64,000 bases of DNA from Fuerstiella sp. (GTDB lineage: Bacteria > Planctomycetota > Planctomycetia > Planctomycetales > Planctomycetaceae): positions 1 to 64,000 of the forward strand of contig JALHMY010000007.1 in assembly GCA_022843805.1 (NCBI GenBank), in the 5' to 3' direction. Made by a program: the position numbers and the translations under genes. The notes under the pieces are model-generated. The model did not search any database. It worked only from the letters and a program-made list of their open reading frames with translations, and had not been told where the DNA came from. Shown here one piece after another: positions 1 through 64,000 of this stretch; position 1 is the first letter of the stretch; each line of letters opens with the position of its first letter.

Positions 1-117
1 TGGAAGCTGGCCCCCATGCAATGGCCAAACCAACATCCAATCCCTCCTCTGTCCGCCTCACGACACGTCTGTGTTATTCTCGTGCACCGATTTCACAAGT
101 TACGCTGAACCAATACA

Positions 118-3100
118 CTATTCAGACGTAGTAAAAATCTCGGCCATATTCCAGTAGGCGAATTCGTAGCTCCAGTCGTTTGATCTGTTCTGCAGTTCAA
201 TCGTGACAGACTGGCCGGCGAGGTCCGAAAGGTCAACTTCGATCTCTCGCCAGACGACCGAGTCTCCGTCGCGGGAAATCAGGGACTGATGTCGTGGCTT
301 TCCGTTTGCTCGCACGACAAGCTGCCAGTCACCTCTTTCATCGGCCGCCACGCCAATGTGAAGAATCGCCTGTCTGGCTTCCGGAATGGCGATTGTTGCC
401 GACAGCGAGCAGGGTTCACTTCGGGAAACCGGATGAGTGCGAAGCGCGGGCCGTCCGTGATAATTCGCAATCAGCGCCACACCGTCCTGACCTGACTTAC
501 TGGTCTGATATCCTGGCAAAATCTGAGTCATCAGTTCGGAAAATTTTGCTGCGTCCTGTGTGCTGGCAGCTTCCGGACGAGCGCCTGGCAGAAAACGGGC
601 GTTCGAGTCTTCCGGTGGGCGATCCAGGACAAGGTATGCAAACAGGTCAGCAAGTTCCTGAGGCTGCAGCTGTTTTTCAAGACCTTCCGGCATGAGCGAC
701 AACTGGCTTCGAACGATTTCCTCAATATCGCGTCGAGCAATGATTTCCTGTTTGTCGCCCTGGATCTTCAGGACAACGCGCTGAGCATTGTCTTCCGTCG
801 GCAGGCCAGTGACAACTCGTCCTTCCTTCGTGGCAACAGTGAGTGCCTGATAGGAGGCTCCAATGACGAGGCTGGGGTCGAATACGTTCGAAAGCAGTTG
901 TTCAAACGAGGCACGACCATTGCGGGTGATATCAGGACCAACTTCAGCACCTTCGCCATACATTTTGTGGCACTGAGCACAGACCTTTTTGAAGACAATG
1001 CGTCCCGCGACGGCATCGCCGGGTGTCGTTCGCAGAGTATTTCGCATCTGGCTGATCAGCCGCGCGCGTGCCGGGTCACGCTGAGTTCGAACGGTTCCCC
1101 AGTGAGTGTCCAGCAGGCGATTCAGCGAATCGTTGTTCAGGGCCAGCATTTTGCGAGCCTGGTTGGCATTGATAGCGTTTGCTGAAACGATCTTTTCTGC
1201 GACGGCATTCAGAAGGGCTATCGATGATTCCGCCCGGTCCGTCAGAGCTTCCACTGCCGACGGCTGCACTTCCGGGGGCAGGGTCGACAACAGGCCAATC
1301 AGAGATGCTGACGCCTCTTTCGAACCGATACGTCCCATGGCCTGAACCGAATACCTTTGCAGGGCAGGGGACGACGACTGAGCAACAGTATTTGCCAGCG
1401 CGAGGGAACGCGGATCTCTGGCGGTAATCAGAGCGTTCAGCAGGCGACTTTGCAGCACCTCCGTTTCCTCATTGGCAGGACCAGAGTCAGCGGCTTCTTC
1501 GAGAAGTCGCACAGCCTGATCCACTGCACTGGGAATGCCGAGAGAAACTGCCAGTTCGATTGGGGCAACCAGTGCTGCGTCGGGCTGGGAGCGGGCTGGC
1601 TGGGATATGTCAGAGACTGTTCGAATCAGCAGGGGAGCCAGATCGGATTTGACATCGGCAAGAGACTGCCCGTTCAGTTCTCCGGAGCGAATTCGTGCGG
1701 TCAGTACCCGGAACGCCGGATCGGCATTTCGGGTGTCGGAACTGGCCGTCATAATCGTTCTGATGAGTCGTGCGATCAGACGTGTATCGGGTTTTGGCGT
1801 GGCCAGAATTCGATCCATTGTCAGGGTCAGCACGCTGGTGACGACAGCTGGAAGTTTGACTGCTTCGTGTGTACTCAGGCGGGTAAGAAATTCATCAGCT
1901 TCGTCTTCCAGACGCGGATGCAGATTCTGCCACACGATTCGAGGTGTCAGCGGATCCTCCCCCGCCTGTACCAGCACATCGGCGAGTGTGGAAACCGTGG
2001 GTACTTCATCAAGTTTTCCGGCCGCAACTGCGACCTGCAGCCGGACTCGCGGATGCGCGTCGTTTCGAAGTTCGCGAATTTCCGTTATGACTTTTTCTGA
2101 GCGTGTTTTCTGGTTTCCTGCCGCTCGAATGCCCCATGCTCTCAGGTCGGGCTCCGGGCTCTGCAGCAGCTTCAGCAGAAACTCATCCGGCAGTGTGCCT
2201 GCGCCAATTCTGGCCCAAAGGGCATGAAGTCGCGTTTTGAGAGATGCGTCCGGTGTCAGCGCAAGTTGCTGCAGTTTGAGATTGGCAGAAGTATCGTTGC
2301 GTTCCGAAAGAATTCTCTGAGCAAGGTCGCGAAAAAAGACTGACGGGCTGTGAAGACGTGTGATCAGCTGATCGGTTGTTTCGGCTGCAAGATTCATTGC
2401 TCCCGCATGGGGATTGCCCTTATATCTCAGGCGATACAGGCGGCCCTTCAGGCGATCCAGCCCATTGGGATCTCGTCGAGCATCCTGATAGCAATGATAC
2501 TGATCATACCAGTCCAGTATCCACAGGCATCCATCAGGACCTGTTTTCTGAACGACCGGCATGAACCATGCGTCGTGTGCTGACAGCAGATCCTTTTCGG
2601 GGGAGGCATGATATGTGGCGCCCGCATCAGCCAGTACATCCACATTGATACAGCTTCCGTGGATATTCCCCATGACCAGGCGATCACGATATTGTTCCGG
2701 GTACGCATCACTGTCGAAGTAGTGGATGCCGCAATAGGCAGCCTTCTGGTGCTTGTGGCTGACGATGGATTCAATTTTCCATGTGAACGGTGGATAGGGG
2801 CCGCCCTGGCGATGGTAGTAGCCTGTTTCTGTCAGATGCCATAAATGGTCGATGACACACGCGCTGACAAAAGCTTCGCCGGAAGGATTCCATGCGACGC
2901 CCCAGGGATTGCTTGTTCCTTCCGCAAACAGCTGAAACTCGTGCGTTCGCGGATTGATGCGAAACAGTGCACAGGTAAACGCGTATTCCTTTCCGCTCAC
3001 CGGATCTTTCACATTGCTGCGATTGAAAACACCGTTCAAACCATAGAGCCAGCCGTCAGGGCCCCAGGTCAGTGAGTTGGGAAGTTCATGAGTATCATCA

Positions 3101-3636
3101 CGTCCAAAGCCCGTGACCACCACAGTTTGAGTATCTGCCTGGTCATCGCCATCCGTGTCCTGTAGAAAAAGGATATCGGGAGAATTGGCGACCCAGACGC
3201 CACCATAACCCACGGCAATGCCCGAGGGAATGTTCAGGCCTTCTGCGAAAATCGTGAACTTGTCCATCTTTCCATCGTGATCGGTATCCTCAAGGATTTT
3301 GATTCGATCCTGTCCGGGGCCTGATGAAAGACGCGGATATTCAAGGGACTCTGTGATCCAGACACGCCCGCGTTCATCGAACGTCATGGATACTGGGTTC
3401 ACAATGTTCGGTTCACTTGCAACGATCTCGACTGTAAACCCATCGGGCACGGTCATTTTTGCAACCGCTTCTTCCGGTGAAAGAGCAGGGCCCGGTGGTT
3501 CAGACTGATTGTGGGGAATCTGTTGTTTCTGTTGCGCGAAAGCCGGCATGATCGCGAGTATCAGGATAACCCAGCACAGCAGGCAGTTGCCAAACGATTT
3601 AATCAGGCGGGTTGTGGCGAGAGAATGAAAGTCCAT
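118..3636 (-). CDS. PVC-type CxxCH heme protein with propeller and HEAT repeats
   Basis: The product (1172 aa) starts with a Sec signal peptide (about residues 1-34, cleavage after AFA). A sorbosone/glucose-dehydrogenase-like beta-propeller follows (about 45-410), with VPDGFTVEIVASEPN near its start, then a long alpha-helical HEAT-like region (about 420-850). A c-type cytochrome domain carries the heme motif CAQCH near residue 886 (around 967-981 on the window), and a 110-residue beta-rich C-terminal domain may bind carbohydrate. This order is typical of the planctomycete 'membrane-bound dehydrogenase' family; the substrate is unknown and the location should be periplasmic. I chose the ATG at 3636 because GCAGGAG precedes it and the signal peptide begins there; the frame stays open to 3786, but that extension has no signal character. 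It diverges from the D-aminoacylase-like gene. Confidence 0.88.
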   Translation of the reverse strand: MDFHSLATTRLIKSFGNCLLCWVILILAIMPAFAQQKQQIPHNQSEPPGPALSPEEAVAKMTVPDGFTVEIVASEPNIVNPVSMTFDERGRVWITESLEYPRLSSGPGQDRIKILEDTDHDGKMDKFTIFAEGLNIPSGIAVGYGGVWVANSPDILFLQDTDGDDQADTQTVVVTGFGRDDTHELPNSLTWGPDGWLYGLNGVFNRSNVKDPVSGKEYAFTCALFRINPRTHEFQLFAEGTSNPWGVAWNPSGEAFVSACVIDHLWHLTETGYYHRQGGPYPPFTWKIESIVSHKHQKAAYCGIHYFDSDAYPEQYRDRLVMGNIHGSCINVDVLADAGATYHASPEKDLLSAHDAWFMPVVQKTGPDGCLWILDWYDQYHCYQDARRDPNGLDRLKGRLYRLRYKGNPHAGAMNLAAETTDQLITRLHSPSVFFRDLAQRILSERNDTSANLKLQQLALTPDASLKTRLHALWARIGAGTLPDEFLLKLLQSPEPDLRAWGIRAAGNQKTRSEKVITEIRELRNDAHPRVRLQVAVAAGKLDEVPTVSTLADVLVQAGEDPLTPRIVWQNLHPRLEDEADEFLTRLSTHEAVKLPAVVTSVLTLTMDRILATPKPDTRLIARLIRTIMTASSDTRNADPAFRVLTARIRSGELNGQSLADVKSDLAPLLIRTVSDISQPARSQPDAALVAPIELAVSLGIPSAVDQAVRLLEEAADSGPANEETEVLQSRLLNALITARDPRSLALANTVAQSSSPALQRYSVQAMGRIGSKEASASLIGLLSTLPPEVQPSAVEALTDRAESSIALLNAVAEKIVSANAINANQARKMLALNNDSLNRLLDTHWGTVRTQRDPARARLISQMRNTLRTTPGDAVAGRIVFKKVCAQCHKMYGEGAEVGPDITRNGRASFEQLLSNVFDPSLVIGASYQALTVATKEGRVVTGLPTEDNAQRVVLKIQGDKQEIIARRDIEEIVRSQLSLMPEGLEKQLQPQELADLFAYLVLDRPPEDSNARFLPGARPEAASTQDAAKFSELMTQILPGYQTSKSGQDGVALIANYHGRPALRTHPVSRSEPCSLSATIAIPEARQAILHIGVAADERGDWQLVVRANGKPRHQSLISRDGDSVVWREIEVDLSDLAGQSVTIELQNRSNDWSYEFAYWNMAEIFTTSE

Positions 3637-3894
3637 GCCCTGGACGCTCCTGCAAAAATTTAAAACTGTTGCCCGAATCCGCTGATGGACGGCAGCACAA
3701 TGAAAGTCAATGTACCGAAGCATGATGATTGTGCGACGAGCGATTTCCTGAAACTCTATGATGACAACAATCCGCATCGGTATCAAACTTCAGTGTGGTG
3801 TCAGTTGTCGACGGGCCGAATTCCGACGATCATTCTGTTGTCTGTTTCAAAATTTCAGATCTCAGTTCGGATCAGTACGCGGAGAAAATCAGTG

Positions 3895-5607
3895 ATGCGG
3901 CAGAAAGCAGAGATCAGAGTTCTACTCGCACTGGCCTGTCTGGGGACAGGGCTGCTGACTGGTTTGGCTGGTCTTCACGCCGATGAAAAGCAGAATCCGG
4001 CGGAACCGGTTTACGATCTCGTCATTCGTGGCGGGAAGATTGTTGATGGGACCGGCAATCCCTGGTTCTTTGGTGATGTGGCTGTTCGCGGAGATCGGAT
4101 TGTCGCGACAGGAAAAATTCCCAAAGGTACTGCAAAGACCGAAATCGACGCCACGGGACTGGTCGTTTCCCCCGGATTTATTGACATTCACTCGCACTCA
4201 GATCTGGTGATTCTTGAAGATACCCGCGCGGAAAGCAAAGTGCGTCAGGGCGTGACAACGGACGTGCTGGGTGAAGGCAGTTCAGAAGGTCCGTGGCACG
4301 GTGCGACATCCTCGCCCCGTATTTCGGTCAATGGTACTGATCGAAAATGGACACGGCTCGGAGAATACTTCGATCTGATTGATGAGGCTCGAGTGTCAAT
4401 CAACATTGCGTCGTATGTTGGCATCGGAAACATCTGGCAGTCGGTGATGGGAAGTTCATTTGACCGGCCCACTCCGGAACAGCTCACTCAGATGCAGGCC
4501 TACGTGGACGAAGCAATGCGGGACGGCGCGCTTGGTCTGTCCAGCCAGGTGATGATGCCGCCGGGTTCGCTGGCTCAGACAAGCGAGCTTGTGTCCCTGT
4601 GTGAGGTAGTCGCAAAACACGGAGGCATTTATTCCACTCATATTCGCAATGAGGGGCTTGGTGTTTTTGAGGCCGTTAAGGAGGCCATCGAAATTGGTGA
4701 ACGAGCACGTGTGCCGGTGGATGTCATCCATCTGAAGATTGCTGATCAGCAATACTGGGGTCGGATGGCTGAAGTGATTGAACTGATTGAAAGCGCACGC
4801 TCGCGAGGGGTCAATGTGCAGGCCAATGTTTATCCCTATACCCGTGGTAACAATGACCTCGTCAGTATCATTCCCCCATGGGCACATGAAGGAGGAAAGG
4901 AGCAGCTCATTGCAAGGCTGAAGGATCCCGAACAGCGAGCCCGCATACGAAAGGATGTGATTGACGGCATTCCCGGATGGTACAACCATTACACGGCAGT
5001 GGGGGGAGACTGGAGCCGCATGCTGGTCAGTGCAAACAATTCTTATAAGGGGCTGACCATGGATCGAGTCTTTGCCCTGCGGGCAGGTGACAAACCACTT
5101 CGGGATTCTCTGGACGAACTGTTTGACATTCTGATCGAGCAAAACGGATCTGTCAGTACTGTCTATGCGCATCACACTGAAGAAGATATGACACTGGCGA
5201 TGTCACAGCCATGGTGTTCGATTGGCAGCGATGGTTCGGCGCTGGCCATTGACGGATTATTGCGGCGAGGCAATCCCCATCCGAGAAGCTTCGGAACGTT
5301 TCCGCGAGTTCTGGGAGTTTACACTCATCAGGCCGGGTTGCTGCGGCTTGAAGATGCCATCAGGAAAATGACATCTCTGAACGCTGTCAAGGCGGGACTG
5401 CCGGACCGGGGCTTTCTTTTCCCCGGAAAATTCGCGGATATCACAGTCTTTTCGGAAGATCGAGTGATTGATCAGGCCACTTATACAGAGCCTTTCAGCT
5501 ATTGCGAGGGTATCGAGTATGTGGTGGTTAACGGACAGGTGGTTCTGGAACGCGGCAAACGCACAGATGCCCGACCTGGCCGCGCTATTCGTCATCAGTC
5601 ATTCTGA
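3895..5607 (+). CDS. N-acyl-D-amino-acid deacylase-like amidohydrolase, exported
   Basis: This is a metal-dependent amidohydrolase of the D-aminoacylase family, about 570 aa. A hydrophobic signal peptide covers about residues 5-27. The TIM-barrel metal site is visible as SPGFIDIHSHSD (HxH), followed by STHIRNEG, VIHLK, YAHHTEED and SIGSDGSA, the usual order of zinc ligands in this family. Such enzymes hydrolyse N-acyl-D-amino acids or related cyclic and ureido amides; the substrate here is not known. The ATG at 3895 has GGAG ten bases upstream and starts the signal peptide; the frame is open back to 3685, but that extension overlaps the divergent gene and looks non-coding. The next gene follows after 16 bases, so it probably heads an operon. 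Confidence 0.87.
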   Translation: MRQKAEIRVLLALACLGTGLLTGLAGLHADEKQNPAEPVYDLVIRGGKIVDGTGNPWFFGDVAVRGDRIVATGKIPKGTAKTEIDATGLVVSPGFIDIHSHSDLVILEDTRAESKVRQGVTTDVLGEGSSEGPWHGATSSPRISVNGTDRKWTRLGEYFDLIDEARVSINIASYVGIGNIWQSVMGSSFDRPTPEQLTQMQAYVDEAMRDGALGLSSQVMMPPGSLAQTSELVSLCEVVAKHGGIYSTHIRNEGLGVFEAVKEAIEIGERARVPVDVIHLKIADQQYWGRMAEVIELIESARSRGVNVQANVYPYTRGNNDLVSIIPPWAHEGGKEQLIARLKDPEQRARIRKDVIDGIPGWYNHYTAVGGDWSRMLVSANNSYKGLTMDRVFALRAGDKPLRDSLDELFDILIEQNGSVSTVYAHHTEEDMTLAMSQPWCSIGSDGSALAIDGLLRRGNPHPRSFGTFPRVLGVYTHQAGLLRLEDAIRKMTSLNAVKAGLPDRGFLFPGKFADITVFSEDRVIDQATYTEPFSYCEGIEYVVVNGQVVLERGKRTDARPGRAIRHQSF

Positions 5608-5623
5608 TTTCCGGAGTTGAGTC

Positions 5624-8299
5624 ATGAGTCTGTCGAAGTTTCGGCAAATTCGGAACGCAGTTGTTTTGGCTGCTGCTGTTCTGCCGCTGCTGGCGTCAGC
5701 CAGTGAGTTTCCCGCGAACGTTTCATCCCGGGATGTTCCGCGACTGATGCGGGCGACCGAGTATGTTCGGGAACTCGACGAGAAGGCCCTTGTCCGACTG
5801 GTACCGGTGCAGTCCGGGCTGCGTTACGTTGACTGTCCGAACTGCTCCGGGGGACGACAGGAGAATCAGCTTGAGTGGAATACTCAGGACCCCGAAGGAG
5901 TTACCTGTCGTTTCTGTCGTCATCGATTTCCAAGCGATCAGTTTCCGATGAATGAAGCGGTCACGGTGCACAGCCCGGCGGGAGAAATCGTCCGTTTTCC
6001 GTATTGGGCTGACAAGAATGGGTATCGACATTTCTTTCAGGCTCGCCGGGATGATGAGGTGCGCCACTACCTCGCGGATCGTACGCGAGATCTGGCTTTG
6101 CTTTATGCCGCAACTGGTGACAGGTCCCATGCCAGACGAGCAGCTCTTTTGACAGATCGCTTTGCCCAGGTGTTTCCCGGATGGTGTTACCATTTTGATT
6201 ATCCGTTTCAGCAGAAGGAAATTTACGACGGCGATGTATTGCCGGCAAAGTTTCGCCCTGGCTTTCGAACGGCTCGCTGGAACTGGTGGGCCTATAACGA
6301 CATTCCCCTGCCGCTGGTCGAGGCGTACGACCGGATTCGCGAGAGTGGTGTCTTCGATGAATTATCCAGGGAGCTGGGGGTTGATACTGCCGCCCGTGTC
6401 GAGCGAGACCTTTTTCGAAATGCGGCCGAACAGGTGCTGGCCAATCCGGACCCGCTGACCAACATGAGTCCGTCGGCGTGGCGGTCACTGATATATCTGG
6501 GGCGAGTCATCTCAGAGCCCCGCTATGTCCATGCATCTGTGCGTCGCCTCCGGATGCTGGCTGAGACTCGTTTTTTTTACGATGGTGCTTGGCCGGAAGG
6601 TTCACCGGACTATGCAGCTCAGACAATTGGCGGGTTGTCCCAGGTGATATCGCTTCTGAAAGGTTATAGTGATCCAGCCGGGTATCGAGATTCGGAAGAT
6701 GGTTCACGGTTTGATCAGTTGAATGTGGAAAGTGACTTTCCAGCTCTTCAGCAGGCTCGCGAAGCACTGATGAAAATGCGATTTCCGGACGGACGTGCGG
6801 TTCCCGTTCATGATACATGGTCGACCAGTCGACGAGGTGCCACTGACTCAACAGCTCCATGGCTGCTGCCCGCTCTTGGCCATGCATGTCTTGGCGGTGG
6901 GGATGGCCGCAGGCAGACGCAGTTTCATCTGACGTGGTCAGGAGGATACGGCCACAGCCATGCCGACAATCTGAGCCTTCTGATGTATTCCAGTGGCCGT
7001 GAAATGCTTTCCGATCTGGGCTACACGCATACCGCATTACGTGCCTGGACACTCGCCAGCGTTGCGCACAACACTGTGGTGATTGATGGTCACAGCCAGT
7101 CGCTGGGAAGAGAACAGAATCCATCGGACGGCCGGCTGTTGTTTTGTGATTTTACGGACCCGACGATTCAACTGGTCAGAGCTGACGGAACTCGCGGGTA
7201 CGAAAAAGTGGCACGAACGTTCGAGCGAACTCTGATAGTGATCGATGCCGGGAAGGGACGTCGCTTCGCCGTCGACCGATTTAAGGTGGATGGAGGGAAT
7301 ATCCACGATTACCTTCTGCATGGTGATGCTGACAATCCCGCCAAAGTCACCTCGACGCTGGAAATGGAATCCCTGCATTCACTGTTGCCGGAGAACTTCA
7401 AATGGCAGCCTGCTCGGAATGAAGGCGAAGCCGGCCGTGCTCTTGAGCGGTACTATGGCTACGGATATTTGCAGAATCTGAAGACGACGCCTGTGGAAGC
7501 GGGCAGTCTGGTTCCGGTTGAATTTGCAGGTGTGGGAACTGCTGCACCAGGAGTCAGGGTTTCACTGTTTCCGGAATCAGGCTGTCAGCTGATCACAGGC
7601 GAGAATCCTTCGATTCGACAGGCGGGCGAGGATGATGCGAAACTGGATCAGTTTCGCCGTCCTTTCATGATGCTGAGGCGACTGGCCAGCGAGACCCCCA
7701 GCACGTTTGTGAGTGTGCTGGAGCCGTTTGAAGAATCGGGATATCTGGATTCCGTGGAACAGATCGCCGACGGCGATCGACTCGTCGGTCTTCGGATTAA
7801 ATCGGACGATCAGACTGACTTTTTGGTGTTTGATGCGCAGCAGCCGGTGACGATAGTGGCCGGCGGCCAGGAAGCACGGTTCGAAGGAGATATTGGCTTC
7901 ATGCGGCTTCGTGGAGACGGCGTGGAGCATGCCTGTGTACTGGGAAAGGGCGGCTGGGAACGAGGCAGTTTTCGTCTCACGTCGTCAGGCTCCCAGGAAA
8001 GTGTGCTGAAAGCCATCCAGGGGCGTCAGCTGGTATGTGATGATCGGCAGCAGACACTTCCGAAAAGGGGCGATGTGGTTCGAGTGATCACAGCGGATGG
8101 CTGGGTTTATGGATACACCGTGGACGACGCGAGGGTGGCAGACGGCGAGCTCCGGATTACCGTGGTGGAAGGGCCTGGAATGACCTTTGATCATGCGGCG
8201 AAGAGGCTTCAGCTGACTTCATTTCCGCAGCGATCGCATACTGGTACCATGAAAGTGGAGTGGGTGTCTGCTGTGCATAGTCGTAAAGAAAATCAGTGA
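5624..8299 (+). CDS. Heparinase II/III family polysaccharide lyase
   Basis: An 891-aa predicted polysaccharide lyase with a Sec signal peptide (residues 1-27). Near the N-terminus are paired CxxC motifs (C71/C74 and C95/C98), which look like a zinc ribbon. An alpha/alpha-barrel region follows (about 120-400). The heparinase II/III-like beta domain contains GGYGHSHADNLSL and AHNTVVIDGHSQ, the His-rich segments expected around the active site. Known relatives cleave uronic-acid polysaccharides such as heparin, heparan sulfate or alginate by beta-elimination; the substrate cannot be assigned here. GGAG lies upstream of the ATG, 16 bases after the deacylase gene. The neighbours suggest a catabolic operon for a decorated polymer. 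Confidence 0.86.
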   Translation: MSLSKFRQIRNAVVLAAAVLPLLASASEFPANVSSRDVPRLMRATEYVRELDEKALVRLVPVQSGLRYVDCPNCSGGRQENQLEWNTQDPEGVTCRFCRHRFPSDQFPMNEAVTVHSPAGEIVRFPYWADKNGYRHFFQARRDDEVRHYLADRTRDLALLYAATGDRSHARRAALLTDRFAQVFPGWCYHFDYPFQQKEIYDGDVLPAKFRPGFRTARWNWWAYNDIPLPLVEAYDRIRESGVFDELSRELGVDTAARVERDLFRNAAEQVLANPDPLTNMSPSAWRSLIYLGRVISEPRYVHASVRRLRMLAETRFFYDGAWPEGSPDYAAQTIGGLSQVISLLKGYSDPAGYRDSEDGSRFDQLNVESDFPALQQAREALMKMRFPDGRAVPVHDTWSTSRRGATDSTAPWLLPALGHACLGGGDGRRQTQFHLTWSGGYGHSHADNLSLLMYSSGREMLSDLGYTHTALRAWTLASVAHNTVVIDGHSQSLGREQNPSDGRLLFCDFTDPTIQLVRADGTRGYEKVARTFERTLIVIDAGKGRRFAVDRFKVDGGNIHDYLLHGDADNPAKVTSTLEMESLHSLLPENFKWQPARNEGEAGRALERYYGYGYLQNLKTTPVEAGSLVPVEFAGVGTAAPGVRVSLFPESGCQLITGENPSIRQAGEDDAKLDQFRRPFMMLRRLASETPSTFVSVLEPFEESGYLDSVEQIADGDRLVGLRIKSDDQTDFLVFDAQQPVTIVAGGQEARFEGDIGFMRLRGDGVEHACVLGKGGWERGSFRLTSSGSQESVLKAIQGRQLVCDDRQQTLPKRGDVVRVITADGWVYGYTVDDARVADGELRITVVEGPGMTFDHAAKRLQLTSFPQRSHTGTMKVEWVSAVHSRKENQ

Positions 8300-8383
8300 G
8301 CTGACGGACCTTTCGTTTGAGCTCGTTGAAGGCAGGAGACCATGTCACAGAGCTAATCTGACTTTTTGACGTGATTGTTTGAC

Positions 8384-9334
8384 ATGAAACAAAATCGAAG
8401 AGAGATGCTCTCCGCGGTGGGCAGTGGTCTGGGAGCGATTGGCGTCTCCATGCTGTCTGTCGCCGGAAAGGCGGACGAGAAAAAGGATATCGCCGGGAGT
8501 TCGGCCAGTGTGATAAAATCGAAGGTGACGGGACTGCCGGAAAACTGGCGGGCGATGCGAAAGTTTGATGTGCACAATCACGTGATGCAGGATGTGCACC
8601 TGCCCGATGCAGACTGGAGCAAGGTGGAGAGTCTGGTTGAAGCGGCACAGATTCTTGGAATCGAAAAGCTGTTCTGTTCCCGACCGATTACCGGCGGGGT
8701 AATGGCCGAAATCGCAGATGTTCGCAGTGTGAATGATTCTGTGATCGCGGCAATGAAACGATATCCGGACCAGATTTTTGGCTTCTGCTTTGTTCAGCCC
8801 GGTAACGGTCCCGCCGCTTTGGAGGAGATCGATCGTTGCCTGGACGCGGGTATGCTGGGAGTCAAACTCTACAACCAGTATCGATATACCGACCCGATGG
8901 TGTTTCCTGTTGCCGAACGCTGCATTGAGCGGAGAATTCCTTTCCTTGGACATTCCGCCCATCTGACTGATGCACGCACTCTTGCTGCTCAGCCGAAGAC
9001 ATCAGATTCGCTGGACTTCTGTGAGCTATCGCTTCGCTTCCCTGAGCTTATGCTGATTCTCGGCCACGTTAACGGTGGCGGAGACTGGGAATGGGCCATC
9101 AAAGGACTGCGAGACTGTCCGAACGTATTTCTTGATACCAGTGGCAGTGTGCTGGAGAATGACACGATTGAGATGTGTGTCAGGGAACTGGGTCATGAAC
9201 GAATACTCTTTGCGACCGATATGACGATGGAAGGTTGTGTTGGGAAGATACTTTCAGCCGAACTGACCGATGATCAGCGGGAAGACATTTTCTGGCGGAA
9301 TCTGCAGAAGATTCTGGATCGGAGGACAGCATGA
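8384..9334 (+). CDS. Tat-exported amidohydrolase (amidohydrolase_2 type)
   Basis: The ATG at 8384 gives 316 aa beginning with a twin-arginine signal (NRREML, hydrophobic segment to about residue 28). An in-frame TTG at 8375 would add three residues. The TIM-barrel amidohydrolase domain has its metal ligands in order: KFDVHNHV (HxH), LGHSAH, LGHVNGGG and FATDM. Relatives include decarboxylases and hydrolases of the ACMSD/amidohydrolase_2 group; the reaction is not known here. Tat export fits an enzyme folded with its metal before transport. Its stop overlaps the start of the next amidohydrolase gene by 4 bases (ATGA), implying translational coupling and perhaps a joint complex. Confidence 0.85.
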   Translation: MKQNRREMLSAVGSGLGAIGVSMLSVAGKADEKKDIAGSSASVIKSKVTGLPENWRAMRKFDVHNHVMQDVHLPDADWSKVESLVEAAQILGIEKLFCSRPITGGVMAEIADVRSVNDSVIAAMKRYPDQIFGFCFVQPGNGPAALEEIDRCLDAGMLGVKLYNQYRYTDPMVFPVAERCIERRIPFLGHSAHLTDARTLAAQPKTSDSLDFCELSLRFPELMLILGHVNGGGDWEWAIKGLRDCPNVFLDTSGSVLENDTIEMCVRELGHERILFATDMTMEGCVGKILSAELTDDQREDIFWRNLQKILDRRTA

Positions 9335-10110
9335 TTATCGATGTGAATGCCTTTCTTGGACATTACCCGTTCCGCAGTCTGAAGTTCAATACGGCGGACG
9401 GTATGGTTTCTCTGATGGGTCGGTATGGAATCGATCGGGCTGTGGTTTCATCGCTGAATGCGGTCTTTTATCGGGATGCACATCAGGGAAATGCAGAACT
9501 GCACAGGGAGACGAGCCTGCATCCGGATCGGCTGATTCCGGTGGCGACTGTGAATCCGCGTTACGTCGGCTGGCAACGCGATCTTGAAGAATGTGTGTCG
9601 CGATGGAAAATGAAAGCCGTGACACTTGTGCCCTCGCACCATGGATATAGTCTGACAGATGAATATGGTCACGCGGCTCTGTCCCGAATTGCTGAGTATG
9701 ATCTGCCCGTTGTACTGACTCAGCGTTTTGAGGATCGTCGGCAGCGACACCACTGGGATATTGCCGAAGACCTTGAGGTGAAAACGCTGGTCGAAGTGGC
9801 TGCCGCTCATCCTCGCCTGAAGTTTCTTCTGAGTAACTGGATTGGGCTGGATGGAGGACGTCTGGCTGAGGCGGGACTGAGAGGTCGATGCCTGATCGAC
9901 TTCAGTCGGTTGCATGTCATCCTGCTGAAGGATGTTACGCGGCTTATTGCCGCGATGGGTGTCGAATCCATCGCATTTGGTTCGCATATGCCGTTTGATT
10001 ATGTGGGCCCGTCCCTCGTAAAGCTTGCAAATCTCGAGACGATGTCGTCGGCTGAGTATGAGAAGATTTCATGGCAGAATGCGGCCGCGTTTTTGAAACT
10101 TGATCTCTGA
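9331..10110 (+). CDS. Amidohydrolase-like protein lacking the HxH metal motif
   Basis: A 259-aa amidohydrolase-fold protein. Where active relatives have DxHxH, this one reads IIDVNAFLGHYPF, so both histidines are replaced. The late aspartate position is also changed (AFGSHMPFDY against FATDM in the upstream partner). It therefore probably lacks the usual binuclear metal centre. No signal peptide is visible, while the upstream partner, overlapping by 4 bases, has a Tat signal. It may be a regulatory or structural subunit, possibly carried out with its partner, or a cytoplasmic enzyme with different chemistry. The fold assignment rests on overall pattern (LIPVATVNP, barrel-like repeats). Confidence 0.78.
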   Translation: MIIDVNAFLGHYPFRSLKFNTADGMVSLMGRYGIDRAVVSSLNAVFYRDAHQGNAELHRETSLHPDRLIPVATVNPRYVGWQRDLEECVSRWKMKAVTLVPSHHGYSLTDEYGHAALSRIAEYDLPVVLTQRFEDRRQRHHWDIAEDLEVKTLVEVAAAHPRLKFLLSNWIGLDGGRLAEAGLRGRCLIDFSRLHVILLKDVTRLIAAMGVESIAFGSHMPFDYVGPSLVKLANLETMSSAEYEKISWQNAAAFLKLDL

Positions 10111-10135
10111 TACCGATATTCCGCGGGAGACTTCA

Positions 10136-11050
10136 ATGAGCGATGAAGCCAGTCGACGTCGGTTTTTGACAGACTCACTTGTGGCGGGTGCTGCCGGTCT
10201 GGCTGCGGCCAGTGTTTCGCCCGCACTGTCGCCTGCGAACGAAAAGGATGCAGGAACAATTGCCGCCGGAGCTGCAAAACCACGTTCACTCACGTTTCAG
10301 CCACGCTATCATCGCTGGCATGTGGATCCGGGTGTTGAGTGGACTGAAACAAATACTCAGTACGCCACGCTCCACTGGACCGTTCCGATTTCGCAAACCG
10401 CCATCGTGCTGGTGGATGTCTGGGATCACCATTATCTCCGGGATACAGAAGCCAGGACGGAAGTCGTCATCTCCGAAAAGCTCCTGCCGCTGCTGGCTGC
10501 CTGCCGTTCGACCGGAATGCCCATCATTCATGCGCCTTCAGCCCCGCAGGCGATGCAGCATCCAAACTGGAGGAAGCGCAGTGATGGTCATTCGACGACG
10601 ACGGTAAGACAGGACTGGCCTCCGACTGAATTCCTGAATAAGCGAGGACCATATCAGGCATTTGCCCGCCCTCGCGAACCCAGAGAAGCCGAACTGGTGA
10701 AACTTAGAGCGGAACGACAACTGCATCCTCTCGTGCAGCCACTGGAAGGAGAAGCCGTTGTCGCGACCGGTGATGAGCTGCATCATTACTGTCGTGAGCA
10801 GGAGATTCTCTTTCTGTTTTATGTCGGCTTCAATACCAATGCCTGTGTGCTGGTCAATGACTATGGGACGCTTGCGATGAGTCAGCGTGGCTATGAAGTT
10901 ATCATCGTCCGTGACTGTACAACAGGTATGGAATCCGCGGAAACGCAGCCTGCGCTGAGTCAGACTTCGGGAGCAATTCTGTTTCTGGAAATGTTTGGCA
11001 GGTACTCGACGACATCCGAGGAAATCGTTCGTGGTTTGTCGGCTTCCTGA
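10136..11050 (+). CDS. Isochorismatase-like cysteine hydrolase, Tat signal
   Basis: About 304 aa, starting at the ATG at 10136 with GGGAG just upstream. The frame is open from 10100, but that start would overlap the previous gene and bury the signal. The N-terminus has a twin-arginine motif (SRRRFLTD) and an alanine-rich hydrophobic segment. The body is an isochorismatase-like alpha/beta fold: AIVLVDVWDHHY supplies the catalytic Asp, and FNTNACVLVNDYG supplies the nucleophilic Cys in the usual place. Family members hydrolyse amides, ureido groups or enol ethers. In this operon it could act on a small amide released by the deacylase or amidohydrolases; that is inference. Confidence 0.83.
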   Translation: MSDEASRRRFLTDSLVAGAAGLAAASVSPALSPANEKDAGTIAAGAAKPRSLTFQPRYHRWHVDPGVEWTETNTQYATLHWTVPISQTAIVLVDVWDHHYLRDTEARTEVVISEKLLPLLAACRSTGMPIIHAPSAPQAMQHPNWRKRSDGHSTTTVRQDWPPTEFLNKRGPYQAFARPREPREAELVKLRAERQLHPLVQPLEGEAVVATGDELHHYCREQEILFLFYVGFNTNACVLVNDYGTLAMSQRGYEVIIVRDCTTGMESAETQPALSQTSGAILFLEMFGRYSTTSEEIVRGLSAS

Positions 11051-11124
11051 GTCCGGCTGGAAAGCCGGACGTACGTCAGCCTTTCCAGGCTGACTTGCTG
11101 GGCGTGACCCGGCTCGAAAGCCGG
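11051..11124. repeat. Cluster of three tetraloop hairpins
   Basis: Three hairpins follow the isochorismatase-like gene: GTCCGGCT-GGAA-AGCCGGAC (11051-11070), GTCAGCCT-TTCC-AGGCTGAC (11075-11094) and CCGGCT-CGAA-AGCCGG (11109-11124). The first and third share the AGCCGGACT arm. The loops of the first two are complementary. This resembles a dispersed palindromic repeat rather than a simple terminator, as no T run follows. Confidence 0.7.
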
Positions 11125-11138
11125 ACTGGACGGACGCT

Positions 11139-11175
11139 ATCAAATTTACCCAATCTGACCCAGGAGAAATTTGAT
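11139..11175. repeat. Nine-base inverted repeat
   Basis: ATCAAATTT at 11139-11147 and AAATTTGAT at 11167-11175 form a perfect inverted repeat with 19 bases between them, downstream of the hairpin cluster and about 170 bases before the DegT-like gene. It might be an operator. Confidence 0.5.
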
Positions 11176-11344
11176 TCCGTCAACGGTTACGTTTGATCAC
11201 TTTGGAAGGAAATCTCCGACAATTCGGGTCTCTGGTGGAAATTTCCCGTCGCGCACCGGATGATGACTTTGCGGGACGGGTCTGTTGTCCTGCTGATTTA
11301 CTGTTTTGAAGCGTTGAGTTTTTGAAGCATTGAGGAGTATCTGG

Positions 11345-12703
11345 ATGGCTGCGTCGATCAATCGCCGAGGTTTTATCGGCAGTGCTGCAGTGACCGGTGC
11401 GAGTGCGTGCCTTGCCACTTCGGTGGTTCCCGGTACGACTGAAGCCTCAGTATCCGCTGCCTCAGTATCCGCTGCATCGGGCGCCGGAGCGGCTGCTGCA
11501 GCTTCTGAAAAAGCGGTCGTCGAGTGGCCCGTCTGGAATGAGACGGACGAGAAGGCACTGCTGGATGTGTTGAATTCCGGCAAGTGGGGACGCAGCGCGG
11601 CGGCTCGACGACTGCCCGAGTTTGAGGCGACGTTTGCCGCCAAAATGCGAGCTCGCCATTGTATCGCCACGGCGTCCGGAACAACTGCTCTGCTTACAGT
11701 TATGGGTGCCCTGGGGATTGGTCCTGGTGACGAAGTCATTTTGCCTCCGTATACGTTTGTGGCGACGTTCAACGCCATTACCAGCAGCTATGCACTGCCG
11801 GTGTTTGTGGACAGCGACGCGGAATCGTTTCAGATAGACCCAAAGAAAATTGACAGTGCTGTTACGTCCGCTACGAAGCTCCTGTTGCCTGTTCATATTG
11901 GAGGATCCCCGGCCGACCTCGACGCCATCATGGCTGTGGCTCGCGAGCGGAAGTTGCCGGTGATTGAAGATGCCTGTCAGGCGCCGCTCGCTGAATGGCG
12001 GGGGCAACCGGTGGGAACGATTGGACTTGCCGGGTGTTTCAGTTTTCAGGCCAGCAAGAATCTGACTTCGGGTGAAGGCGGTGCGATCCTGACCAATGAC
12101 GAAACGTTCGCAAACCAGTGCTACAACTTTCACACGCCTGGCGGTGGTCGACCGGCACCCAGCTCTGGACGGGGGGCCAATTATCGACTGACTGAATTTC
12201 AGGCAGGGTTATTGTTGTCTCAGTGGACTCGTTTTGCCGAGCAGTCCGGACAGCGTGACACCAATGCTGCGTACCTTACAAAACTGCTGGAAGAAATTCC
12301 CGGCATTAGTCCGGCACGTTTGACGGCCGGCTGCACTCGCAGCGGCTGGCACCTGTATATGCTGCGGTACGACAGGACGCAGTTCGCAAATCTGTCGCGG
12401 GCCGGGTTTCTGAAAGAGCTGGGTCGCCAGGGAATTTCAGCAAGTGGCGGTTATTCAAGTCTGAATAACTCGAATCATGTGCGAGCCCTGGCGGGCAATC
12501 CGCATTATATTCGAATCTATGGAAAAGAGGTCATGGAAAACTGGGTCGAACGCAATCAGTGTCCGGTGAATGACCTGCTGTGCGAAGAAGCTGTCTGGTT
12601 TACTCAGACGAGGCTGCTCGGCCCTGCCGACGGGATGGATCGAATTGCCGACGTAATTCGGGACATTCAAAAACGCTCGGGTGATCTGGCGAAAGCGGAA
12701 TAG
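11345..12703 (+). CDS. DegT/DnrJ/EryC1/StrS-type aminotransferase with Tat signal
   Basis: A 452-aa PLP-dependent enzyme. The start at 11345 has AGGAG upstream and begins MAASINRRGFIG, a twin-arginine signal; a Ser/Ala linker (residues 35-55, VSAAS repeats) precedes the catalytic domain. Recognisable DegT features are TASGTTAL, DEVILPPYTFVAT, IEDACQAP and the probable Schiff-base lysine K238 in FQASKNLTSGEGG. Cytoplasmic relatives aminate keto-sugars for surface polysaccharides; a Tat leader on this fold is unusual and suggests it is exported with PLP bound. The linker contains a 15-base tandem repeat. It lies 294 bases after the isochorismatase-like gene, separated by a hairpin-rich region, so it may have its own promoter. 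Confidence 0.84.
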   Translation: MAASINRRGFIGSAAVTGASACLATSVVPGTTEASVSAASVSAASGAGAAAAASEKAVVEWPVWNETDEKALLDVLNSGKWGRSAAARRLPEFEATFAAKMRARHCIATASGTTALLTVMGALGIGPGDEVILPPYTFVATFNAITSSYALPVFVDSDAESFQIDPKKIDSAVTSATKLLLPVHIGGSPADLDAIMAVARERKLPVIEDACQAPLAEWRGQPVGTIGLAGCFSFQASKNLTSGEGGAILTNDETFANQCYNFHTPGGGRPAPSSGRGANYRLTEFQAGLLLSQWTRFAEQSGQRDTNAAYLTKLLEEIPGISPARLTAGCTRSGWHLYMLRYDRTQFANLSRAGFLKELGRQGISASGGYSSLNNSNHVRALAGNPHYIRIYGKEVMENWVERNQCPVNDLLCEEAVWFTQTRLLGPADGMDRIADVIRDIQKRSGDLAKAE

Positions 12704-12927
12704 CGACCAGTCGGCAAATCGTTCCGGAGCGAAACGTTTGGATTTTCACGCAGCCTCTCGAATCATCCAGTCGTGAACAGGCGGCCTGTTGACAAATGAT
12801 CAGGATCCTGGTTAACGTCTGTTAATGATGATTTGTTTTCCAGTTCTGCATTCATGCTGCCTGAACTGCTCGGTTAACGCTTGTTTCCCGGGGAATTCCG
12901 GACGTTCATTGCACATGGGAGGTATCT

Positions 12928-15900
12928 GTGACGTTCATCCGACACTATCTGGTGGCGTTATTTTGTTCGATCTGTATCGCTCCATTCGTGGTTGCCGATG
13001 ATCGCGCGGCGGTTGATTTCAGCCGTGATATTCGGCCATTGTTGTCAGACAAATGTTTTCGATGCCACGGACCTGATCAGAACGAGCGAAAGGGGGGGCT
13101 GCGTCTTGACGTGAGGGATTCAGCGACTTCTGAAGCGGAATCCGGCAACAAGGCGGTTGTTCCGGGGCGGCCGGAGGAAAGCGAACTGATCGCTCGGATT
13201 TATAGTGAAGATCCTGAGCTGATCATGCCACCCCCGGACAGTGGACGGACATTGTCCGTTCAGGAGAAGGAGCGGATTCGCAGCTGGATTGCATCCGGAG
13301 CGGAATTTCGGGACCACTGGGCGTTCATCACGCCTGAGCGACCATCGGTTCCCGGGGGAAATTCGCGGCAATGGGGGCATAATGAAGTCGATGCTTTTGT
13401 GCTTTCGGCGCTTGAAAAACAGGGCTGGCAGCCTGCTGCAGAGGCCAGCCGGGAAGATTTGCTGCGAAGACTTTCCTTTGACCTGACGGGTCTTCCGCCA
13501 GCCTTGTCCGATATTGATCGATTCACTTCAGACAGTCGGCCGAATGCTTATGAACTTGAAGTAGAGCGATTACTCGGTTCACCGCATTTTGGTGAGCGCA
13601 TGGCTGTTGACTGGCTGGACGTTGCGCGATTCGCGGACACCAACGGTTATCACCTGGACAATGGTCGAGACATGTCGGCCTGGCGGAGCTGGGTGATCAA
13701 TGCATTCAACAGCAACATGCCATTTGATCAGTTTACAATCGAGCAGCTCGCCGGGGACTTGTTGCCGGAGTCTGGTGTGGAGCAGCAGATCGCCAGTGGA
13801 TTTAACCGCAATCATATGATCAACTTTGAGGGCGGTGCGATACCTGACGAGTATCTGACGGCTTACATTGTGGATCGGGTCAATACGACGGGGGCCACGT
13901 GGCTGGGGCTGACGGTCGGCTGTGCTCAGTGTCATGACCATAAGTATGACCCGCTGACGCAGAAAGACTTTTATCAGTTGTTTGCGTTCTTCAATAATGT
14001 GCCGGAAAACGGCCTTGATGGTAACCGGGGGAATGCGATGCCGTTCGTTCGGGTACCAACGTCGTCGGAACGGCAGCAACTGGAGAAAATTGAGAACACG
14101 CTCAGTGAGGTGCACGGGAAATTGTCAGCAGAGTGGGCGGAACCCGATGCCGAACAACTGCAATGGGAAAAGCGCCAGAAGGAAATCCTGACAACGGCAG
14201 GGCAGGGTGGCGATCAGGCGCTTTCTGAGGGAAATGCCACTGTGGTCGCTGGCGAATGGTCTCTGGCCGGGCCCATGGTCCACAAAGAGGGTCCGAATCG
14301 GGCATATAATGTGAATCTGGGTCCGGAGCGAAAGCCGGTTGTTCTGACGGATACCTATACGCTTCACGATCTGAGTTACGGCTGGACGCCACGGGCCGAG
14401 CTGATCGACGGACAGGTTGTTCAATTGCCTGGTAAGCGTGCGGCCACATACCTGTTTCGGACGATTACTGCGGCTAAGCCAGTTCGAGTCACACTTTCCA
14501 TTGGTTCACGGGATGCGATCAGGGTCTGGCTGAACGAAAAGGAAATTGTCAGTTCGATGTCTGGTCGCGAGATTTCTCCGGATCAGCACACAATCGACGT
14601 TGATCTCAACGAAGGTGCTAATCAGCTTCTGATCAAGTCAGTTGGACTGAACGGCGATGCTGCCGTGATTTTTACGATGTCGGGAGGTGAGAGTCAGAAC
14701 GTTCCCGCTGCTGTTCAGGCACTTGTCAGGACAGCGACGACTGAACGTACTCCTGAGCAGTCAGCCGCACTTCGAACATGGTATCGGAGGACGGTATCCC
14801 GAAACGAATCCGTTTTGAAAGCAATCGCTCAGGCGGTTGATTTGCAGAAGCAGCGAACCGATCTGGAGAGCAGGGTTCGTACAAGTATGGTGATGGCCGA
14901 GCTGCCGGCTCCTCGGGACACGTTTATGCTGATGCGGGGTCAGTATGACCGTAAGGGAGAAAAAGTGGCTGCAGCGGTGCCCGCCTTCCTTCCCGCAGCA
15001 AAGTTTGACGAGAATCGGCCTTTGAATCGACTTGATCTTGGGCGATGGCTGGTGGACAGACGAAATCCGCTGGTTGCACGCGTTATTGTCAACCGATTCT
15101 GGCAGTCGATCTTTGGAGTCGGACTGGTGAAGACCTCCGAGGATTTTGGATCTCAGGGGGAGCGTCCATCGCACCCTGAACTGCTGGACTGGCTGGCGGT
15201 TGAGTTTATGGATTCTGCGGATGCAGCTAACGGACGCTGGAATGTGAAGGCGCTCATCAAAAAGATGGTCATGTCAGCAACCTATCGGCAGACATCACGC
15301 GTCAGTCATGATTTTTATGCGCGGGATCCGGAGAATCGCTGGCTGGGCCGGGGTGCTCGATATCGTCTTCAGGCCGAGTTTGTTCGCGATCAGGCACTTG
15401 CTGTCAGCGGACTGCTGCGTCATCAGATCGGCGGAGCCAGTGTCAGTCCTTACCAGCCTGACGGTTTGTGGACAGAACTTTCATCCCGGGGAGACAGTGG
15501 AAACTGGACAGCACAGGTTTACGAGCAGAGTCGGGGGGACGATCTTTACCGACGAACGATGTACACATTCTGGAAGAGAACATCTCCGCCGCCAACGCTG
15601 GTAACTTTTGATGCTCCTGACCGTGAAATCTGCACTGTACGTCGATCGCGAACCAATACTCCGCTGCAGGCCCTCATTTTGATGAACGATCCAACATATG
15701 TCGAAGCGTCACGTGCGTTTGCTGAGCAGCTGCTGAAAGCTCCGGGCAGCGACCGCGAGCGTCTGCAGCAGACGTTTCGAATGTTCACTTCTCGTTCACC
15801 TGTTGATCGGGAACTGGCGGCATTGCACCAGCTTCTTGATCGACAGCGGGAATACTTTACTTCGAATCCGGAAGCGGCGGCAAAGCTGCTGAGTGCGGGG

Positions 15901-16002
15901 GAATCAAAGCGGGATGAATCGCTTGACCTCATACAGCATGCCGCATGGACGATGACGGCGAGTGCGGTCATGAATCTTGATGAGGTCGTGACAAGGAACT
16001 GA
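12928..16002 (+). CDS. PSD1 cytochrome (PSCyt1 / DUF1549 / DUF1553 domains)
   Basis: A 1024-aa exported multi-domain protein typical of planctomycetes. The GTG start is supported by GGGAGG six bases upstream and leads into a Sec signal (residues 1-24). A cytochrome-like segment with CFRCHGPD comes next (about residue 40), then DUF1549 ([14 protein letters not shown], about 140-380) with a second CxxCH motif in [16 protein letters not shown]14-like or carbohydrate-binding insertion may occupy about 430-600. DUF1553 follows ([20 protein letters not shown] to the end). The two CxxCH motifs suggest heme binding in the periplasm; the biochemical role of the family is not established. The next gene, DUF1501, is its regular partner across planctomycetes. 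Confidence 0.9.
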
Positions 16003-16081
16003 TCGGAAGTTGCGAAGGGATCACCCTGAGCGGCAAATTCAAATACATCCATATTTGCTCCAGCCGGGAGTTTTAACAGTC

Positions 16082-17527
16082 ATGCAAATGCTGCCTGCAG
16101 AGTTTTTGACGCGTCGACAGTACTTCGGCCGAACGGCAAACGGAATTGGGACGGCGGCTCTCGCCTCCCTGCTTGCGGGAGAGTCCGCAAACGCTGAACA
16201 GGATAAGGGGATACTGCCGGGGCTGCATCATTTCCCTAAGGCGAAAAGGGTAATCTACCTATTTATGTCGGGAGGTCCGTCCCATATTGACTTGTTTGAC
16301 TACAAGCCACAGCTGAAGCAGTATCATGGAACGGAACTGCCGGGTGAGATTCGCATGGGGCAGCGAGTGACGGGAATGACATCCGGTCAGTCGTCGTTTC
16401 CGTGTGTGTACCCGATGTTCAAATTTCAGCAGCACGGCGAATGTGGTCGCTGGCTGAGCGAACTGCTTCCGCATACCGGCGAAATTGTTGACGACATTGC
16501 CGTCATCAAATCGATGAACACGGAAGCCATCAACCATGATCCGGCGGTCACGTATATCCAGACGGGCCATCAGCAGCCGGGGCGTCCGAGTATGGGGTCA
16601 TGGCTGAGTTACGGAATTGGTACGGAAAGCAACAATCTGCCCGGGTTCGTTGTGATGGTGACTCAGGGCAGTGGAAACAAGACGGATCAGCCGTTGTTTT
16701 CGCGCTTATGGGGGAGCGGTTTTATTCCATCGCGGCATCAGGGAGTTCGATTTCGTTCGGGGCGGGACCCTGTACTTTACCTTTCGAATCCGGAAGGGGT
16801 CAGCAGCGAGAACCGTCGATCTTTTCTGGACGGAGTGGGCGATTTAAATCGTCTGGCCACTGAATCGTTTGGAGACCCGGAAATTAATACGAGAATTTCT
16901 CAGTACGAAATGGCCTATCGGATGCAGGCCTCAGTACCGGAACTGCAGGATCTTTCTCAGGAACCACAGCATATCATTGATATGTATGGAATTAAGGATG
17001 ACGGGGTTGACGGAGGTTTTGCCCGAAACTGCCTGCTGGCACGCAGAATGGCAGAGAGGGGTGTCCGATTTATTCAGTTGCTGCACCGGGGCTGGGATCA
17101 GCACGGTGGTTTGCCGCAGCAAATTCGAGGCCAGTGTCGGGATGTCGACCAGCCGGCTGCTGCACTGGTGAAGGATCTGAAGGCCCGCGGGCTGCTGGAG
17201 GACACGCTGGTAATTTTTGGCGGCGAATTCGGTAGAACTGTTTACAGCCAGGGTTCACTGACGAAAGACAATTATGGACGTGACCACCATGGACGGTGTT
17301 TTAGTCTGTGGATGGCAGGGGGAGGAATCAGGGGCGGCATTGAATATGGCCGGACAGACGACTTCTGTTACAATATTATTGAGAATCCGGTCCATATTCA
17401 CGATTTCAACGCCACCATTCTGCATTGTCTGGGGATTAACCACGAGCAGCTGACATACCGTTTTCAGGGGCGAGATTTTCGAGTGACGGATATTCACGGC
17501 AATGTTGTGCGCGACATATTGACGTAG
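16082..17527 (+). CDS. DUF1501 family Tat protein (sulfatase-like fold)
   Basis: About 481 aa from the ATG at 16082, which follows GGGAG; the frame is open from 16010, but the added residues look random. The N-terminus has a twin-arginine motif ([11 protein letters not shown]). The DUF1501 body is recognised by [45 protein letters not shown], and GEFGRT followed by GRDHH near the C-terminus, which resemble alkaline-phosphatase/sulfatase metal-binding segments. The biochemical function is unproven. It follows the PSD1 gene by 79 bases and is probably co-transcribed with it; the pair is very common in Planctomycetes. The stop lies in a 15-base imperfect tandem repeat. Confidence 0.88.
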
Positions 17528-17552
17528 AGCGGACAGGCGTAGAGCAGACAAG
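17523..17552. repeat. 15-base imperfect tandem repeat at DUF1501 stop
   Basis: CGTAGAGCGGACAGG (17523-17537) is followed directly by CGTAGAGCAGACAAG (17538-17552). The first copy contains the stop codon of the DUF1501 gene. Confidence 0.65.
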
Positions 17553-17621
17553 GGAACAGCAGGACGGGACTGAAGGGGAATGCCCAGGGCAGTATTCTTC
17601 AGAATGGCGGTGGGGTGAGAT

Positions 17622-18203
17622 ATGGCCATGACTTCGAGTCAGGGGGAATGGAGCGTCGAAGGGTATCAGGAGTACCTTCGCATGCTGGTTCGCCTGCAGC
17701 CCGCGTCAGTGGTGCAGTCACGTGTTGACCGATCTGATATTGTGCAGCAGGCCCTGTTGCAGGCATTCCAGCATCGGGAACAGTTTCGCGGAAGCTCGGA
17801 AGCGGAGTGGCTGGGGTGGCTTCGAAAAATTCTCAGCAATACTCTGGCGGCTGCGGCACGCAGGCTGGAAACAAAATCTCGTCAGGCGAGTCGTGAACAG
17901 TCGCTGGAGCATGTACTGGAGGTCTCTCCGGCATGCCTTGATCCGTTTCTGGCGGCTAACCTTCCGTCGCCCAGCGAACGATTTTCGCAGGTTGAGGAGG
18001 CAGTGCGTCTGGCAGCCGCTCTGGACTGCCTGCCGGAGGATCAGCGGCGGGTTGTTGAGCTGCATCATCTCCGAGGGCTGGGGATTGCGGAAGTGGCAGT
18101 CGAACTGAAGCGGTCCAAGCCAGCGGTTGTGGGATTGCTGTTTCGGGGTCTGAAAAGGCTGCGAGTCGTGCTGGAACAGCCGGGGACGAACGCAAATGAA
18201 TGA
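17622..18203 (+). CDS. ECF-type RNA polymerase sigma factor
   Basis: A 193-aa sigma-70 family protein of the extracytoplasmic-function size class. Region 2 is visible at about residues 12-75 (SDIVQQALLQAFQH, WLGWLRKILSNTLAAAARR) and region 4 at about 125-180 (LDCLPEDQRRVVELHHLRGL, then an HTH ending in RGLKRLR). No anti-sigma factor is adjacent. Its last 8 bases overlap the start of a Ser/Thr kinase gene (ATG at 18196 inside the end of this gene), so the two are translationally coupled. Planctomycete ECF factors are often linked to such kinases, suggesting control by phosphorylation; that is inference. GGTGAG precedes the start; a second ATG six bases on is possible. Confidence 0.9.
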   Translation: MAMTSSQGEWSVEGYQEYLRMLVRLQPASVVQSRVDRSDIVQQALLQAFQHREQFRGSSEAEWLGWLRKILSNTLAAAARRLETKSRQASREQSLEHVLEVSPACLDPFLAANLPSPSERFSQVEEAVRLAAALDCLPEDQRRVVELHHLRGLGIAEVAVELKRSKPAVVGLLFRGLKRLRVVLEQPGTNANE

Positions 18204-20532
18204 TACTGCGTATGGTGATACGAAACGCAATGAACGATTGAACGGGATTTTACTTGCGTTTCTGGAGGAAGTAGAAGCTGGTCGCATGCCGGACCGCAGC
18301 ATTCTTCTGGATGAGTATCCCGAACTGCGGGAGGACTTAAGTACGTTTTTTGCCGTGGGAGATGATCTCGATCGCCTGTCAACACCGTTGCGGGCGATCA
18401 CAGGATGCCTGCCGGTCAGTAACGCAAGAAATCTGACAGACAGTCAGTCGGGCATGGTGAGTGAAACATGTCGCGGCGAGGCTGCTGTGGCTGACCCGGC
18501 ATCAGGACGCCAGCAACTCGGCGATTTCCGAATCCTGCGAATTATTGGTCGCGGGGGAATGGCAGTTGTTTACGAGGCTGAACAGCGTTCACAGCAGAGG
18601 CGAGTTGCGTTGAAGGTGCTGCCGCATTCCGCTTCGCTGGACTCCCGTCAGCTGCAGCGATTTCGCAACGAGGCGGCAGCGGCAGCGCATCTGCAGCATC
18701 CCGGAATTGTTCCGGTGATTGAAGCCGGATGTGAGTCGGGAATTCATTACTTCGCCATGCAGTTTATTGATGGTCTCAGCCTTGATGTGGTGGTGCGACT
18801 GCTTCGTCGACTGTCAGCCCAGCATCCAGTCGGACTTTCACAGCCGCTCGAGACTGCTCGAAGCTTCTTTGTTTCCGATGAATACATCGTGGGGACAAGT
18901 CCTCGATCTCAGTCGGCCGCCGAGATGATCCTGGCCTCAATCATTCATATGCGCACCACAGAAGGTCGGGCATGGTGTAACTGGGTGGCAAGGCTTGGCC
19001 GAACAGTTGCTCTGGCGCTCGAATATGCGCATCGAACCGGGATTGTGCACAGGGATATTAAACCCAGCAACCTGTTGCTGGACGCCGAAGGCAACATCTG
19101 GGTGACTGACTTCGGACTGGCTCAGTTTGGGGCTGATTCAGGTTTAACCATTACAGGCGAGGTGCTTGGGACGATCCGTTATGCCAGTCCCGAGCAGGTA
19201 CAGGCACGTCGAGGAATCGTCGATCATCGCAGCGACATCTACTCGCTGGGGGCCACACTTTACGAGCTTCTGACCGGACAGCCTGTTTTCAGTGGTCGTG
19301 ATCGCAATGAACTGCTGAGACAGATATCCGATTGTCAGCCTGTATCTCCTGGCTCAGTCGATGCCAGAATTCCACGGGACCTTGAAACGATCCTGCTGAA
19401 ATCGCTCCGAAAGGATGTTGCTGATCGATATTCAACGGCGGAAGAGCTGGCGGCGGATCTGGAGAGATTTCTGGAAGACCGTCCAATCGTTGCGCGACCA
19501 CCTTCATATCTGCAGCGGGTACGAAACTGGACGAAACGGCACCGAACATTTGCCGCAGTCAGTTCTGCGGTTTTGATTGTGTCGTGGATTGGGCTGGGGA
19601 TCAGCATTCCGCTGCTGCAAAGTGCATATGCGAAGACCAAGGCCGCACAGCAGGAAGCTGAGGCCGCTTATGCAGGTGAACGGCTGAGAGCTGAAGAGGC
19701 TGAGGCTCGTTTCGTGACAGCTCGCCGATCCGTTGATGCGCTGATCGAAGTGAGTGAGGATGAGCTGGCCAGTCGGCCAGGAATGGAACTCGTCCGCCAG
19801 CGTTTGCTGACCACAGCACTTCGATACTATCAGGAATTTGTCGAACAGCGGGAGAATAATCCCGACCAGCAGGAGCTGCTTGAGACAAGGCATCGTGTTC
19901 AGAGAATGCTGGATGACCTGGCGGTTCTGAGAACGGCCAGTAAACTGCATTTGTTAAACCGACGGGAAGTTCTCGATGATCTGAAACTGACATCAGAACA
20001 GCGAGCTCGGGTGGCTGAGGTCACCGGGAGAATGCGGAGTCAGTGGGCCGCTGCATTTCAGGATATTGAGAGTTTAACAGCGGACGACCGTGCCAGACGG
20101 TCCATTGAACACGCTCGAAAAAACGAAGCTGATGTTCAGCGTATTCTTGATGCGGCTCAGCAGATTCGTCTGCACCAGATTGGTCTGAGGTCGGAAGGAC
20201 CATCGGCATTTCGAGACCCTGAAGTTGTGGCCATGCTTCGACTCACAGCCGATCAGCAGGAACGTATTCGCGATATTGAAGAGTCGCAGTTCTTCACCTG
20301 GCTGAAACGGCGACGACGCTCGCGTAATGATGAATTCGATACCGATGCTTCCGGTCAGGCCGAAATAAAACGTGAATCTCATCCTTCAGTGAACGATCGA
20401 ATACAGGCGATCCTGTCGGACGAACAGTACCTCATCTGGAAACGGATGATCGGAGATTCCGTCCCCGGACTTCCATCGTGGGGGACTTCCACCAGTTCGC
20501 GGGAAATAGTTCCCGATTCCGTCGGCGACTAA
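18196..20532 (+). CDS. Transmembrane Ser/Thr protein kinase (Hanks type)
   Basis: A 778-aa kinase. The N-terminal 110 residues contain the planctomycete kinase leader (LLDEYPELREDLSTFF). The kinase domain spans about 110-430: glycine loop IIGRGGMAVVYEAE, catalytic K140, HRDIKPSN at 285-292, DFG at 305-307 and ASPEQV. An extra stretch of roughly 70 residues (about 200-270) separates IDGLSLDVVV from the catalytic loop. A single transmembrane helix lies at 452-475, followed by a helical, coiled-coil-like outer region of about 300 residues rich in R, E, Q and A. The C-terminal sensor does not match a domain I recognise. It overlaps the sigma factor gene by 8 bases and probably regulates it or shares its signal. 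Confidence 0.92.
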   Translation: MNDTAYGDTKRNERLNGILLAFLEEVEAGRMPDRSILLDEYPELREDLSTFFAVGDDLDRLSTPLRAITGCLPVSNARNLTDSQSGMVSETCRGEAAVADPASGRQQLGDFRILRIIGRGGMAVVYEAEQRSQQRRVALKVLPHSASLDSRQLQRFRNEAAAAAHLQHPGIVPVIEAGCESGIHYFAMQFIDGLSLDVVVRLLRRLSAQHPVGLSQPLETARSFFVSDEYIVGTSPRSQSAAEMILASIIHMRTTEGRAWCNWVARLGRTVALALEYAHRTGIVHRDIKPSNLLLDAEGNIWVTDFGLAQFGADSGLTITGEVLGTIRYASPEQVQARRGIVDHRSDIYSLGATLYELLTGQPVFSGRDRNELLRQISDCQPVSPGSVDARIPRDLETILLKSLRKDVADRYSTAEELAADLERFLEDRPIVARPPSYLQRVRNWTKRHRTFAAVSSAVLIVSWIGLGISIPLLQSAYAKTKAAQQEAEAAYAGERLRAEEAEARFVTARRSVDALIEVSEDELASRPGMELVRQRLLTTALRYYQEFVEQRENNPDQQELLETRHRVQRMLDDLAVLRTASKLHLLNRREVLDDLKLTSEQRARVAEVTGRMRSQWAAAFQDIESLTADDRARRSIEHARKNEADVQRILDAAQQIRLHQIGLRSEGPSAFRDPEVVAMLRLTADQQERIRDIEESQFFTWLKRRRRSRNDEFDTDASGQAEIKRESHPSVNDRIQAILSDEQYLIWKRMIGDSVPGLPSWGTSTSSREIVPDSVGD

Positions 20533-20846
20533 TTCCTGAAAAAGAAGTGAAGTGTCCGTTCAGTGAACGAACGCTCTGTATTCGCCTGTTTTTCCGCTGT
20601 TTTTTGAGTGTTCCCCGGACCCTCAAGAGTTTTTCCGGAGAGTTCCCAAAAAGTGCGCTGTTCTTGCCGCTGAAATGCATCTAATAGTGAGAAGCCTGCG
20701 TCAGGCCGATGCTTTCGAAGACCGATGCTTTCGAAGACCATGGATTCTCGAATTAAATAGTGTTTCGCGGGCTGGCAGATTCCACTTGAAATTTCCAATG
20801 GGATAGCTGGGCTGGCGAATCCCTCATTTAGTAGTCGCGTGTTTGT
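20533..20846. other. Intergenic, 314 bases, with a 16-base tandem repeat
   Basis: The gap lies between the kinase and the ROK-like gene. I see no convincing small gene, rho-independent terminator or promoter. The only clear structure is a perfect tandem repeat of 16 bases, CCGATGCTTTCGAAGA, at 20706-20721 and 20722-20737. Confidence 0.6.
20706..20737. repeat. 16-base perfect tandem repeat, two copies
   Basis: CCGATGCTTTCGAAGA occurs twice back to back. Each unit contains the palindrome TTCGAA. It lies about 110 bases upstream of the ROK-like gene. It could be an operator pair or simply a replication-slippage duplication. Confidence 0.75.
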
Positions 20847-21902
20847 ATGCAACGGATTTTGGCACCAGACAAGATGCGGTCGTCGAATATTCTTCCGGGA
20901 TTGTTACGCAGGATGACGGTCCGGGCTGTATTTGAAAGCCTGTTGCGTGACGGACCGCGTTCAAGGGCGGAGCTGTCTCGAGACACCGGGATCAGCGCAC
21001 CCACGATCTCAAAGGCGATCGCGGAACTCCTTGAGCGTGATCTCGTTTCGGAAACCCTGATTTCTGAGAATTCCCTGGGACGGCCTGGCATGCGGCTTAC
21101 CATTGCCCGTGCCCGTTCACGCGTTCTGGCCGTTTCCCTCTGCCCGAACGTTGCTGAAGTTGCTGTGGCCACTCTTGATGGAAAAATCGTATCAACAACC
21201 AGGTTTCCGACATTGGAATCTGTCAGCAGCCTTGATTTGCTGAATGACCTGCTTGCTCATCTGCGGGTCACGATTTCCGATACGGAAAATGTGTTTATCG
21301 GAATCGGTGTTTGCCGAGCTGGAGTTACTGACCGCGGGCTGGCGGCCGATCAGAACGGATCACTGCACGGATGGGCAGAGGCGGATCTCATTTCGGCATT
21401 CTCGGTTTCCACCGGCCTGCCAACGGTTGTGACTCCGAGTGCACACGGTCTAGCGCTCGCCGAACGTCTGATCGGGCGAGCAAGGAAACTGTCGGATTTC
21501 ATCCTCATGGATATTGGCGACGATCCATCTGTCGGAGTGTTCTGTGATGGTCAGCTTTTGACGGGGCGTGATGGCCTGGGGGGGCAGTTGCTGATCGGAA
21601 GTTCAGCACTGCGATCTGACTCGGATTGCCTTCAGCGGATTGTTGACAACATGACAATGCTGATGTGCCTCTTTAATCCGGCTGCCGTATTTCTGCACGG
21701 GCAACCGGAACAGGCAGGCGATGAACAGCTGAGCAGGATAAGATCGCTGATGGCGTCCGATGTCGGAGGTCGCATGCCGGGCGACTGTCGGATTGAATCC
21801 AGCAGCGTCGGGATTACTGACGCTGCCGTTGCGACCATTGTTGACAGTGTTACCAAAGACCTGGGGCCTCGTCTGAGCGTCAGCCTGAGTGGCACTGTCT
21901 GA
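20847..21902 (+). CDS. ROK-family-like transcriptional regulator, degenerate
   Basis: A 351-aa protein with an N-terminal winged helix-turn-helix (about residues 25-75: SRAELSRDTGISAPTISKAI, then a basic wing) and a ROK-like C-terminal domain. The ATP-binding DxGxT of sugar kinases is absent (VLAVSLCPNVAEV in its place). The sugar/zinc region GxGGExGH is reduced to GLGGQLLIG, and no CxCGxxGC zinc motif is seen. It is thus a regulator rather than a kinase, and its effector cannot be guessed. No good Shine-Dalgarno site precedes the ATG; a second ATG at 20874 is possible. It converges with the methyltransferase gene, 32 bases away. Confidence 0.78.
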   Translation: MQRILAPDKMRSSNILPGLLRRMTVRAVFESLLRDGPRSRAELSRDTGISAPTISKAIAELLERDLVSETLISENSLGRPGMRLTIARARSRVLAVSLCPNVAEVAVATLDGKIVSTTRFPTLESVSSLDLLNDLLAHLRVTISDTENVFIGIGVCRAGVTDRGLAADQNGSLHGWAEADLISAFSVSTGLPTVVTPSAHGLALAERLIGRARKLSDFILMDIGDDPSVGVFCDGQLLTGRDGLGGQLLIGSSALRSDSDCLQRIVDNMTMLMCLFNPAAVFLHGQPEQAGDEQLSRIRSLMASDVGGRMPGDCRIESSSVGITDAAVATIVDSVTKDLGPRLSVSLSGTV

Positions 21903-21934
21903 TTTCTGATTGTCTGATCAGCTGTCGCCTGGAA

Positions 21935-23410
21935 TCATGATTCGCTGCGAGGAGTGCGGTTGCGTCCTGGCCATGTCTTCGGCCAGGGGCTGGTATTGGG
22001 GGACTTTTCGTCGGAACGTTTCTCGTCAGAACGTTTCTCGTTCGCACGCGGCTCCTGGCGATCAGATCGTTGTTGTCCTGCAGGTCGCGGTCGGCCCGAT
22101 GTCGGGCGGTCACGAACGGAATCGTTTGCTCCTGGCCTGCTTTCTTTCGCAGGAGACTGGTTACTGCGTTCCGGCTCCGGCTGCCCGGTACTGGAACGAT
22201 GAGCTTCCTGAGAACGTTCCTCGCCCCGTGTTCTTTGTTCGTCTGTCAGTTCGGGAATTTCGGGCATATACCTTGAGCCGTCCTTTGGTGGCGGTCCGGG
22301 GTATTGATAATACTGGCATTCGAGTCGGCCGTTATAGAGTTTTCTTCGACGCGGGGCTCTGCGACCAAAGTGCTTTTCGAAACGACGGTTTGACGTAAGA
22401 ACATAGATGCTCCATGTCGGCAATGCAGAAAAAACACGCCCCATTTCTCTGTAAACAGCATCTACTTCCTCGGCATCACCCAGACGTTCTCCATACGGCG
22501 GATTGCAGATGATACATCCGAATTCGCGAGTTGATTTAAGGGCACTGACTTCCTGATCGCGAAAGCGAATATCGCTAATCACACCGGCTTCGGTGGCACT
22601 GCGTTCGGAAAGTCTTATTGCGGCGGGATCGTGATCAAATCCGAGCACTGGTTCGGGGAGTTTCGGCAGTCGAGCTGCTTTTGCTTCAGCACGAACTTCC
22701 TTCCACAATGCGCGGTCCAGCCAGGGCCAGTCTTCAGCAACGAAGGAGCGGTTGAGTCCTGGAGCGATGTTGCGGCCGATGAGTGCAGCTTCAATCGGAA
22801 TTGTACCACTGCCGCAGAAAGGATCGATCAGTAGTCGTTCACGATTCCAGTAGCTCAGCTGAATCAGCCCGGCAGCCATTGTTTCCCGCAAAGGGGCTGC
22901 ACCTGAGAATTCGCGATATCCTCGTTTGTGCAGTCCATCTCCCGTCGTATCAATCGTCAGTGTTGCAACATCTCGAAGTATTGAGACTTCAACCGAAAAT
23001 TCTGCGCCTGTTTCATCAAATCGGAAGCGATTGAATTTGCGTTTCAGGCTTTCGATGATGGCTTTTTTGACAGCTCCCTGGACTTTGGGTACGGCGTGAA
23101 GTTTGCTGCGTACGCAGCGAGCATTCACCGGGATCTTTGCATCCACGGGCAGGAGTTCGTGCCATGGAAGTTCCAGCGTCTGGTCAAAAAGTGCACCAAA
23201 ATCGGGTGCCGGGAACTCTCCCACACGGATCAGCACACGATCGGCCGATCGAAGCCAGAGGTTGCATCGAGCGATGTCGCGTTCGTCACCTCGAAAGTCA
23301 ACACGACCGTCGGACGTGCGGATTTCCTGATACCCCAGGTTTGTCAGTTCCCGGGCCACCACATTTTCGAGGCCAAACGTCGAGGTGGCGATCAGATCAA
23401 ATTGTGGCAT
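21935..23410 (-). CDS. THUMP-domain class I RNA methyltransferase (RlmL/TrmN-like)
   Basis: A 491-aa protein: THUMP RNA-binding domain (about 1-160), then a Rossmann methyltransferase with DPFCGSGT at 196-203 (SAM binding) and the catalytic NPPYGERLGD at 303-312, the signature of N2-guanine RNA methyltransferases. It probably modifies 23S rRNA or tRNA in the cytoplasm; the exact base cannot be told. The last roughly 115 residues are low-complexity, rich in R, E, S and P, with pentapeptide repeats EKRSD that look intrinsically disordered; this tail is absent from the catalytic core of relatives. The ATG at 23410 begins MPQFDLIATSTFGLE, the normal N-terminus of the family. Confidence 0.9.
   Translation of the reverse strand: MPQFDLIATSTFGLENVVARELTNLGYQEIRTSDGRVDFRGDERDIARCNLWLRSADRVLIRVGEFPAPDFGALFDQTLELPWHELLPVDAKIPVNARCVRSKLHAVPKVQGAVKKAIIESLKRKFNRFRFDETGAEFSVEVSILRDVATLTIDTTGDGLHKRGYREFSGAAPLRETMAAGLIQLSYWNRERLLIDPFCGSGTIPIEAALIGRNIAPGLNRSFVAEDWPWLDRALWKEVRAEAKAARLPKLPEPVLGFDHDPAAIRLSERSATEAGVISDIRFRDQEVSALKSTREFGCIICNPPYGERLGDAEEVDAVYREMGRVFSALPTWSIYVLTSNRRFEKHFGRRAPRRRKLYNGRLECQYYQYPGPPPKDGSRYMPEIPELTDEQRTRGEERSQEAHRSSTGQPEPERSNQSPAKESRPGANDSVRDRPTSGRPRPAGQQRSDRQEPRANEKRSDEKRSDEKSPNTSPWPKTWPGRNRTPRSES
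22014..22041. repeat. 15-base period repeat inside methyltransferase tail
   Basis: GAACGTTTCTCGT occurs at 22014-22026 and 22029-22041, a period of 15 bases. On the coding strand this gives repeated EKRSD pentapeptides in the disordered tail of the THUMP methyltransferase, with a third, weaker unit just beside it. Confidence 0.7.
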
Positions 23411-23797
23411 GAAATCGTCTGTTTTTCGCAGGGAGTCGGGATCTGGCCATCAGAAACGGATCAGAACACTCTGTCCTGAACGGAAAATCGGCAGAAGAAT
23501 AGTCGAGCGGACCGGTCTGACCCGATACACTGCGAGTCGGTATGCATCAGAAAACTATGATAGCCGGATTGGATGGGCCGTTGCATCGGCTGTCAATCAT
23601 TTCCATTAATTGGTGTTCAATTCATGCGAATGATCTCTGGCTGGAATCGTGTGAGGTTTTGTGTGTCAAAAGCGGGAACGGTGTCAAAAGCCATATCGGT
23701 GCTGTCAGTGACGCGTCTGCCAAACGCCCGGCGAATACCAGTCTTGGAAGCAGGGCGATGCCTGATTGCCGAGAAACCTGAGGGGTTTGTCTGCAGT
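23411..23797. other. Divergent intergenic region, 387 bases
   Basis: This gap separates the minus-strand THUMP methyltransferase from the plus-strand efflux adaptor. It should hold promoters for both, but I see none that I would call. The adaptor frame stays open back to 23573; I treat that as non-coding because the lipoprotein signal starts at 23798. Confidence 0.55.
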
Positions 23798-25165
23798 ATG
23801 CCTCAGGTTCGGCATTTTCGTTCGGTGTTTCTGATGCTGCTGGCCGCTGTCCTGATCGGATGTGGGGGCACGCAGGGTGAGGTGACAAACGACAGTGTGG
23901 AGGCGGCCGCGGGGCCGCCACCGGCGCTTGTCAGAGTCCGAGACGTCCGGCACGAGTCTGTTGCGGCGAAGATTGTGACGGTCGGCACAGTACGTGCTCG
24001 TTATTCCAGCATTGTCGCGTCCGGGTCGGACGGGATTGTGGATGAATTTACGGTGGAGCAGGGCGACTTTGTAAAGGCTGGAATGGTGCTGTCCCGACTG
24101 CGAATGGTTTCCACAGATCTGGAAATCGCCCAGCAGAAGGCACTCACCGATCAGAAGGCCGCGGAGTACGCTCAGACTCTGACACCTCGAAAAGAGCTGG
24201 TTGAGGAGGCGAAGGCTCGTCAGGCGGTCGCAGATGTTTCCTTTGCAAATGCCAAACGTCGTCTGGAGGAACTGCGACGCCTGCAGGAAAGTCGGGCTGC
24301 GGGAGAGTCGGCCGTTAAAGACGCTGAAGACGCATTCAGCGAGGCATCGCAGAACCTGATTGCCACGCGAGCGATCTATGAGAGAATCGCGTCCGGTGCT
24401 CGTGAGGAAGAAAAGCTTCAGGCCAGGGCCGCTCTCGAATCGCAGCAAAAGTACGTTGAGTTTCTTGAGGCGGAAAAGGAAAAGCGAATTACGAGGGCAC
24501 CGTTTGATGGTTATGTGGTCCAGAGACACTCTTATCTGGGGCAATGGCTTTCGAAAGGATCGCCTGTTGTCACGATGGTGCAGCTGAATGACGTGGACGT
24601 GGAAGTGCAGGTTGATCAGTCACAGATTTCTCAGGTGTTTCCAGGGAAATCGGTTATCCTGAAGATTGCCGGAGCAGAAGGCCGGTCAGATCCATCCGGT
24701 CAATGGCAGGGAAAAGTGGATTCGATCGTTTCCAGCAGTAACTGGGAGTCCGGATCCCGCAGTTTCCCCGTGATTATTCGAGTGCAGAATGAATTGCGGG
24801 AAATTAACGGCAGTCATGAACCAGTACTGCGGCAGGGAATGATGGCGGAAGCCGAGTTTTTTGGCGAATCGGTCGATGCGGTTATGGTTCCTAAAGACTC
24901 GCTTGTTCGCACCTCCCGCGGCACGTTTATTTTTGCCGTCAATCCTCCCGAGCCCGGAAAGCCTCTCAGCGTGCGACAGGTGCAGGTAGAGCCTGGCATC
25001 AGTGTCAACGAATGGATTCAGGTTCAGGGGACCGATTTGCAGGCTGGCGTGCAGGTTGTCACTGAAGGGGGCGAACGACTGCGAGCCTTCCAGACAGTTC
25101 AGATTGTTTCAGAGAATGACGTGGCGGGGCCTGGTTCAGCGGCGGCCTCTTCCGGCGGAGGCTGA
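23798..25165 (+). CDS. RND efflux periplasmic adaptor lipoprotein (HlyD/AcrA type)
   Basis: A 455-aa membrane-fusion protein. The start at 23798 gives a lipoprotein signal with lipobox LIGC (Cys22). The typical order follows: barrel-sandwich half (IVASGSDGIVDEFTVEQGDF), a long coiled-coil hairpin (about 105-215, rich in A, E, R and K), the second lipoyl half (ITRAPFDGYVVQRHSYLGQW), a beta-barrel (VDVEVQVDQSQISQVFPG) and a membrane-proximal domain (VPKDSLVRTSRGTFIFAV). It should link the RND pump downstream to an outer-membrane channel; no TolC-like gene is in the window. The frame is open upstream to 23573, but nothing there resembles a signal. The pump gene starts 140 bases later. Confidence 0.9.
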   Translation: MPQVRHFRSVFLMLLAAVLIGCGGTQGEVTNDSVEAAAGPPPALVRVRDVRHESVAAKIVTVGTVRARYSSIVASGSDGIVDEFTVEQGDFVKAGMVLSRLRMVSTDLEIAQQKALTDQKAAEYAQTLTPRKELVEEAKARQAVADVSFANAKRRLEELRRLQESRAAGESAVKDAEDAFSEASQNLIATRAIYERIASGAREEEKLQARAALESQQKYVEFLEAEKEKRITRAPFDGYVVQRHSYLGQWLSKGSPVVTMVQLNDVDVEVQVDQSQISQVFPGKSVILKIAGAEGRSDPSGQWQGKVDSIVSSSNWESGSRSFPVIIRVQNELREINGSHEPVLRQGMMAEAEFFGESVDAVMVPKDSLVRTSRGTFIFAVNPPEPGKPLSVRQVQVEPGISVNEWIQVQGTDLQAGVQVVTEGGERLRAFQTVQIVSENDVAGPGSAAASSGGG

Positions 25166-25213
25166 TTAATTCTCACGAGTTCACAGTCATGGATGGCAGA
25201 AATGCCTGTCGGG

Positions 25214-25238
25214 ATTTCGCCCGATTATTTCGCCCGAT
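25214..25238. repeat. 12-base direct repeat, one-base spacer
   Basis: ATTTCGCCCGAT occurs at 25214-25225 and again at 25227-25238, between the efflux adaptor and pump genes. Confidence 0.7.
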
Positions 25239-25305
25239 GGCTACTCGGAAATTGACGTCGAGGTTTGACTGCAGGGTGCGGATCTGAATTCGGAAAGCTG
25301 GCCTC

Positions 25306-28300
25306 ATGGAATTAATCAAGTTCGTTATCGATAACCCGGTCAAGCTGACTGTTGGTGTTTTTCTTCTGGTTCTGTTTGGGCTGATTGCTTACTTCGCCAC
25401 ACCTGTTCAGCTGACGCCCGATGTGGTGGAACCGGAGCTGACAATTACCACAATGTGGCCAGGTGCCAGTGCACAGGAAGTGGAACGGGAGATTATCGAG
25501 GAGCAGGAAGAGCAGCTGAAGAGTGTGGAGGGAATGGATAAGTTCACGAGCGAAAGCAGTGACTCCATGGGAACCATTACACTGCGATTTGCCGTCGGAA
25601 CCGACATGGCGGATGCCCGGGCGCGGGTTGCGGAAAAACTGAATCAGGTTCCCGAATATCCTGACGACGCACGCGAGCCTGTGATCTCGACAGTCAATGC
25701 CAATACCAATGCCATTGCGTGGTTCATTCTCAAGCCGGTGCCACCAACGCGAGAGGATTTGAATAATCTGATCGTTCGGCATCCTGAGCTGAAGGAGCCA
25801 CTTGAACCTCTGATGCAGGCGAAAGGTCCGATCGACCTGGCACGTCTCAATCTGCTGGTTCCCCGATTTCCCGTATTATCGACTTTCACGCTTGGCCGCA
25901 ATAATCCCGCGCTGATGCGAAAGTTCGCCGAGGATTACATTGAAGCGGAATTTGAACGTGTTCCAGGTATTGCCAATGCTAACGTTTTCGGCGGCCAGGA
26001 GCAGGAGTTCCGAGTCGTAGTCAGTCCTGCTCGACTTGCTGCGTTTGGCGTGACAATCGATCAGCTTCGGGCAGTGCTGCTCAGCCAGAATCAGAATACG
26101 TCTGCCGGCGATATACAGGAAGGAAAGCAGCGAAATGTTGTACGGACTCTGGGTCAGTTTCAGTCGCCCGAACAGGTCGAGGAAACCATCATTACGCTGC
26201 GGGACAATTCTCCTGTTCGAGTTCGGGATGTGGCGACTGTAGGCATCAGCTACAAGAAGCCGGACGGAGTTGTTCGACAGATGGGTCTGAACGCTCTGGC
26301 GGTCAATGCTCAGCAGGCCCCTGCGAGCAACATGAAAGTCATTATGGGACCGGCTCGCTCAGAACTGGACCTCAACAGGGACGGGGAAATCACGTCACTT
26401 GAGCTTGCCGAATGTACTCAGATTTACGGGCGATGTCTGAGAATTGCGACGGAGGAACTGAATCTGGGCATCCTTCAGCAAAAGGGTGTCTATCTGGAAC
26501 AGGTTTATGATCAGACCGAATATCTGGACTCGGCCACAGCGCTGGTCGAGAGCAATGTTTACACCGGCGGTACTCTGGCGATTGCCATTCTGCTGTTATT
26601 TCTGCGCAGTCCAAGATCAGTGCTTATCATTGGATTGTCAATTCCCATCAGCGTGATTGCCACATGCCTGTTCGTCAAGCTGTTCGATCGCAGCATCAAT
26701 GTGATTAGTCTGGCGGGTATGGCATTCGCTGTCGGGATGGTGGTCGACAATGCTATTGTTGTGCTGGAGAATATTTTCCGGCACTATCAGATGGGCAAAA
26801 CACCTCGACAGGCATCGCTGGAAGGCACGCAGGAAGTGTGGGGGGCCGTGTTTGCATCAACGGCCACCACCATGGCAGTTTTTGTGCCCGTTATCTTTGT
26901 TCAGGGGCAGGCTGGTCAGCTGTTCCGGGATATTTCCATCGCGATATCCTGTTCCGTTGGATTATCCATGCTGGTCAGTCTGACCGTGATTCCGGCCGCG
27001 GCCTGTCGTCTGCTGAAGGGGCTGGATCTGAACAAACTGGAATACGATACCAGTTTCGGTCCTGGCGGACTGTTTGGCCTGATCAGACTTGCGTGGTGGC
27101 TGAATGACCGGTTTGCTGCTGTGTTGCGGCGTATGATGTCCATGAGGGGAAATGTACTGATTCGTATGCTGATCGTGGCAGCGTTCGTCGCGGCTTCTGC
27201 ATGGGGAAGCCTCCTCATGTGGCCGGACACGGAATACCTGCCTAACGGCAATCGCAATCTGGTTATTGCCATTCTGTTGCCGCCTGCCGGATACAACATC
27301 GGTCAGATGATTCGACTGGGCGAGGATATTGAACAGAAGCTTGCGCCATACTGGCAGGGAGAAGCAGCAGAAGGAGCACCCCGGATACAAAATTTCTTTT
27401 TTGTTGCGAGGGGTCGCAGTCTGTTTCTGGGAGCCAGAGCAGTTGATGAACTGCGGGCTGGTGAGCTGATTCCGATTCTGGCGATGGCGGCCGGTTCTCA
27501 GCCAGGGGTGATACCGATTGTCAGTCAGTCAAGCCTGTTTGACAGCGGTCTCTCCGGCGGACGAACGATTGATATCGAGATCACGGGACCGGATCTTGAA
27601 GTCCTTGTGCAGGAAGCGCAGAAGGCATTTGGACTTTGTATGCAGGAGTTTCCGATGACCGCCGGAAACCAGCTGCGACCAATTCCCGGTCTCGATTTGT
27701 CCAGCCCTGAACTGCATGTTGTTCCCCGGCTGGAGAAGGCTGCCGAACTGGGAATTTCGACGTCTTCCATGGGTTATGCCGTGAATGCTCTGGTTGACGG
27801 GGCATTTGCCGGAGACTACTGGCATGAAGGTCGTCGAGTAGATCTGGTGATATGTGGTGACGAAGACTATGCGGCCAGATCTCATGATCTGGAGAATTTG
27901 CCGATTCGGACGCCACTGGGTTCCACAATCAGGCTTTCGGATGTTGCCGAGATTCTGCTCAGCCGCGGTCCTGAACAGGTGAATCATGTCGAGCGGATGC
28001 GATCAATTACGATTCAGCTGAAACCAGCCGAGGGAGTTGCCCTGGAAACTGCCCTCCGAACTGTCGATTCCAAAGTCAGGGGTGCAATGATGCAATCCCC
28101 TTTGTTTCAAAGTGGTCTGTACCAGATTCACCTTGCGGGTACTGCCGACAAGCTGGCTGATACATGGTACGAACTGAAGTGGAATCTTGCTTTGGCCGTA
28201 TTGCTGACCTATCTGCTGATGGCCGCATTATTTGAATCTTTCTTCTACCCGATGATCATTATGACAAGTGTCGGGCTGGCTCTGGTTGGTGGCCTGGGTG

Positions 28301-28785
28301 GACTGAAATTACTGAACCTGTTCAGATTTCAGGCGCTGGATATGCTGACGATGCTGGGATTCGTGATTCTGATTGGTACTGTCGTCAACAATGCAATTCT
28401 GATTGTACACCAGGCACTGAACCTGATCAGAGAGCAGCAGATGAGATCAATCGATGCTGTTTGTGAGAGCGTGCGAAGTCGTATGCGACCAATTCTGATG
28501 AGCACTTTGACAACGGTACTGGGAATGTTGCCGCTGGTTGTGCCGATGCCCGTCCTGGCAGATGGTGCATGGGTATGGAGCGTTGGTGCAGGCAGCGAAC
28601 TTTATCAGGGACTGGGTGCTGTGGTACTTGGTGGCCTGATTGTCTCCACGGTATTTACACTGTTATTGATTCCGGCCGGTTTTAGTCTTGTTCTGGATGC
28701 TGAGGCGGTTCTTGCAAGTCGGGTTGTCCGTCGCAATGTCATCTCGGCGAGCGGTTTGAGCGGGTTACCGGTGAAGAATTCCTGA
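25306..28785 (+). CDS. RND efflux pump permease with EF-hand insertion
   Basis: A 1159-aa inner-membrane proton-driven pump of the HAE-RND type, about 100 residues longer than AcrB. The first transmembrane helix is at about 10-30. The porter domain contains WPGASAQEVE, and TM2-TM6 follow from about 430. The proton-relay helix reads GMVVDNAIVVLEN, with DN rather than the DD of AcrB. The second porter and helix set ends near 1130. Two insertions explain the length: about 148-195, and about 345-390, just before TM2. The second holds a perfect 12-residue EF-hand loop (D355, N357, D359, G360, E361, T363, E366). It forms a tripartite system with the adaptor upstream. The substrate is unknown. Confidence 0.92.
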   Translation: MELIKFVIDNPVKLTVGVFLLVLFGLIAYFATPVQLTPDVVEPELTITTMWPGASAQEVEREIIEEQEEQLKSVEGMDKFTSESSDSMGTITLRFAVGTDMADARARVAEKLNQVPEYPDDAREPVISTVNANTNAIAWFILKPVPPTREDLNNLIVRHPELKEPLEPLMQAKGPIDLARLNLLVPRFPVLSTFTLGRNNPALMRKFAEDYIEAEFERVPGIANANVFGGQEQEFRVVVSPARLAAFGVTIDQLRAVLLSQNQNTSAGDIQEGKQRNVVRTLGQFQSPEQVEETIITLRDNSPVRVRDVATVGISYKKPDGVVRQMGLNALAVNAQQAPASNMKVIMGPARSELDLNRDGEITSLELAECTQIYGRCLRIATEELNLGILQQKGVYLEQVYDQTEYLDSATALVESNVYTGGTLAIAILLLFLRSPRSVLIIGLSIPISVIATCLFVKLFDRSINVISLAGMAFAVGMVVDNAIVVLENIFRHYQMGKTPRQASLEGTQEVWGAVFASTATTMAVFVPVIFVQGQAGQLFRDISIAISCSVGLSMLVSLTVIPAAACRLLKGLDLNKLEYDTSFGPGGLFGLIRLAWWLNDRFAAVLRRMMSMRGNVLIRMLIVAAFVAASAWGSLLMWPDTEYLPNGNRNLVIAILLPPAGYNIGQMIRLGEDIEQKLAPYWQGEAAEGAPRIQNFFFVARGRSLFLGARAVDELRAGELIPILAMAAGSQPGVIPIVSQSSLFDSGLSGGRTIDIEITGPDLEVLVQEAQKAFGLCMQEFPMTAGNQLRPIPGLDLSSPELHVVPRLEKAAELGISTSSMGYAVNALVDGAFAGDYWHEGRRVDLVICGDEDYAARSHDLENLPIRTPLGSTIRLSDVAEILLSRGPEQVNHVERMRSITIQLKPAEGVALETALRTVDSKVRGAMMQSPLFQSGLYQIHLAGTADKLADTWYELKWNLALAVLLTYLLMAALFESFFYPMIIMTSVGLALVGGLGGLKLLNLFRFQALDMLTMLGFVILIGTVVNNAILIVHQALNLIREQQMRSIDAVCESVRSRMRPILMSTLTTVLGMLPLVVPMPVLADGAWVWSVGAGSELYQGLGAVVLGGLIVSTVFTLLLIPAGFSLVLDAEAVLASRVVRRNVISASGLSGLPVKNS

Positions 28786-28843
28786 GAGCTGTCTGGCTGG
28801 TAACGGAACTCCGAATGTCTTCGTGACGAGTTTTCTGGACTCC

Positions 28844-28868
28844 TTCAGACCATTGTTTCAGACCATTG
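28844..28868. repeat. 12-base direct repeat at the end of cheB
   Basis: TTCAGACCATTG occurs at 28844-28855 and 28857-28868; the second copy covers the stop codon of the minus-strand cheB. The 72-base convergent gap between pump and cheB shows no convincing terminator hairpin. Confidence 0.7.
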
Positions 28869-29928
28869 CATTCTTTGCCTGGGCGTGTTTCAGCATTGCG
28901 GACGCAATTCTGTTAAGGGGCAGCACCTGGCAGGCGGCGTTCATTGCGACGGCTTCTCGAGGCATCCCATAGACTACGCAGGAGGCTTCGTCCTGAGCGA
29001 TGGTATGCGCCCCGGCATGGCGCATTGCCAGTAAACCGTCCGCACCGTCGCGACCCATCCCGGTCAGAATCGCGCCAACTCCGTTCGTACCCAGAAACTT
29101 TGCACAGGAATGAAAAAGAACGTCGACTGATGGCCGGAACCCCGAAACCTTTTCTCCTTCCTTTACTCTCACTGAATACGTTGCTCCGCTTCGATAGGCT
29201 TCCAGATGTCGGTCGCCCTGTGCAATCAGAGCATGACCGGGCAGGATTCGATCTCCGTCAGCTGCTTCACGAATTCGGATCTGACAGGCTCGATCCAGCC
29301 GGTCAGCATAGGATTTTGTATATCCGGGTGGCATATGAATGACGGCGATGACGCCGGGAGCATCCGGTGGAAGCGAGGTGAGAATTTCAGCGAGGGCTTC
29401 TGTGCCGCCGGTTGATGTTCCAATGGCAATGACTTTATGGGTACTGGTTATCAGTGCGTCAGGTGCGAGAGGAGATTTTGTAACCTCCGGTCGAACGGGT
29501 GAGGCAGCCGGACGCACACGGACCTTTGCACCGGCTGCCGCCCGCACTTTTTGAATCAGTTCCGTTTGCAGATCAGGCATGCTGTTCGCAACATCGATTT
29601 TCGGTTTGGTCACGAAGTCGAATGCACCAAGCTCCATCGCTCGAAAAGTCGTTTCACAGCTCCGTTCAGTCAGTGATGACACCATCACGACCGGCATTGG
29701 ACGACTGGCCATGAGCTTTTCAAGGAATGTGAGCCCATCCATTCTGGGCATTTCCACGTCCAGAGTCATCACGTCCGGATTCAGTTTCATAATTTTGTCA
29801 CGAGCTACATACGGATCACTTGCCGTGCCCACGACCTCAATGTCGGGATCCTTCGAAAGAAGATCTGAAAGCAGCTGTCGCATCAGAGCAGAATCGTCAA
29901 CGATCAGTGTGCGAATTTTTTTTGTCAT
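28858..29928 (-). CDS. cheB: CheB chemotaxis protein-glutamate methylesterase
   Basis: A 356-aa two-domain response regulator. The receiver domain (about 1-120) has DD at 11-12, the phospho-acceptor D57 in MTLDVEMPRMDG and K108. After a linker comes the methylesterase domain (about 163-350) with catalytic S172 (GTSTGG), H198 (IHMPPGYTKSYADR) and D294 (GMGRDGADG). It removes methyl groups from, or deamidates, MCP glutamates when phosphorylated by CheA. It is the last gene of the minus-strand chemosensory operon, 60 bases after the CheR-CheD fusion. Confidence 0.96.
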   Translation of the reverse strand: MTKKIRTLIVDDSALMRQLLSDLLSKDPDIEVVGTASDPYVARDKIMKLNPDVMTLDVEMPRMDGLTFLEKLMASRPMPVVMVSSLTERSCETTFRAMELGAFDFVTKPKIDVANSMPDLQTELIQKVRAAAGAKVRVRPAASPVRPEVTKSPLAPDALITSTHKVIAIGTSTGGTEALAEILTSLPPDAPGVIAVIHMPPGYTKSYADRLDRACQIRIREAADGDRILPGHALIAQGDRHLEAYRSGATYSVRVKEGEKVSGFRPSVDVLFHSCAKFLGTNGVGAILTGMGRDGADGLLAMRHAGAHTIAQDEASCVVYGMPREAVAMNAACQVLPLNRIASAMLKHAQAKNAMV

Positions 29929-29988
29929 GGCATTCTCTCAATCGGATGACTCAGTCCGGCAGGCGTTAAGGTCTTTAAGTCCGGTAGT

Positions 29989-31605
29989 TTAAAACAGTAT
30001 CACATTCGCCGAATCGCCCGGCTGTTGTGCTCGAATTCGCCGCATCTGCAGCAGGTCGGCTTCGATTTCCGCCCGACATTTTTGCAGTGGCCGTATAAAC
30101 GCCTGGCCCGTATGCGTCAGAAACTGCACCTGGCGTCCGGATTCTCCCCCCACGTCCTTTGCCACAACCGGAATAGAATCCGTCTCAAGGAATTCGATGG
30201 CAAAGCGGATATTCCGATCTCCGATAGCCCAGACAGGGTTATCGGGTTCCTGGCGTGCCAGCACATTGCCACCACCGAAGACTTTTGCGTTCAGCCTTCT
30301 GCGGTCACCACCCAGTTTCATGATCTGGTTGATCAGCAGTTCCATCGCATGGATTCCGTAACTTGCACAGATTCTGTCATTTCCGGCATTCGACGGGAGC
30401 ATAAAGTGATTCATGCCACCAATTCGGGCGACGGGATCGTACAGGCAGACTGCAATGCAGGAGCCCACAAGAGTTGTCACCTTCATTGGCTCGGCACTCG
30501 CCTGAATTTCTCCGACGATGATCGACTGAGTTGGAAAGAGGAGTTCATTATCCTGCAGCAAAACGGGAGCAGCGGGACCGGCTCCTGTATTTGTCTGTAC
30601 TCGCCCCGTCGATCTGCGATGGCTGCCGGAATCCGAATGCGCCGTCTGACCGGTCTGATGTTCTGCTGTCGGTCCCGGGGAAATGCTGGCGGCTTTTGTT
30701 TTGAGAGCGATGGCATTCGCGGGCGGGCGGCGGGCGGCACCGGCTTTCGACGACAGCTGATATACCGTGTTACCAAGTGACTGATACAGGTCGTCCAGTC
30801 GCAGAATTGACTCGCTGTGACCGATAAAAAGGTGACCATTCGGTTTCAATTGTTCCGAGAACCGTGTGAGCAGAGTGTCCTGCGTTTTTTCGTCAAAGTA
30901 AATCATGACGTTGCGACAAAAGATGATGTCAAAGTCCGTCTGAATTGGCCATGCCGGTTCAATAAAGTTGATGCGACGGAATGTGATCATTTCCTGGAGT
31001 TCCGGCCGAATGCGTAACGGAGCTTCCGGATCTTTGGATGTTTTCAGGAAATGCCGTTTCAGGACATCGCGGGGAACGTCGGCAACTCGGTCCGCTTCGT
31101 AAAGACCTTTCTGTGCGTGAGCCAGAACATCAGTGTCCACGTCAGAGGCAAGGATTCGGATATCCCATCCGTGAAAAGTTGTGGGTCCGAAATGGTCCAG
31201 AACCGTCATGGCCAGAGTGTAGGGTTCTTCTCCTGTTGAGCATGCAGCACTCCATATTCGGATTTTTCTCTCACCCGTTTCGCGAGCCTGCTTTTCAAGC
31301 TGGGGGAAAACGGTTCGGCGAAGATATTCGAAGTGATGTGATTCCCGAAAAAAATCTGTCTTATTGGTCGTAAGGCTGTTGATCATCCGCAGCCGTTCTT
31401 CACCATTCGGATCTCCCTTTTTCAGAAAATCGTAGTACTGTGTGAACGTCGTAAGGTCGCAGGCACGCAGTCGCTTTGAGAGTCGTGATGCGACAAGCTG
31501 CTGCTTTCCATCACCCAAAGAGATGCCAGCTTCCTTATAAATCAGTTCCCGAAAGAGATTGAACTCTTTCTGCGTCAGTGCTGCGGTTGTGGTCTGATCC
31601 TGCAT
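29989..31605 (-). CDS. CheR methyltransferase fused to CheD deamidase
   Basis: A 538-aa fusion. Residues about 10-285 are CheR: the N-terminal helical domain with NKTDFFRE, the SAM-binding segment WSAACSTGEEPY (118-129) and FCRNVMIYFD (229-238). A linker rich in S, T, G and P (about 290-350) leads to CheD (about 355-520), with catalytic Cys383 in TTLVGSC and His400 in GGMNHFMLP, plus YGIHAMELLIN and KVFGGGNV. CheR methylates receptor glutamates and CheD deamidates receptor glutamines, so one polypeptide would carry two receptor-modifying activities, with CheB next to it. No in-frame stop or frameshift separates the halves. Confidence 0.94.
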   Translation of the reverse strand: MQDQTTTAALTQKEFNLFRELIYKEAGISLGDGKQQLVASRLSKRLRACDLTTFTQYYDFLKKGDPNGEERLRMINSLTTNKTDFFRESHHFEYLRRTVFPQLEKQARETGERKIRIWSAACSTGEEPYTLAMTVLDHFGPTTFHGWDIRILASDVDTDVLAHAQKGLYEADRVADVPRDVLKRHFLKTSKDPEAPLRIRPELQEMITFRRINFIEPAWPIQTDFDIIFCRNVMIYFDEKTQDTLLTRFSEQLKPNGHLFIGHSESILRLDDLYQSLGNTVYQLSSKAGAARRPPANAIALKTKAASISPGPTAEHQTGQTAHSDSGSHRRSTGRVQTNTGAGPAAPVLLQDNELLFPTQSIIVGEIQASAEPMKVTTLVGSCIAVCLYDPVARIGGMNHFMLPSNAGNDRICASYGIHAMELLINQIMKLGGDRRRLNAKVFGGGNVLARQEPDNPVWAIGDRNIRFAIEFLETDSIPVVAKDVGGESGRQVQFLTHTGQAFIRPLQKCRAEIEADLLQMRRIRAQQPGDSANVILF

Positions 31606-31675
31606 GACTTTCTGTCATCCGTCGGGCTTGCTGCCCAGTCTGAGGGTTGTATCTGATTGGCGACTGCGCGACTCG

Positions 31676-32164
31676 TCATACAGTCTGTGCGGTTACATGG
31701 TTGCCCAGCAGTCGATCGATATCCAGAAGAGTAATCAGTCGATCGCTCGACTTGGCCATACCGGTGATAAAGCTGGTATCAATATCGCAGCCGAGATCCG
31801 GCAGCTGTTCCAGTTCTGCGTCACCAACATTCAGAACATCCGAAACGGCATCCACCACAAGTCCCATAACTTTTTGGCCAACCGTTACGATGATGATCAC
31901 CGTGAACTGGTTGTAAGTGGCGGCCGGCATACTGAACCGATGTCGCAGATCAACGACCGGAACGACAGTACCCCGAAGATTCATGACGCCCCGGATGTAT
32001 GGCGGGACATTCGGAATCTGTGTCAGATGGGTGAGCCCCTTAATTTCCTGGACTCGCAGAATGTCGATTCCGAATAGTTCTTCCGCCAGCTGGAATGTGA
32101 GGAACTGACTTCCGCCTTCGGTCATATCACTGAGTGCAGAAGTGGACAGAGTAGCTGTTGACAT
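31676..32164 (-). CDS. cheW: CheW coupling protein
   Basis: A 162-aa CheW-domain protein. FLTFQLAEELFGIDILRVQEI opens the double beta-barrel; NVPPYIRGVMNLRGTVVPVVDLR is the classic CheW core, and VVDAVSDVL follows. It bridges CheA to the MCPs in the receptor array. It lies 71 bases upstream of the CheR-CheD gene and about 125 bases after the membrane MCP. A short Ser/Thr-rich N-terminal extension (about 18 residues) precedes the domain. Confidence 0.95.
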   Translation of the reverse strand: MSTATLSTSALSDMTEGGSQFLTFQLAEELFGIDILRVQEIKGLTHLTQIPNVPPYIRGVMNLRGTVVPVVDLRHRFSMPAATYNQFTVIIIVTVGQKVMGLVVDAVSDVLNVGDAELEQLPDLGCDIDTSFITGMAKSSDRLITLLDIDRLLGNHVTAQTV

Positions 32165-32289
32165 AGAAGATTGTCCTGAAGATAAAAACTGTGTAAGGGA
32201 AAGGGGGCTCTCAGGCGGATCAGGAGCCCGTGGATTTCAATCAATACAGGGCTTCAGACCAGTGAAGCCGGTACGGTGATCATGTCATG

Positions 32290-34929
32290 TCAGAATTCCA
32301 TGAAACCGGAGCCCATCAGCTGACCGATCTGACTGGATGCTTTTTCAAGTTCCGCTTCGGCAGATCGGCCCGCAACGCCACTTCCGGAATCCGAAGTGGG
32401 GCGTACCGTCATCACGGTATTCGTGGTTCTGCGAGCAGTTCTCGGTGCGGCCTCTGATCGGTCCTGGTCAAGACGGAACTGACCAACCAGAACTCGAAGC
32501 TGCTCTGCGTGGTCCAGCAGCGAAGCGGCAGTTCCCGACATTTCTTCTGTCTGAGAAGCATTGTTCTGAGTCACGCGATCCATTTGTGCAACTGCCTTAT
32601 TGACCTGTTCGATGCCGGTCAGCTGTTCCTTCGAAGCGGCAGCAATTTCTGCCACAATGTCGGTCACTCGTTTGACGGAATTCACGATTTCTTCGAGCGT
32701 TTTTCCGGACTGATTGACGAGTGAAGAACCGTTTTCCACCTTGCGAACGGAGTCCTGAATCAGAGACTTGATTTCTTTCGCGGCGGATGCACTGCGCTGA
32801 GCAAGATTACGAACCTCAGCCGCGACCACTGCAAATCCCCGACCCTGCTCACCAGCCCTGGCGGCTTCCACGGCTGCGTTCAGAGCAAGCAGATTTGTCT
32901 GAAATGCAATTTCATCGATTGTGGTAATGATATCGGCAATGCGAGTTGATGCATGATTGATTTCACTCATCGCCCGAACGGCATCACCAACAACGACTCC
33001 ACCCTTGTCCGCGACATCGCGTGAACCGTTTGCCAGCTGTCGAGCCTGCTGAGCGTTGTCCGTGTTCTGCTTGACGGTTGATGTGATTTCCTCGAGGCTG
33101 GATGCTGTTTCTTCCAGACTGGATGCCTGATGCTGTGCACCTTTCGAAATTTCATGGGAAGCGGAAGTCATCTGTGATGCTGCGGATGCAACCGTTTCTG
33201 CAACACTGCGCACCTGAAGCAAAGCGCTGCGGATGGCGGCAACGGCGGAATCCAGCGCCTTAGCAACCTGTCCTACCGCATCATCGCCCAGATCAGGGAT
33301 TGTCAGATCAAAATTGCCGTCCGCCACTGCGTTAACAATCTGAAGGATTTGCTGAACCTTTCGTCGCTGCAGTTCAGCGTCGCTGCGTTCGCGTTCCCCT
33401 CGTTCCTGTTCCAGAGCTTCTGACGTCTTCTTGTCGGCGAAGAACTTCCGCAAACCCTGGCCAAGCTGGCCAATTCCGTCCTCGCCGGCGACGGTGATTT
33501 CGACGGTATAGTCGCCCTGCGATACCCGATTGGCAACATCCAGAATCTGAGCCACGTTCGTTTTCAGCTCTTCGGCCTGCTTTGCGTCAAGTCGCTGACG
33601 TTCCAGAATGCTGGCTTCCATTTGTTTTGTGCGAGTGATCTCAGTGGCATACTTGACGACCTTGTATGGTTTTCCCGTCTGATCAAAGATCGGGTTATAG
33701 GAAGCCAGGAGCCAGATCTCCCTGCCGCCCTTGCCAATGCGACGGTACTCGCCCGAGTCAAATCGCCCTTCGTTCAGCTGAGCCCAGTGCTGGCGATATT
33801 CGGCGGTGTTCACCGTCGCGGGATCCATCAGCATGCTGTGATGCCTGTTCCGGATTTCATCGATCGAATATCCGGTTGCAGCAAGGAAGTTCTGATTGGC
33901 ATTGACGATCGTCCCATCCATTCGAAACTCGACCACAGCCTGGGACTTCCCAACGGCCGCAGCCAGAGCCTTGTTTTCCATGCTGTCTGCGTGCAGTTCC
34001 GCCAGCTTTCCCAGCAATGAGTTGAGAGCCATCTTGCCTCGATTCAATTCGCCAGGAAGGTCCTCGTTCAGTTTCAGGGAGAAGTCCTGACGAGTGGCAG
34101 CTTCCATTGACTGAATCATTGCAGACAATGCGGAATCCAGCGTCTTTGATGCACCGCTTAGCTCTGCGCCCATCTGATCGATCTCGTCTCCTCCCTGAGT
34201 GCAGAGACGCTGAGAGAAATTGCCGGCGGCAAGTGCCTGAGCAAGTTCACGAGTTGCTGCAAGGCGTCGCGTGGCATTGCGACTGGCAAGCCAGATAATC
34301 GCACCGACGATAAGACATACCGTGATTGCGGTTGCGCTGGTCCACCACATCATTGCATCGATTGTTGCCTGTGTGGATGCTTCCAGCTGACTGTTGTACT
34401 GCTCGGCCAGTTTCACGACTTCTCCGATCGCCTTATGGTGCTGCTCGTATTGCGTCTTCAGCTGGGCGCTGACAAGCGTACGAGCTTCATCAAGCTTTCT
34501 TTCCCGAACCAGAGGGATCAGCTGAGCCTCCAGAATTCGGAAGTATTCAAGTGCGGTTTCCTGAGCCTTTCCGGTGAGAGCGCTGCGAAGTTCGCCTTCC
34601 GGAAGGTGTTTTTTCCAGTGCTCGATTCGCTCAGAGAAAACGGTCTGATGTTCTTCCAGCTTACTGATGAGGCGACTGACTTCACCGGGATCTTCAGCAT
34701 CTGCCAGTGCATGTGTCGTCAGATAAGTTTCGATGATGTATGCGGGAGGGGGCAGGATATCGGCGATCAGGTCTTTTCCCGACGCAATTTCTGTATAGAT
34801 CGGTCCCAGCACCTTAACTTTGCTCACGGTGCGGAAATTCAGTATGGAGCTGGCAAAAATCAGAAACAGCAGGAATAGAGTCAGCAGTCCCAGCTTGCCA
34901 CGAATACTCAAATTCTTTACGACATTCAT
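32290..34929 (-). CDS. Membrane methyl-accepting chemotaxis protein (HAMP, PAS)
   Basis: 879 aa from the ATG at 34929, which has AGGAAG upstream; the frame is open to 35085, but that part shows no signal or domain. The order is TM1 (about 13-32), a periplasmic helical sensor (about 35-185), TM2 (about 195-215), HAMP, a PAS domain ([20 protein letters not shown] onwards), two further HAMP-like segments (one with [20 protein letters not shown]) and a long signalling coiled coil. The CheA/CheW contact tip reads [17 protein letters not shown]. The protein ends GFMEF, which fits the xFxxF CheR/CheB-docking tail consensus. Its ligand is unknown; the PAS domain could sense redox state or a small molecule in the cytoplasm. 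Confidence 0.93.
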
Positions 34930-35085
34930 GATGTTTGGCTTCCTCGGAAGAACGTCAGGATTTTCACTGAGGTAAAATTTTGCGATTGGGTGTATATGGA
35001 TCTCGCGGCCTTCGTTTACAGGCCGCATCGCGGATCCGCTGCATGGAATCCCGGTACGGAAGGACCGGATGAAAGAGACACTCAA

Positions 35086-37044
35086 TCAGAATTCCACGAA
35101 ACCTGCGCTCACGGGCTGCTCGAGTCGGCTGACGACTTTGTCGAGGTTCGTTTCAACAGGTCGCTTGCGGGGTGCACGTGGTTGTTCGCCCATGGAGAAC
35201 GATCGGGGGCGGCCGTGATTATCAGCACTTTCCAGTCGAAACTTTGAAACCAGATCGCGCAGCTGTTCGGAATGCGAAAGCAGCGATTCTGCGGTACCAG
35301 CCATCTCTTCGGTCTGCGAAGCGTTGTTCTGAGTGACACGGTCCATCTGGGCAACCGCTTTGTTTACCTGTTCAATACCGGTTAGTTGTTCCTTTGAAGC
35401 CGCTGCGATTTCGGCCACAATGTCAGTGACTCGTTTTACAGAGACAACGATTTCTTCGAGTGTTTTTCCGGACTGGTTCACCAGAGAAGTACCGTTCTCG
35501 ACCTTCTTAACTGAGTCCTGTATGAGTGTCTTAATCTCTTTTGCCGCAAGTGCACTTCGCTGGGCCAGATTGCGAACTTCAGCAGCCACAACTGCAAAAC
35601 CTCGTCCCTGTTCGCCTGCTCGAGCTGCTTCGACCGCCGCATTCAGTGCCAGAAGGTTGGTCTGAAACGCGATTTCATCGATCGTTGTAATGATGTCGGC
35701 GATTCTGGTTGATGACTGATTAATCTCACCCATTGCTTTGACCGCATCACCAACAACATGTCCGCCTTTTTCAGCGATATCACGGGACCCTACTGCCAGC
35801 TGCCTCGCCTGCTGAGCATTGTCTGTGTTCTGTTTTACGGTCGACGTAATCTCTTCGAGGCTCGAGGCTGTTTCTTCAAGGCTTGACGCCTGATTCTGTG
35901 CACCTTTGGAGATTTCCGTGGATGCAGCAGTCATCTGAGATGCTGCTGAAGCGACTGTTGCTGAAACAGACTGGACGGAAAGCAGTGCTGTTCGGATGGA
36001 TGTGACAGCGATGTCCAGAGCTTTGGCCACCTGTCCAACTGCGTCCTCGCCAAGGTCGGGTACGGACAGATCAAAATTGCCATCGGCCACAGAATTCACG
36101 ATTCTCAGTACCTGAGCCACTTTGGCGTTCAGTTCTTCCGCGGCCTTCGCGTCCTGCTTCTGACGTTCGGCAATGGCAAACTCCATATTCTTTGATCGGC
36201 TGATGTCCGTCGCATATTTCACGACTTTAAACGGACGCCCGTTCAGATCGCAGATCGGGTTATAAGTTGCCTGAATCCAGACTTCTCTGCCACCTTTGCC
36301 AACTCGTCGATACTCTCCTGAATCATGGGTACCTTCATTCAAGCGGGTCCAGAACTGTTTGTATTCGTGTGATGAAGCGACAGATGGTTCAAGAAACATG
36401 CTGTGATGCTTGCCGCGAATTTCCGCCATCGAGTAGCCCATGGTCGAAAGGAAATTTTCATTGGCATGCAGGATGTTACCGTCCATTGTGAATTCGACGA
36501 CAGCCTGAGATTTATTGATTGCTGCCAGCTGTCCGGTACTGTCACGAAGAGCGGTCACATCGCACCATTCCAGAGAAAATCCGGCTGGTTTTCCCTGTGG
36601 ATCATTGATTGCGGTCACATGCAGCTGGATTTTCGCATCGCCAATCGTGATGTCGGTTTTGACGGGCAGATTTCGGGGATCGCTCAGCAGTTTACGCTGA
36701 TGACCGGGTACCTTGTGGAATCGGTCGATGCATGTTCCCAGGATTTTCGATGCTTCGAAGTCCGGCCACAGGCGTCGCAGACTATCTGCGTGGCGTGCAA
36801 ATAAATCCATCGTGCCCTGATTCACATAGGTCACAATGAAATCGGTGTTGACGACCATAATCGCACTGGTGACCCGATTCATCAGTTCATGGGCCAGCTT
36901 AAGCTCTGCTGCACCCGGGCCTGTTTCAGCGTTTCGGGGCCGGGACTTTTTGGTGGCACCTGGCTTCTTTCCGGAAGAGTCCGACTTCGCGCTCTTTGTC
37001 CTGCTGCTTTTCTTTGGAAGACTGCTCTTTGACTTTACGACCAT
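35086..37044 (-). CDS. Soluble PAS-containing methyl-accepting chemotaxis protein
   Basis: 652 aa from the ATG at 37044, with AGGAG upstream; the frame is open to 37146, but the extra residues carry no domain. The first about 38 residues are very rich in Lys and Ser. Two PAS domains follow (about 45-165, and about 170-290 beginning [18 protein letters not shown]), then one HAMP-like segment ([21 protein letters not shown]) and an MCP signalling domain nearly identical to that of the next gene (tip [17 protein letters not shown]). No transmembrane helix is present, so it should be cytoplasmic or attached through its basic tail. It ends GFVEF, again an xFxxF tail. It lies 156 bases before the membrane MCP gene and probably arose with it by duplication. 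Confidence 0.92.
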
Positions 37045-37220
37045 GGATATGCTCCTGTTGAACTTTCCAAAGGAAAGACGATTAGACCCTGAAAGCAAAG
37101 CTGAAAGACCGAAAACCATTCGGTCCGCAAGGTGATAAAAACACAATATGATTCGATCGCAGCGCGGTAAAAAGACCCGACTGCACTCGTTAATGACCGG
37201 TGAATCGACAGACCGCCCAA

Positions 37221-39389
37221 CTACACAGCGTGGTGTTCCGCCGCGATGATCGGCTGGTCGGCGCTGAGTGAATGGTCAGCAGCTGCAGAACTGCGCGTTG
37301 CAAGTCCGCACAGACCGTTGATATCCAGAATCAGTGCAACTCGGCCATCCCCAAGAATTGTCGCACCCGCCACTCCCGGAACTTTTTGGAAGTTGGCTTC
37401 AAGATTCTTGATGACAACCTGCTGCTGACCGAGCAGTTCGTCGACGGCGAGGGAATACTTGCGGCCCTGATCTTCCACGATTACAAGAAGATCATCATTG
37501 TTTTCACGGCAGGATTGCCGCAGGTTGAGAATCCGATCCAGTCGAAGGAGCGGAACAATTTCGCCTCGCAGCGTAATGACTTCTCCTCGTGCCAGCACTT
37601 TCTGAATGCCGTTACTGGTCGGTTTGATCGATTCCACAACGGACAGCAGCGGGATGACATAGCTGTCGCTGGCGACACGGACCAGAAGGCCGTCCAGGAT
37701 CGCAAGTGTAAGAGGCAGCCTGACGATCATGCGACATCCTTTGCCCTTAACTGATCGTATCGAAATACTGCCCTGCAATGCTTCCACATTTCGCCGCACC
37801 ACGTCCATGCCGACTCCGCGGCCCGATACGTCTGTGACCTGTTCGGCTGTGGAGAATCCGGCGGAGAAAATGAGTCCGAAGATGTCTTCGTCCGACAGAT
37901 TGTCTGATTCGGAAACAATCCCACGTTCAATGGCCTTGCGAAGAATTCGGTCGCGATCAAGGCCCTTGCCGTCGTCTTCAATCTCGATAATGAAGTTGCC
38001 ACCCTGATGATAGGCACGCAGGCAAACGACACCCTCGGGTGATTTTCCCGCAGCTGCTCGTTCTTCCGGTGTTTCGATCCCGTGATCAACCGAGTTTCGA
38101 ACCATATGCAGCAGTGGATCACCGATCTGGTCGACAACAGTCTTGTCGAGTTCGGTTTCTTCACCCTCCGTTTCGAAACGAACCTGTTTTCCAAGTCGGT
38201 GACTCAGATCCCGGACGATGCGAGCCATTTTCTGGAACGTCGCGGCGATGGGCACCATACGCAGCGACAGACTCATTTCCTGGAGATCGCGAACAATCTT
38301 GCCAAGCTGTACCAGCGCGCTGGATTCCATGTCGGGATGGAAACGCTGCCAGTCCTGTTCGACCATGGATGTTCCGATCACCAGTTCCCCGATCTGGTTG
38401 ATCATTTTATCGAGTCGTTCCCGGTCAACCCGGACGGTCTCATGTGACCCTGCTGCCGATGTCGGACCCGATGATTCCTTTGTTGGAGGGCTGTTCTCAG
38501 ATCGTCGATCGTCACCTGAACGACGTTCGCCGGATGCCCCGGGGCCGCCGTTAGTGTTGCCGGACGATGGTCTGGTCTCGGGCTGAGTGATACTGTCGGA
38601 ACTGACTGGTTCGCTGACGCGGATCGGCGGACCGCTCTGCGTGGAAATGCCGTCGTCAGTCTTTGTTTCGGGATGGCTGATGAGCTCAATTGCCGGACTG
38701 CTGTCGTCATCCACAAACATAAAGACATCCTGAATAACATGTTTTGGACTGGATGTCGTCAGTTCAATATCCCATCCCATGCAGCAGGACTCGGGGTCCA
38801 GTCGGGAAAGCGATGGCAGTTTCGAAAGGTTCGCAACTGAATGAAACGACTGGCTGAGTTTCTGCAGTTCATCCAGCATGAACAGAGGATTCTGGCCGAA
38901 ATGAAAGAATGTCGGCGATGGCTGAAATCGAATGTGCCACGTCTGACAGGAAGCTGCAGGATCAATTGCAGGTACAGGGTGAGTGCTGTGCTGAGAAGGT
39001 GCACACTCAGAGGAGTATTGCTGCAGTGCGTGAAAGACTGACTCCACCTGTTCCGGAATTTCTGTCTGATTCTTCTCGGCCTGAATTAAACCGGCCAGCA
39101 CATCTGTTGCCTTCAATAGCAGTTCGCAGAGTTCGGCGGTCGGCAGGACTTCTCCCTCACGCATACGATCCAGGAGATTCTCGAGGACGTGTGTGAAACG
39201 TGCCACCTGATCAATTCCGAATGTTGAACTGGCGCCCTTGATGCTGTGAGCTGCCCGGAAGATCGTGTTCAGGAGTTCGCGATCTTCTCCGGAATTTTCG
39301 AGCTGCAGCAGTGCGGCTTCCATGCTCTCCAGATGTTCGACGGCTTCTTCATAGAATGCCGCGCGAAAACGATTCAGATCAATTTCCAT
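37221..39389 (-). CDS. cheA: CheA chemotaxis histidine kinase
   Basis: A 722-aa CheA. The Hpt domain (1-110) carries phospho-acceptor H48 in [15 protein letters not shown]2-like domain (about 148-240) begins [20 protein letters not shown]. An acidic/Pro/Gly linker rich in T, S and P follows (about 240-310). The dimerisation domain starts [19 protein letters not shown]. The ATPase domain has [12 protein letters not shown] (N box), DDGKGLD (G1) and GRGVGMDVV (G2), and a CheW-like domain closes the protein. It phosphorylates CheY and CheB. It is preceded by cheY and followed by the two MCP genes. Confidence 0.96.
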
Positions 39390-39491
39390 GACAACACCTT
39401 CGGAAAATCATGACGTAAGATCAGCGGGAACGTTCAGCAGGCCAGGGCCTGCCGTTCGATGATTTTTATCTGAAATGGCGTGTCGCAGTTC

Positions 39492-39857
39492 CTAGGGAAC
39501 AACCTTGGACACAACCTGCAGCAGTTGCTCAGGATTGAAAGGCTTCACCATCCATCCAGTGGCTCCGGCTGACTTTCCTTCCTGCTTCTTCGCATCCTGT
39601 GACTCTGTGGTGAGCATCAGGATGGGGGTGAATTTAAAACTGGAGATTTTTCGCAGTTCGCGAATCAGTGTGATGCCGTCCATAACCGGCATATTCAGGT
39701 CGGTCACAACCAGATTCACCGATTTGCCACTGACCTTACCGAGCGCGTCCTTACCGTCCGAGCCTTCAATGACTTCGAACCCGGCGGACTGCAGAGTGTA
39801 GGAAACCATTTGGCGCATTGACGCAGAGTCATCAACGACCAGAGCCATCTTCGACAT
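39492..39857 (-). CDS. cheY: CheY response regulator
   Basis: A 121-aa single-domain receiver. The start is the ATG at 39857, with GGGAG upstream, giving MSKMALVVDDSASMRQMV; the frame runs nine codons further but without support. DD near residues 9-10, the acceptor Asp in VVTDLNMPVMDG, the conserved Thr (MLTTES) and Lys (VKPF) are all present. It should be phosphorylated by CheA and act on a motor or pilus machine not encoded in this window. It sits directly upstream of cheA, 27 bases after the MCP-like gene with a CheZ-like motif. Confidence 0.95.
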   Translation of the reverse strand: MSKMALVVDDSASMRQMVSYTLQSAGFEVIEGSDGKDALGKVSGKSVNLVVTDLNMPVMDGITLIRELRKISSFKFTPILMLTTESQDAKKQEGKSAGATGWMVKPFNPEQLLQVVSKVVP

Positions 39858-39884
39858 GACTGAGATACTCCCGGAACAATTCAA

Positions 39885-41003
39885 CTAAAACAATTCGATC
39901 GAACCAAAATCTGAGTTTCCGCTTTGCTGAGCGGACAGGTTTCCTGTGGCGATGACATCGCGTTCTGATTTCATCGTGCTGCGTGATTCAAGCCACTTGC
40001 GCCAGTCGCTGGCTCGTGCTTCGACTTTGTCAGCCGGTGTCTGTCGCGCAAACGGAGTCAGGTTCTCGTGGATTGCATCGAGTGCTTCGACCACATGGTC
40101 CAGCCGCTGATTGACCCGATCCTGGAACTGCAGAGCCATTACAGATCGACCTATCTCGCGGGAGAGAGATTCGCTGACACTCTCCGTTCTCTGCAGTGAA
40201 CTGGTCATGCCCTGGTGCATGATGCCCAGCTGATCCAGCAGCTGCACAACCGTTTCCTCACTTCGCCGGGCTGTTGCTGAATCGATTGAGATCCGAGCCT
40301 GCAGCTCACCGGCTACGGATCTGAGTGATTCATCCAGTTTTTCCACAAGTTTGCGAATGGAAGAACTTGTTTCCGATGCATGGATTCCCAGATTCTTGGT
40401 TTCGTTGGCCACGACGTTAAATGCGGCTCCATATTCGCCCGCCCGTGCAGCTTCCAGCCGGCCGTTGAGTCCGACGATTCGTGCCTCTTCAGAAATGCGT
40501 TCCACTCTGACGAGGCTTGCGTCCACACATGACAGAACCTTTTCCAGTTCTTCGATTCTCACGGACAGCTGTGCGGACAGCTGACTCGATTCCTGTACAG
40601 CGCTCAGCAGGCTTTGCAGCACACAGCGAATCTCGAAAAGGGTTTGCTCCGTTGAGAGACCGTTCTGAGAGCTCAGGCCGCCCTGGGCGATCTGTACAGT
40701 TTCACGAGCCTGAGCCGCCATTCCGCCGAAACCGGTACTGATCTGCAGAACTGAATCCTGAAGATCGCTGGCTGTTTCACGCAGATGTCTTGAGAGTGCA
40801 TTCAGCAGGGGAAGAGTGGCTGCGACTTCCACGGGATCTGCTTTCACGGATAAGCGTGGTCGGCTGGTATTCGAGTGTGTACGACTGGATGAAGCGATTG
40901 CCGACAGGTGTTCGCTGTCGGCTACGCACTCCGCAGACCCTGACGGCGTCCATCTTCGGAAAAACTGCAGCCATTGAGGCCGCCATTCAAAGATGCGTTT
41001 CAT
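39885..41003 (-). CDS. MCP-hairpin protein with CheZ-like FQDxxxQ motif
   Basis: A 372-aa soluble helical protein without transmembrane segments, HAMP or PAS. The middle (about 165-230) resembles an MCP signalling tip: GLNGRLEAARAGEYGAAF against [17 protein letters not shown] in the true MCPs. The later segment LQFQDRVNQRLDHV (291-304) matches the CheZ phosphatase motif FQDxxxQ, with D295 and Q299 at the catalytic Asp and Gln positions. It lies between the STAS gene and cheY and could dephosphorylate CheY-P. The operon has no separate CheZ, CheX or CheC. AGGAA precedes the ATG. It is commonly annotated simply as a methyl-accepting chemotaxis protein; the phosphatase role is inference. Confidence 0.82.
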   Translation of the reverse strand: MKRIFEWRPQWLQFFRRWTPSGSAECVADSEHLSAIASSSRTHSNTSRPRLSVKADPVEVAATLPLLNALSRHLRETASDLQDSVLQISTGFGGMAAQARETVQIAQGGLSSQNGLSTEQTLFEIRCVLQSLLSAVQESSQLSAQLSVRIEELEKVLSCVDASLVRVERISEEARIVGLNGRLEAARAGEYGAAFNVVANETKNLGIHASETSSSIRKLVEKLDESLRSVAGELQARISIDSATARRSEETVVQLLDQLGIMHQGMTSSLQRTESVSESLSREIGRSVMALQFQDRVNQRLDHVVEALDAIHENLTPFARQTPADKVEARASDWRKWLESRSTMKSERDVIATGNLSAQQSGNSDFGSIELF

Positions 41004-41059
41004 GACGAATTCAATATTCCTGAGAAGTGAGTAACAGGTTCAGATCGAACGGTGGTTAC

Positions 41060-41377
41060 TCAGGCGGCCTGATTCAGCAGAATGTTTGACAGACCGGCCA
41101 AATCCAGCCAGTGGGTGACAGATGCCGCATTCTCCCGAATGCGGATGATCACCTGAGTTGTCGAATCACTGATTGCTGCCATCAGGATTTGAATGGCGGA
41201 GACGTCGAAGGCCGTGATATCGTGCAGACAGATGTCTACTCGGGCATGCTTTTCGCAAGCTGCAAGAACTGCCTGATGGAGGGCGACTGCGTTCCTGACA
41301 CTGAGGTCACCACTGATACGAATCTGGCAAACGAGAGAATCTTCTGACTCTTCGACGAAACACTGCATTTCGTTCAC
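41060..41377 (-). CDS. STAS-domain protein of the chemosensory operon
   Basis: About 105 aa. The start is one of two closely spaced GTGs; GGGGGAG lies about seven bases before the GTG at 41377, and an alternative at 41383 adds two residues. The fold is STAS: IRISGDLSVRNAVALHQAV, VDICLHDITAFDVSAIQILMAA. The segment DVSAIQIL replaces the phosphorylatable DSSGL of anti-sigma antagonists but keeps a Ser. Such proteins are frequent at the head of chemosensory operons, function unclear. It is the first gene of the operon; the promoter should lie in 41384-41965 on the minus strand. Confidence 0.83.
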   Translation of the reverse strand: MNEMQCFVEESEDSLVCQIRISGDLSVRNAVALHQAVLAACEKHARVDICLHDITAFDVSAIQILMAAISDSTTQVIIRIRENAASVTHWLDLAGLSNILLNQAA

Positions 41378-41383
41378 GACCAC

Positions 41384-41965
41384 GCTCCCCCACCGATTGA
41401 TTCAATGTTGGGCCAGTGTCAGCTGAGCATGGTGTATTTCAGGGTGTGAGAGCGAGGTTGCTGACATGGACGGCCAGATAAATCGAGGGGTCTGGGGGAT
41501 CCTTGCGGATAAATCGGAAGATTTTCGAGTTTGCGAAACCTGTATTTGATTGGTTGTTCCAGTTGGAGAATCTGGGCCTCGGGGGACTACCTGAAACTCT
41601 CCAGGGGGTCCCTATGGGACAAAATCCGCACACGCTGGAGTTCGCCGGAAACTGGAGGTCCAGCGGGGGATGGGTGTTGAACGCAATGTTGACGCTGGTT
41701 GCGGTTTTCGATCAGAGCGGGTTTCGGTTTGAGGAGACCGGTTTCCGTCGAAGGCCGCGGAATTTGCGGTCGCCGTCGTCATCATTACAAGTTATGTGGC
41801 ATCCTTTGCTAAGTAGGCCGGGAACACTAGAATGCCCTGTTCTGCGAAATTCCTGTCATTCAGGGAAAAGGGCAGGTCGCGAATTTCGGCCTGTGTTTGC
41901 AGCAGTTTCATCCGTAAATCCCTGGTTTCTCATGGGAAATTCGAATTTCAACAAAGGAATTTTGA
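41384..41965. other. Divergent intergenic region, 582 bases
   Basis: The gap separates the chemosensory operon (minus) from the hibernation factor gene (plus). It should contain promoters for both. I see no RNA gene and no reliable small ORF. TGGCATCCTTTGCT at 41797-41810 resembles a sigma-54 site, but its GG-to-GC spacing is two bases too short. Confidence 0.55.
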
Positions 41966-42331
41966 ATGCAGGTTGCCATTACCTGCCGTCACGGCAGTAT
42001 CCGACCGGAACTTCGCGAATACATTGCTCGCAAGTCAGAAAAGCTGGTCCGTTATCTGGATCAGGTCAGTGAAATTGACGTGACGGTCGAATTTGAGGGG
42101 CCGCGAGTCAGCGTGGAAATGCTGGTGGAAATCGTTGGTTACCATACGATCGTGGCTCATGTGGAAGGTGAGGACGCGGGGGCGACGTTTGATAAGACGC
42201 TGCATAAGATGGAGCAGCAGGTTCATCGGTATAAGGAAAAGCGACAGGACCATCGTCGGGATAAGACAATCGCAGAAGTTCTTCCGACGGGGGACGATGG
42301 TGCGCAATCTGAAACGGAAGAAACCGAATGA
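41966..42331 (+). CDS. hpf: Ribosome hibernation promoting factor, short type
   Basis: A 121-aa protein of the HPF/RaiA (sigma-54 modulation) family: MQVAITCRHGSIRPELREYI opens the beta-alpha-beta-beta-beta-alpha fold, and VEIVGYHTIVAHVEGEDAGATFDKTLHKMEQQVHRYKEKRQ covers the basic surface that binds the 30S decoding region. The length matches the short form, without the C-terminal dimerisation domain of long HPF. AAAGGA precedes the ATG. As in many bacteria it is followed by a PtsN-like gene; rpoN, often upstream of this pair, is absent here. Confidence 0.92.
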   Translation: MQVAITCRHGSIRPELREYIARKSEKLVRYLDQVSEIDVTVEFEGPRVSVEMLVEIVGYHTIVAHVEGEDAGATFDKTLHKMEQQVHRYKEKRQDHRRDKTIAEVLPTGDDGAQSETEETE

Positions 42332-42560
42332 ACTGGCGGCTGAATGATTTGATAAATGTCCGTCTCATGGCCACTGTTTGCTGATGATCCTGTTTTGGCG
42401 GTGGTGATATTGTTGCTGGTGTTGTGTCGTACCGTGTGTAATGGTGAGTTCGGATACGAAGAATGGATGCCGGAGGGCTGCTGGCCGCGTCGTGTCGACG
42501 CTGGCGTGGTCCGGTGTTTGAGTTTTTTTTGCGATTGATTGCTTGAGAGTAGTTTGAATT

Positions 42561-43037
42561 ATGAAGCTCACTGATTTTGTAGTTCGAGAGGCGATTGTTC
42601 CGAACCTGAAGTCAACGTCAAAACAGGACGTGATTCGGGAGGTGGTTAGTAGTCTGAAGGCAACCGGAGCAATCAAGGCGGCAGATGAAGAAGCTGTTGT
42701 TGCTGCCATTTTGAAGCGTGAGGAACTCGGCTCGACGGGCATTGGAAATGGAGTTGCTGTCCCCCATACAAAACATCCATCGGTCGAGCGCCTTTCTGCA
42801 GCGGTCGCGATTTCCCGCAGCGGTGTTGACTTTGCCAGTCTCGATGGCGAGCAGGTATTCATTTTGTTCCTGCTGGTTTCCCCTCCGGACCGTCCCGGAG
42901 ACCACTTGCGCGGGCTGGAAAACATTTCCCGTCATCTGCGAAGTCAGGACTTCTGTAATTTTCTGAAGCAGTCCATGACCGAGGCGGATATCTGGGACCT
43001 TCTGGTTGAAGCAGACGAAGGCGACCGTGACAATTGA
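42561..43037 (+). CDS. ptsN: PtsN-like PTS EIIA (nitrogen type)
   Basis: A 158-aa EIIA of the fructose/nitrogen class. The phospho-acceptor is H69 in [37 protein letters not shown] is the typical second half. With no EIIB or EIIC in the window, it is probably regulatory, receiving phosphate from the HPr and EI encoded just downstream. It lies 229 bases after hpf, a gap in which I see no further feature. The start fits family N-termini ([18 protein letters not shown]). Confidence 0.9.
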
Positions 43038-43140
43038 TGTCCTGTCTGAGCCATCAGTCGGTGAATGTGCCATCAGCTCGGCGAGGACGAGTTAACGGGA
43101 ATGCAGATCGTGCTGCCCGTGCACTGAAACCCTCCGGCAT

Positions 43141-43198
43141 AATGGTTTCCGGCATCTGGTTTTCCGGCAAAATGGTTTCCGGCATCTGTTTTCCGGCA
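43141..43198. repeat. Tandem duplication of about 29 bases before the HPr gene
   Basis: AATGGTTTCCGGCATCTG plus TTTTCCGGCA occurs at 43141-43169 and 43171-43198, the second copy one G shorter. The core TTTCCGGCA therefore occurs four times. It ends 20 bases before the HPr start codon. Confidence 0.8.
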
Positions 43199-43218
43199 TG
43201 AGGGTTGAGGAGCGAAGA

Positions 43219-43506
43219 ATGAGTGGTTCAGATGTTGCCACCAGGCAGGTCAGGCTGTCTGTTCCTCATGGGTTGCACCTTAGTCCTATCTCGCAACTGG
43301 TCAGCCGGGCGTCGGAGTTCTCCTGTTCGGTCACGCTGTCCTTTGATGGAAGGACGGCGGACGTGAAGTCAGTCTATGATCTCATGCTTTTGGCAGCTCC
43401 GTACGGCGCACAGTTAATGCTCGAAGCCAGAGGCGCAGATGCAGATTTGGCTGTGGATGCTCTTGCAAAGCTGTTCGAGGGTGGTTTTCTAATCCCCTCG
43501 GAGTAG
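43219..43506 (+). CDS. ptsH: HPr-like phosphocarrier protein
   Basis: A 95-aa HPr. The ATG at 43219 follows GAGGAG by seven bases; the upstream in-frame ATG at 43198 lies in the repeat and lacks a site. The active-site histidine is H20 in VPHGLHLSPIS, but the usual GLHARPA reads GLHLSPI: the conserved Arg after the histidine is Ser. The Ser46 equivalent is kept (KSVYDLM), so regulation by an HPr kinase remains possible. The C-terminal GADADLAVDALAKLF is canonical. It stands between ptsN and the EI gene, suggesting a regulatory PTS relay EI, HPr, EIIA. Confidence 0.9.
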   Translation: MSGSDVATRQVRLSVPHGLHLSPISQLVSRASEFSCSVTLSFDGRTADVKSVYDLMLLAAPYGAQLMLEARGADADLAVDALAKLFEGGFLIPSE

Positions 43507-43734
43507 CGGGTCTGGACAGAGTTGCAGCTCTGGCAGGCTTTCTGCGATCTGTGAGTCGTTCGACACAGAGTTGCATGAGGGACTAGAATCCCGCTGCAGA
43601 ATGGATGAGGCCGTGGTGACTCATTCAATGAAGAAATTGGAAACAGGTTCGGATGCGGTTTGCGGACTGGGCTCAGCGCCAGAAGGGAACTGCGGAAGAA
43701 TTGCGGAAGCAGTCAGAATTTGGCGTTGTCCTGT

Positions 43735-45483
43735 ATGCATGTTCGCAGTGGAATTGCAGTCTCTCCGGGTGTTGTCACCGGGCCAGCACTCGTGCTGGGG
43801 TCCGAAGACTTTCGTATCCCCCGAAAGTTTGTGACGCGCGATGCCGTGGATGCCGAACTGCATCGATTTCATTCGGCTCTTGATGATGTTTGTCGTGATA
43901 TTCGAGCTCATGAGAAGCTGGTTTCCGCACAGCTTGGAGCACAATACGGCGCGATCTTTTCTGCACACCTGCAGATGGCGCAGGATCCGAAACTGATTCG
44001 GGAAGTGGAGACGCTGATTCGAGATCAGTCTCATTCTCCTGAGTACGCTGTTAGTCGGGTTTTGCGCAGATTTGCTGAGCAGATGCAGGCTTTGGGAGAT
44101 CGTTACCTTTCGGAAAGAGCGCTCGACATCTTTGATCTCGAAAAGCGTCTTCTGCGTACCCTGCTGGGTGAAAGCCGGGAGGAGCTGTCAAATCTGACTG
44201 AGCCTGTGATTATCCTGGCTCATGATCTGACCCCTGGGGAAACGGCCACTCTGGATACTCGCTTTGTTCTGGGGTTCGCCACGGAAGTGGGAGGTCATAC
44301 CAGCCATACCGCAATTTTGGCGGGTGCGCTGGAGATTCCGGCAGTCGTGGGGCTGGGACGCTGTCTTGCCGGCGTTTCCGGAGGTGAGACGGTAATTCTG
44401 GACGGCGATCACGGCCAGGTGGTCATTGATCCGGACACCGCGACTCTGGATCGATTCCGGATTTCGCAGGCCAGAAATCTCCGTGTGTATGAGCGACTGG
44501 AGCAGCTGGAGAGTCTGCCGGCGGAGACGCAGGATGGTCAGAGAGTTCAGCTGCTGGGGAATATCGAGTTTCCTGAAGAGGTTCAGCAGTGTATTCGACG
44601 AGGTGCAGACGGTGTCGGCCTCTACAGGACTGAGTTCCTGTTCCTTAGCGGGAACCGGGAGCCGACGGAGTCTGATCATTACGAAGCGTACTGCCGGGTG
44701 CTGGAAGCCTGTGGCGACCTCCCCGTTGTGATTCGAACCCTGGACATCGGTGCGGATAAGATTCCAGGGGCCATGCAGCAGCAGTTTTCTGACAGCCAGA
44801 ATCCGATGCTGGGACTGCGAAGCATTCGTTTAAGCCTCAGAAATACGCCGCTGTTTAAGACGCAGTTGCGGGCAATTCTGCGAGCTTCCGTGTATGGTAA
44901 CGTGAAAGTCATGTTTCCGCTGGTTTCGACGTTGCTGGAGTTTCGCCAGGCCAGAATGATCCTGATGGACGTTATGGAAGACCTGGAAGACGAAGGGATT
45001 CCATTTCAAAGAAACCTGCCGATTGGCATGATGGTGGAGGTGCCTTCGGCCGTTCTGCTGGCCGACGAATTTGCACGGGAAGTCGATTTCTTCTCGATTG
45101 GTACGAATGACCTGATTCAATACACTCTGGCATGTGACCGGTCTGATCCGTCGGTCGCAAATTTGTACCGTTCAGGGGATCCGTCAATTCTGAGGCTGAT
45201 TCAGATGGTTATGAAGGCAGCGGAAAAGCACAAAAAAACGGTGACTGTCTGCGGTCAGATGAGTTCGGATCCGCGATTTATACCGTTGTTGCTGGGGCTG
45301 GGACTGCGCAGCCTCAGTGTGACACCGCACGCTATTCCCAGACTGAAGGAGGTTGTTCGCAACGTTTCCATTACGGAAGCCGAGCGTATTGCCAATCATG
45401 CGTGCGAACTGGACCTGGCACGGGATGTGGAGCACTTCCTTCTCGGGGAATTGTCACGACTTTGTCCGGATCTTGTTGTTTAG
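43735..45483 (+). CDS. ptsI: Phosphoenolpyruvate-protein phosphotransferase (EI)
   Basis: About 582 aa. I start at the ATG at 43735, giving [19 protein letters not shown], the normal EI N-terminus; the frame is open upstream from 43660, but those residues do not match EI, and no strong Shine-Dalgarno site is seen. The phospho-histidine is H191 in [10 protein letters not shown]. The PEP-binding barrel includes [11 protein letters not shown]-like [38 protein letters not shown] and the catalytic Cys in VCGQMSSDP. It should phosphorylate the HPr encoded just upstream using PEP. No sugar permease is linked. Confidence 0.95.
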
Positions 45484-45612
45484 ATGGATCGCGTGAGCAG
45501 CGGATTAATCGGCGGACTGACGTCAGTAATCGGATTGATGGGAAATGGTGTCGGTTGCGGACAGGCTGAACGCTGACAGGCCGAACAATGAAACAAACTT
45601 CCGGGTGTCCGG

Positions 45613-45633
45613 AGAGGTACCGTCGGTATCTCT
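45613..45633 (+). other. Nine-pair hairpin upstream of the RNase E/G gene
   Basis: AGAGGTACC-GTC-GGTATCTCT can form nine pairs (one G-U) with a three-base loop in RNA. It lies in the 253-base gap after the EI gene and about 104 bases before the RNase start. It could end the PTS transcript or act in the RNase 5' leader, where RNase E mRNAs are often self-regulated; no T tract follows directly. Confidence 0.4.
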
Positions 45634-45736
45634 TTGAGACCTGGAAATTTTATAGAATACACAGGGAAATTGCTGGCACTGGCCCGCAGCCCGAAACGAA
45701 AACAATGGGGCCGACGATGATCGGCATGGGTGAATT

Positions 45737-47335
45737 ATGAAGAAGGAAATGCTGATAAACGTCCTCCAGCCGGAGGAAAGTCGAATTGCCATCGTTGAAG
45801 ACGGCGTTCTGGAAGAACTCTACGTCGAACGCAGCAGTGCCGAAAACTATGTGGGAAATATCTATAAGGGCAAGGTAGTAAATATCGAGCCCAGTATTCA
45901 GGCGGCCTTCGTGGATTTTGGTGTCGGTCGTAACGGGTTCCTGCACGTCAGCGATGTGGAATATCAGTACTATCGCCATCTGGTAAAGGAAGGTGGTGAA
46001 GAGGGGACCCGGGACGAGGAAGACGAAGATGAAGAAGCTGATCGCGGCCGTGGTGGTCGTCGTCCTCCCCGACATCTGAACGAACGAAACGCCCGAAACA
46101 AGCCGCCAATTCAGAAGATTTTTCAGCGCGGCAGCGAAGTTCTTGTGCAGGTCATTAAAGAGGGCATCGGAAATAAAGGGCCGACCCTTTCCACCTATAT
46201 TTCAATTCCCGGGCGATACCTTGTGCTGATGCCCGGTCTGCAGCGAGTTGGTGTCAGTCGCAAGATTGGCGATGAGAAAACCAGACGCCAGCTGCGGCAG
46301 ACTATGAAGAGCATCCAGCCTCCAAATGGTCTGGGGTTCATTATTCGAACGGCTGGCATCGATCGCGAGGAAGCCGATCTGCGGCGCGACCTTAACTACC
46401 TGCTGCGACTGTGGGGAACCATCGTAAAGCGATTGAAGGAAACTTCCGCACCGACAGACATCTACGAAGAAAGCGATATGATCATTCGCACGATTCGTGA
46501 TATCTACACGGGGGAAATCGACAGCGTGCTGATCGATGAAGACAGTGCGTTCGAACGGGCTCGCGAATTCATGAAGATCGTGATGCCCAGCCATGTCAGT
46601 CGTGTACAGCGATATGATGGGGCAGAACCGCTGTTCAACAAATACGGAATCGAAGAAGAGATTGTTCGCATTCAGGATCGGCATGTTCCACTTCCCGGCG
46701 GCGGTTCACTGGTGATCGACCAGACCGAAGCACTGGTGGCCATCGATGTGAACAGCGGCAGTTTCCGGGCGGACAACGATCCGGAGGAAAGCGCCTATCA
46801 GATGAACCTTCGCGCGGCCGATGCCATTGCCCGACAGATTCGACTGAGAGATCTCGGTGGCGTGATCGTGAATGACTTCATCGACATGCGTCAGGAACGG
46901 CATCGACGAGGTGTGGAAAGAGCCATGCGAGATGCGGTCAAACGCGATCGCGCTCGAACCAGAGTCCTGCGGATCAGCCCCTTTGGGCTGATTGAAATGA
47001 CTCGACAGAGAATCCGCCCATCTCTTCGCCGAAGCGTTTATGAAAATTGCCCCGCCTGTAATGGAGTGGGGCAGGTGAAAACTGCGGAAAGTCTGTCCAT
47101 CGAAGTGATGCGACTGGTCCTGTCGGCATCAGGTCAGGCGGAAGTGGCAAGAATCATCGTTGAGGTTCATGACCGGGTGGGTAACTACCTCAATAACCGA
47201 AAACGTAAGGAAATTACACGGATCGAGGATGAAAAGGAGATTACGATCAGTATTGTAGCGCGATCAGATGTTTCCTTTGAACATCTGACTTTTCGTTGCG
47301 ATGATGAAAATGGCCGGGAAGTCACGTTAACTTAG
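45737..47335 (+). CDS. rng: Ribonuclease E/G family endoribonuclease
   Basis: A 532-aa RNase G-sized enzyme. The S1 domain (about 35-200) is split by an insertion at about 84-124 with an acidic run followed by an Arg/Gly/Pro-rich run. The catalytic region is clear: VAIDVNSGSF and GGVIVNDFIDM carry the metal-binding aspartates, and CPACNGVGQ is the zinc-link CxxC. The C-terminal scaffold of E. coli RNase E is missing, so no degradosome platform is expected on this chain. It processes rRNA and mRNA in the cytoplasm. The L21 gene follows after 255 bases, a common linkage. Confidence 0.93.
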   Translation: MKKEMLINVLQPEESRIAIVEDGVLEELYVERSSAENYVGNIYKGKVVNIEPSIQAAFVDFGVGRNGFLHVSDVEYQYYRHLVKEGGEEGTRDEEDEDEEADRGRGGRRPPRHLNERNARNKPPIQKIFQRGSEVLVQVIKEGIGNKGPTLSTYISIPGRYLVLMPGLQRVGVSRKIGDEKTRRQLRQTMKSIQPPNGLGFIIRTAGIDREEADLRRDLNYLLRLWGTIVKRLKETSAPTDIYEESDMIIRTIRDIYTGEIDSVLIDEDSAFERAREFMKIVMPSHVSRVQRYDGAEPLFNKYGIEEEIVRIQDRHVPLPGGGSLVIDQTEALVAIDVNSGSFRADNDPEESAYQMNLRAADAIARQIRLRDLGGVIVNDFIDMRQERHRRGVERAMRDAVKRDRARTRVLRISPFGLIEMTRQRIRPSLRRSVYENCPACNGVGQVKTAESLSIEVMRLVLSASGQAEVARIIVEVHDRVGNYLNNRKRKEITRIEDEKEITISIVARSDVSFEHLTFRCDDENGREVTLT

Positions 47336-47381
47336 TTTTAGGATGATCGGCGTGCAGGGCTGACCGCAAGGTCGCAGAAAA

Positions 47382-47399
47382 TGGCCGGGTAACCGGCCA
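47382..47399. other. Seven-pair hairpin with GTAA tetraloop
   Basis: TGGCCGG-GTAA-CCGGCCA forms a perfect stem closed by a GNRA-type loop. It lies 47 bases after the RNase stop and 192 bases before L21. No T tract follows, so it is not a standard terminator; it may stabilise the end of the RNase mRNA or belong to the L21 leader. Confidence 0.45.
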
Positions 47400-47590
47400 G
47401 AATGCGGCTCATGTGGAAATTCTCCTGTCCAGTTGCAAAACATCCTGCATTTCCCGCTCGTACATTCCGAATTTTCACGCTACACTTCGCGATTCTGAAA
47501 TCCCTCCACGGTGTGATCGTGGACATTTGTTTAGTATTTCTGTTTCATCATGTCAGTCGGCGACGGCTGTTTGTTTGAGGTAGTGGTCCG

Positions 47591-47959
47591 ATGTTCGCTG
47601 TGATTGAAAATGGAAGCCGTCAGCATCGAGTCCAGGAAGGCGACTTCCTGTCGATGGATTATCAGGGGGAATTGCAGACAGGAGCCACGGTAACTTTTGA
47701 CCGAGTGTTTCTGGCTAATGGCGGTGGAGCCAGTGTAATTGGCCGTCCCACGATTGAAGGTGCGTCGGTTGTTGCTGAGGTGGTGATTGTGACGGAGAAG
47801 GGGCCAAAGCTGGAGATCCAGAAGCTCCGTCGTCGCAAGAATTCACGTCGTCATACGGGGCATCGTCAGAAGTATACTCGCGTAAAGATCAAGTCGATCA
47901 CGGTACCTGGTCTGCAGGTGACTGAGCAGCCCGCTGCGGCTCCGGTAGCAGCAAACTGA
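47591..47959 (+). CDS. rplU: 50S ribosomal protein L21
   Basis: A 122-aa L21: MFAVIENGSRQHRVQEGDF, then VIGRPTIEGASVVAEV and the basic RNA-binding core KLRRRKNSRRHTGHRQKYTRV. It binds 23S rRNA domain VI. The C-terminal tail (about 18 residues, rich in Ala and Pro) is slightly longer than usual. In most bacteria rpmA (L27) follows at once; here a terminator and an aminotransferase gene follow instead, so L27 must be elsewhere. Confidence 0.97.
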   Translation: MFAVIENGSRQHRVQEGDFLSMDYQGELQTGATVTFDRVFLANGGGASVIGRPTIEGASVVAEVVIVTEKGPKLEIQKLRRRKNSRRHTGHRQKYTRVKIKSITVPGLQVTEQPAAAPVAAN

Positions 47960-48009
47960 TGGAAATGTTGTCGAAGGGCCGGAAGGGCCGTTGAAGCAGT
48001 CAGTCATGG

Positions 48010-48044
48010 CGAGACGGGATCAATCCCGTCTCGTTTCGTTTTCT
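48010..48044 (+). terminator. Rho-independent terminator after rplU
   Basis: CGAGACGGGA-TCAA-TCCCGTCTCG is a perfect ten-pair stem with a four-base loop, followed by TTTCGTTTTCT. It begins 51 bases after the L21 stop and would end the rng-rplU transcript before the next gene. Confidence 0.82.
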
Positions 48045-48082
48045 GTGCTCAAAGTTTCTGAGTGATTCCGGAGTCCTGACAG

Positions 48083-49327
48083 ATGTTGTGGCCAGCGGGT
48101 CGCATCCGTGAACAGTTTCCGGGTTTGCAGCGTCAGCAGGGCGGTGCAGCCGTTGCACTTTTCGATGGACCGGCCGGGAGTCAGGTGCCGGAATGTGTTG
48201 TGAGTGCCGTAGGCGAATACCTCCGTCAGACGAATTGTAATCGCGGTGCACCGTTTGCCACATCCCGGGAGTCGGATGCCATTCTGGATGACGCCCATTT
48301 CGTTCTGGCCGATTTTCTTGGCACTTCTGATCCGCTGACCGTCAGTTTTGGCGCGAATATGACGACTCTGACTCTGCAGGTCAGCCGCGCGCTGAGTGCC
48401 GCCTGGGGGCCGGGTGACGAGATCATCGTGAGTCGGCTGGATCATGATGCGAATGTTACTCCCTGGATGCTTGCTGCGCGGGATCGGGGTGTCACCGTTC
48501 GGCAGATTGAGTTGAACGCGGAGGACTGGACGCTCAGCATGTCGGATTTTCATTCGAAGCTGAGCGAGCGAACTCGGCTGGTGGCCGTTGGTCTGGCTTC
48601 CAATGCCACAGGAACAATCAACCCGGTGGCCCGGATTACGCAGGCTGCAAAGCAGGTGGGGGCTCTGGTTTACGTTGACGCTGTTCATTATGCGCCTCAC
48701 GGTCGGATACAGGTGACCGAACTCGGTTGTGATTTTCTGGTGTGTTCGGCTTATAAATTCTTTGGCCCGCATGTCGGTGTGCTGTGGGGGCGACGGGAGT
48801 TACTCGAAGACATTCGTCCTTACAAGCTGCGGCCGTCCCCGGATTCACTGCCGGGTCGCTGGATGACGGGAACTCAGTCGCACGAGGGCATCGCAGGAAC
48901 GGCTGCGGCTGTCAATTATCTGGCGTCGCTCGATGAACGCCCCGAAGGGCCTTCGGACAGTTCCCGGGCAGCACGGCTTGATCGGGTGTTTCACCGAATT
49001 GCAGAGTATGAGCATGCTCTGAGTCGGCAGCTGGTAGAAGGGCTGAGATCCATTCCGTCGGTGCGGATTTATGGAATTACGGATCCGGCCGAGTTCCATC
49101 AGCGAGTGCCGACCGTATCATTTACACTCGGGCATCTGACGCCTCGTCAGGCGGCTGAAAAGCTGGCCGGGCAGGGCATTTATGTGTGGTGTGGAAACCA
49201 CTATGCGCTTCCCTTTACTGAGGCTGCGGGACTGGAGCCTGGCGGGACAATTCGCGTGGGCGCATTGCATTACAATACGCCAGATGAAATTGATCGGCTC
49301 ATTGTGGCAGTAAAGAATCTGACGTGA
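48083..49327 (+). CDS. Cysteine-desulfurase-like class V aminotransferase
   Basis: A 414-aa fold-type I PLP enzyme. SFGANMTTLTLQVSRAL, RLDHDANVTPW, VGLASNATGTINPV, VYVDAVHYAPHG and the PLP-lysine segment CSAYKFFGPHVGVLWGR follow the order of the SufS/NifS-like TIGR01976 subfamily. The catalytic cysteine loop of true desulfurases near the C-terminus is not evident (WCGNHYALPF occupies the area), so the reaction is uncertain. GGAG lies nine bases before the ATG. It follows the rplU terminator and is followed 46 bases later by a glycosyltransferase. Confidence 0.88.
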   Translation: MLWPAGRIREQFPGLQRQQGGAAVALFDGPAGSQVPECVVSAVGEYLRQTNCNRGAPFATSRESDAILDDAHFVLADFLGTSDPLTVSFGANMTTLTLQVSRALSAAWGPGDEIIVSRLDHDANVTPWMLAARDRGVTVRQIELNAEDWTLSMSDFHSKLSERTRLVAVGLASNATGTINPVARITQAAKQVGALVYVDAVHYAPHGRIQVTELGCDFLVCSAYKFFGPHVGVLWGRRELLEDIRPYKLRPSPDSLPGRWMTGTQSHEGIAGTAAAVNYLASLDERPEGPSDSSRAARLDRVFHRIAEYEHALSRQLVEGLRSIPSVRIYGITDPAEFHQRVPTVSFTLGHLTPRQAAEKLAGQGIYVWCGNHYALPFTEAAGLEPGGTIRVGALHYNTPDEIDRLIVAVKNLT

Positions 49328-49373
49328 GACAATCGGATCCAGTACCACAGAGTGAGACACAGGACGCGGCATC

Positions 49374-50135
49374 ATGACGAATCCGGAAAAACCGAAGATT
49401 ATTGCCGTAATGCCCGCATACAATGCTGCGACCACACTGGAACGGACTCTGGCCGACATCCCGGCGGGAAGTGTTGACCAGATTATCCTTGTTGATGACT
49501 GCAGCCGGGATAATACGGTGGAACTGGCGGAGTCACTGGGGCTGACCGTCATTCGTCATCAGAACAATACCGGATATGGCGGCAACCAGAAAACCTGTTA
49601 TACAAAAGCGCTGGAGATGGGCGCGGATATCGTGGTGATGATTCACCCGGACTATCAGTACGACAGCCGGGTCATTCCGGTTGCTGCGGAACTGATTCGG
49701 CTGGGCAACGTTGATGTGATTCTGGGTTCACGAATCCGGACTCGCGCTGAAGCGTTGCAGGGCGGGATGCCAGGCTGGAAGTATATCGCCAATCGATGCC
49801 TCACGATTACCGAGAATATTGCACTGGGGCAGAACCTGGGAGATTTTCACAGTGGCTTTCGTGCCTATCGCCGGGAGGTGCTGGAGACTGTACCGTGGCG
49901 AAATAATTCCGATGACTTTGTTTTTGATACCCAGTTTCTTGCTCAGGCTGTGGCATTCGGATTTCGTCTGGGTGATGTACCAGTTCCCGTTCGTTATTTT
50001 GCCGAAGCATCCAGTATCAACTTTCGTCGCAGCACCCGGTATGGTTTGCTGACGCTGTGGGTAATGATGCAGTTCTGGCTTAACCGGCTGGGGTTGTATC
50101 GAGCTCGAATTTTTCAGCGGGATGGCGTTCACTGA
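49374..50135 (+). CDS. Glycosyltransferase family 2
   Basis: A 253-aa GT-A enzyme resembling dolichol-phosphate-mannose-type transferases: [28 protein letters not shown], the DxD-like metal site IHPDYQYD, then [20 protein letters not shown] and [14 protein letters not shown]. It has no membrane-spanning C-terminus, only a hydrophobic amphipathic tail, so it should be cytoplasmic or peripheral. It would transfer a sugar from a nucleotide to a lipid or glycan; donor and acceptor are unknown. It is packed between the aminotransferase (46 bases) and a TPR/FG-GAP gene (20 bases), likely one operon. Confidence 0.9.
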
Positions 50136-50155
50136 CCCGTTCGTGATATCTGTCA

Positions 50156-53140
50156 ATGAACCGGACGACTTTAAAAAAGTGGCTGTTCTCGCTGGCGGTG
50201 TGTCTGATACTCGTTGTTGCCGGTTATTGGCAATTCCGGGAACCTCCCGTACGTGAGATGCCCGAAGATCCGTCGGTTTTGACAGCAGTCGAAAAACTCG
50301 TGGCACAGGCGGAAAATGCCGCCGGGGCGGGGCAGGGGCAGACAGCAAGACTTCTGATTTCCCGGGCGTTGAAACTTCTTCCGGATCACCCGAAATCACT
50401 GCTCTATCATTCGACGTTTCTCCATGAGGATGGTCGCACAGACGAAGCGCAGAAAGCACTGGCCCGGGTTTCAGGCGGTGATCCGAAAACAAACTCCACG
50501 GCTCGATTTCTCGAAGGCCGGATCTTTATGGATCTGGGGCTGGCCAGAAAGGCGGAGGAGCGGTTTCAGCGTTCGGCCGAACTGAATCAGGCTTTCGCGG
50601 GTCCGCTGAAGGAACTCGCTGGCCTTTACTTGTTACAGATGCGCCGCGACGAACTTCTTCGAATTCTCGATCGCCTGGCAGCGGTTCGAGTGCTGACACC
50701 TGATCAGCTGGCTGCCCGTATTCTCGCTGGTCTGCCGATGGTTGAGGAGGTGAGGGCAAAGGCAGTACTTGAACGATTTGTTCAGCAGGATTCCGCCGAT
50801 ACTGCCAGTCTGGCGGCGCTGATCAGATATGCGACAGAGGCACGAAACTTGACGGAAGCTTTGAAATGGAGCGACGAAATTCGCCAGCTGAACCAGACTG
50901 CTTCGGACCCTGAAGTGCAGAGCCTTCTGGGAAGCGTGTGCCTGATGCAGGAGGACCTGAAAGGAGTGGCCGCTGTACTCCCGGGAAAATTTACTCAGGG
51001 GCCGGGGGTTCTCAGTCTGCTGAAGTTCCGCAGCCAGCTGGCGATGCGCGAACAGGATTGGAACACTGTTCGCGGGATCGGCAGTTATCTGGTGAGCGAG
51101 CTGCCGTTTGATGTGGAAGTTCATCACAATCTTGCAGCCGCTCTTGAGCGGCTGCAGGAGCACGAGCTTGCCGCCCGGCTTCACGTCCGCACCGAATTGC
51201 TGGACCGACTGGAACGCCTTGCGTACCTGATGCAGCAGCCTCAGGCTGCTTCCCCCGCGATGTCAGTGCCTGTAATCGTGGAGATTGCCGATATCCTGAG
51301 ACAATGTGGGCAGCATCAGGCATCGTCTGAATGGATATCCGCCGGCCTTGTGATCGATGCCCGCAGCCCTGAACTGCTCCGTCTGCAGCAGTCCGTTCCG
51401 GCAGATATCAGTTCAGTCGAACGCCTGTTACCCGCGACGACCTTTCCGGAAATCCCGGTCTGGAAACCGGGTGTGGGAAATCCGGAGATACTGGCCACCG
51501 GGGAACGCAGTAAAAGAGCTGTTTCGCTGACTTTTGAAGACGTTGCTGCGGAACATGGACTGGACTTTCAGTACTTCAACGGCCAAAGCCCGTCGAAGTT
51601 GATTGTGGAAACCGTGGGAGGCGGGGCCGGGGTCCTGGATTTTGACGGCGACGGCCGACCCGATATCTATTTCCCCCAGGGGGCGGGAAACCTTACGGCT
51701 TCCGATATTGAGTCTCCGACTGACTCTTCGGTTCGGCTGGATCGTCTGTTTCGAAATCTGGGTTCACGTGGTTTTGATGACTGCACTTTGCAAAGCGGAA
51801 TCGAAGAACGATCGCACAGTCTTTCATGTACGGTTGCTGACTTTGACAACGACGGATTCAGTGATGTGCTGGTGGTGAATGTGGGCTTCAATCGACTCTA
51901 TCAGAATCAGGGGGACGGAACGTTTCTGGATGTGACTCCTGCATCGCTGGCCACTCATGCCGACTGCAGCAGTGCGGCGGCCTTTGCAGATCTGAATCTT
52001 GACGGGTTTCCGGATCTTTATGTGGTCAACTATGTGGCTGGCTGGGAACGCGTATGTCGAAACAGCCGGGGCGAGGTGGCGACATGTGATCCCAGGGAGT
52101 TTGCTGCCGCCAGCGATCGACTTTTTCAGAACAGTGGCGACGGGAACTTCACAGACGTTACTGAAGCGGCGGGAATCACAGATGAGGACGGCAAAGGCCT
52201 GGGTGTCGTTATCGCGAACCTCGACCAGGATCGACTGCCGGATATCTACGTTGCCAATGACGGAACTCGTAATTTTTTGTTTCGAAATCAGTCGACGGAT
52301 AATGAAATTCGCCTCCTGGAATGCGGTCTTCAAAGTGGAGTTGCGGTCAATGGGCAGGGCCGGTCAGAAGCCGGAATGGGGATTGCCTGTGCGGATTTTG
52401 ACAACAACAGTCATCTCGATCTGTTTGTGACCAATTTTTATCGGGAAACCAACACTCTGTATGCCGGGCTTGGGCAGATGCTGTTTGAGGATCGAACGCG
52501 TTTATCCGGTCTGGATGAAGCCAGCTTCGAGGTTCTTGGATTTGGAACTCAGCCCATCGACATTGATCTGAATGGTCTCACAGATCTGGTTGTGCTGAAT
52601 GGAGATATTGATGACTATTCCGCTTTTGGGCGTCCATGGAAAATGAAACCCCAGGTTTTTCGAAACGAAGGCGGCAGTCGATTTACGGAGGTATCAGCGG
52701 ACGCGGGACCCTATTTTCAGCAGCCGGCACTGGGACGAGGTTTGATACGCCTGGATTTCGATGGCGATGGACGACAGGACTTACTGGCGGTACATCATGA
52801 TCGTCCCGCTTCGTTATTAAAGAACGTTTCGGAAGTGTCATCCGGGCTGAGTCTTCGCCTGATTTCTGTCAACTTCGACAGAGATGCGGTTGGCGCAAAC
52901 CTGACTTCGAGCTGCGGGTCGTTTCCCGTAACGTTAAGCGTTCATGCGGGTGACGGGTTTGCTGCTTCCTGCGAGCATGCCGTGGTTTTTGGTCTTCAAA
53001 CAGCGAACGAATCACGCGTCAGCGTTGATTGTCAGACAGCAAATACTCGGTTCACAGTTGAACTCTTGAGCCGGCCCGGGGAATTCGTCATTATTGACGA
53101 GCAGGGCGGCAAACCGCGGATCTGGAACGTCCCCCGGTAG
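50156..53140 (+). CDS. TPR and FG-GAP/ASPIC-UnbV (CRTAC1-like) protein
   Basis: A 994-aa membrane-anchored exported protein. One N-terminal transmembrane helix is at about residues 8-25; TPR-like helices run to about 410 (ARLLISRALKLLPDHPKSLL and similar). Then come FG-GAP/VCBS propeller repeats (about 455-900), with repeated calcium-type loops such as DFDGDGRPDIYF, DFDNDGFSDVLV and DLNLDGFPDLYV. An ASPIC/UnbV-type C-terminal domain (RDAVGANLTS, VVFGLQTANESRV) ends it. The propeller probably binds a ligand or partner outside the cell. Two further CRTAC1 proteins and a TPR protein are encoded about 4-9 kb downstream on the other strand, so this looks like a single-chain version of the same pairing. 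Confidence 0.9.
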   Translation: MNRTTLKKWLFSLAVCLILVVAGYWQFREPPVREMPEDPSVLTAVEKLVAQAENAAGAGQGQTARLLISRALKLLPDHPKSLLYHSTFLHEDGRTDEAQKALARVSGGDPKTNSTARFLEGRIFMDLGLARKAEERFQRSAELNQAFAGPLKELAGLYLLQMRRDELLRILDRLAAVRVLTPDQLAARILAGLPMVEEVRAKAVLERFVQQDSADTASLAALIRYATEARNLTEALKWSDEIRQLNQTASDPEVQSLLGSVCLMQEDLKGVAAVLPGKFTQGPGVLSLLKFRSQLAMREQDWNTVRGIGSYLVSELPFDVEVHHNLAAALERLQEHELAARLHVRTELLDRLERLAYLMQQPQAASPAMSVPVIVEIADILRQCGQHQASSEWISAGLVIDARSPELLRLQQSVPADISSVERLLPATTFPEIPVWKPGVGNPEILATGERSKRAVSLTFEDVAAEHGLDFQYFNGQSPSKLIVETVGGGAGVLDFDGDGRPDIYFPQGAGNLTASDIESPTDSSVRLDRLFRNLGSRGFDDCTLQSGIEERSHSLSCTVADFDNDGFSDVLVVNVGFNRLYQNQGDGTFLDVTPASLATHADCSSAAAFADLNLDGFPDLYVVNYVAGWERVCRNSRGEVATCDPREFAAASDRLFQNSGDGNFTDVTEAAGITDEDGKGLGVVIANLDQDRLPDIYVANDGTRNFLFRNQSTDNEIRLLECGLQSGVAVNGQGRSEAGMGIACADFDNNSHLDLFVTNFYRETNTLYAGLGQMLFEDRTRLSGLDEASFEVLGFGTQPIDIDLNGLTDLVVLNGDIDDYSAFGRPWKMKPQVFRNEGGSRFTEVSADAGPYFQQPALGRGLIRLDFDGDGRQDLLAVHHDRPASLLKNVSEVSSGLSLRLISVNFDRDAVGANLTSSCGSFPVTLSVHAGDGFAASCEHAVVFGLQTANESRVSVDCQTANTRFTVELLSRPGEFVIIDEQGGKPRIWNVPR

Positions 53141-53638
53141 CAAATCATTAGGATTGATTGCCAACAGACCTGCAGTGGGGAAACGTCCCGCGAACGCGCC
53201 GTCGCAATGGGTGGGGATGGAGAGTGGAGTGTCCACTCATGGGGAGTTATGCATAAAGCCCGAAGAGCCGATTACGACCGCACGAGACCGAATAGCGGTT
53301 AACCTCCAGGGGACGAATTTGAATGGTTTAGGTGTCAGGCAGACGCGTTGCATACAATATGCAATTATGACCGGCCAGATTGTTCGACTAACCGTTACGG
53401 TCAACCCTTCTTAAAGTTGACTTAACAGGATTCGTCGTGTTACTTTGAACATTGTAAAACGTCATAACCGAGCAATAATTAATCAGGGATGTGTGTTGCA
53501 GAGGCACTTGCTTATTCGCCTCGCCCGGAACAGCTGCCCTGGGTGTGTACTGAATCGTGTGTTTGAGCTCGGTTCTGCTTTTTGTTTCAGGTTTGTTTTT
53601 GCAATTTTGTCAGGTGTTGTTTTTCTCAGGAGGTGTGT
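53141..53638. other. Intergenic region, 498 bases, with operator-like palindrome
   Basis: No supported gene. A perfect inverted repeat, TTGCATA-CAA-TATGCAA, lies at 53348-53364. A weak promoter-like pair, TTGACT (53417-53422) and TACTTT (53441-53446), spaced 18 bases, could drive the DUF1559 gene with a leader of about 190 bases; I would not call it alone. AT content rises toward 53560. Confidence 0.5.
53348..53364. promoter_or_regulatory. Perfect 7+3+7 palindrome, possible operator
   Basis: TTGCATA-CAA-TATGCAA is a perfect inverted repeat of the size of a dimeric regulator site, about 55 bases upstream of the weak TTGACT/TACTTT pair before the DUF1559 gene. The binding protein is unknown. 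Confidence 0.35.
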
Positions 53639-54727
53639 ATGGTCACTTTGAAGAGTCCGTTTCGTCGACGGGCATTTACATTGATTGAACTGCTGGTGGT
53701 GATCGCGATCATCGCCATCCTGGTGGCATTGTTGCTTCCAGCCGTCCAGCAAGCGCGTGAGGCTGCTCGCCGTACGCAGTGCAAGAACAATTTGAAGCAG
53801 TTGGGTCTGGCACTCCACAATTATCATGACACACACGGCCGGTTTCCGCCGACTCAGGTCATGGTCTATTACCGTGGTCCTGGATTTACAAATCCTGAAC
53901 CTCGAAATCACACCTGGATTTCCATGATTTTGCCGTTCCTGGAACAGGCACCTCTGTACCAGTCGATCAATTTCAGTGCTCCGATGTGGAACCAGACGAC
54001 TCAGGCGTTCCAGACTCTGGCGAATGGCCAGACGATTGTATCGCAGAAAGTTTCTGCTTTGATGTGTCCTTCTGACCCTGCATTTGCAGGCAATACCGGT
54101 TTGTCGCATGGGCTGGCTCATACGAACTATGCTGGCAACATGGGCTGGGACTGGCACTTCCGTGGTGCTCACTGGGCCTCAGGTCCTTTCCAGAATGGAA
54201 GTACAGGAACGACGCTGGACGAGATTAAAGACGGTACATCCAATACGGTTCTGCTTGCTGAAGTTTCAACTTCCAGTTTTCAGCCTGTTGGGAATTCCGG
54301 TCACCAGATCAATGGTGGCGGAAGAATTCGTGACAATGCTCCTCAAAATAACGTCTTCCGTGCTGCCTTCATTGATACCGGAAGCAACGGGGACGTGATG
54401 GACCGTGCTGCGACCCGCGGTATGCCAGTACTCTGGCAGGGTGCTGGCCACGAGTGGCTGCGTCCGGACGGCGTCCAGGCTGGTTACTGGTGGAAGACCT
54501 CTCCTTTCGCTCACCCACCCACTTATCTGGCCTGCTTTGGTCTGAACAATAACTGGCCGGGCGCCAGCAGTGTTCACGTTGGCGGTGGTCAGTTCCTGCT
54601 GGGTGACGGGTCTGTTCGCTTCCTCAGTGAAAACATGCAGGGTGCTCAGCAGCCTTCGCTGTGGTTTGCTCTGCACTCCTACAATGGTGGAACTCAGGCT
54701 GGAATGCCGATTGTTGGGGACTTTTGA
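53639..54727 (+). CDS. DUF1559 protein with prepilin-type N-terminus
   Basis: A 362-aa protein starting at the ATG at 53639, with AGGAGG five bases upstream; the frame is open from 53582, but that part is not signal-like. The N-terminus RRRAFTLIELLVV is a type IV prepilin/pseudopilin signal: cleavage between A12 and F13, Glu at mature position 5 (E17), then a hydrophobic helix. The DUF1559 body includes CKNNLKQLGLALHNYHDTHGRFPP and the closing HVGGGQFLLGDGSVRF (H-X9-DG type) motif. It is very abundant in planctomycetes, of unknown role, perhaps surface or pilin-like. A small lipoprotein gene follows, a recurring pair. Confidence 0.94.
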   Translation: MVTLKSPFRRRAFTLIELLVVIAIIAILVALLLPAVQQAREAARRTQCKNNLKQLGLALHNYHDTHGRFPPTQVMVYYRGPGFTNPEPRNHTWISMILPFLEQAPLYQSINFSAPMWNQTTQAFQTLANGQTIVSQKVSALMCPSDPAFAGNTGLSHGLAHTNYAGNMGWDWHFRGAHWASGPFQNGSTGTTLDEIKDGTSNTVLLAEVSTSSFQPVGNSGHQINGGGRIRDNAPQNNVFRAAFIDTGSNGDVMDRAATRGMPVLWQGAGHEWLRPDGVQAGYWWKTSPFAHPPTYLACFGLNNNWPGASSVHVGGGQFLLGDGSVRFLSENMQGAQQPSLWFALHSYNGGTQAGMPIVGDF

Positions 54728-54941
54728 TCTGCTCCGAGCGGGCGATCATTTTCGGTTCATCGGTTGATATAATACTTCCGGTGCACGGTGGTTTTGACCA
54801 TCCTGCATCGGGAGTTTTTTCTTGTAGTGTTGTTTGGTTTGTGTCAGTTTCAGACATCGCGACCTTGTTGGCCTGTACTCTGAGCCGTGTGTCGCTCAAC
54901 TTCTGAATTAGTTTATTTCCGTTCGCTGAGGAGTGTTTGCC

Positions 54942-55412
54942 GTGTTGCGTGCATCGGTAGTGCTGGCGTTGGTTCCGATGGTATTGGTATTGTCCGGATG
55001 CGGTGGGGAAGCCCCGGTTGGTTCAACCGTGAAGACTGTACCTCTCACCGGGAAAATTTCACTTGATGGAAAGCCGCACGGACCTGCGTCGGTTAGATTC
55101 GTTCCTGAATCCTCTGAAGGTGGTGTTAAGACGGCATATGCTGAAGTCAAGCCGGACGGATCCTTTGAGGCGACGACTTATGTGACCGGAGACGGAATCG
55201 CCCCTGGCAAATATACGGTCGACCTGAGCGCGGGTGCTGAATCAGGTTCAACTGATCCTGCTCAGATGATGGCCGCCATTCAGGGCTTCGCCATTGAAAA
55301 AACAACGGTGGATGTACCAGCGGATGGTTTGAAAGACATTGAGATCAAGCTGACGACTTCCAAAGGCAAGAAAGCGAACGCTCCGGGTACGGGTGCAATG
55401 CTGGGGCAGTAG
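54942..55412 (+). CDS. Small lipoprotein with carboxypeptidase-regulatory-like fold
   Basis: A 156-aa lipoprotein. The GTG at 54942 has GAGGAG eight bases upstream; the GTG at 54933 overlaps that site, so the later one is chosen. The signal ends in lipobox LSGC (Cys20). The mature part is a beta-sandwich resembling carboxypeptidase-regulatory-like domains (VPLTGKISLDGKPHGPASVRF, VPADGLKDIEIKL). Such proteins routinely follow DUF1559 genes in planctomycetes; the function is unknown. A strong terminator follows 79 bases after the stop. Confidence 0.9.
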   Translation: MLRASVVLALVPMVLVLSGCGGEAPVGSTVKTVPLTGKISLDGKPHGPASVRFVPESSEGGVKTAYAEVKPDGSFEATTYVTGDGIAPGKYTVDLSAGAESGSTDPAQMMAAIQGFAIEKTTVDVPADGLKDIEIKLTTSKGKKANAPGTGAMLGQ

Positions 55413-55491
55413 ATGATCGTTATCGCAGTGCTGCCGGATCCGCTTTACGGAGAGATCCGGCCACTTCACTAGTCTGACTGGTCGATAAAAG

Positions 55492-55527
55492 AATCTGTTT
55501 GCCGCATGCGGGCAAACAGATTTTTTT
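55492..55527. terminator. Strong bidirectional terminator
   Basis: AATCTGTTTGCC-GCATGCG-GGCAAACAGATT is a perfect 12-pair stem followed by a T run on the plus strand. The other side, ATAAAAG, gives a T-rich tract for minus-strand transcripts. It sits between the convergent lipoprotein and Amt-like genes and can end both. Confidence 0.93.
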
Positions 55528-55575
55528 CGTGGCAGGAGAATCCTGTAATACGAACCGGATTGAACTCTCAGATCA

Positions 55576-56937
55576 TCACGGTTGACCAGCGACCACGATT
55601 CGCTGACGGGCATTCAGAAGTCGCAATGGCAGTACAACAAGGATTGTGCCGACACTGGCCAGCAGTGCAACGGCGCCGACTAACTCCAGTTGTCTCATGA
55701 GCTGAGCCGGGTTACCGTCGATTAGTCCTGAGATTTCTGTATTGTCCCAAAGTTTGATTGCAAAGTTCTGATAGCTGAAGACTCCCGCCATAATCAGGCC
55801 GGCCGCTGCCGGGATCCCCTGAGCAGAAAAAATCATGGCAGCATACCGATGATTTGAATATCGGCTGCACACGATCAGAGCTGCATAGCCCATGGTGCTT
55901 CCGGCAAGACTTCCCACGACGGCGGAGGAAGGCACAATCACTCCTGAGCCGCCTGCCACAGTTGCGAGGCCGGCAAGGGCTCCCAGCATGACATCTGACA
56001 ACACCATTTGTCTTCCGCGAAGCCAGCTCAGCAAACACCAGACCACAGCGCCGGTCGCAGCCGCCAGCTGACTGTTAAACAGCGAACCCACCATAATGAC
56101 GGGTGCCTGCAGGCTGAGCGTTGCATAAAGAAATGCCAGACCAACAGCAAATAAGGCAAGTCCGGCACTCGCAACGTAGTCATTGATTCCTGTATGAATA
56201 TCCTGATCGCCGTCATTTTTCGATTCGGCCGCAGCCACAGGAAGCCGGCAGATCATTAACGCAAGGGCTGAGAACCCGATCGTCAGGTGCAGCAGGCCTC
56301 CTCCAAAATCCACCGCACCTCTCATCGACAGCCATCCGTCCCCCCAAACCCAGTGCGCCATAGGCGCATATACAAGGACGCCCCAGCAGAGACAGACAAT
56401 CGTCAGTGAGGTCCAGCCGACAGACAGAGAGAGCAGGGCGGCCATGGACGTGAATGCCGCCAAAAAGACGGACAAATGGAAATACTGAAAAGCCACATGG
56501 GGAACATGATGATGAGGACGTCGGGAAGAAAACAGAGGTTCAGCCGAGTTGCCCTCCGGGGTGAGAGTATTAAACGCTGCAAATTCTGTCCCGCCAATCC
56601 ATCCTCCCCGGCCAATCAGATGACCTTCATCTGGTGTTTCCGCCGCCTGTCGAAGCATCGATTGCATATCCGTGGGAGCTGCTGCGGCAGTCACGGCCGG
56701 GGTTTTGCCGACAGAGGGAGCAAATGACAGGGTATAAACCAGTGTGCTCCATGCCAGGCTGCCGATTCCGCAATAAAGCAGCCATTGAGGTAACTGATTC
56801 TGAACCCGAGTCTGGCGGAAGATTCCCTGATAAAACAGGATGATCCCCGGAATGAGTGTGACGAGCATCACCGTGGCGGCAAGGCAGATCCAGACGATAT
56901 GAGCCTGACTAAATTCCGCATTCCAGTTGAGTATCAT
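55576..56937 (-). CDS. Divergent ammonium-transporter-like membrane protein
   Basis: A 453-aa polytopic protein with about eleven hydrophobic helices. The Amt/Rh signature is clear in VYAPMAHWVWGDGWLSMRGAVDFGGGLLH, with H217 matching the first pore histidine (H168 of E. coli AmtB). The second pore histidine region, normally FGVHGVGG, reads FSAQGIPA, so H318 is replaced by Q373, and the preceding Asp is lost. A loop of about 75 residues (about 72-148) precedes the third helix and ends in a His-rich run (RRPHHHVPH). Single-histidine or His-free Amt variants are known to conduct differently, so it may be a sensor or an altered channel. It overlaps the upstream CRTAC1 gene by 4 bases. Confidence 0.84.
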   Translation of the reverse strand: MILNWNAEFSQAHIVWICLAATVMLVTLIPGIILFYQGIFRQTRVQNQLPQWLLYCGIGSLAWSTLVYTLSFAPSVGKTPAVTAAAAPTDMQSMLRQAAETPDEGHLIGRGGWIGGTEFAAFNTLTPEGNSAEPLFSSRRPHHHVPHVAFQYFHLSVFLAAFTSMAALLSLSVGWTSLTIVCLCWGVLVYAPMAHWVWGDGWLSMRGAVDFGGGLLHLTIGFSALALMICRLPVAAAESKNDGDQDIHTGINDYVASAGLALFAVGLAFLYATLSLQAPVIMVGSLFNSQLAAATGAVVWCLLSWLRGRQMVLSDVMLGALAGLATVAGGSGVIVPSSAVVGSLAGSTMGYAALIVCSRYSNHRYAAMIFSAQGIPAAAGLIMAGVFSYQNFAIKLWDNTEISGLIDGNPAQLMRQLELVGAVALLASVGTILVVLPLRLLNARQRIVVAGQP

Positions 56938-58832
56938 TGAGTCTGCTCCGGAAGCTTTTGGCCCCCTCCTCGAACTAATGTCACCACTCGATTGACCGGT
57001 CCCCCGGGGAAAAGTTCCCCTGATTCTTCAACAGGACCGTCCGGCCAGTAAACAACGATATCGTCCGTATGATCAATGTTTCCCAAACCAAATCGAGCTC
57101 GCGGGTCATGACTTGCCAGATAACTGGAATGAGGATTGACGACGTGCACCAGAGACCGACTACCGCTGCGAACGATAATTCGGGCTCCCAGTGCGTCTCG
57201 ACCATTCTCGGTTAGCACAGGCCGCACTGCCAGCCAGTTGCCTTTGCGGGGAAGATCATTTCTGTAAAGTCTGGCTGATGTTCCGCAGTTCGTCACCAGA
57301 AGATCGTGATCTCCATCTTCGTCAAAATCTCCGTATACCAGACCCCGTCCGGATGCCGGAACGCCGCTGAAGTCTCCGCCCAGTTCCGGATTGACGACAA
57401 AAGTACCGTCAGGCCGTCCCATCATCAGGACGTTGTCATCTGCATAGGGCTTCCAGAATTCCATCGTGTCGCGGATGATCTCGGTGCGTACCTGAAAAAT
57501 GTCTTCACCATGAAACGGGAAACCGGAATGACAGGGAATCACCAGGCCATTGACGACAGGAAGATCGAGCCAGCCATCCAGATCCAGATCGATCAGTGCA
57601 GTGCCCCATCCGGTATGTGGCATGGTGCCGCTGTCTATTCCGGAACCCTGAGTCTGATCAATGAACAATCCCTGTCCGGCATTTTGATAAAGTGTCATTG
57701 TCTCTTTGGTCAGGTGAGAGACGACGATATCGGGCTTTAGATCGTGATTGACGTCTCCCAGAGCCACACCCATCCCCGCTTCGGCTGTGCCATTTTTATT
57801 GACAGCCACTCCTCGCTGTACCGCCTCTTCAAGAAAGCTGCCATTCTTCTGATTAACCCACAGCCGGTTGGATGCGCCATCATTCGCGACAAAAATATCG
57901 GGCCAGCCATCCTCGGTCAGGTCCGCGCAGATGACTCCAAACCCGTAGGTTGCAGCCTGATGAAGGCCCGCTTCCTCAGTAACGTCACGAAATCTTACAT
58001 TTTGTCTTCCCGTCCCGTCGGGCTGTAATCCTTCATTATGGTACAGGCGATCAATTGTGGGCTGAAATTTATGCGGCCCGCAATAGCTGACAGTTCCATG
58101 TTGAAATCCACAGGCCACAGAATGCTGGTAAGTGGGATCAGCCGTGTAGTTGACAACCATGAGATCGAGCCAGCCGTCCCGATCATAGTCAAACATGGCC
58201 ACGCAGGTTCCCCATTCAGATTCGCGGAAACCGGCAAGCTCTGTAATGTCCTCAAACGTCCCGTTGCCCCGATTCCGATAAAGGCGGTCCTGGCCATAGT
58301 TAGCGAGAAACACGTCTGGCAGTCCATCGTTATCAATATCACCGACAGCCACTCCGGAACCATACTCCGTATCACCCAGGCCGGATTCGGCCGTTACATC
58401 TGTAAAAATCCCGGCTTCTGTTTGTCTGTAAAGGCGGTTTTCAATGCGGACGTCCGATGGAAGCGGCTGAGATGCCTTTGGCGACTGACCGCAGTTGACA
58501 AAGTAGATATCCAGCCTGCCGTCGTTGTCATAGTCCAGAAACGCCGCACCTGCACCAGTTGACTCAGGCATGAAATAGGTGCCGAGCGGACCGGTTGCGG
58601 GGGTAAAGCTAATGCCGACGGATTCCGTGATATCGATCAGAGCGCCGGATTCGGACGGTTTGCCTGTTCGTGGACGATCCTCGGCACAGTCGTAATGCGG
58701 TGCATCTGACTTCTTTTCTGTTTTGGAGCTGTTTGCCTGACGCAGCCGCAGCCTTTGATACTCCAGTGAGACCAGAACAACGACAATTGCTGCCACGCAA
58801 AGTCCGACAGCGAACTTAACCGGAAACCTCAA
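56934..58832 (-). CDS. CRTAC1/FG-GAP ASPIC-UnbV protein, membrane-anchored
   Basis: A 632-aa protein beginning at a TTG with GGGGAGGAG just upstream. One N-terminal transmembrane segment (about 6-25), then an FG-GAP/VCBS propeller with calcium-type loops (DYDNDGRLDIYF, DIDNDGLPDVFL, DYDRDGWLDLMV, DLDLDGWLDLPV), closing with an ASPIC/UnbV domain (GRDALGARIIVRSG, ARFGLGN). CRTAC1 proteins are abundant in planctomycetes; their ligands are mostly unknown. It overlaps the Amt-like gene by 4 bases, implying translational coupling, and lies 122 bases after a TPR gene. Confidence 0.92.
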   Translation of the reverse strand: MRFPVKFAVGLCVAAIVVVLVSLEYQRLRLRQANSSKTEKKSDAPHYDCAEDRPRTGKPSESGALIDITESVGISFTPATGPLGTYFMPESTGAGAAFLDYDNDGRLDIYFVNCGQSPKASQPLPSDVRIENRLYRQTEAGIFTDVTAESGLGDTEYGSGVAVGDIDNDGLPDVFLANYGQDRLYRNRGNGTFEDITELAGFRESEWGTCVAMFDYDRDGWLDLMVVNYTADPTYQHSVACGFQHGTVSYCGPHKFQPTIDRLYHNEGLQPDGTGRQNVRFRDVTEEAGLHQAATYGFGVICADLTEDGWPDIFVANDGASNRLWVNQKNGSFLEEAVQRGVAVNKNGTAEAGMGVALGDVNHDLKPDIVVSHLTKETMTLYQNAGQGLFIDQTQGSGIDSGTMPHTGWGTALIDLDLDGWLDLPVVNGLVIPCHSGFPFHGEDIFQVRTEIIRDTMEFWKPYADDNVLMMGRPDGTFVVNPELGGDFSGVPASGRGLVYGDFDEDGDHDLLVTNCGTSARLYRNDLPRKGNWLAVRPVLTENGRDALGARIIVRSGSRSLVHVVNPHSSYLASHDPRARFGLGNIDHTDDIVVYWPDGPVEESGELFPGGPVNRVVTLVRGGGQKLPEQTQ

Positions 58833-58954
58833 CTCGCTCCTCCCCGTACAATTCGGCCGGCCAAAGTGAACATCACAGTATTGTGTGTCATGCTAACGTC
58901 ATTGGTCATATCAGAGCAGCGTTTTTCGGACAGGAATACTGCCGTGACTCAGTA

Positions 58955-60346
58955 TTATTCCACTTTCGTTGCAGCTGGCAGGCGTTTTGATAAATCTTCG
59001 ATCTGTTTCCTGATCGAAGGATCGTCATGCCTGATTCGTGATGCATCCTGCAATCGTCTGGCTGCTTCATCAAACTGACCTTCGCTGAGAAGCAAATCAG
59101 CCATGGAAAGGTGAATTCTGATATCCTCCGGTGTTGCGGCGACGGCCTTTTCATAAGCAGCGATTGCTTCCAGAGGACGATTGGTGCTGCGGCAGATTTC
59201 GGCGATTGCCATCCATGCGGGGGCATAATCAGGTTTCAGCCGAATTGCGTCCGACAGCAGTTGTTCCGCGGAAATCTGATCACCGCGAGCAAATCGGGCG
59301 TACGCGAGACTCAGCAGGATCATGGCATCGCCGGGGAAACGGTCCTTTAGCGCCTGCAGCTCTTTCTCGGCACCGGCGGCGTCACCCATTTCCAGCAGCA
59401 GCGTTGCTCGATTCAGGGCGGGGCGAGATCTTTCCGGGAACTGACGGGCAAGTGCACCAAGTTTTGCTGCGGCCTGCTTAACCTGCCCCTGCATGCGAAG
59501 CTGGTCAGCAACCGCTGAAGAATACGCACCGGTTGCATCAAACCGCTGCAGTTCGTCCATCCAGGGGTCGGTGAGAAACGCCTGAGCTGGCGGCAACTGT
59601 TTCGACTCCGCCTGAAGTGCAATGGCCTCATCCGTCTGTCCTTCTGCCACTTTCATGGACGCCAGTTCAAGGAGCAGTTCACGGGAAAGTGCATTGGATG
59701 CTCTGGCTGACTGTACCGTGTCTTCGGCCTGTTTCATGTTGCTGTTCTGCCGTGACAGTCGCATCAACTGGACGAGAGCGGCAGCACCTCCCGGCTGATC
59801 TTTGGCGCGATTCAAAAGTTCACGGGCCTGTTGCAGATCATTCTGCTGAATCAGTACGCTTGCCGCTCGGAGAAGCAGCGGTACATAGGCGTGATCCAGC
59901 GACAACGATTTCTGATATCTGGCAAGTGCCTCCTCAAATTCGGATTGTTCCAGAATCGTGCCGGCAAAATAGGGCCAGCGTGGTGACGGGGGTTGCAGGG
60001 CGGTGGCCTGATCAAAACAGATCAGAGCCTCATACTGTCTCTGGTGCTGCAGCAGGGCCATTCCGTAATTTCCCCATGCATCGGCAGAAAGCGGATTCGA
60101 CTCGACATGTCGCCGCCGCCGATCAATCAGGCTGACAACATCCGGATGCATTCCTTCCAGCGAAACCCTCGGAATTTCAATGTTTGATCGTCCGAAGTAC
60201 TTTGTGGCGGCAAACAGGACACCTGCCGCAAGCAGCAAAAAAACAGCAGCCTTCAGCATCCGCGACTTTTTCCCTGCGGTGCATCGAACCGCCGATTCAT
60301 CATCCGAGCCTGCAGAACCACTTTTCCTGCGAATCCATAAAGTCAT
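58955..60346 (-). CDS. TPR-repeat membrane protein
   Basis: A 463-aa protein with a basic N-terminus, one transmembrane helix (about 30-50) and tetratricopeptide repeats from about 80 to the end (SADAWGNYGMALLQHQRQYE, YAPAWMAIAEICRSTNRPLE, DIRIHLSMADLLLSEGQFDE). The TPR region should lie outside the cytoplasm, where it could scaffold partner proteins. It stands between two CRTAC1 genes in the same direction (47 and 122 bases), so the three are probably one operon. No enzymatic motif is seen. Confidence 0.92.
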   Translation of the reverse strand: MTLWIRRKSGSAGSDDESAVRCTAGKKSRMLKAAVFLLLAAGVLFAATKYFGRSNIEIPRVSLEGMHPDVVSLIDRRRRHVESNPLSADAWGNYGMALLQHQRQYEALICFDQATALQPPSPRWPYFAGTILEQSEFEEALARYQKSLSLDHAYVPLLLRAASVLIQQNDLQQARELLNRAKDQPGGAAALVQLMRLSRQNSNMKQAEDTVQSARASNALSRELLLELASMKVAEGQTDEAIALQAESKQLPPAQAFLTDPWMDELQRFDATGAYSSAVADQLRMQGQVKQAAAKLGALARQFPERSRPALNRATLLLEMGDAAGAEKELQALKDRFPGDAMILLSLAYARFARGDQISAEQLLSDAIRLKPDYAPAWMAIAEICRSTNRPLEAIAAYEKAVAATPEDIRIHLSMADLLLSEGQFDEAARRLQDASRIRHDDPSIRKQIEDLSKRLPAATKVE

Positions 60347-60393
60347 TGGAGGCGAGAATCCTGGCCGCTGGCTGTTCGTGCAGGAATCACTGT

Positions 60394-62238
60394 TCAGTGA
60401 CCTGCCTTTTTGGGTTCGGATGAATCTGCTGAGGAAATCCGCTTACCGGTTCCCCGACGCAGGACAATGTCACCGTTGATTCCGGGCTTAACAAATTCCT
60501 CGATGTCTGCCGGAATGGTCGGCCAGTGAACCAGTATACGCTGAATTTCCGGTGTTTCACCAAGCCCAAAATGGAGACGCGGGTCATGACACGACAAATA
60601 GCCAATACACGGCTGGATTTCCTTCACCCAGCGGTGCTGATCGCTGATGACAATGATTCTTGCACCGATGGCATCGCGTTTTAAATCCGGGTCGATTGCC
60701 TGAACACGGATCCAGTTTCCCTTTCGGTCTGCCACATTCTGAAAAAGTCTCGCTTTTGCAGACGTATTGCTGATCAGTACATCAACGTCTCCATCGTTAT
60801 CAATATCACCGGTGGCAAGGCCCCGGGAAACTTCGGAATTGAGCAGAAACGGTTCCCTCAGACTGGTCACCTCCTCAAACTGGCCCGAGCCGATATTCAG
60901 GAACAGCTGATTACGTTCCGCATATTCATCCCAGTGAGATGCTGAAGGATCCGGAGTCAAAAACGGAGCCCGCATCACTCGTCCGTTGGCGATCAGCAGA
61001 TCGTCATTTCCATCCAGATCCACATCTGATGCGGCGACGCCAAATCCTGTAAAGTTCAGACTGGCGGCGCCAAGACCAGCTGCCGCTGTGTTGTCCACAA
61101 ACACGCCCGACATGATCTGCCGATAGAGCGTATTGGTTTCGCCGCGAAGGTGAGTCAGAAAGATGTCAGGCATCCCGTCCCGGTCAAAGTCGTTCCAGGC
61201 TGTTCCCATGCTGGCCTGAGGTCTGCCCTGAAAGTCTGTTGAGCATCCCCGAATATCTGCTTCGTCGCGAAACAGCCCGTCCGGCTGCTGAATCCAGAGT
61301 CGATTGGGCTCCATATCGTTGGCCACATAAATGTCGGTTCTTCCATCTCCATTCATGTCGCTGCAAATGGCTCCCAGGCCTTTTCCGGCACCTTCCCCCA
61401 GCCCGGTTTCAAGAGTGACATCTCTGAACACATTCAGCTGACCGGATCCACCCGAATTTCGATAAAGACGATCAACTGTTCCGGAGAATGCCAGCGGTCC
61501 ACAATAGTCACGACGCCCGGTTCCATCCTGGCACACGCTTCCAGGAAAATAGTCAACATAATTGACAATCAGCAAATCGAGCCATCCATCTCTGTCATAG
61601 TCAAAAAATACAGCCGCTGTGCACCACCTTGATGTACCGATTCCAGCAGTTGCTGTGATGTCCTGAAAAACGGCGGCCCCATCGTTCTGAAACATTCGTG
61701 CTCCGGCGGCCGTTGTGATGCATACATCCGTGTCGCCGTCGTTGTCAATATCCCCGGCGGCCACACCCATGCCAAAATCGCTGATGATCAGCCCGCTGTT
61801 TTCGGTGTGATCCCGAAACGATCCTTCTTTATCCTGCAGATACAATGGACACCTGGCTGTCGCGGCACCTTCAGAGACGGGCTGAGGTTCTCCGGCAACC
61901 AGCAGCAGATCCAGCAGTCCGTCACCATCTGCATCCAGCATGGCCGCACCGCTGCCCATAATCTGCGGCATGGGAAAATCTTCTGCAGGCACCGCACGGT
62001 GAACAGCAGTGAGGCCGGACTTATCCGTGATGTCCTCAAAAAACGCCTGGTGCTCCGAACGGACCGGCTGCTGACTCTCAGGCAGCGGTGGAGCTTCCGA
62101 GAAACAGCCTGTCATCAGGATCAGCAACACGGCCAGCCCGGGAATGGCAATCCCGTGGAGGTGATCGGCAATACTGCCGTTCGGACGGCTGTTGAACTCC
62201 GATGGCAGTCGTGGCGACTCGTACGCTGCGTGCGCCAT
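60394..62238 (-). CDS. CRTAC1/FG-GAP ASPIC-UnbV lipoprotein
   Basis: A 614-aa protein. A hydrophobic segment (about 30-44) ends in MTGC, a plausible though weak lipobox (Cys45), preceded by an unusually long polar N-terminus. FG-GAP propeller loops follow (DADGDGLLDLLL, DIDNDGDTDVCI, DYDRDGWLDLLI, DVDLDGNDDLLI), then an ASPIC/UnbV domain (KRDAIGARIIVISD, LHFGLGE). It is the first complete gene of the minus-strand CRTAC1/TPR cluster. GGTGAG lies just upstream of the ATG. It is about as similar in layout to the 56934-58832 product as paralogues would be. Confidence 0.91.
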   Translation of the reverse strand: MAHAAYESPRLPSEFNSRPNGSIADHLHGIAIPGLAVLLILMTGCFSEAPPLPESQQPVRSEHQAFFEDITDKSGLTAVHRAVPAEDFPMPQIMGSGAAMLDADGDGLLDLLLVAGEPQPVSEGAATARCPLYLQDKEGSFRDHTENSGLIISDFGMGVAAGDIDNDGDTDVCITTAAGARMFQNDGAAVFQDITATAGIGTSRWCTAAVFFDYDRDGWLDLLIVNYVDYFPGSVCQDGTGRRDYCGPLAFSGTVDRLYRNSGGSGQLNVFRDVTLETGLGEGAGKGLGAICSDMNGDGRTDIYVANDMEPNRLWIQQPDGLFRDEADIRGCSTDFQGRPQASMGTAWNDFDRDGMPDIFLTHLRGETNTLYRQIMSGVFVDNTAAAGLGAASLNFTGFGVAASDVDLDGNDDLLIANGRVMRAPFLTPDPSASHWDEYAERNQLFLNIGSGQFEEVTSLREPFLLNSEVSRGLATGDIDNDGDVDVLISNTSAKARLFQNVADRKGNWIRVQAIDPDLKRDAIGARIIVISDQHRWVKEIQPCIGYLSCHDPRLHFGLGETPEIQRILVHWPTIPADIEEFVKPGINGDIVLRRGTGKRISSADSSEPKKAGH

Positions 62239-62443
62239 TATTCGCTCACCGAATCGTTTCGCGGAAGTATCGACAACTCTGTCTGCTGAGGATTCGGCGG
62301 TTTAGTCGTCATACGGCTTATCTGATAGCGGCTGATAAATCGGCAGTGATGCCAAGGCGTGGCTCGTACTCTGAATTTTTTCGGATGGTATGAGGGGCGT
62401 GTGGAGGTCACTATGTTCTCTTCAACCCCGATTTCGGTTTCAG

Positions 62444-64000
62444 TCAGCGACCCTTACTGGCTGGTTCCTGATTCATTCGATAAAGCGGCAACAGGCGATA
62501 GTAGACTTCCAGAGTCAGCGTTGCCAGTGCCGTCGAGTATAATCGGCCTCCATAGCGGCCCCAGGGATCATTCGGATCCCAGCTGCCGGCGAGTTCACCA
62601 TCGGTTCGCTGCTGACTGATGAGAGTGTCGCGGACCACAACGTTCCAGTCTTCCCACTCCTTTCCACCATACTGATACATTGCAAGTGTGCCATAGTACC
62701 AGTAGTAGTAATTCAGCTCTGACAGACGAGGACTGTTCTGCAAAAGATAGGCGACAGACTCGCGGTTTGCGTCTGATTCACGAGGATAGCCAAGCATCTG
62801 CTGGCAGAAAAGTGCTTCGGCAGTCATCACGGGCGTTACTTTTTCAGAATCCCGTCCGTTGACTTTGGTATTTCGGCGATATCCAAAAAGTCCACCGCTC
62901 TTTCCCTGACGGACGCCATTCAGAAAACTGTTCATTCTCTGGCGAACTCTTTCGTCCAGAGTCAGTCCGGCGATCTCAGCACTTTTGAGAGACATCATCT
63001 GCCAGCCAAACATGCTGACATCGCCCTCCTGACCAAACTTATATCGCCAGCCACCACTGCGCGGATCCTGTTGTCCGATTGTAAAAGTCACCGCACGAGC
63101 AAGAGCACTCCGCAGCCGCAGATCGTCCACTTTTCTCAGTGAGTATCCCAGCCGTTCCGACACGACGTGCTGCAAACTTTCTTCTGCCCTGATCAGATGA
63201 AGCGGGAAAGGGATGCATGCCTGCTGAAAAGCTGCAGCTGCCCGACTGGCAGTGATTCCTGGCTGCACGAGCAGCTCGGGATTTACAATCGGGCCAAGCA
63301 GTGTTTGCTTTTGCATTCCATAAGCTTCTGCCAGTGCATAGGTTGCCATCCCGTGACAATACATTCGGGCGAAGTGCTCTGCCTTTCCATACAGATTGCC
63401 ATCCGGCGCCTGCTGCCGGATCAGCCAGTCAAGAGCGTTATCGACGACAAACGCATAGCGGCCATTTTCATGAGTATAACCGGCTCCCAGGAACGACAGC
63501 ATGACAAGCGCGGTGACTCCGGAGTCTGCTTCGCGACCTGCATAGTTGCGATCCACGCCATTCTCATCCACCTTCACCTGACCGGCACCATGATCTTCTG
63601 CATCCCATCGACCATCGGCAGACTGCATTGCTGACAGCCATCGCAGACTTACTTCAACCGCGGATTCGGACTGCTGAGTGCCACCCAGTTTCTGTGCCGT
63701 TTCACGACGCTGTTCCACGTTTCTTAGCTGGTATGTTGCCGGTGGGTTGTCCCGACGTCGAATTGTCGGCAGGTCGGCTTCAACAAGTGACGTGGCAGAA
63801 GTCACAGACTCGCTGAAGTCCGGAGCGATCAGTCCGATTCGAACATCTTCGTAGTCACTGGCCAGAGGAATCGGAGTCCTCGCAATCAGCGGGCTTTCCC
63901 GGGAGGGCTGAGGTGCGGGAACACGATCCGGTAAGGCACGGGAAGGACGAGGCAGTCGGGGTTGAAACGAAGCCGATGGGCCCGCCTTCGGCTCGGGAAC
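62444..64000 (-). CDS. Terpene-cyclase-like alpha/alpha-toroid protein, partial at 5' end
   Basis: The reading frame enters from beyond the right edge and ends at 62444, giving at least 518 residues; the GTG at 63803-63805 is an internal codon, since upstream codons stay open and protein-like to 64000. The N-terminal visible part is rich in Pro, Arg and Ser. The rest has prenyltransferase/squalene-cyclase-type repeats (SADGRWDAEDHGAG, QQAPDGNLYG, QQDPRSGGWRYKFGQEGD), forming an alpha/alpha toroid. The DxDD acid motif of hopene cyclases is not seen, so it is probably not a cyclase. Such toroid proteins are widespread in planctomycetes with unknown roles. Confidence 0.86.
   Translation of the reverse strand, partial: VPEPKAGPSASFQPRLPRPSRALPDRVPAPQPSRESPLIARTPIPLASDYEDVRIGLIAPDFSESVTSATSLVEADLPTIRRRDNPPATYQLRNVEQRRETAQKLGGTQQSESAVEVSLRWLSAMQSADGRWDAEDHGAGQVKVDENGVDRNYAGREADSGVTALVMLSFLGAGYTHENGRYAFVVDNALDWLIRQQAPDGNLYGKAEHFARMYCHGMATYALAEAYGMQKQTLLGPIVNPELLVQPGITASRAAAAFQQACIPFPLHLIRAEESLQHVVSERLGYSLRKVDDLRLRSALARAVTFTIGQQDPRSGGWRYKFGQEGDVSMFGWQMMSLKSAEIAGLTLDERVRQRMNSFLNGVRQGKSGGLFGYRRNTKVNGRDSEKVTPVMTAEALFCQQMLGYPRESDANRESVAYLLQNSPRLSELNYYYWYYGTLAMYQYGGKEWEDWNVVVRDTLISQQRTDGELAGSWDPNDPWGRYGGRLYSTALATLTLEVYYRLLPLYRMNQEPASKGR

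Follow-up and report, generated by a model that had tools for sequence, protein, structure and literature searches.

In CheZ, D143 contacts K109 of CheY and Q147 orients the attacking water, and where CheZ is absent the phosphatase function is supplied by CheC, CheX or FliY. The conserved elements AXXFQ and DXXXQ are described as a pair in the sections of the Azorhizobium CheZ paper cited here (PMC7750401). A second group of proteins that bears on this work are the McpA-like receptors (CttP/PA0180 and VCA1088), which, according to the sections of PMC7184735 cited here, are located in F7 clusters and are not required for formation of the F7 array; their C-terminus, strikingly conserved, is of a non-pentapeptide type without a clear role. 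In the same sections, F7 clusters of stages 1 and 2 have cheY and no cheZ, with anti-sigma antagonist and serine phosphatase genes adjoining mcpA at stage 1; at stage 3 mcpA disappears, and stage 4 brings the arrival of an F6 cheY/cheZ pair in the cluster. In the excerpts cited, PA0180 is reported in chemotaxis to chloroethylenes (PMC9864684, PMC7534058), and experimental reports on VCA1088 are given as not available in a 2020 review (PMC7534058). In PMC9855816, which deals with the McpA of Shewanella, neither "CheZ" nor "phosphatase" occurs in the main text. Among the titles and opening lines of abstracts listed by our searches of the open-licence PubMed Central literature, none described a CheZ motif in a chemoreceptor.

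Here we describe a receptor-like protein of 372 aa encoded in the window, i.e., the whole stretch of 64,000 nucleotides of Fuerstiella sp. DNA that was analysed. Our best reading, drawn from sequence comparison, is that it would represent a widespread kind of CheZ-type phosphatase built on a chemoreceptor hairpin and annotated as methyl-accepting chemotaxis protein (MCP). The plus strand of the interval is interrupted by stops and the ORF is read from the minus strand, in an operon with the order STAS, CheZ-motif receptor-like gene, CheY, CheA, MCP, MCP, CheW, CheR-CheD fusion and CheB (Table 1). The earlier note had placed the gene directly before cheY in an operon without a known phosphatase, and both statements held: cheY is the next gene, with its ATG at 39857, 27 bases past the stop of the 372-aa gene, and no phosphatase is known in the operon, although the same could not be said of the genome, where a CheX exists elsewhere. 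The likely CheY start is this ATG, which stands behind GGGAG, and not the ORF-called TTG at 39884. The CheR-CheD fusion was matched by CheD seeds among which its own CheD part is included, and a 585-aa ORF similar to it is found in locus L033. Adjoining the operon on the plus strand (41966-45483) are genes which, by eye, we take to be ribosome-hibernation factor-, PTS EIIA-, HPr- and PTS enzyme I-like.

Table 1. Positions of the chemotaxis operon genes and of the elements within the 372-aa protein.
Feature	Positions	Strand	Remarks
STAS-domain protein (anti-sigma factor antagonist type)	41060..41383	minus	Upstream of the 372-aa gene
Receptor-like protein with CheZ-type motif, 372 aa	39885..41003	minus	Pfam MCPsignal
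MCP signalling hairpin tip, residues 174-205	40389..40484	minus	ARIVGLNGRLEAARAGEYGAAFNVVANETKNL
CheZ-type motif AxxFQDxxxQ, residues 290-299	40107..40136	minus	ALQFQDRVNQ (D295, Q299)
Conserved C-terminal tail, residues 367-372	39888..39905	minus	GSIELF
CheY, likely substrate	39492..39857	minus	Keeps D12, D13, D57, T87 and K109 of E. coli CheY
CheA kinase	37221..39389	minus	
PAS-MCP receptor	35086..37146	minus	3 methylation consensus sites; C-terminus GFVEF
HAMP/PAS MCP receptor	32290..35085	minus	3 methylation consensus sites; C-terminus GFMEF
CheW	31676..32164	minus	
CheR-CheD fusion, 538 aa	29989..31605	minus	Ends NVILF; named from translation
CheB	28858..29928	minus	Named from translation only

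The string LQFQDRVNQ of the earlier note is confirmed at residues 291-299, with D295 and Q299; it lies about 105 residues beyond the hairpin tip. Joined, the two published elements give AxxFQDxxxQ, and ALQFQDRVNQ fits all five of its fixed positions. When E. coli CheZ was aligned with five family members, its A138, D143, Q147 and F214 corresponded to A290, D295, Q299 and F372. A whole-protein search of 40 genomes, the protein's own included, provided a set of six sequences (the window protein, its paralogue encoded on contig C16 and four sequences taken from relatives) with 30-40% identity to the window protein, in which Q292, Q294, D295, Q299, E347 and E370 are invariant. The C16 paralogue (L179 7615-8610; 332 aa, with GMQFQDRVNQ and the tail SIELF) is an orphan, no other chemotaxis gene having been matched in the surrounding 16 kb. 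In an alignment chosen by the motif, Q292, Q294, D295 and Q299 are polar throughout and lie on an amphipathic helix, the fully or nearly hydrophobic columns of which include 280, 284, 287-291, 293, 297, 301, 304, 308, 311 and 315.

Genome contigs were scanned with a motif-containing pattern, which matched at least 598 stretches; 111 were confirmed as relatives and 80 loci were kept, assigned by title to Planctomycetota, Acidobacteriota and Alpha-, Beta- and Gammaproteobacteria. Hairpin and motif were the same distance apart in 61 of the 81 motif ORFs in these loci; the distance was one longer in 7, 36 shorter in 2, different again in 2 and unmeasured in 9. Since the 80 loci were picked by a pattern that contains the motif, its conservation within them proves nothing alone. 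We therefore relied on searches without motif requirement, scoring (A/G/S/T)(L/M)Q-x-x-D-xxx-Q on distinct ORFs outside the loci of the motif scan and of the CheZ search: D and Q are kept by 33 of 34 tail-bearing homologues, one of which (L146) was the query of a Pseudomonas search and came originally from the motif scan, and the strict motif is present in none of 39 matching ORFs without the tail. A chance occurrence of the motif is ruled out by the 33 of 34. Under a stricter count that requires an intact hairpin string, and so excludes L171 and the hairpin-less L026, the motif is found in 29 of 29. L171 (654-1526) is a tail-bearing homologue with DVVRR in place of DxxxQ, i.e., with the Q lost, and an altered hairpin (EAAGAGE), perhaps a decayed or inactive member. 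L155, scored as having neither element in the strict count, shows LLQFQDMVSQ without the tail when the first motif letter is relaxed. Members picked by hairpin and tail have D and Q in 98 of 98 cases, 69 of them deriving from the motif scan; in 12 of the 98 the residue before LQF is G or T and not A or S. With the Pseudomonas member as query (E≤1e-15), matches, ordinary MCPs included, were found in 49 of 114 gammaproteobacterial genomes, and LQ(F/Y)(Q/E)DxxxQ is present in 23 of the 29 loci assessed (30 kept). Four matches fell on plasmid-collection records, three with a family member (L112-L114) and one with an ordinary MCP (L115).

The relation to CheZ was analysed by profiles in both directions. 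An HMM built from 26 CheZs, which left out CheZ ORFs without the string QD(L/I/V)(T/A)(G/A)Q, gave 32 matches at E≤10, 10 of them at E≤1e-3, against 3570 ORFs in which the window protein itself was absent. These comprise 32 of 92 motif-bearing ORFs, none of 69 other MCPs and none of 3409 other ORFs; all bear both motif and family tail, and the catalytic D and Q are aligned in 32 of 32, while the remaining 60 motif-bearing ORFs were unreached at E≤10. Two Chromobacterium MCPs described below (L055 and L082) are counted within the 92, outside the 32. In the reverse direction, the first non-CheZ matched by the family HMM was an MCP with an E of 2; it was preceded by the CheZs of 25 of the 30 loci, E. 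coli CheZ being the last of these (E 0.027), and the CheZs of the other 5 loci were missed. By hhalign, the family C-terminal helix was aligned to the 26 CheZs with a probability of 90-92% over 53 gapless columns of a local run, compared to 0.8% for canonical MCP C-helices against CheZ and 13% for the family against MCP C-helices. Masking of ten motif residues lowered the probability to 22% with a score of 27.5, over the same 53 columns and with unchanged register, a score above the maximum of 17.3 for 40 heptad-block shuffles and only modestly higher than the 23.2 of a reversed decoy. Pfam CheZ was matched at E≤1 in one of six members, the window protein (16.5 bits, E 0.008, residues 250-327, under the cut-off of 30.7), and at E≤0.1 in one of six other members. 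Taken together, the HMM and hhalign results indicate that the resemblance of the helix to CheZ goes further than the motif itself, most of the signal residing in the motif and its near flanks; the similarity to CheZ of the flanks alone is modest.

The protein is at the same time receptor-like. The MCP-like hairpin reported in the earlier note is there, with GRLEAARAGEYG at residues 181-192, and Pfam MCPsignal is matched with 44.5 bits (cut-off 34.6) over residues 158-288; CheC and CheX are absent from its Pfam matches at E≤1. Hairpin residues N180, E184, A185, R187, G192, F195, V197-A199 and L205 are invariant in 53 sequences. AlphaFold predicted the monomer as a long helical hairpin (mean pLDDT 80, pTM 0.49), for which the best PDB fold matches were MCP cytoplasmic domains, e.g., 2ch7_B (Z 13.2, 269 residues, rmsd 3.1); CheZ was not among the listed matches. 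Helical bundles readily give such Z values.

The domain match and the fold could be taken to mean that the protein is an ordinary accessory chemoreceptor which signals to CheA, the motif being a structural feature of its C-helix. This would agree with the chloroethylene taxis reported for PA0180 in the passages already cited and with a hydrophobic stretch N-terminal to the bundle in 50 of the 81 motif ORFs (read from stop to stop and thus perhaps partly untranslated), a stretch that the window protein does not have. It would also agree with two ordinary MCPs of Chromobacterium (L055 9226-10896 and L082 7746-9428; 557 and 561 aa), which end in the pentapeptide-like KFSKY, share their clusters with a family member and carry AMQLQDLMQQ in the same helix, roughly a heptad more distant from the hairpin than the motif of the window protein; the motif string can therefore occur in true receptors. 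Elsewhere, 66 MCP ORFs contain 6 loose motif matches, each of them on the N-terminal side of the hairpin, and the strict motif is in none of 54 canonical MCPs (defined by the canonical hairpin string, a length >400 and no -LF/-FF tail). The methylation equipment speaks against such a receptor: the strict consensus is missing in 91 of 98 family members, the other 7 having 7 sites, compared to its presence in 48 of the 54 canonical MCPs (204 sites), and the window protein has none whereas each operon MCP has 3. Similarly, a CheR-type pentapeptide end is found in 41 of 66 MCP ORFs of the same loci and is missing in 83 of 84 family ORFs; the window protein ends in SIELF, which does not match x-[HFYW]-x-x-[HFYW]. 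Many true MCPs also lack the pentapeptide. Further points against it are that the window protein has no sensor or HAMP domain by Pfam (a weak criterion, as some MCPs also lack them), that McpA-like receptors are described in the cited sections of PMC7184735 as dispensable for arrays, and that the motif helix is closer to CheZ than to MCPs, so that we regard an ordinary accessory receptor as decidedly improbable. The absence of the strict consensus likewise speaks against reading the motif as a methylation site.

The C-terminal tail is the third conserved element, 81 of 84 family ORFs ending in [IVLM]x[LFV]F (the -ELF or -TFF type, distinct from the CheR type). Two hairpin-less members of different lineages, L026 and L106 (261 aa, with neither MCPsignal nor CheZ in Pfam), keep motif and tail, indicating that the retained module is the CheZ-like helix plus the tail. 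Both forms occur in one genome, that of L035 and L026, where the ORF at L035 5422-6354 is accompanied by an opposite-strand 357-aa ORF (also in L026); here the divergent gene has the hairpin and the operon gene lacks it. A tail of the type [IV]xLF is also present at or near the end of 8 of 9 CheDs from -LF clusters and of 0 of 4 from -FF clusters, 13 CheDs having been detected (examples are window 29989-31605, L112 6923-7618 and L181 7766-8422). This suggests that CheD and the family may have a docking partner in common; more speculatively, in -LF clusters this partner, possibly CheY, would couple signal termination to adaptation. Since CheD shares the tail, the tail looks like a docking element with no necessary part in catalysis, and the protein could accordingly be imagined as a scaffold or sink that uses its CheZ-like surface and its tail to keep CheY or CheY-P at the array, with no fast hydrolysis. 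That the residue before D varies, being E or T in F7-type members, goes in the same direction; the residues of the CheZ chemistry, by contrast, hardly vary, neither in the members picked by hairpin and tail nor in those found without motif requirement, and we judge a scaffold or sink improbable. In a read-through model, where the stop before CheY was bridged in frame, the tail was not docked on CheY, and residues 357-382 were under pLDDT 50, i.e., the tail was disordered; the model being a monomer and lacking a positive control, this result is of little weight either way.

With regard to the substrate, applying a strict rule we find cheY directly downstream of 62 of the 81 motif ORFs, and the gene order is often family member, cheY, cheA. 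In L036 two tandem CheZ-like receptor genes (4015-5100 and 5601-6647) precede one cheY, a duplication that could give heterodimers. The cluster described here contains STAS genes, as do those of some homologues, which, together with the genes beside mcpA in stage-1 F7 clusters in the cited sections of PMC7184735, would leave room for a CheZ-type phosphatase acting mainly on another response regulator, such as CheB or a regulator of a STAS pathway, in place of the adjacent CheY. We give this very little chance, given that the feature seen most often is a neighbouring stand-alone CheY and that this CheY keeps K109. In the window's genome neither CheZ nor CheC gave a match at E≤1e-3; one FliM was found and one CheX, the latter on contig C1 in a separate chemotaxis gene group (L176, G000:C1:112000-131500) with matches for CheY, CheR, CheB, CheW and four MCPs, none of which has the CheZ motif, and with no CheA match in the stretch. 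Of 30 family-bearing genomes tested, 10 show no CheZ, by title seven Planctomycetota and three Acidobacteriota; in the remaining 20, whose titles all name proteobacterial groups, CheZ gives a match over the cut-off. This occurrence fits a phosphatase role.

Carrying the CheZ active-site residues and no methylation sites, the protein therefore probably switches off the signal carrier CheY, and does so in chemosensory systems for which no phosphatase of their own is known. The suggestion of the earlier note of a CheZ-type phosphatase is thus favoured by motif conservation in homologues found without asking for it, by the two-way profile similarity to CheZ and by cheY synteny, as well as by the polar columns of D295 and Q299 and the loss of methylation sites, and on these comparisons we think it likely that the family are CheY-P phosphatases with CheZ chemistry on a chemoreceptor-shaped scaffold. 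In such a mechanism, a four-helix bundle formed by a homodimer would present D295 and Q299 to the phospho-aspartate and K109 of the operon CheY, D295 orienting CheY and Q299 the attacking water as in CheZ, while the tail would capture CheY, or another partner possibly shared with CheD. Through its MCP tip the phosphatase would take a place in the receptor-CheA-CheW array or have its activity adjusted by it. The array linkage proposed in the earlier note is plausible because the hairpin residues are conserved; it is weakened by the two hairpin-less members and by the dispensability of McpA-like members for the F7 array in the cited part of PMC7184735. Array gating, and a descent of CheZ from the family, are accordingly less likely than the phosphatase activity. 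A broader picture, in which receptor-phosphatases are a widespread kind of array component, the tip gates the CheY-P phosphatase and CheZ is a stripped-down descendant minus the tip, we advance tentatively and consider rather doubtful; stimuli would then act on both the making and the breaking of CheY-P, and the receptor tip would have been lost on the way to CheZ, as two family members seem to have done separately.

The F7 clusters provide a case where such an activity would matter. A Vibrio replicon in F7-type order encodes a member with ALQFTDIIVQ and the tail -EVELF, matched by the window protein with 73.7 bits in phmmer, and two gammaproteobacterial genomes in F7-type order (L181 and L182) have SLQFEDMTKQ and ALQFEDIVRQ with -IELF and -VELF, respectively; the assignment to F7 is by gene order and not by CheA class models. 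A Pseudomonas otitidis genome carries two clusters of this kind, and a separate family member is found in each. In L183-L185 a member is present, with no CheA, CheW or CheR match in the stretch. Judged by these relatives, the McpA-like receptors of F7-type clusters appear to belong to the CheZ-motif family, which would then be the missing signal-termination enzyme of these clusters. If the family members are CheY-P phosphatases, the published course of events toward the E. coli system, in which mcpA was lost and cheY/cheZ gained afterwards, becomes understandable in terms of function, one could test whether CheZ arose from a receptor hairpin, and a group annotated as methyl-accepting chemotaxis proteins would in fact be unmethylated enzymes.

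Among the known systems, the McpA-like F7 receptors have relatives in F7-type order that carry (A/S)LQF(E/T)DxxxQ and -VELF or -IELF, with FED or FTD where the window protein has FQD. The McpA-like proteins are treated as receptors of unclear role in the literature passages cited here, where the published ones have a predicted transmembrane region; none is evident in the window protein. CheC, CheX and FliY belong to other Pfam families, which the window protein does not match. CheT of Sinorhizobium meliloti, set beside the family by its description in the cited part of PMC12654446, has DXXXQ and a CheZ-like model and speeds phosphate loss of one of two CheYs; it forms complexes with CheR, and no receptor hairpin is mentioned in that part (PMC12654446). 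The family shares the hairpin tip and the antiparallel coiled coil with MCP signalling domains, among them that of the soluble Thermotoga maritima chemoreceptor (PDB 3g67), but is almost without methylation sites and pentapeptides and has the CheZ motif. CheZ itself (PF04344) has in common with the family AxxFQDxxxQ, a helical hairpin, the 53 residues around the motif that align without gaps and, in the E. coli protein, a conserved C-terminus ending in F (DDLLDSLGF, compared to -IELF or -ITFF in the family); the window protein differs from it by its sub-cut-off Pfam CheZ score and by the MCP signalling hairpin.
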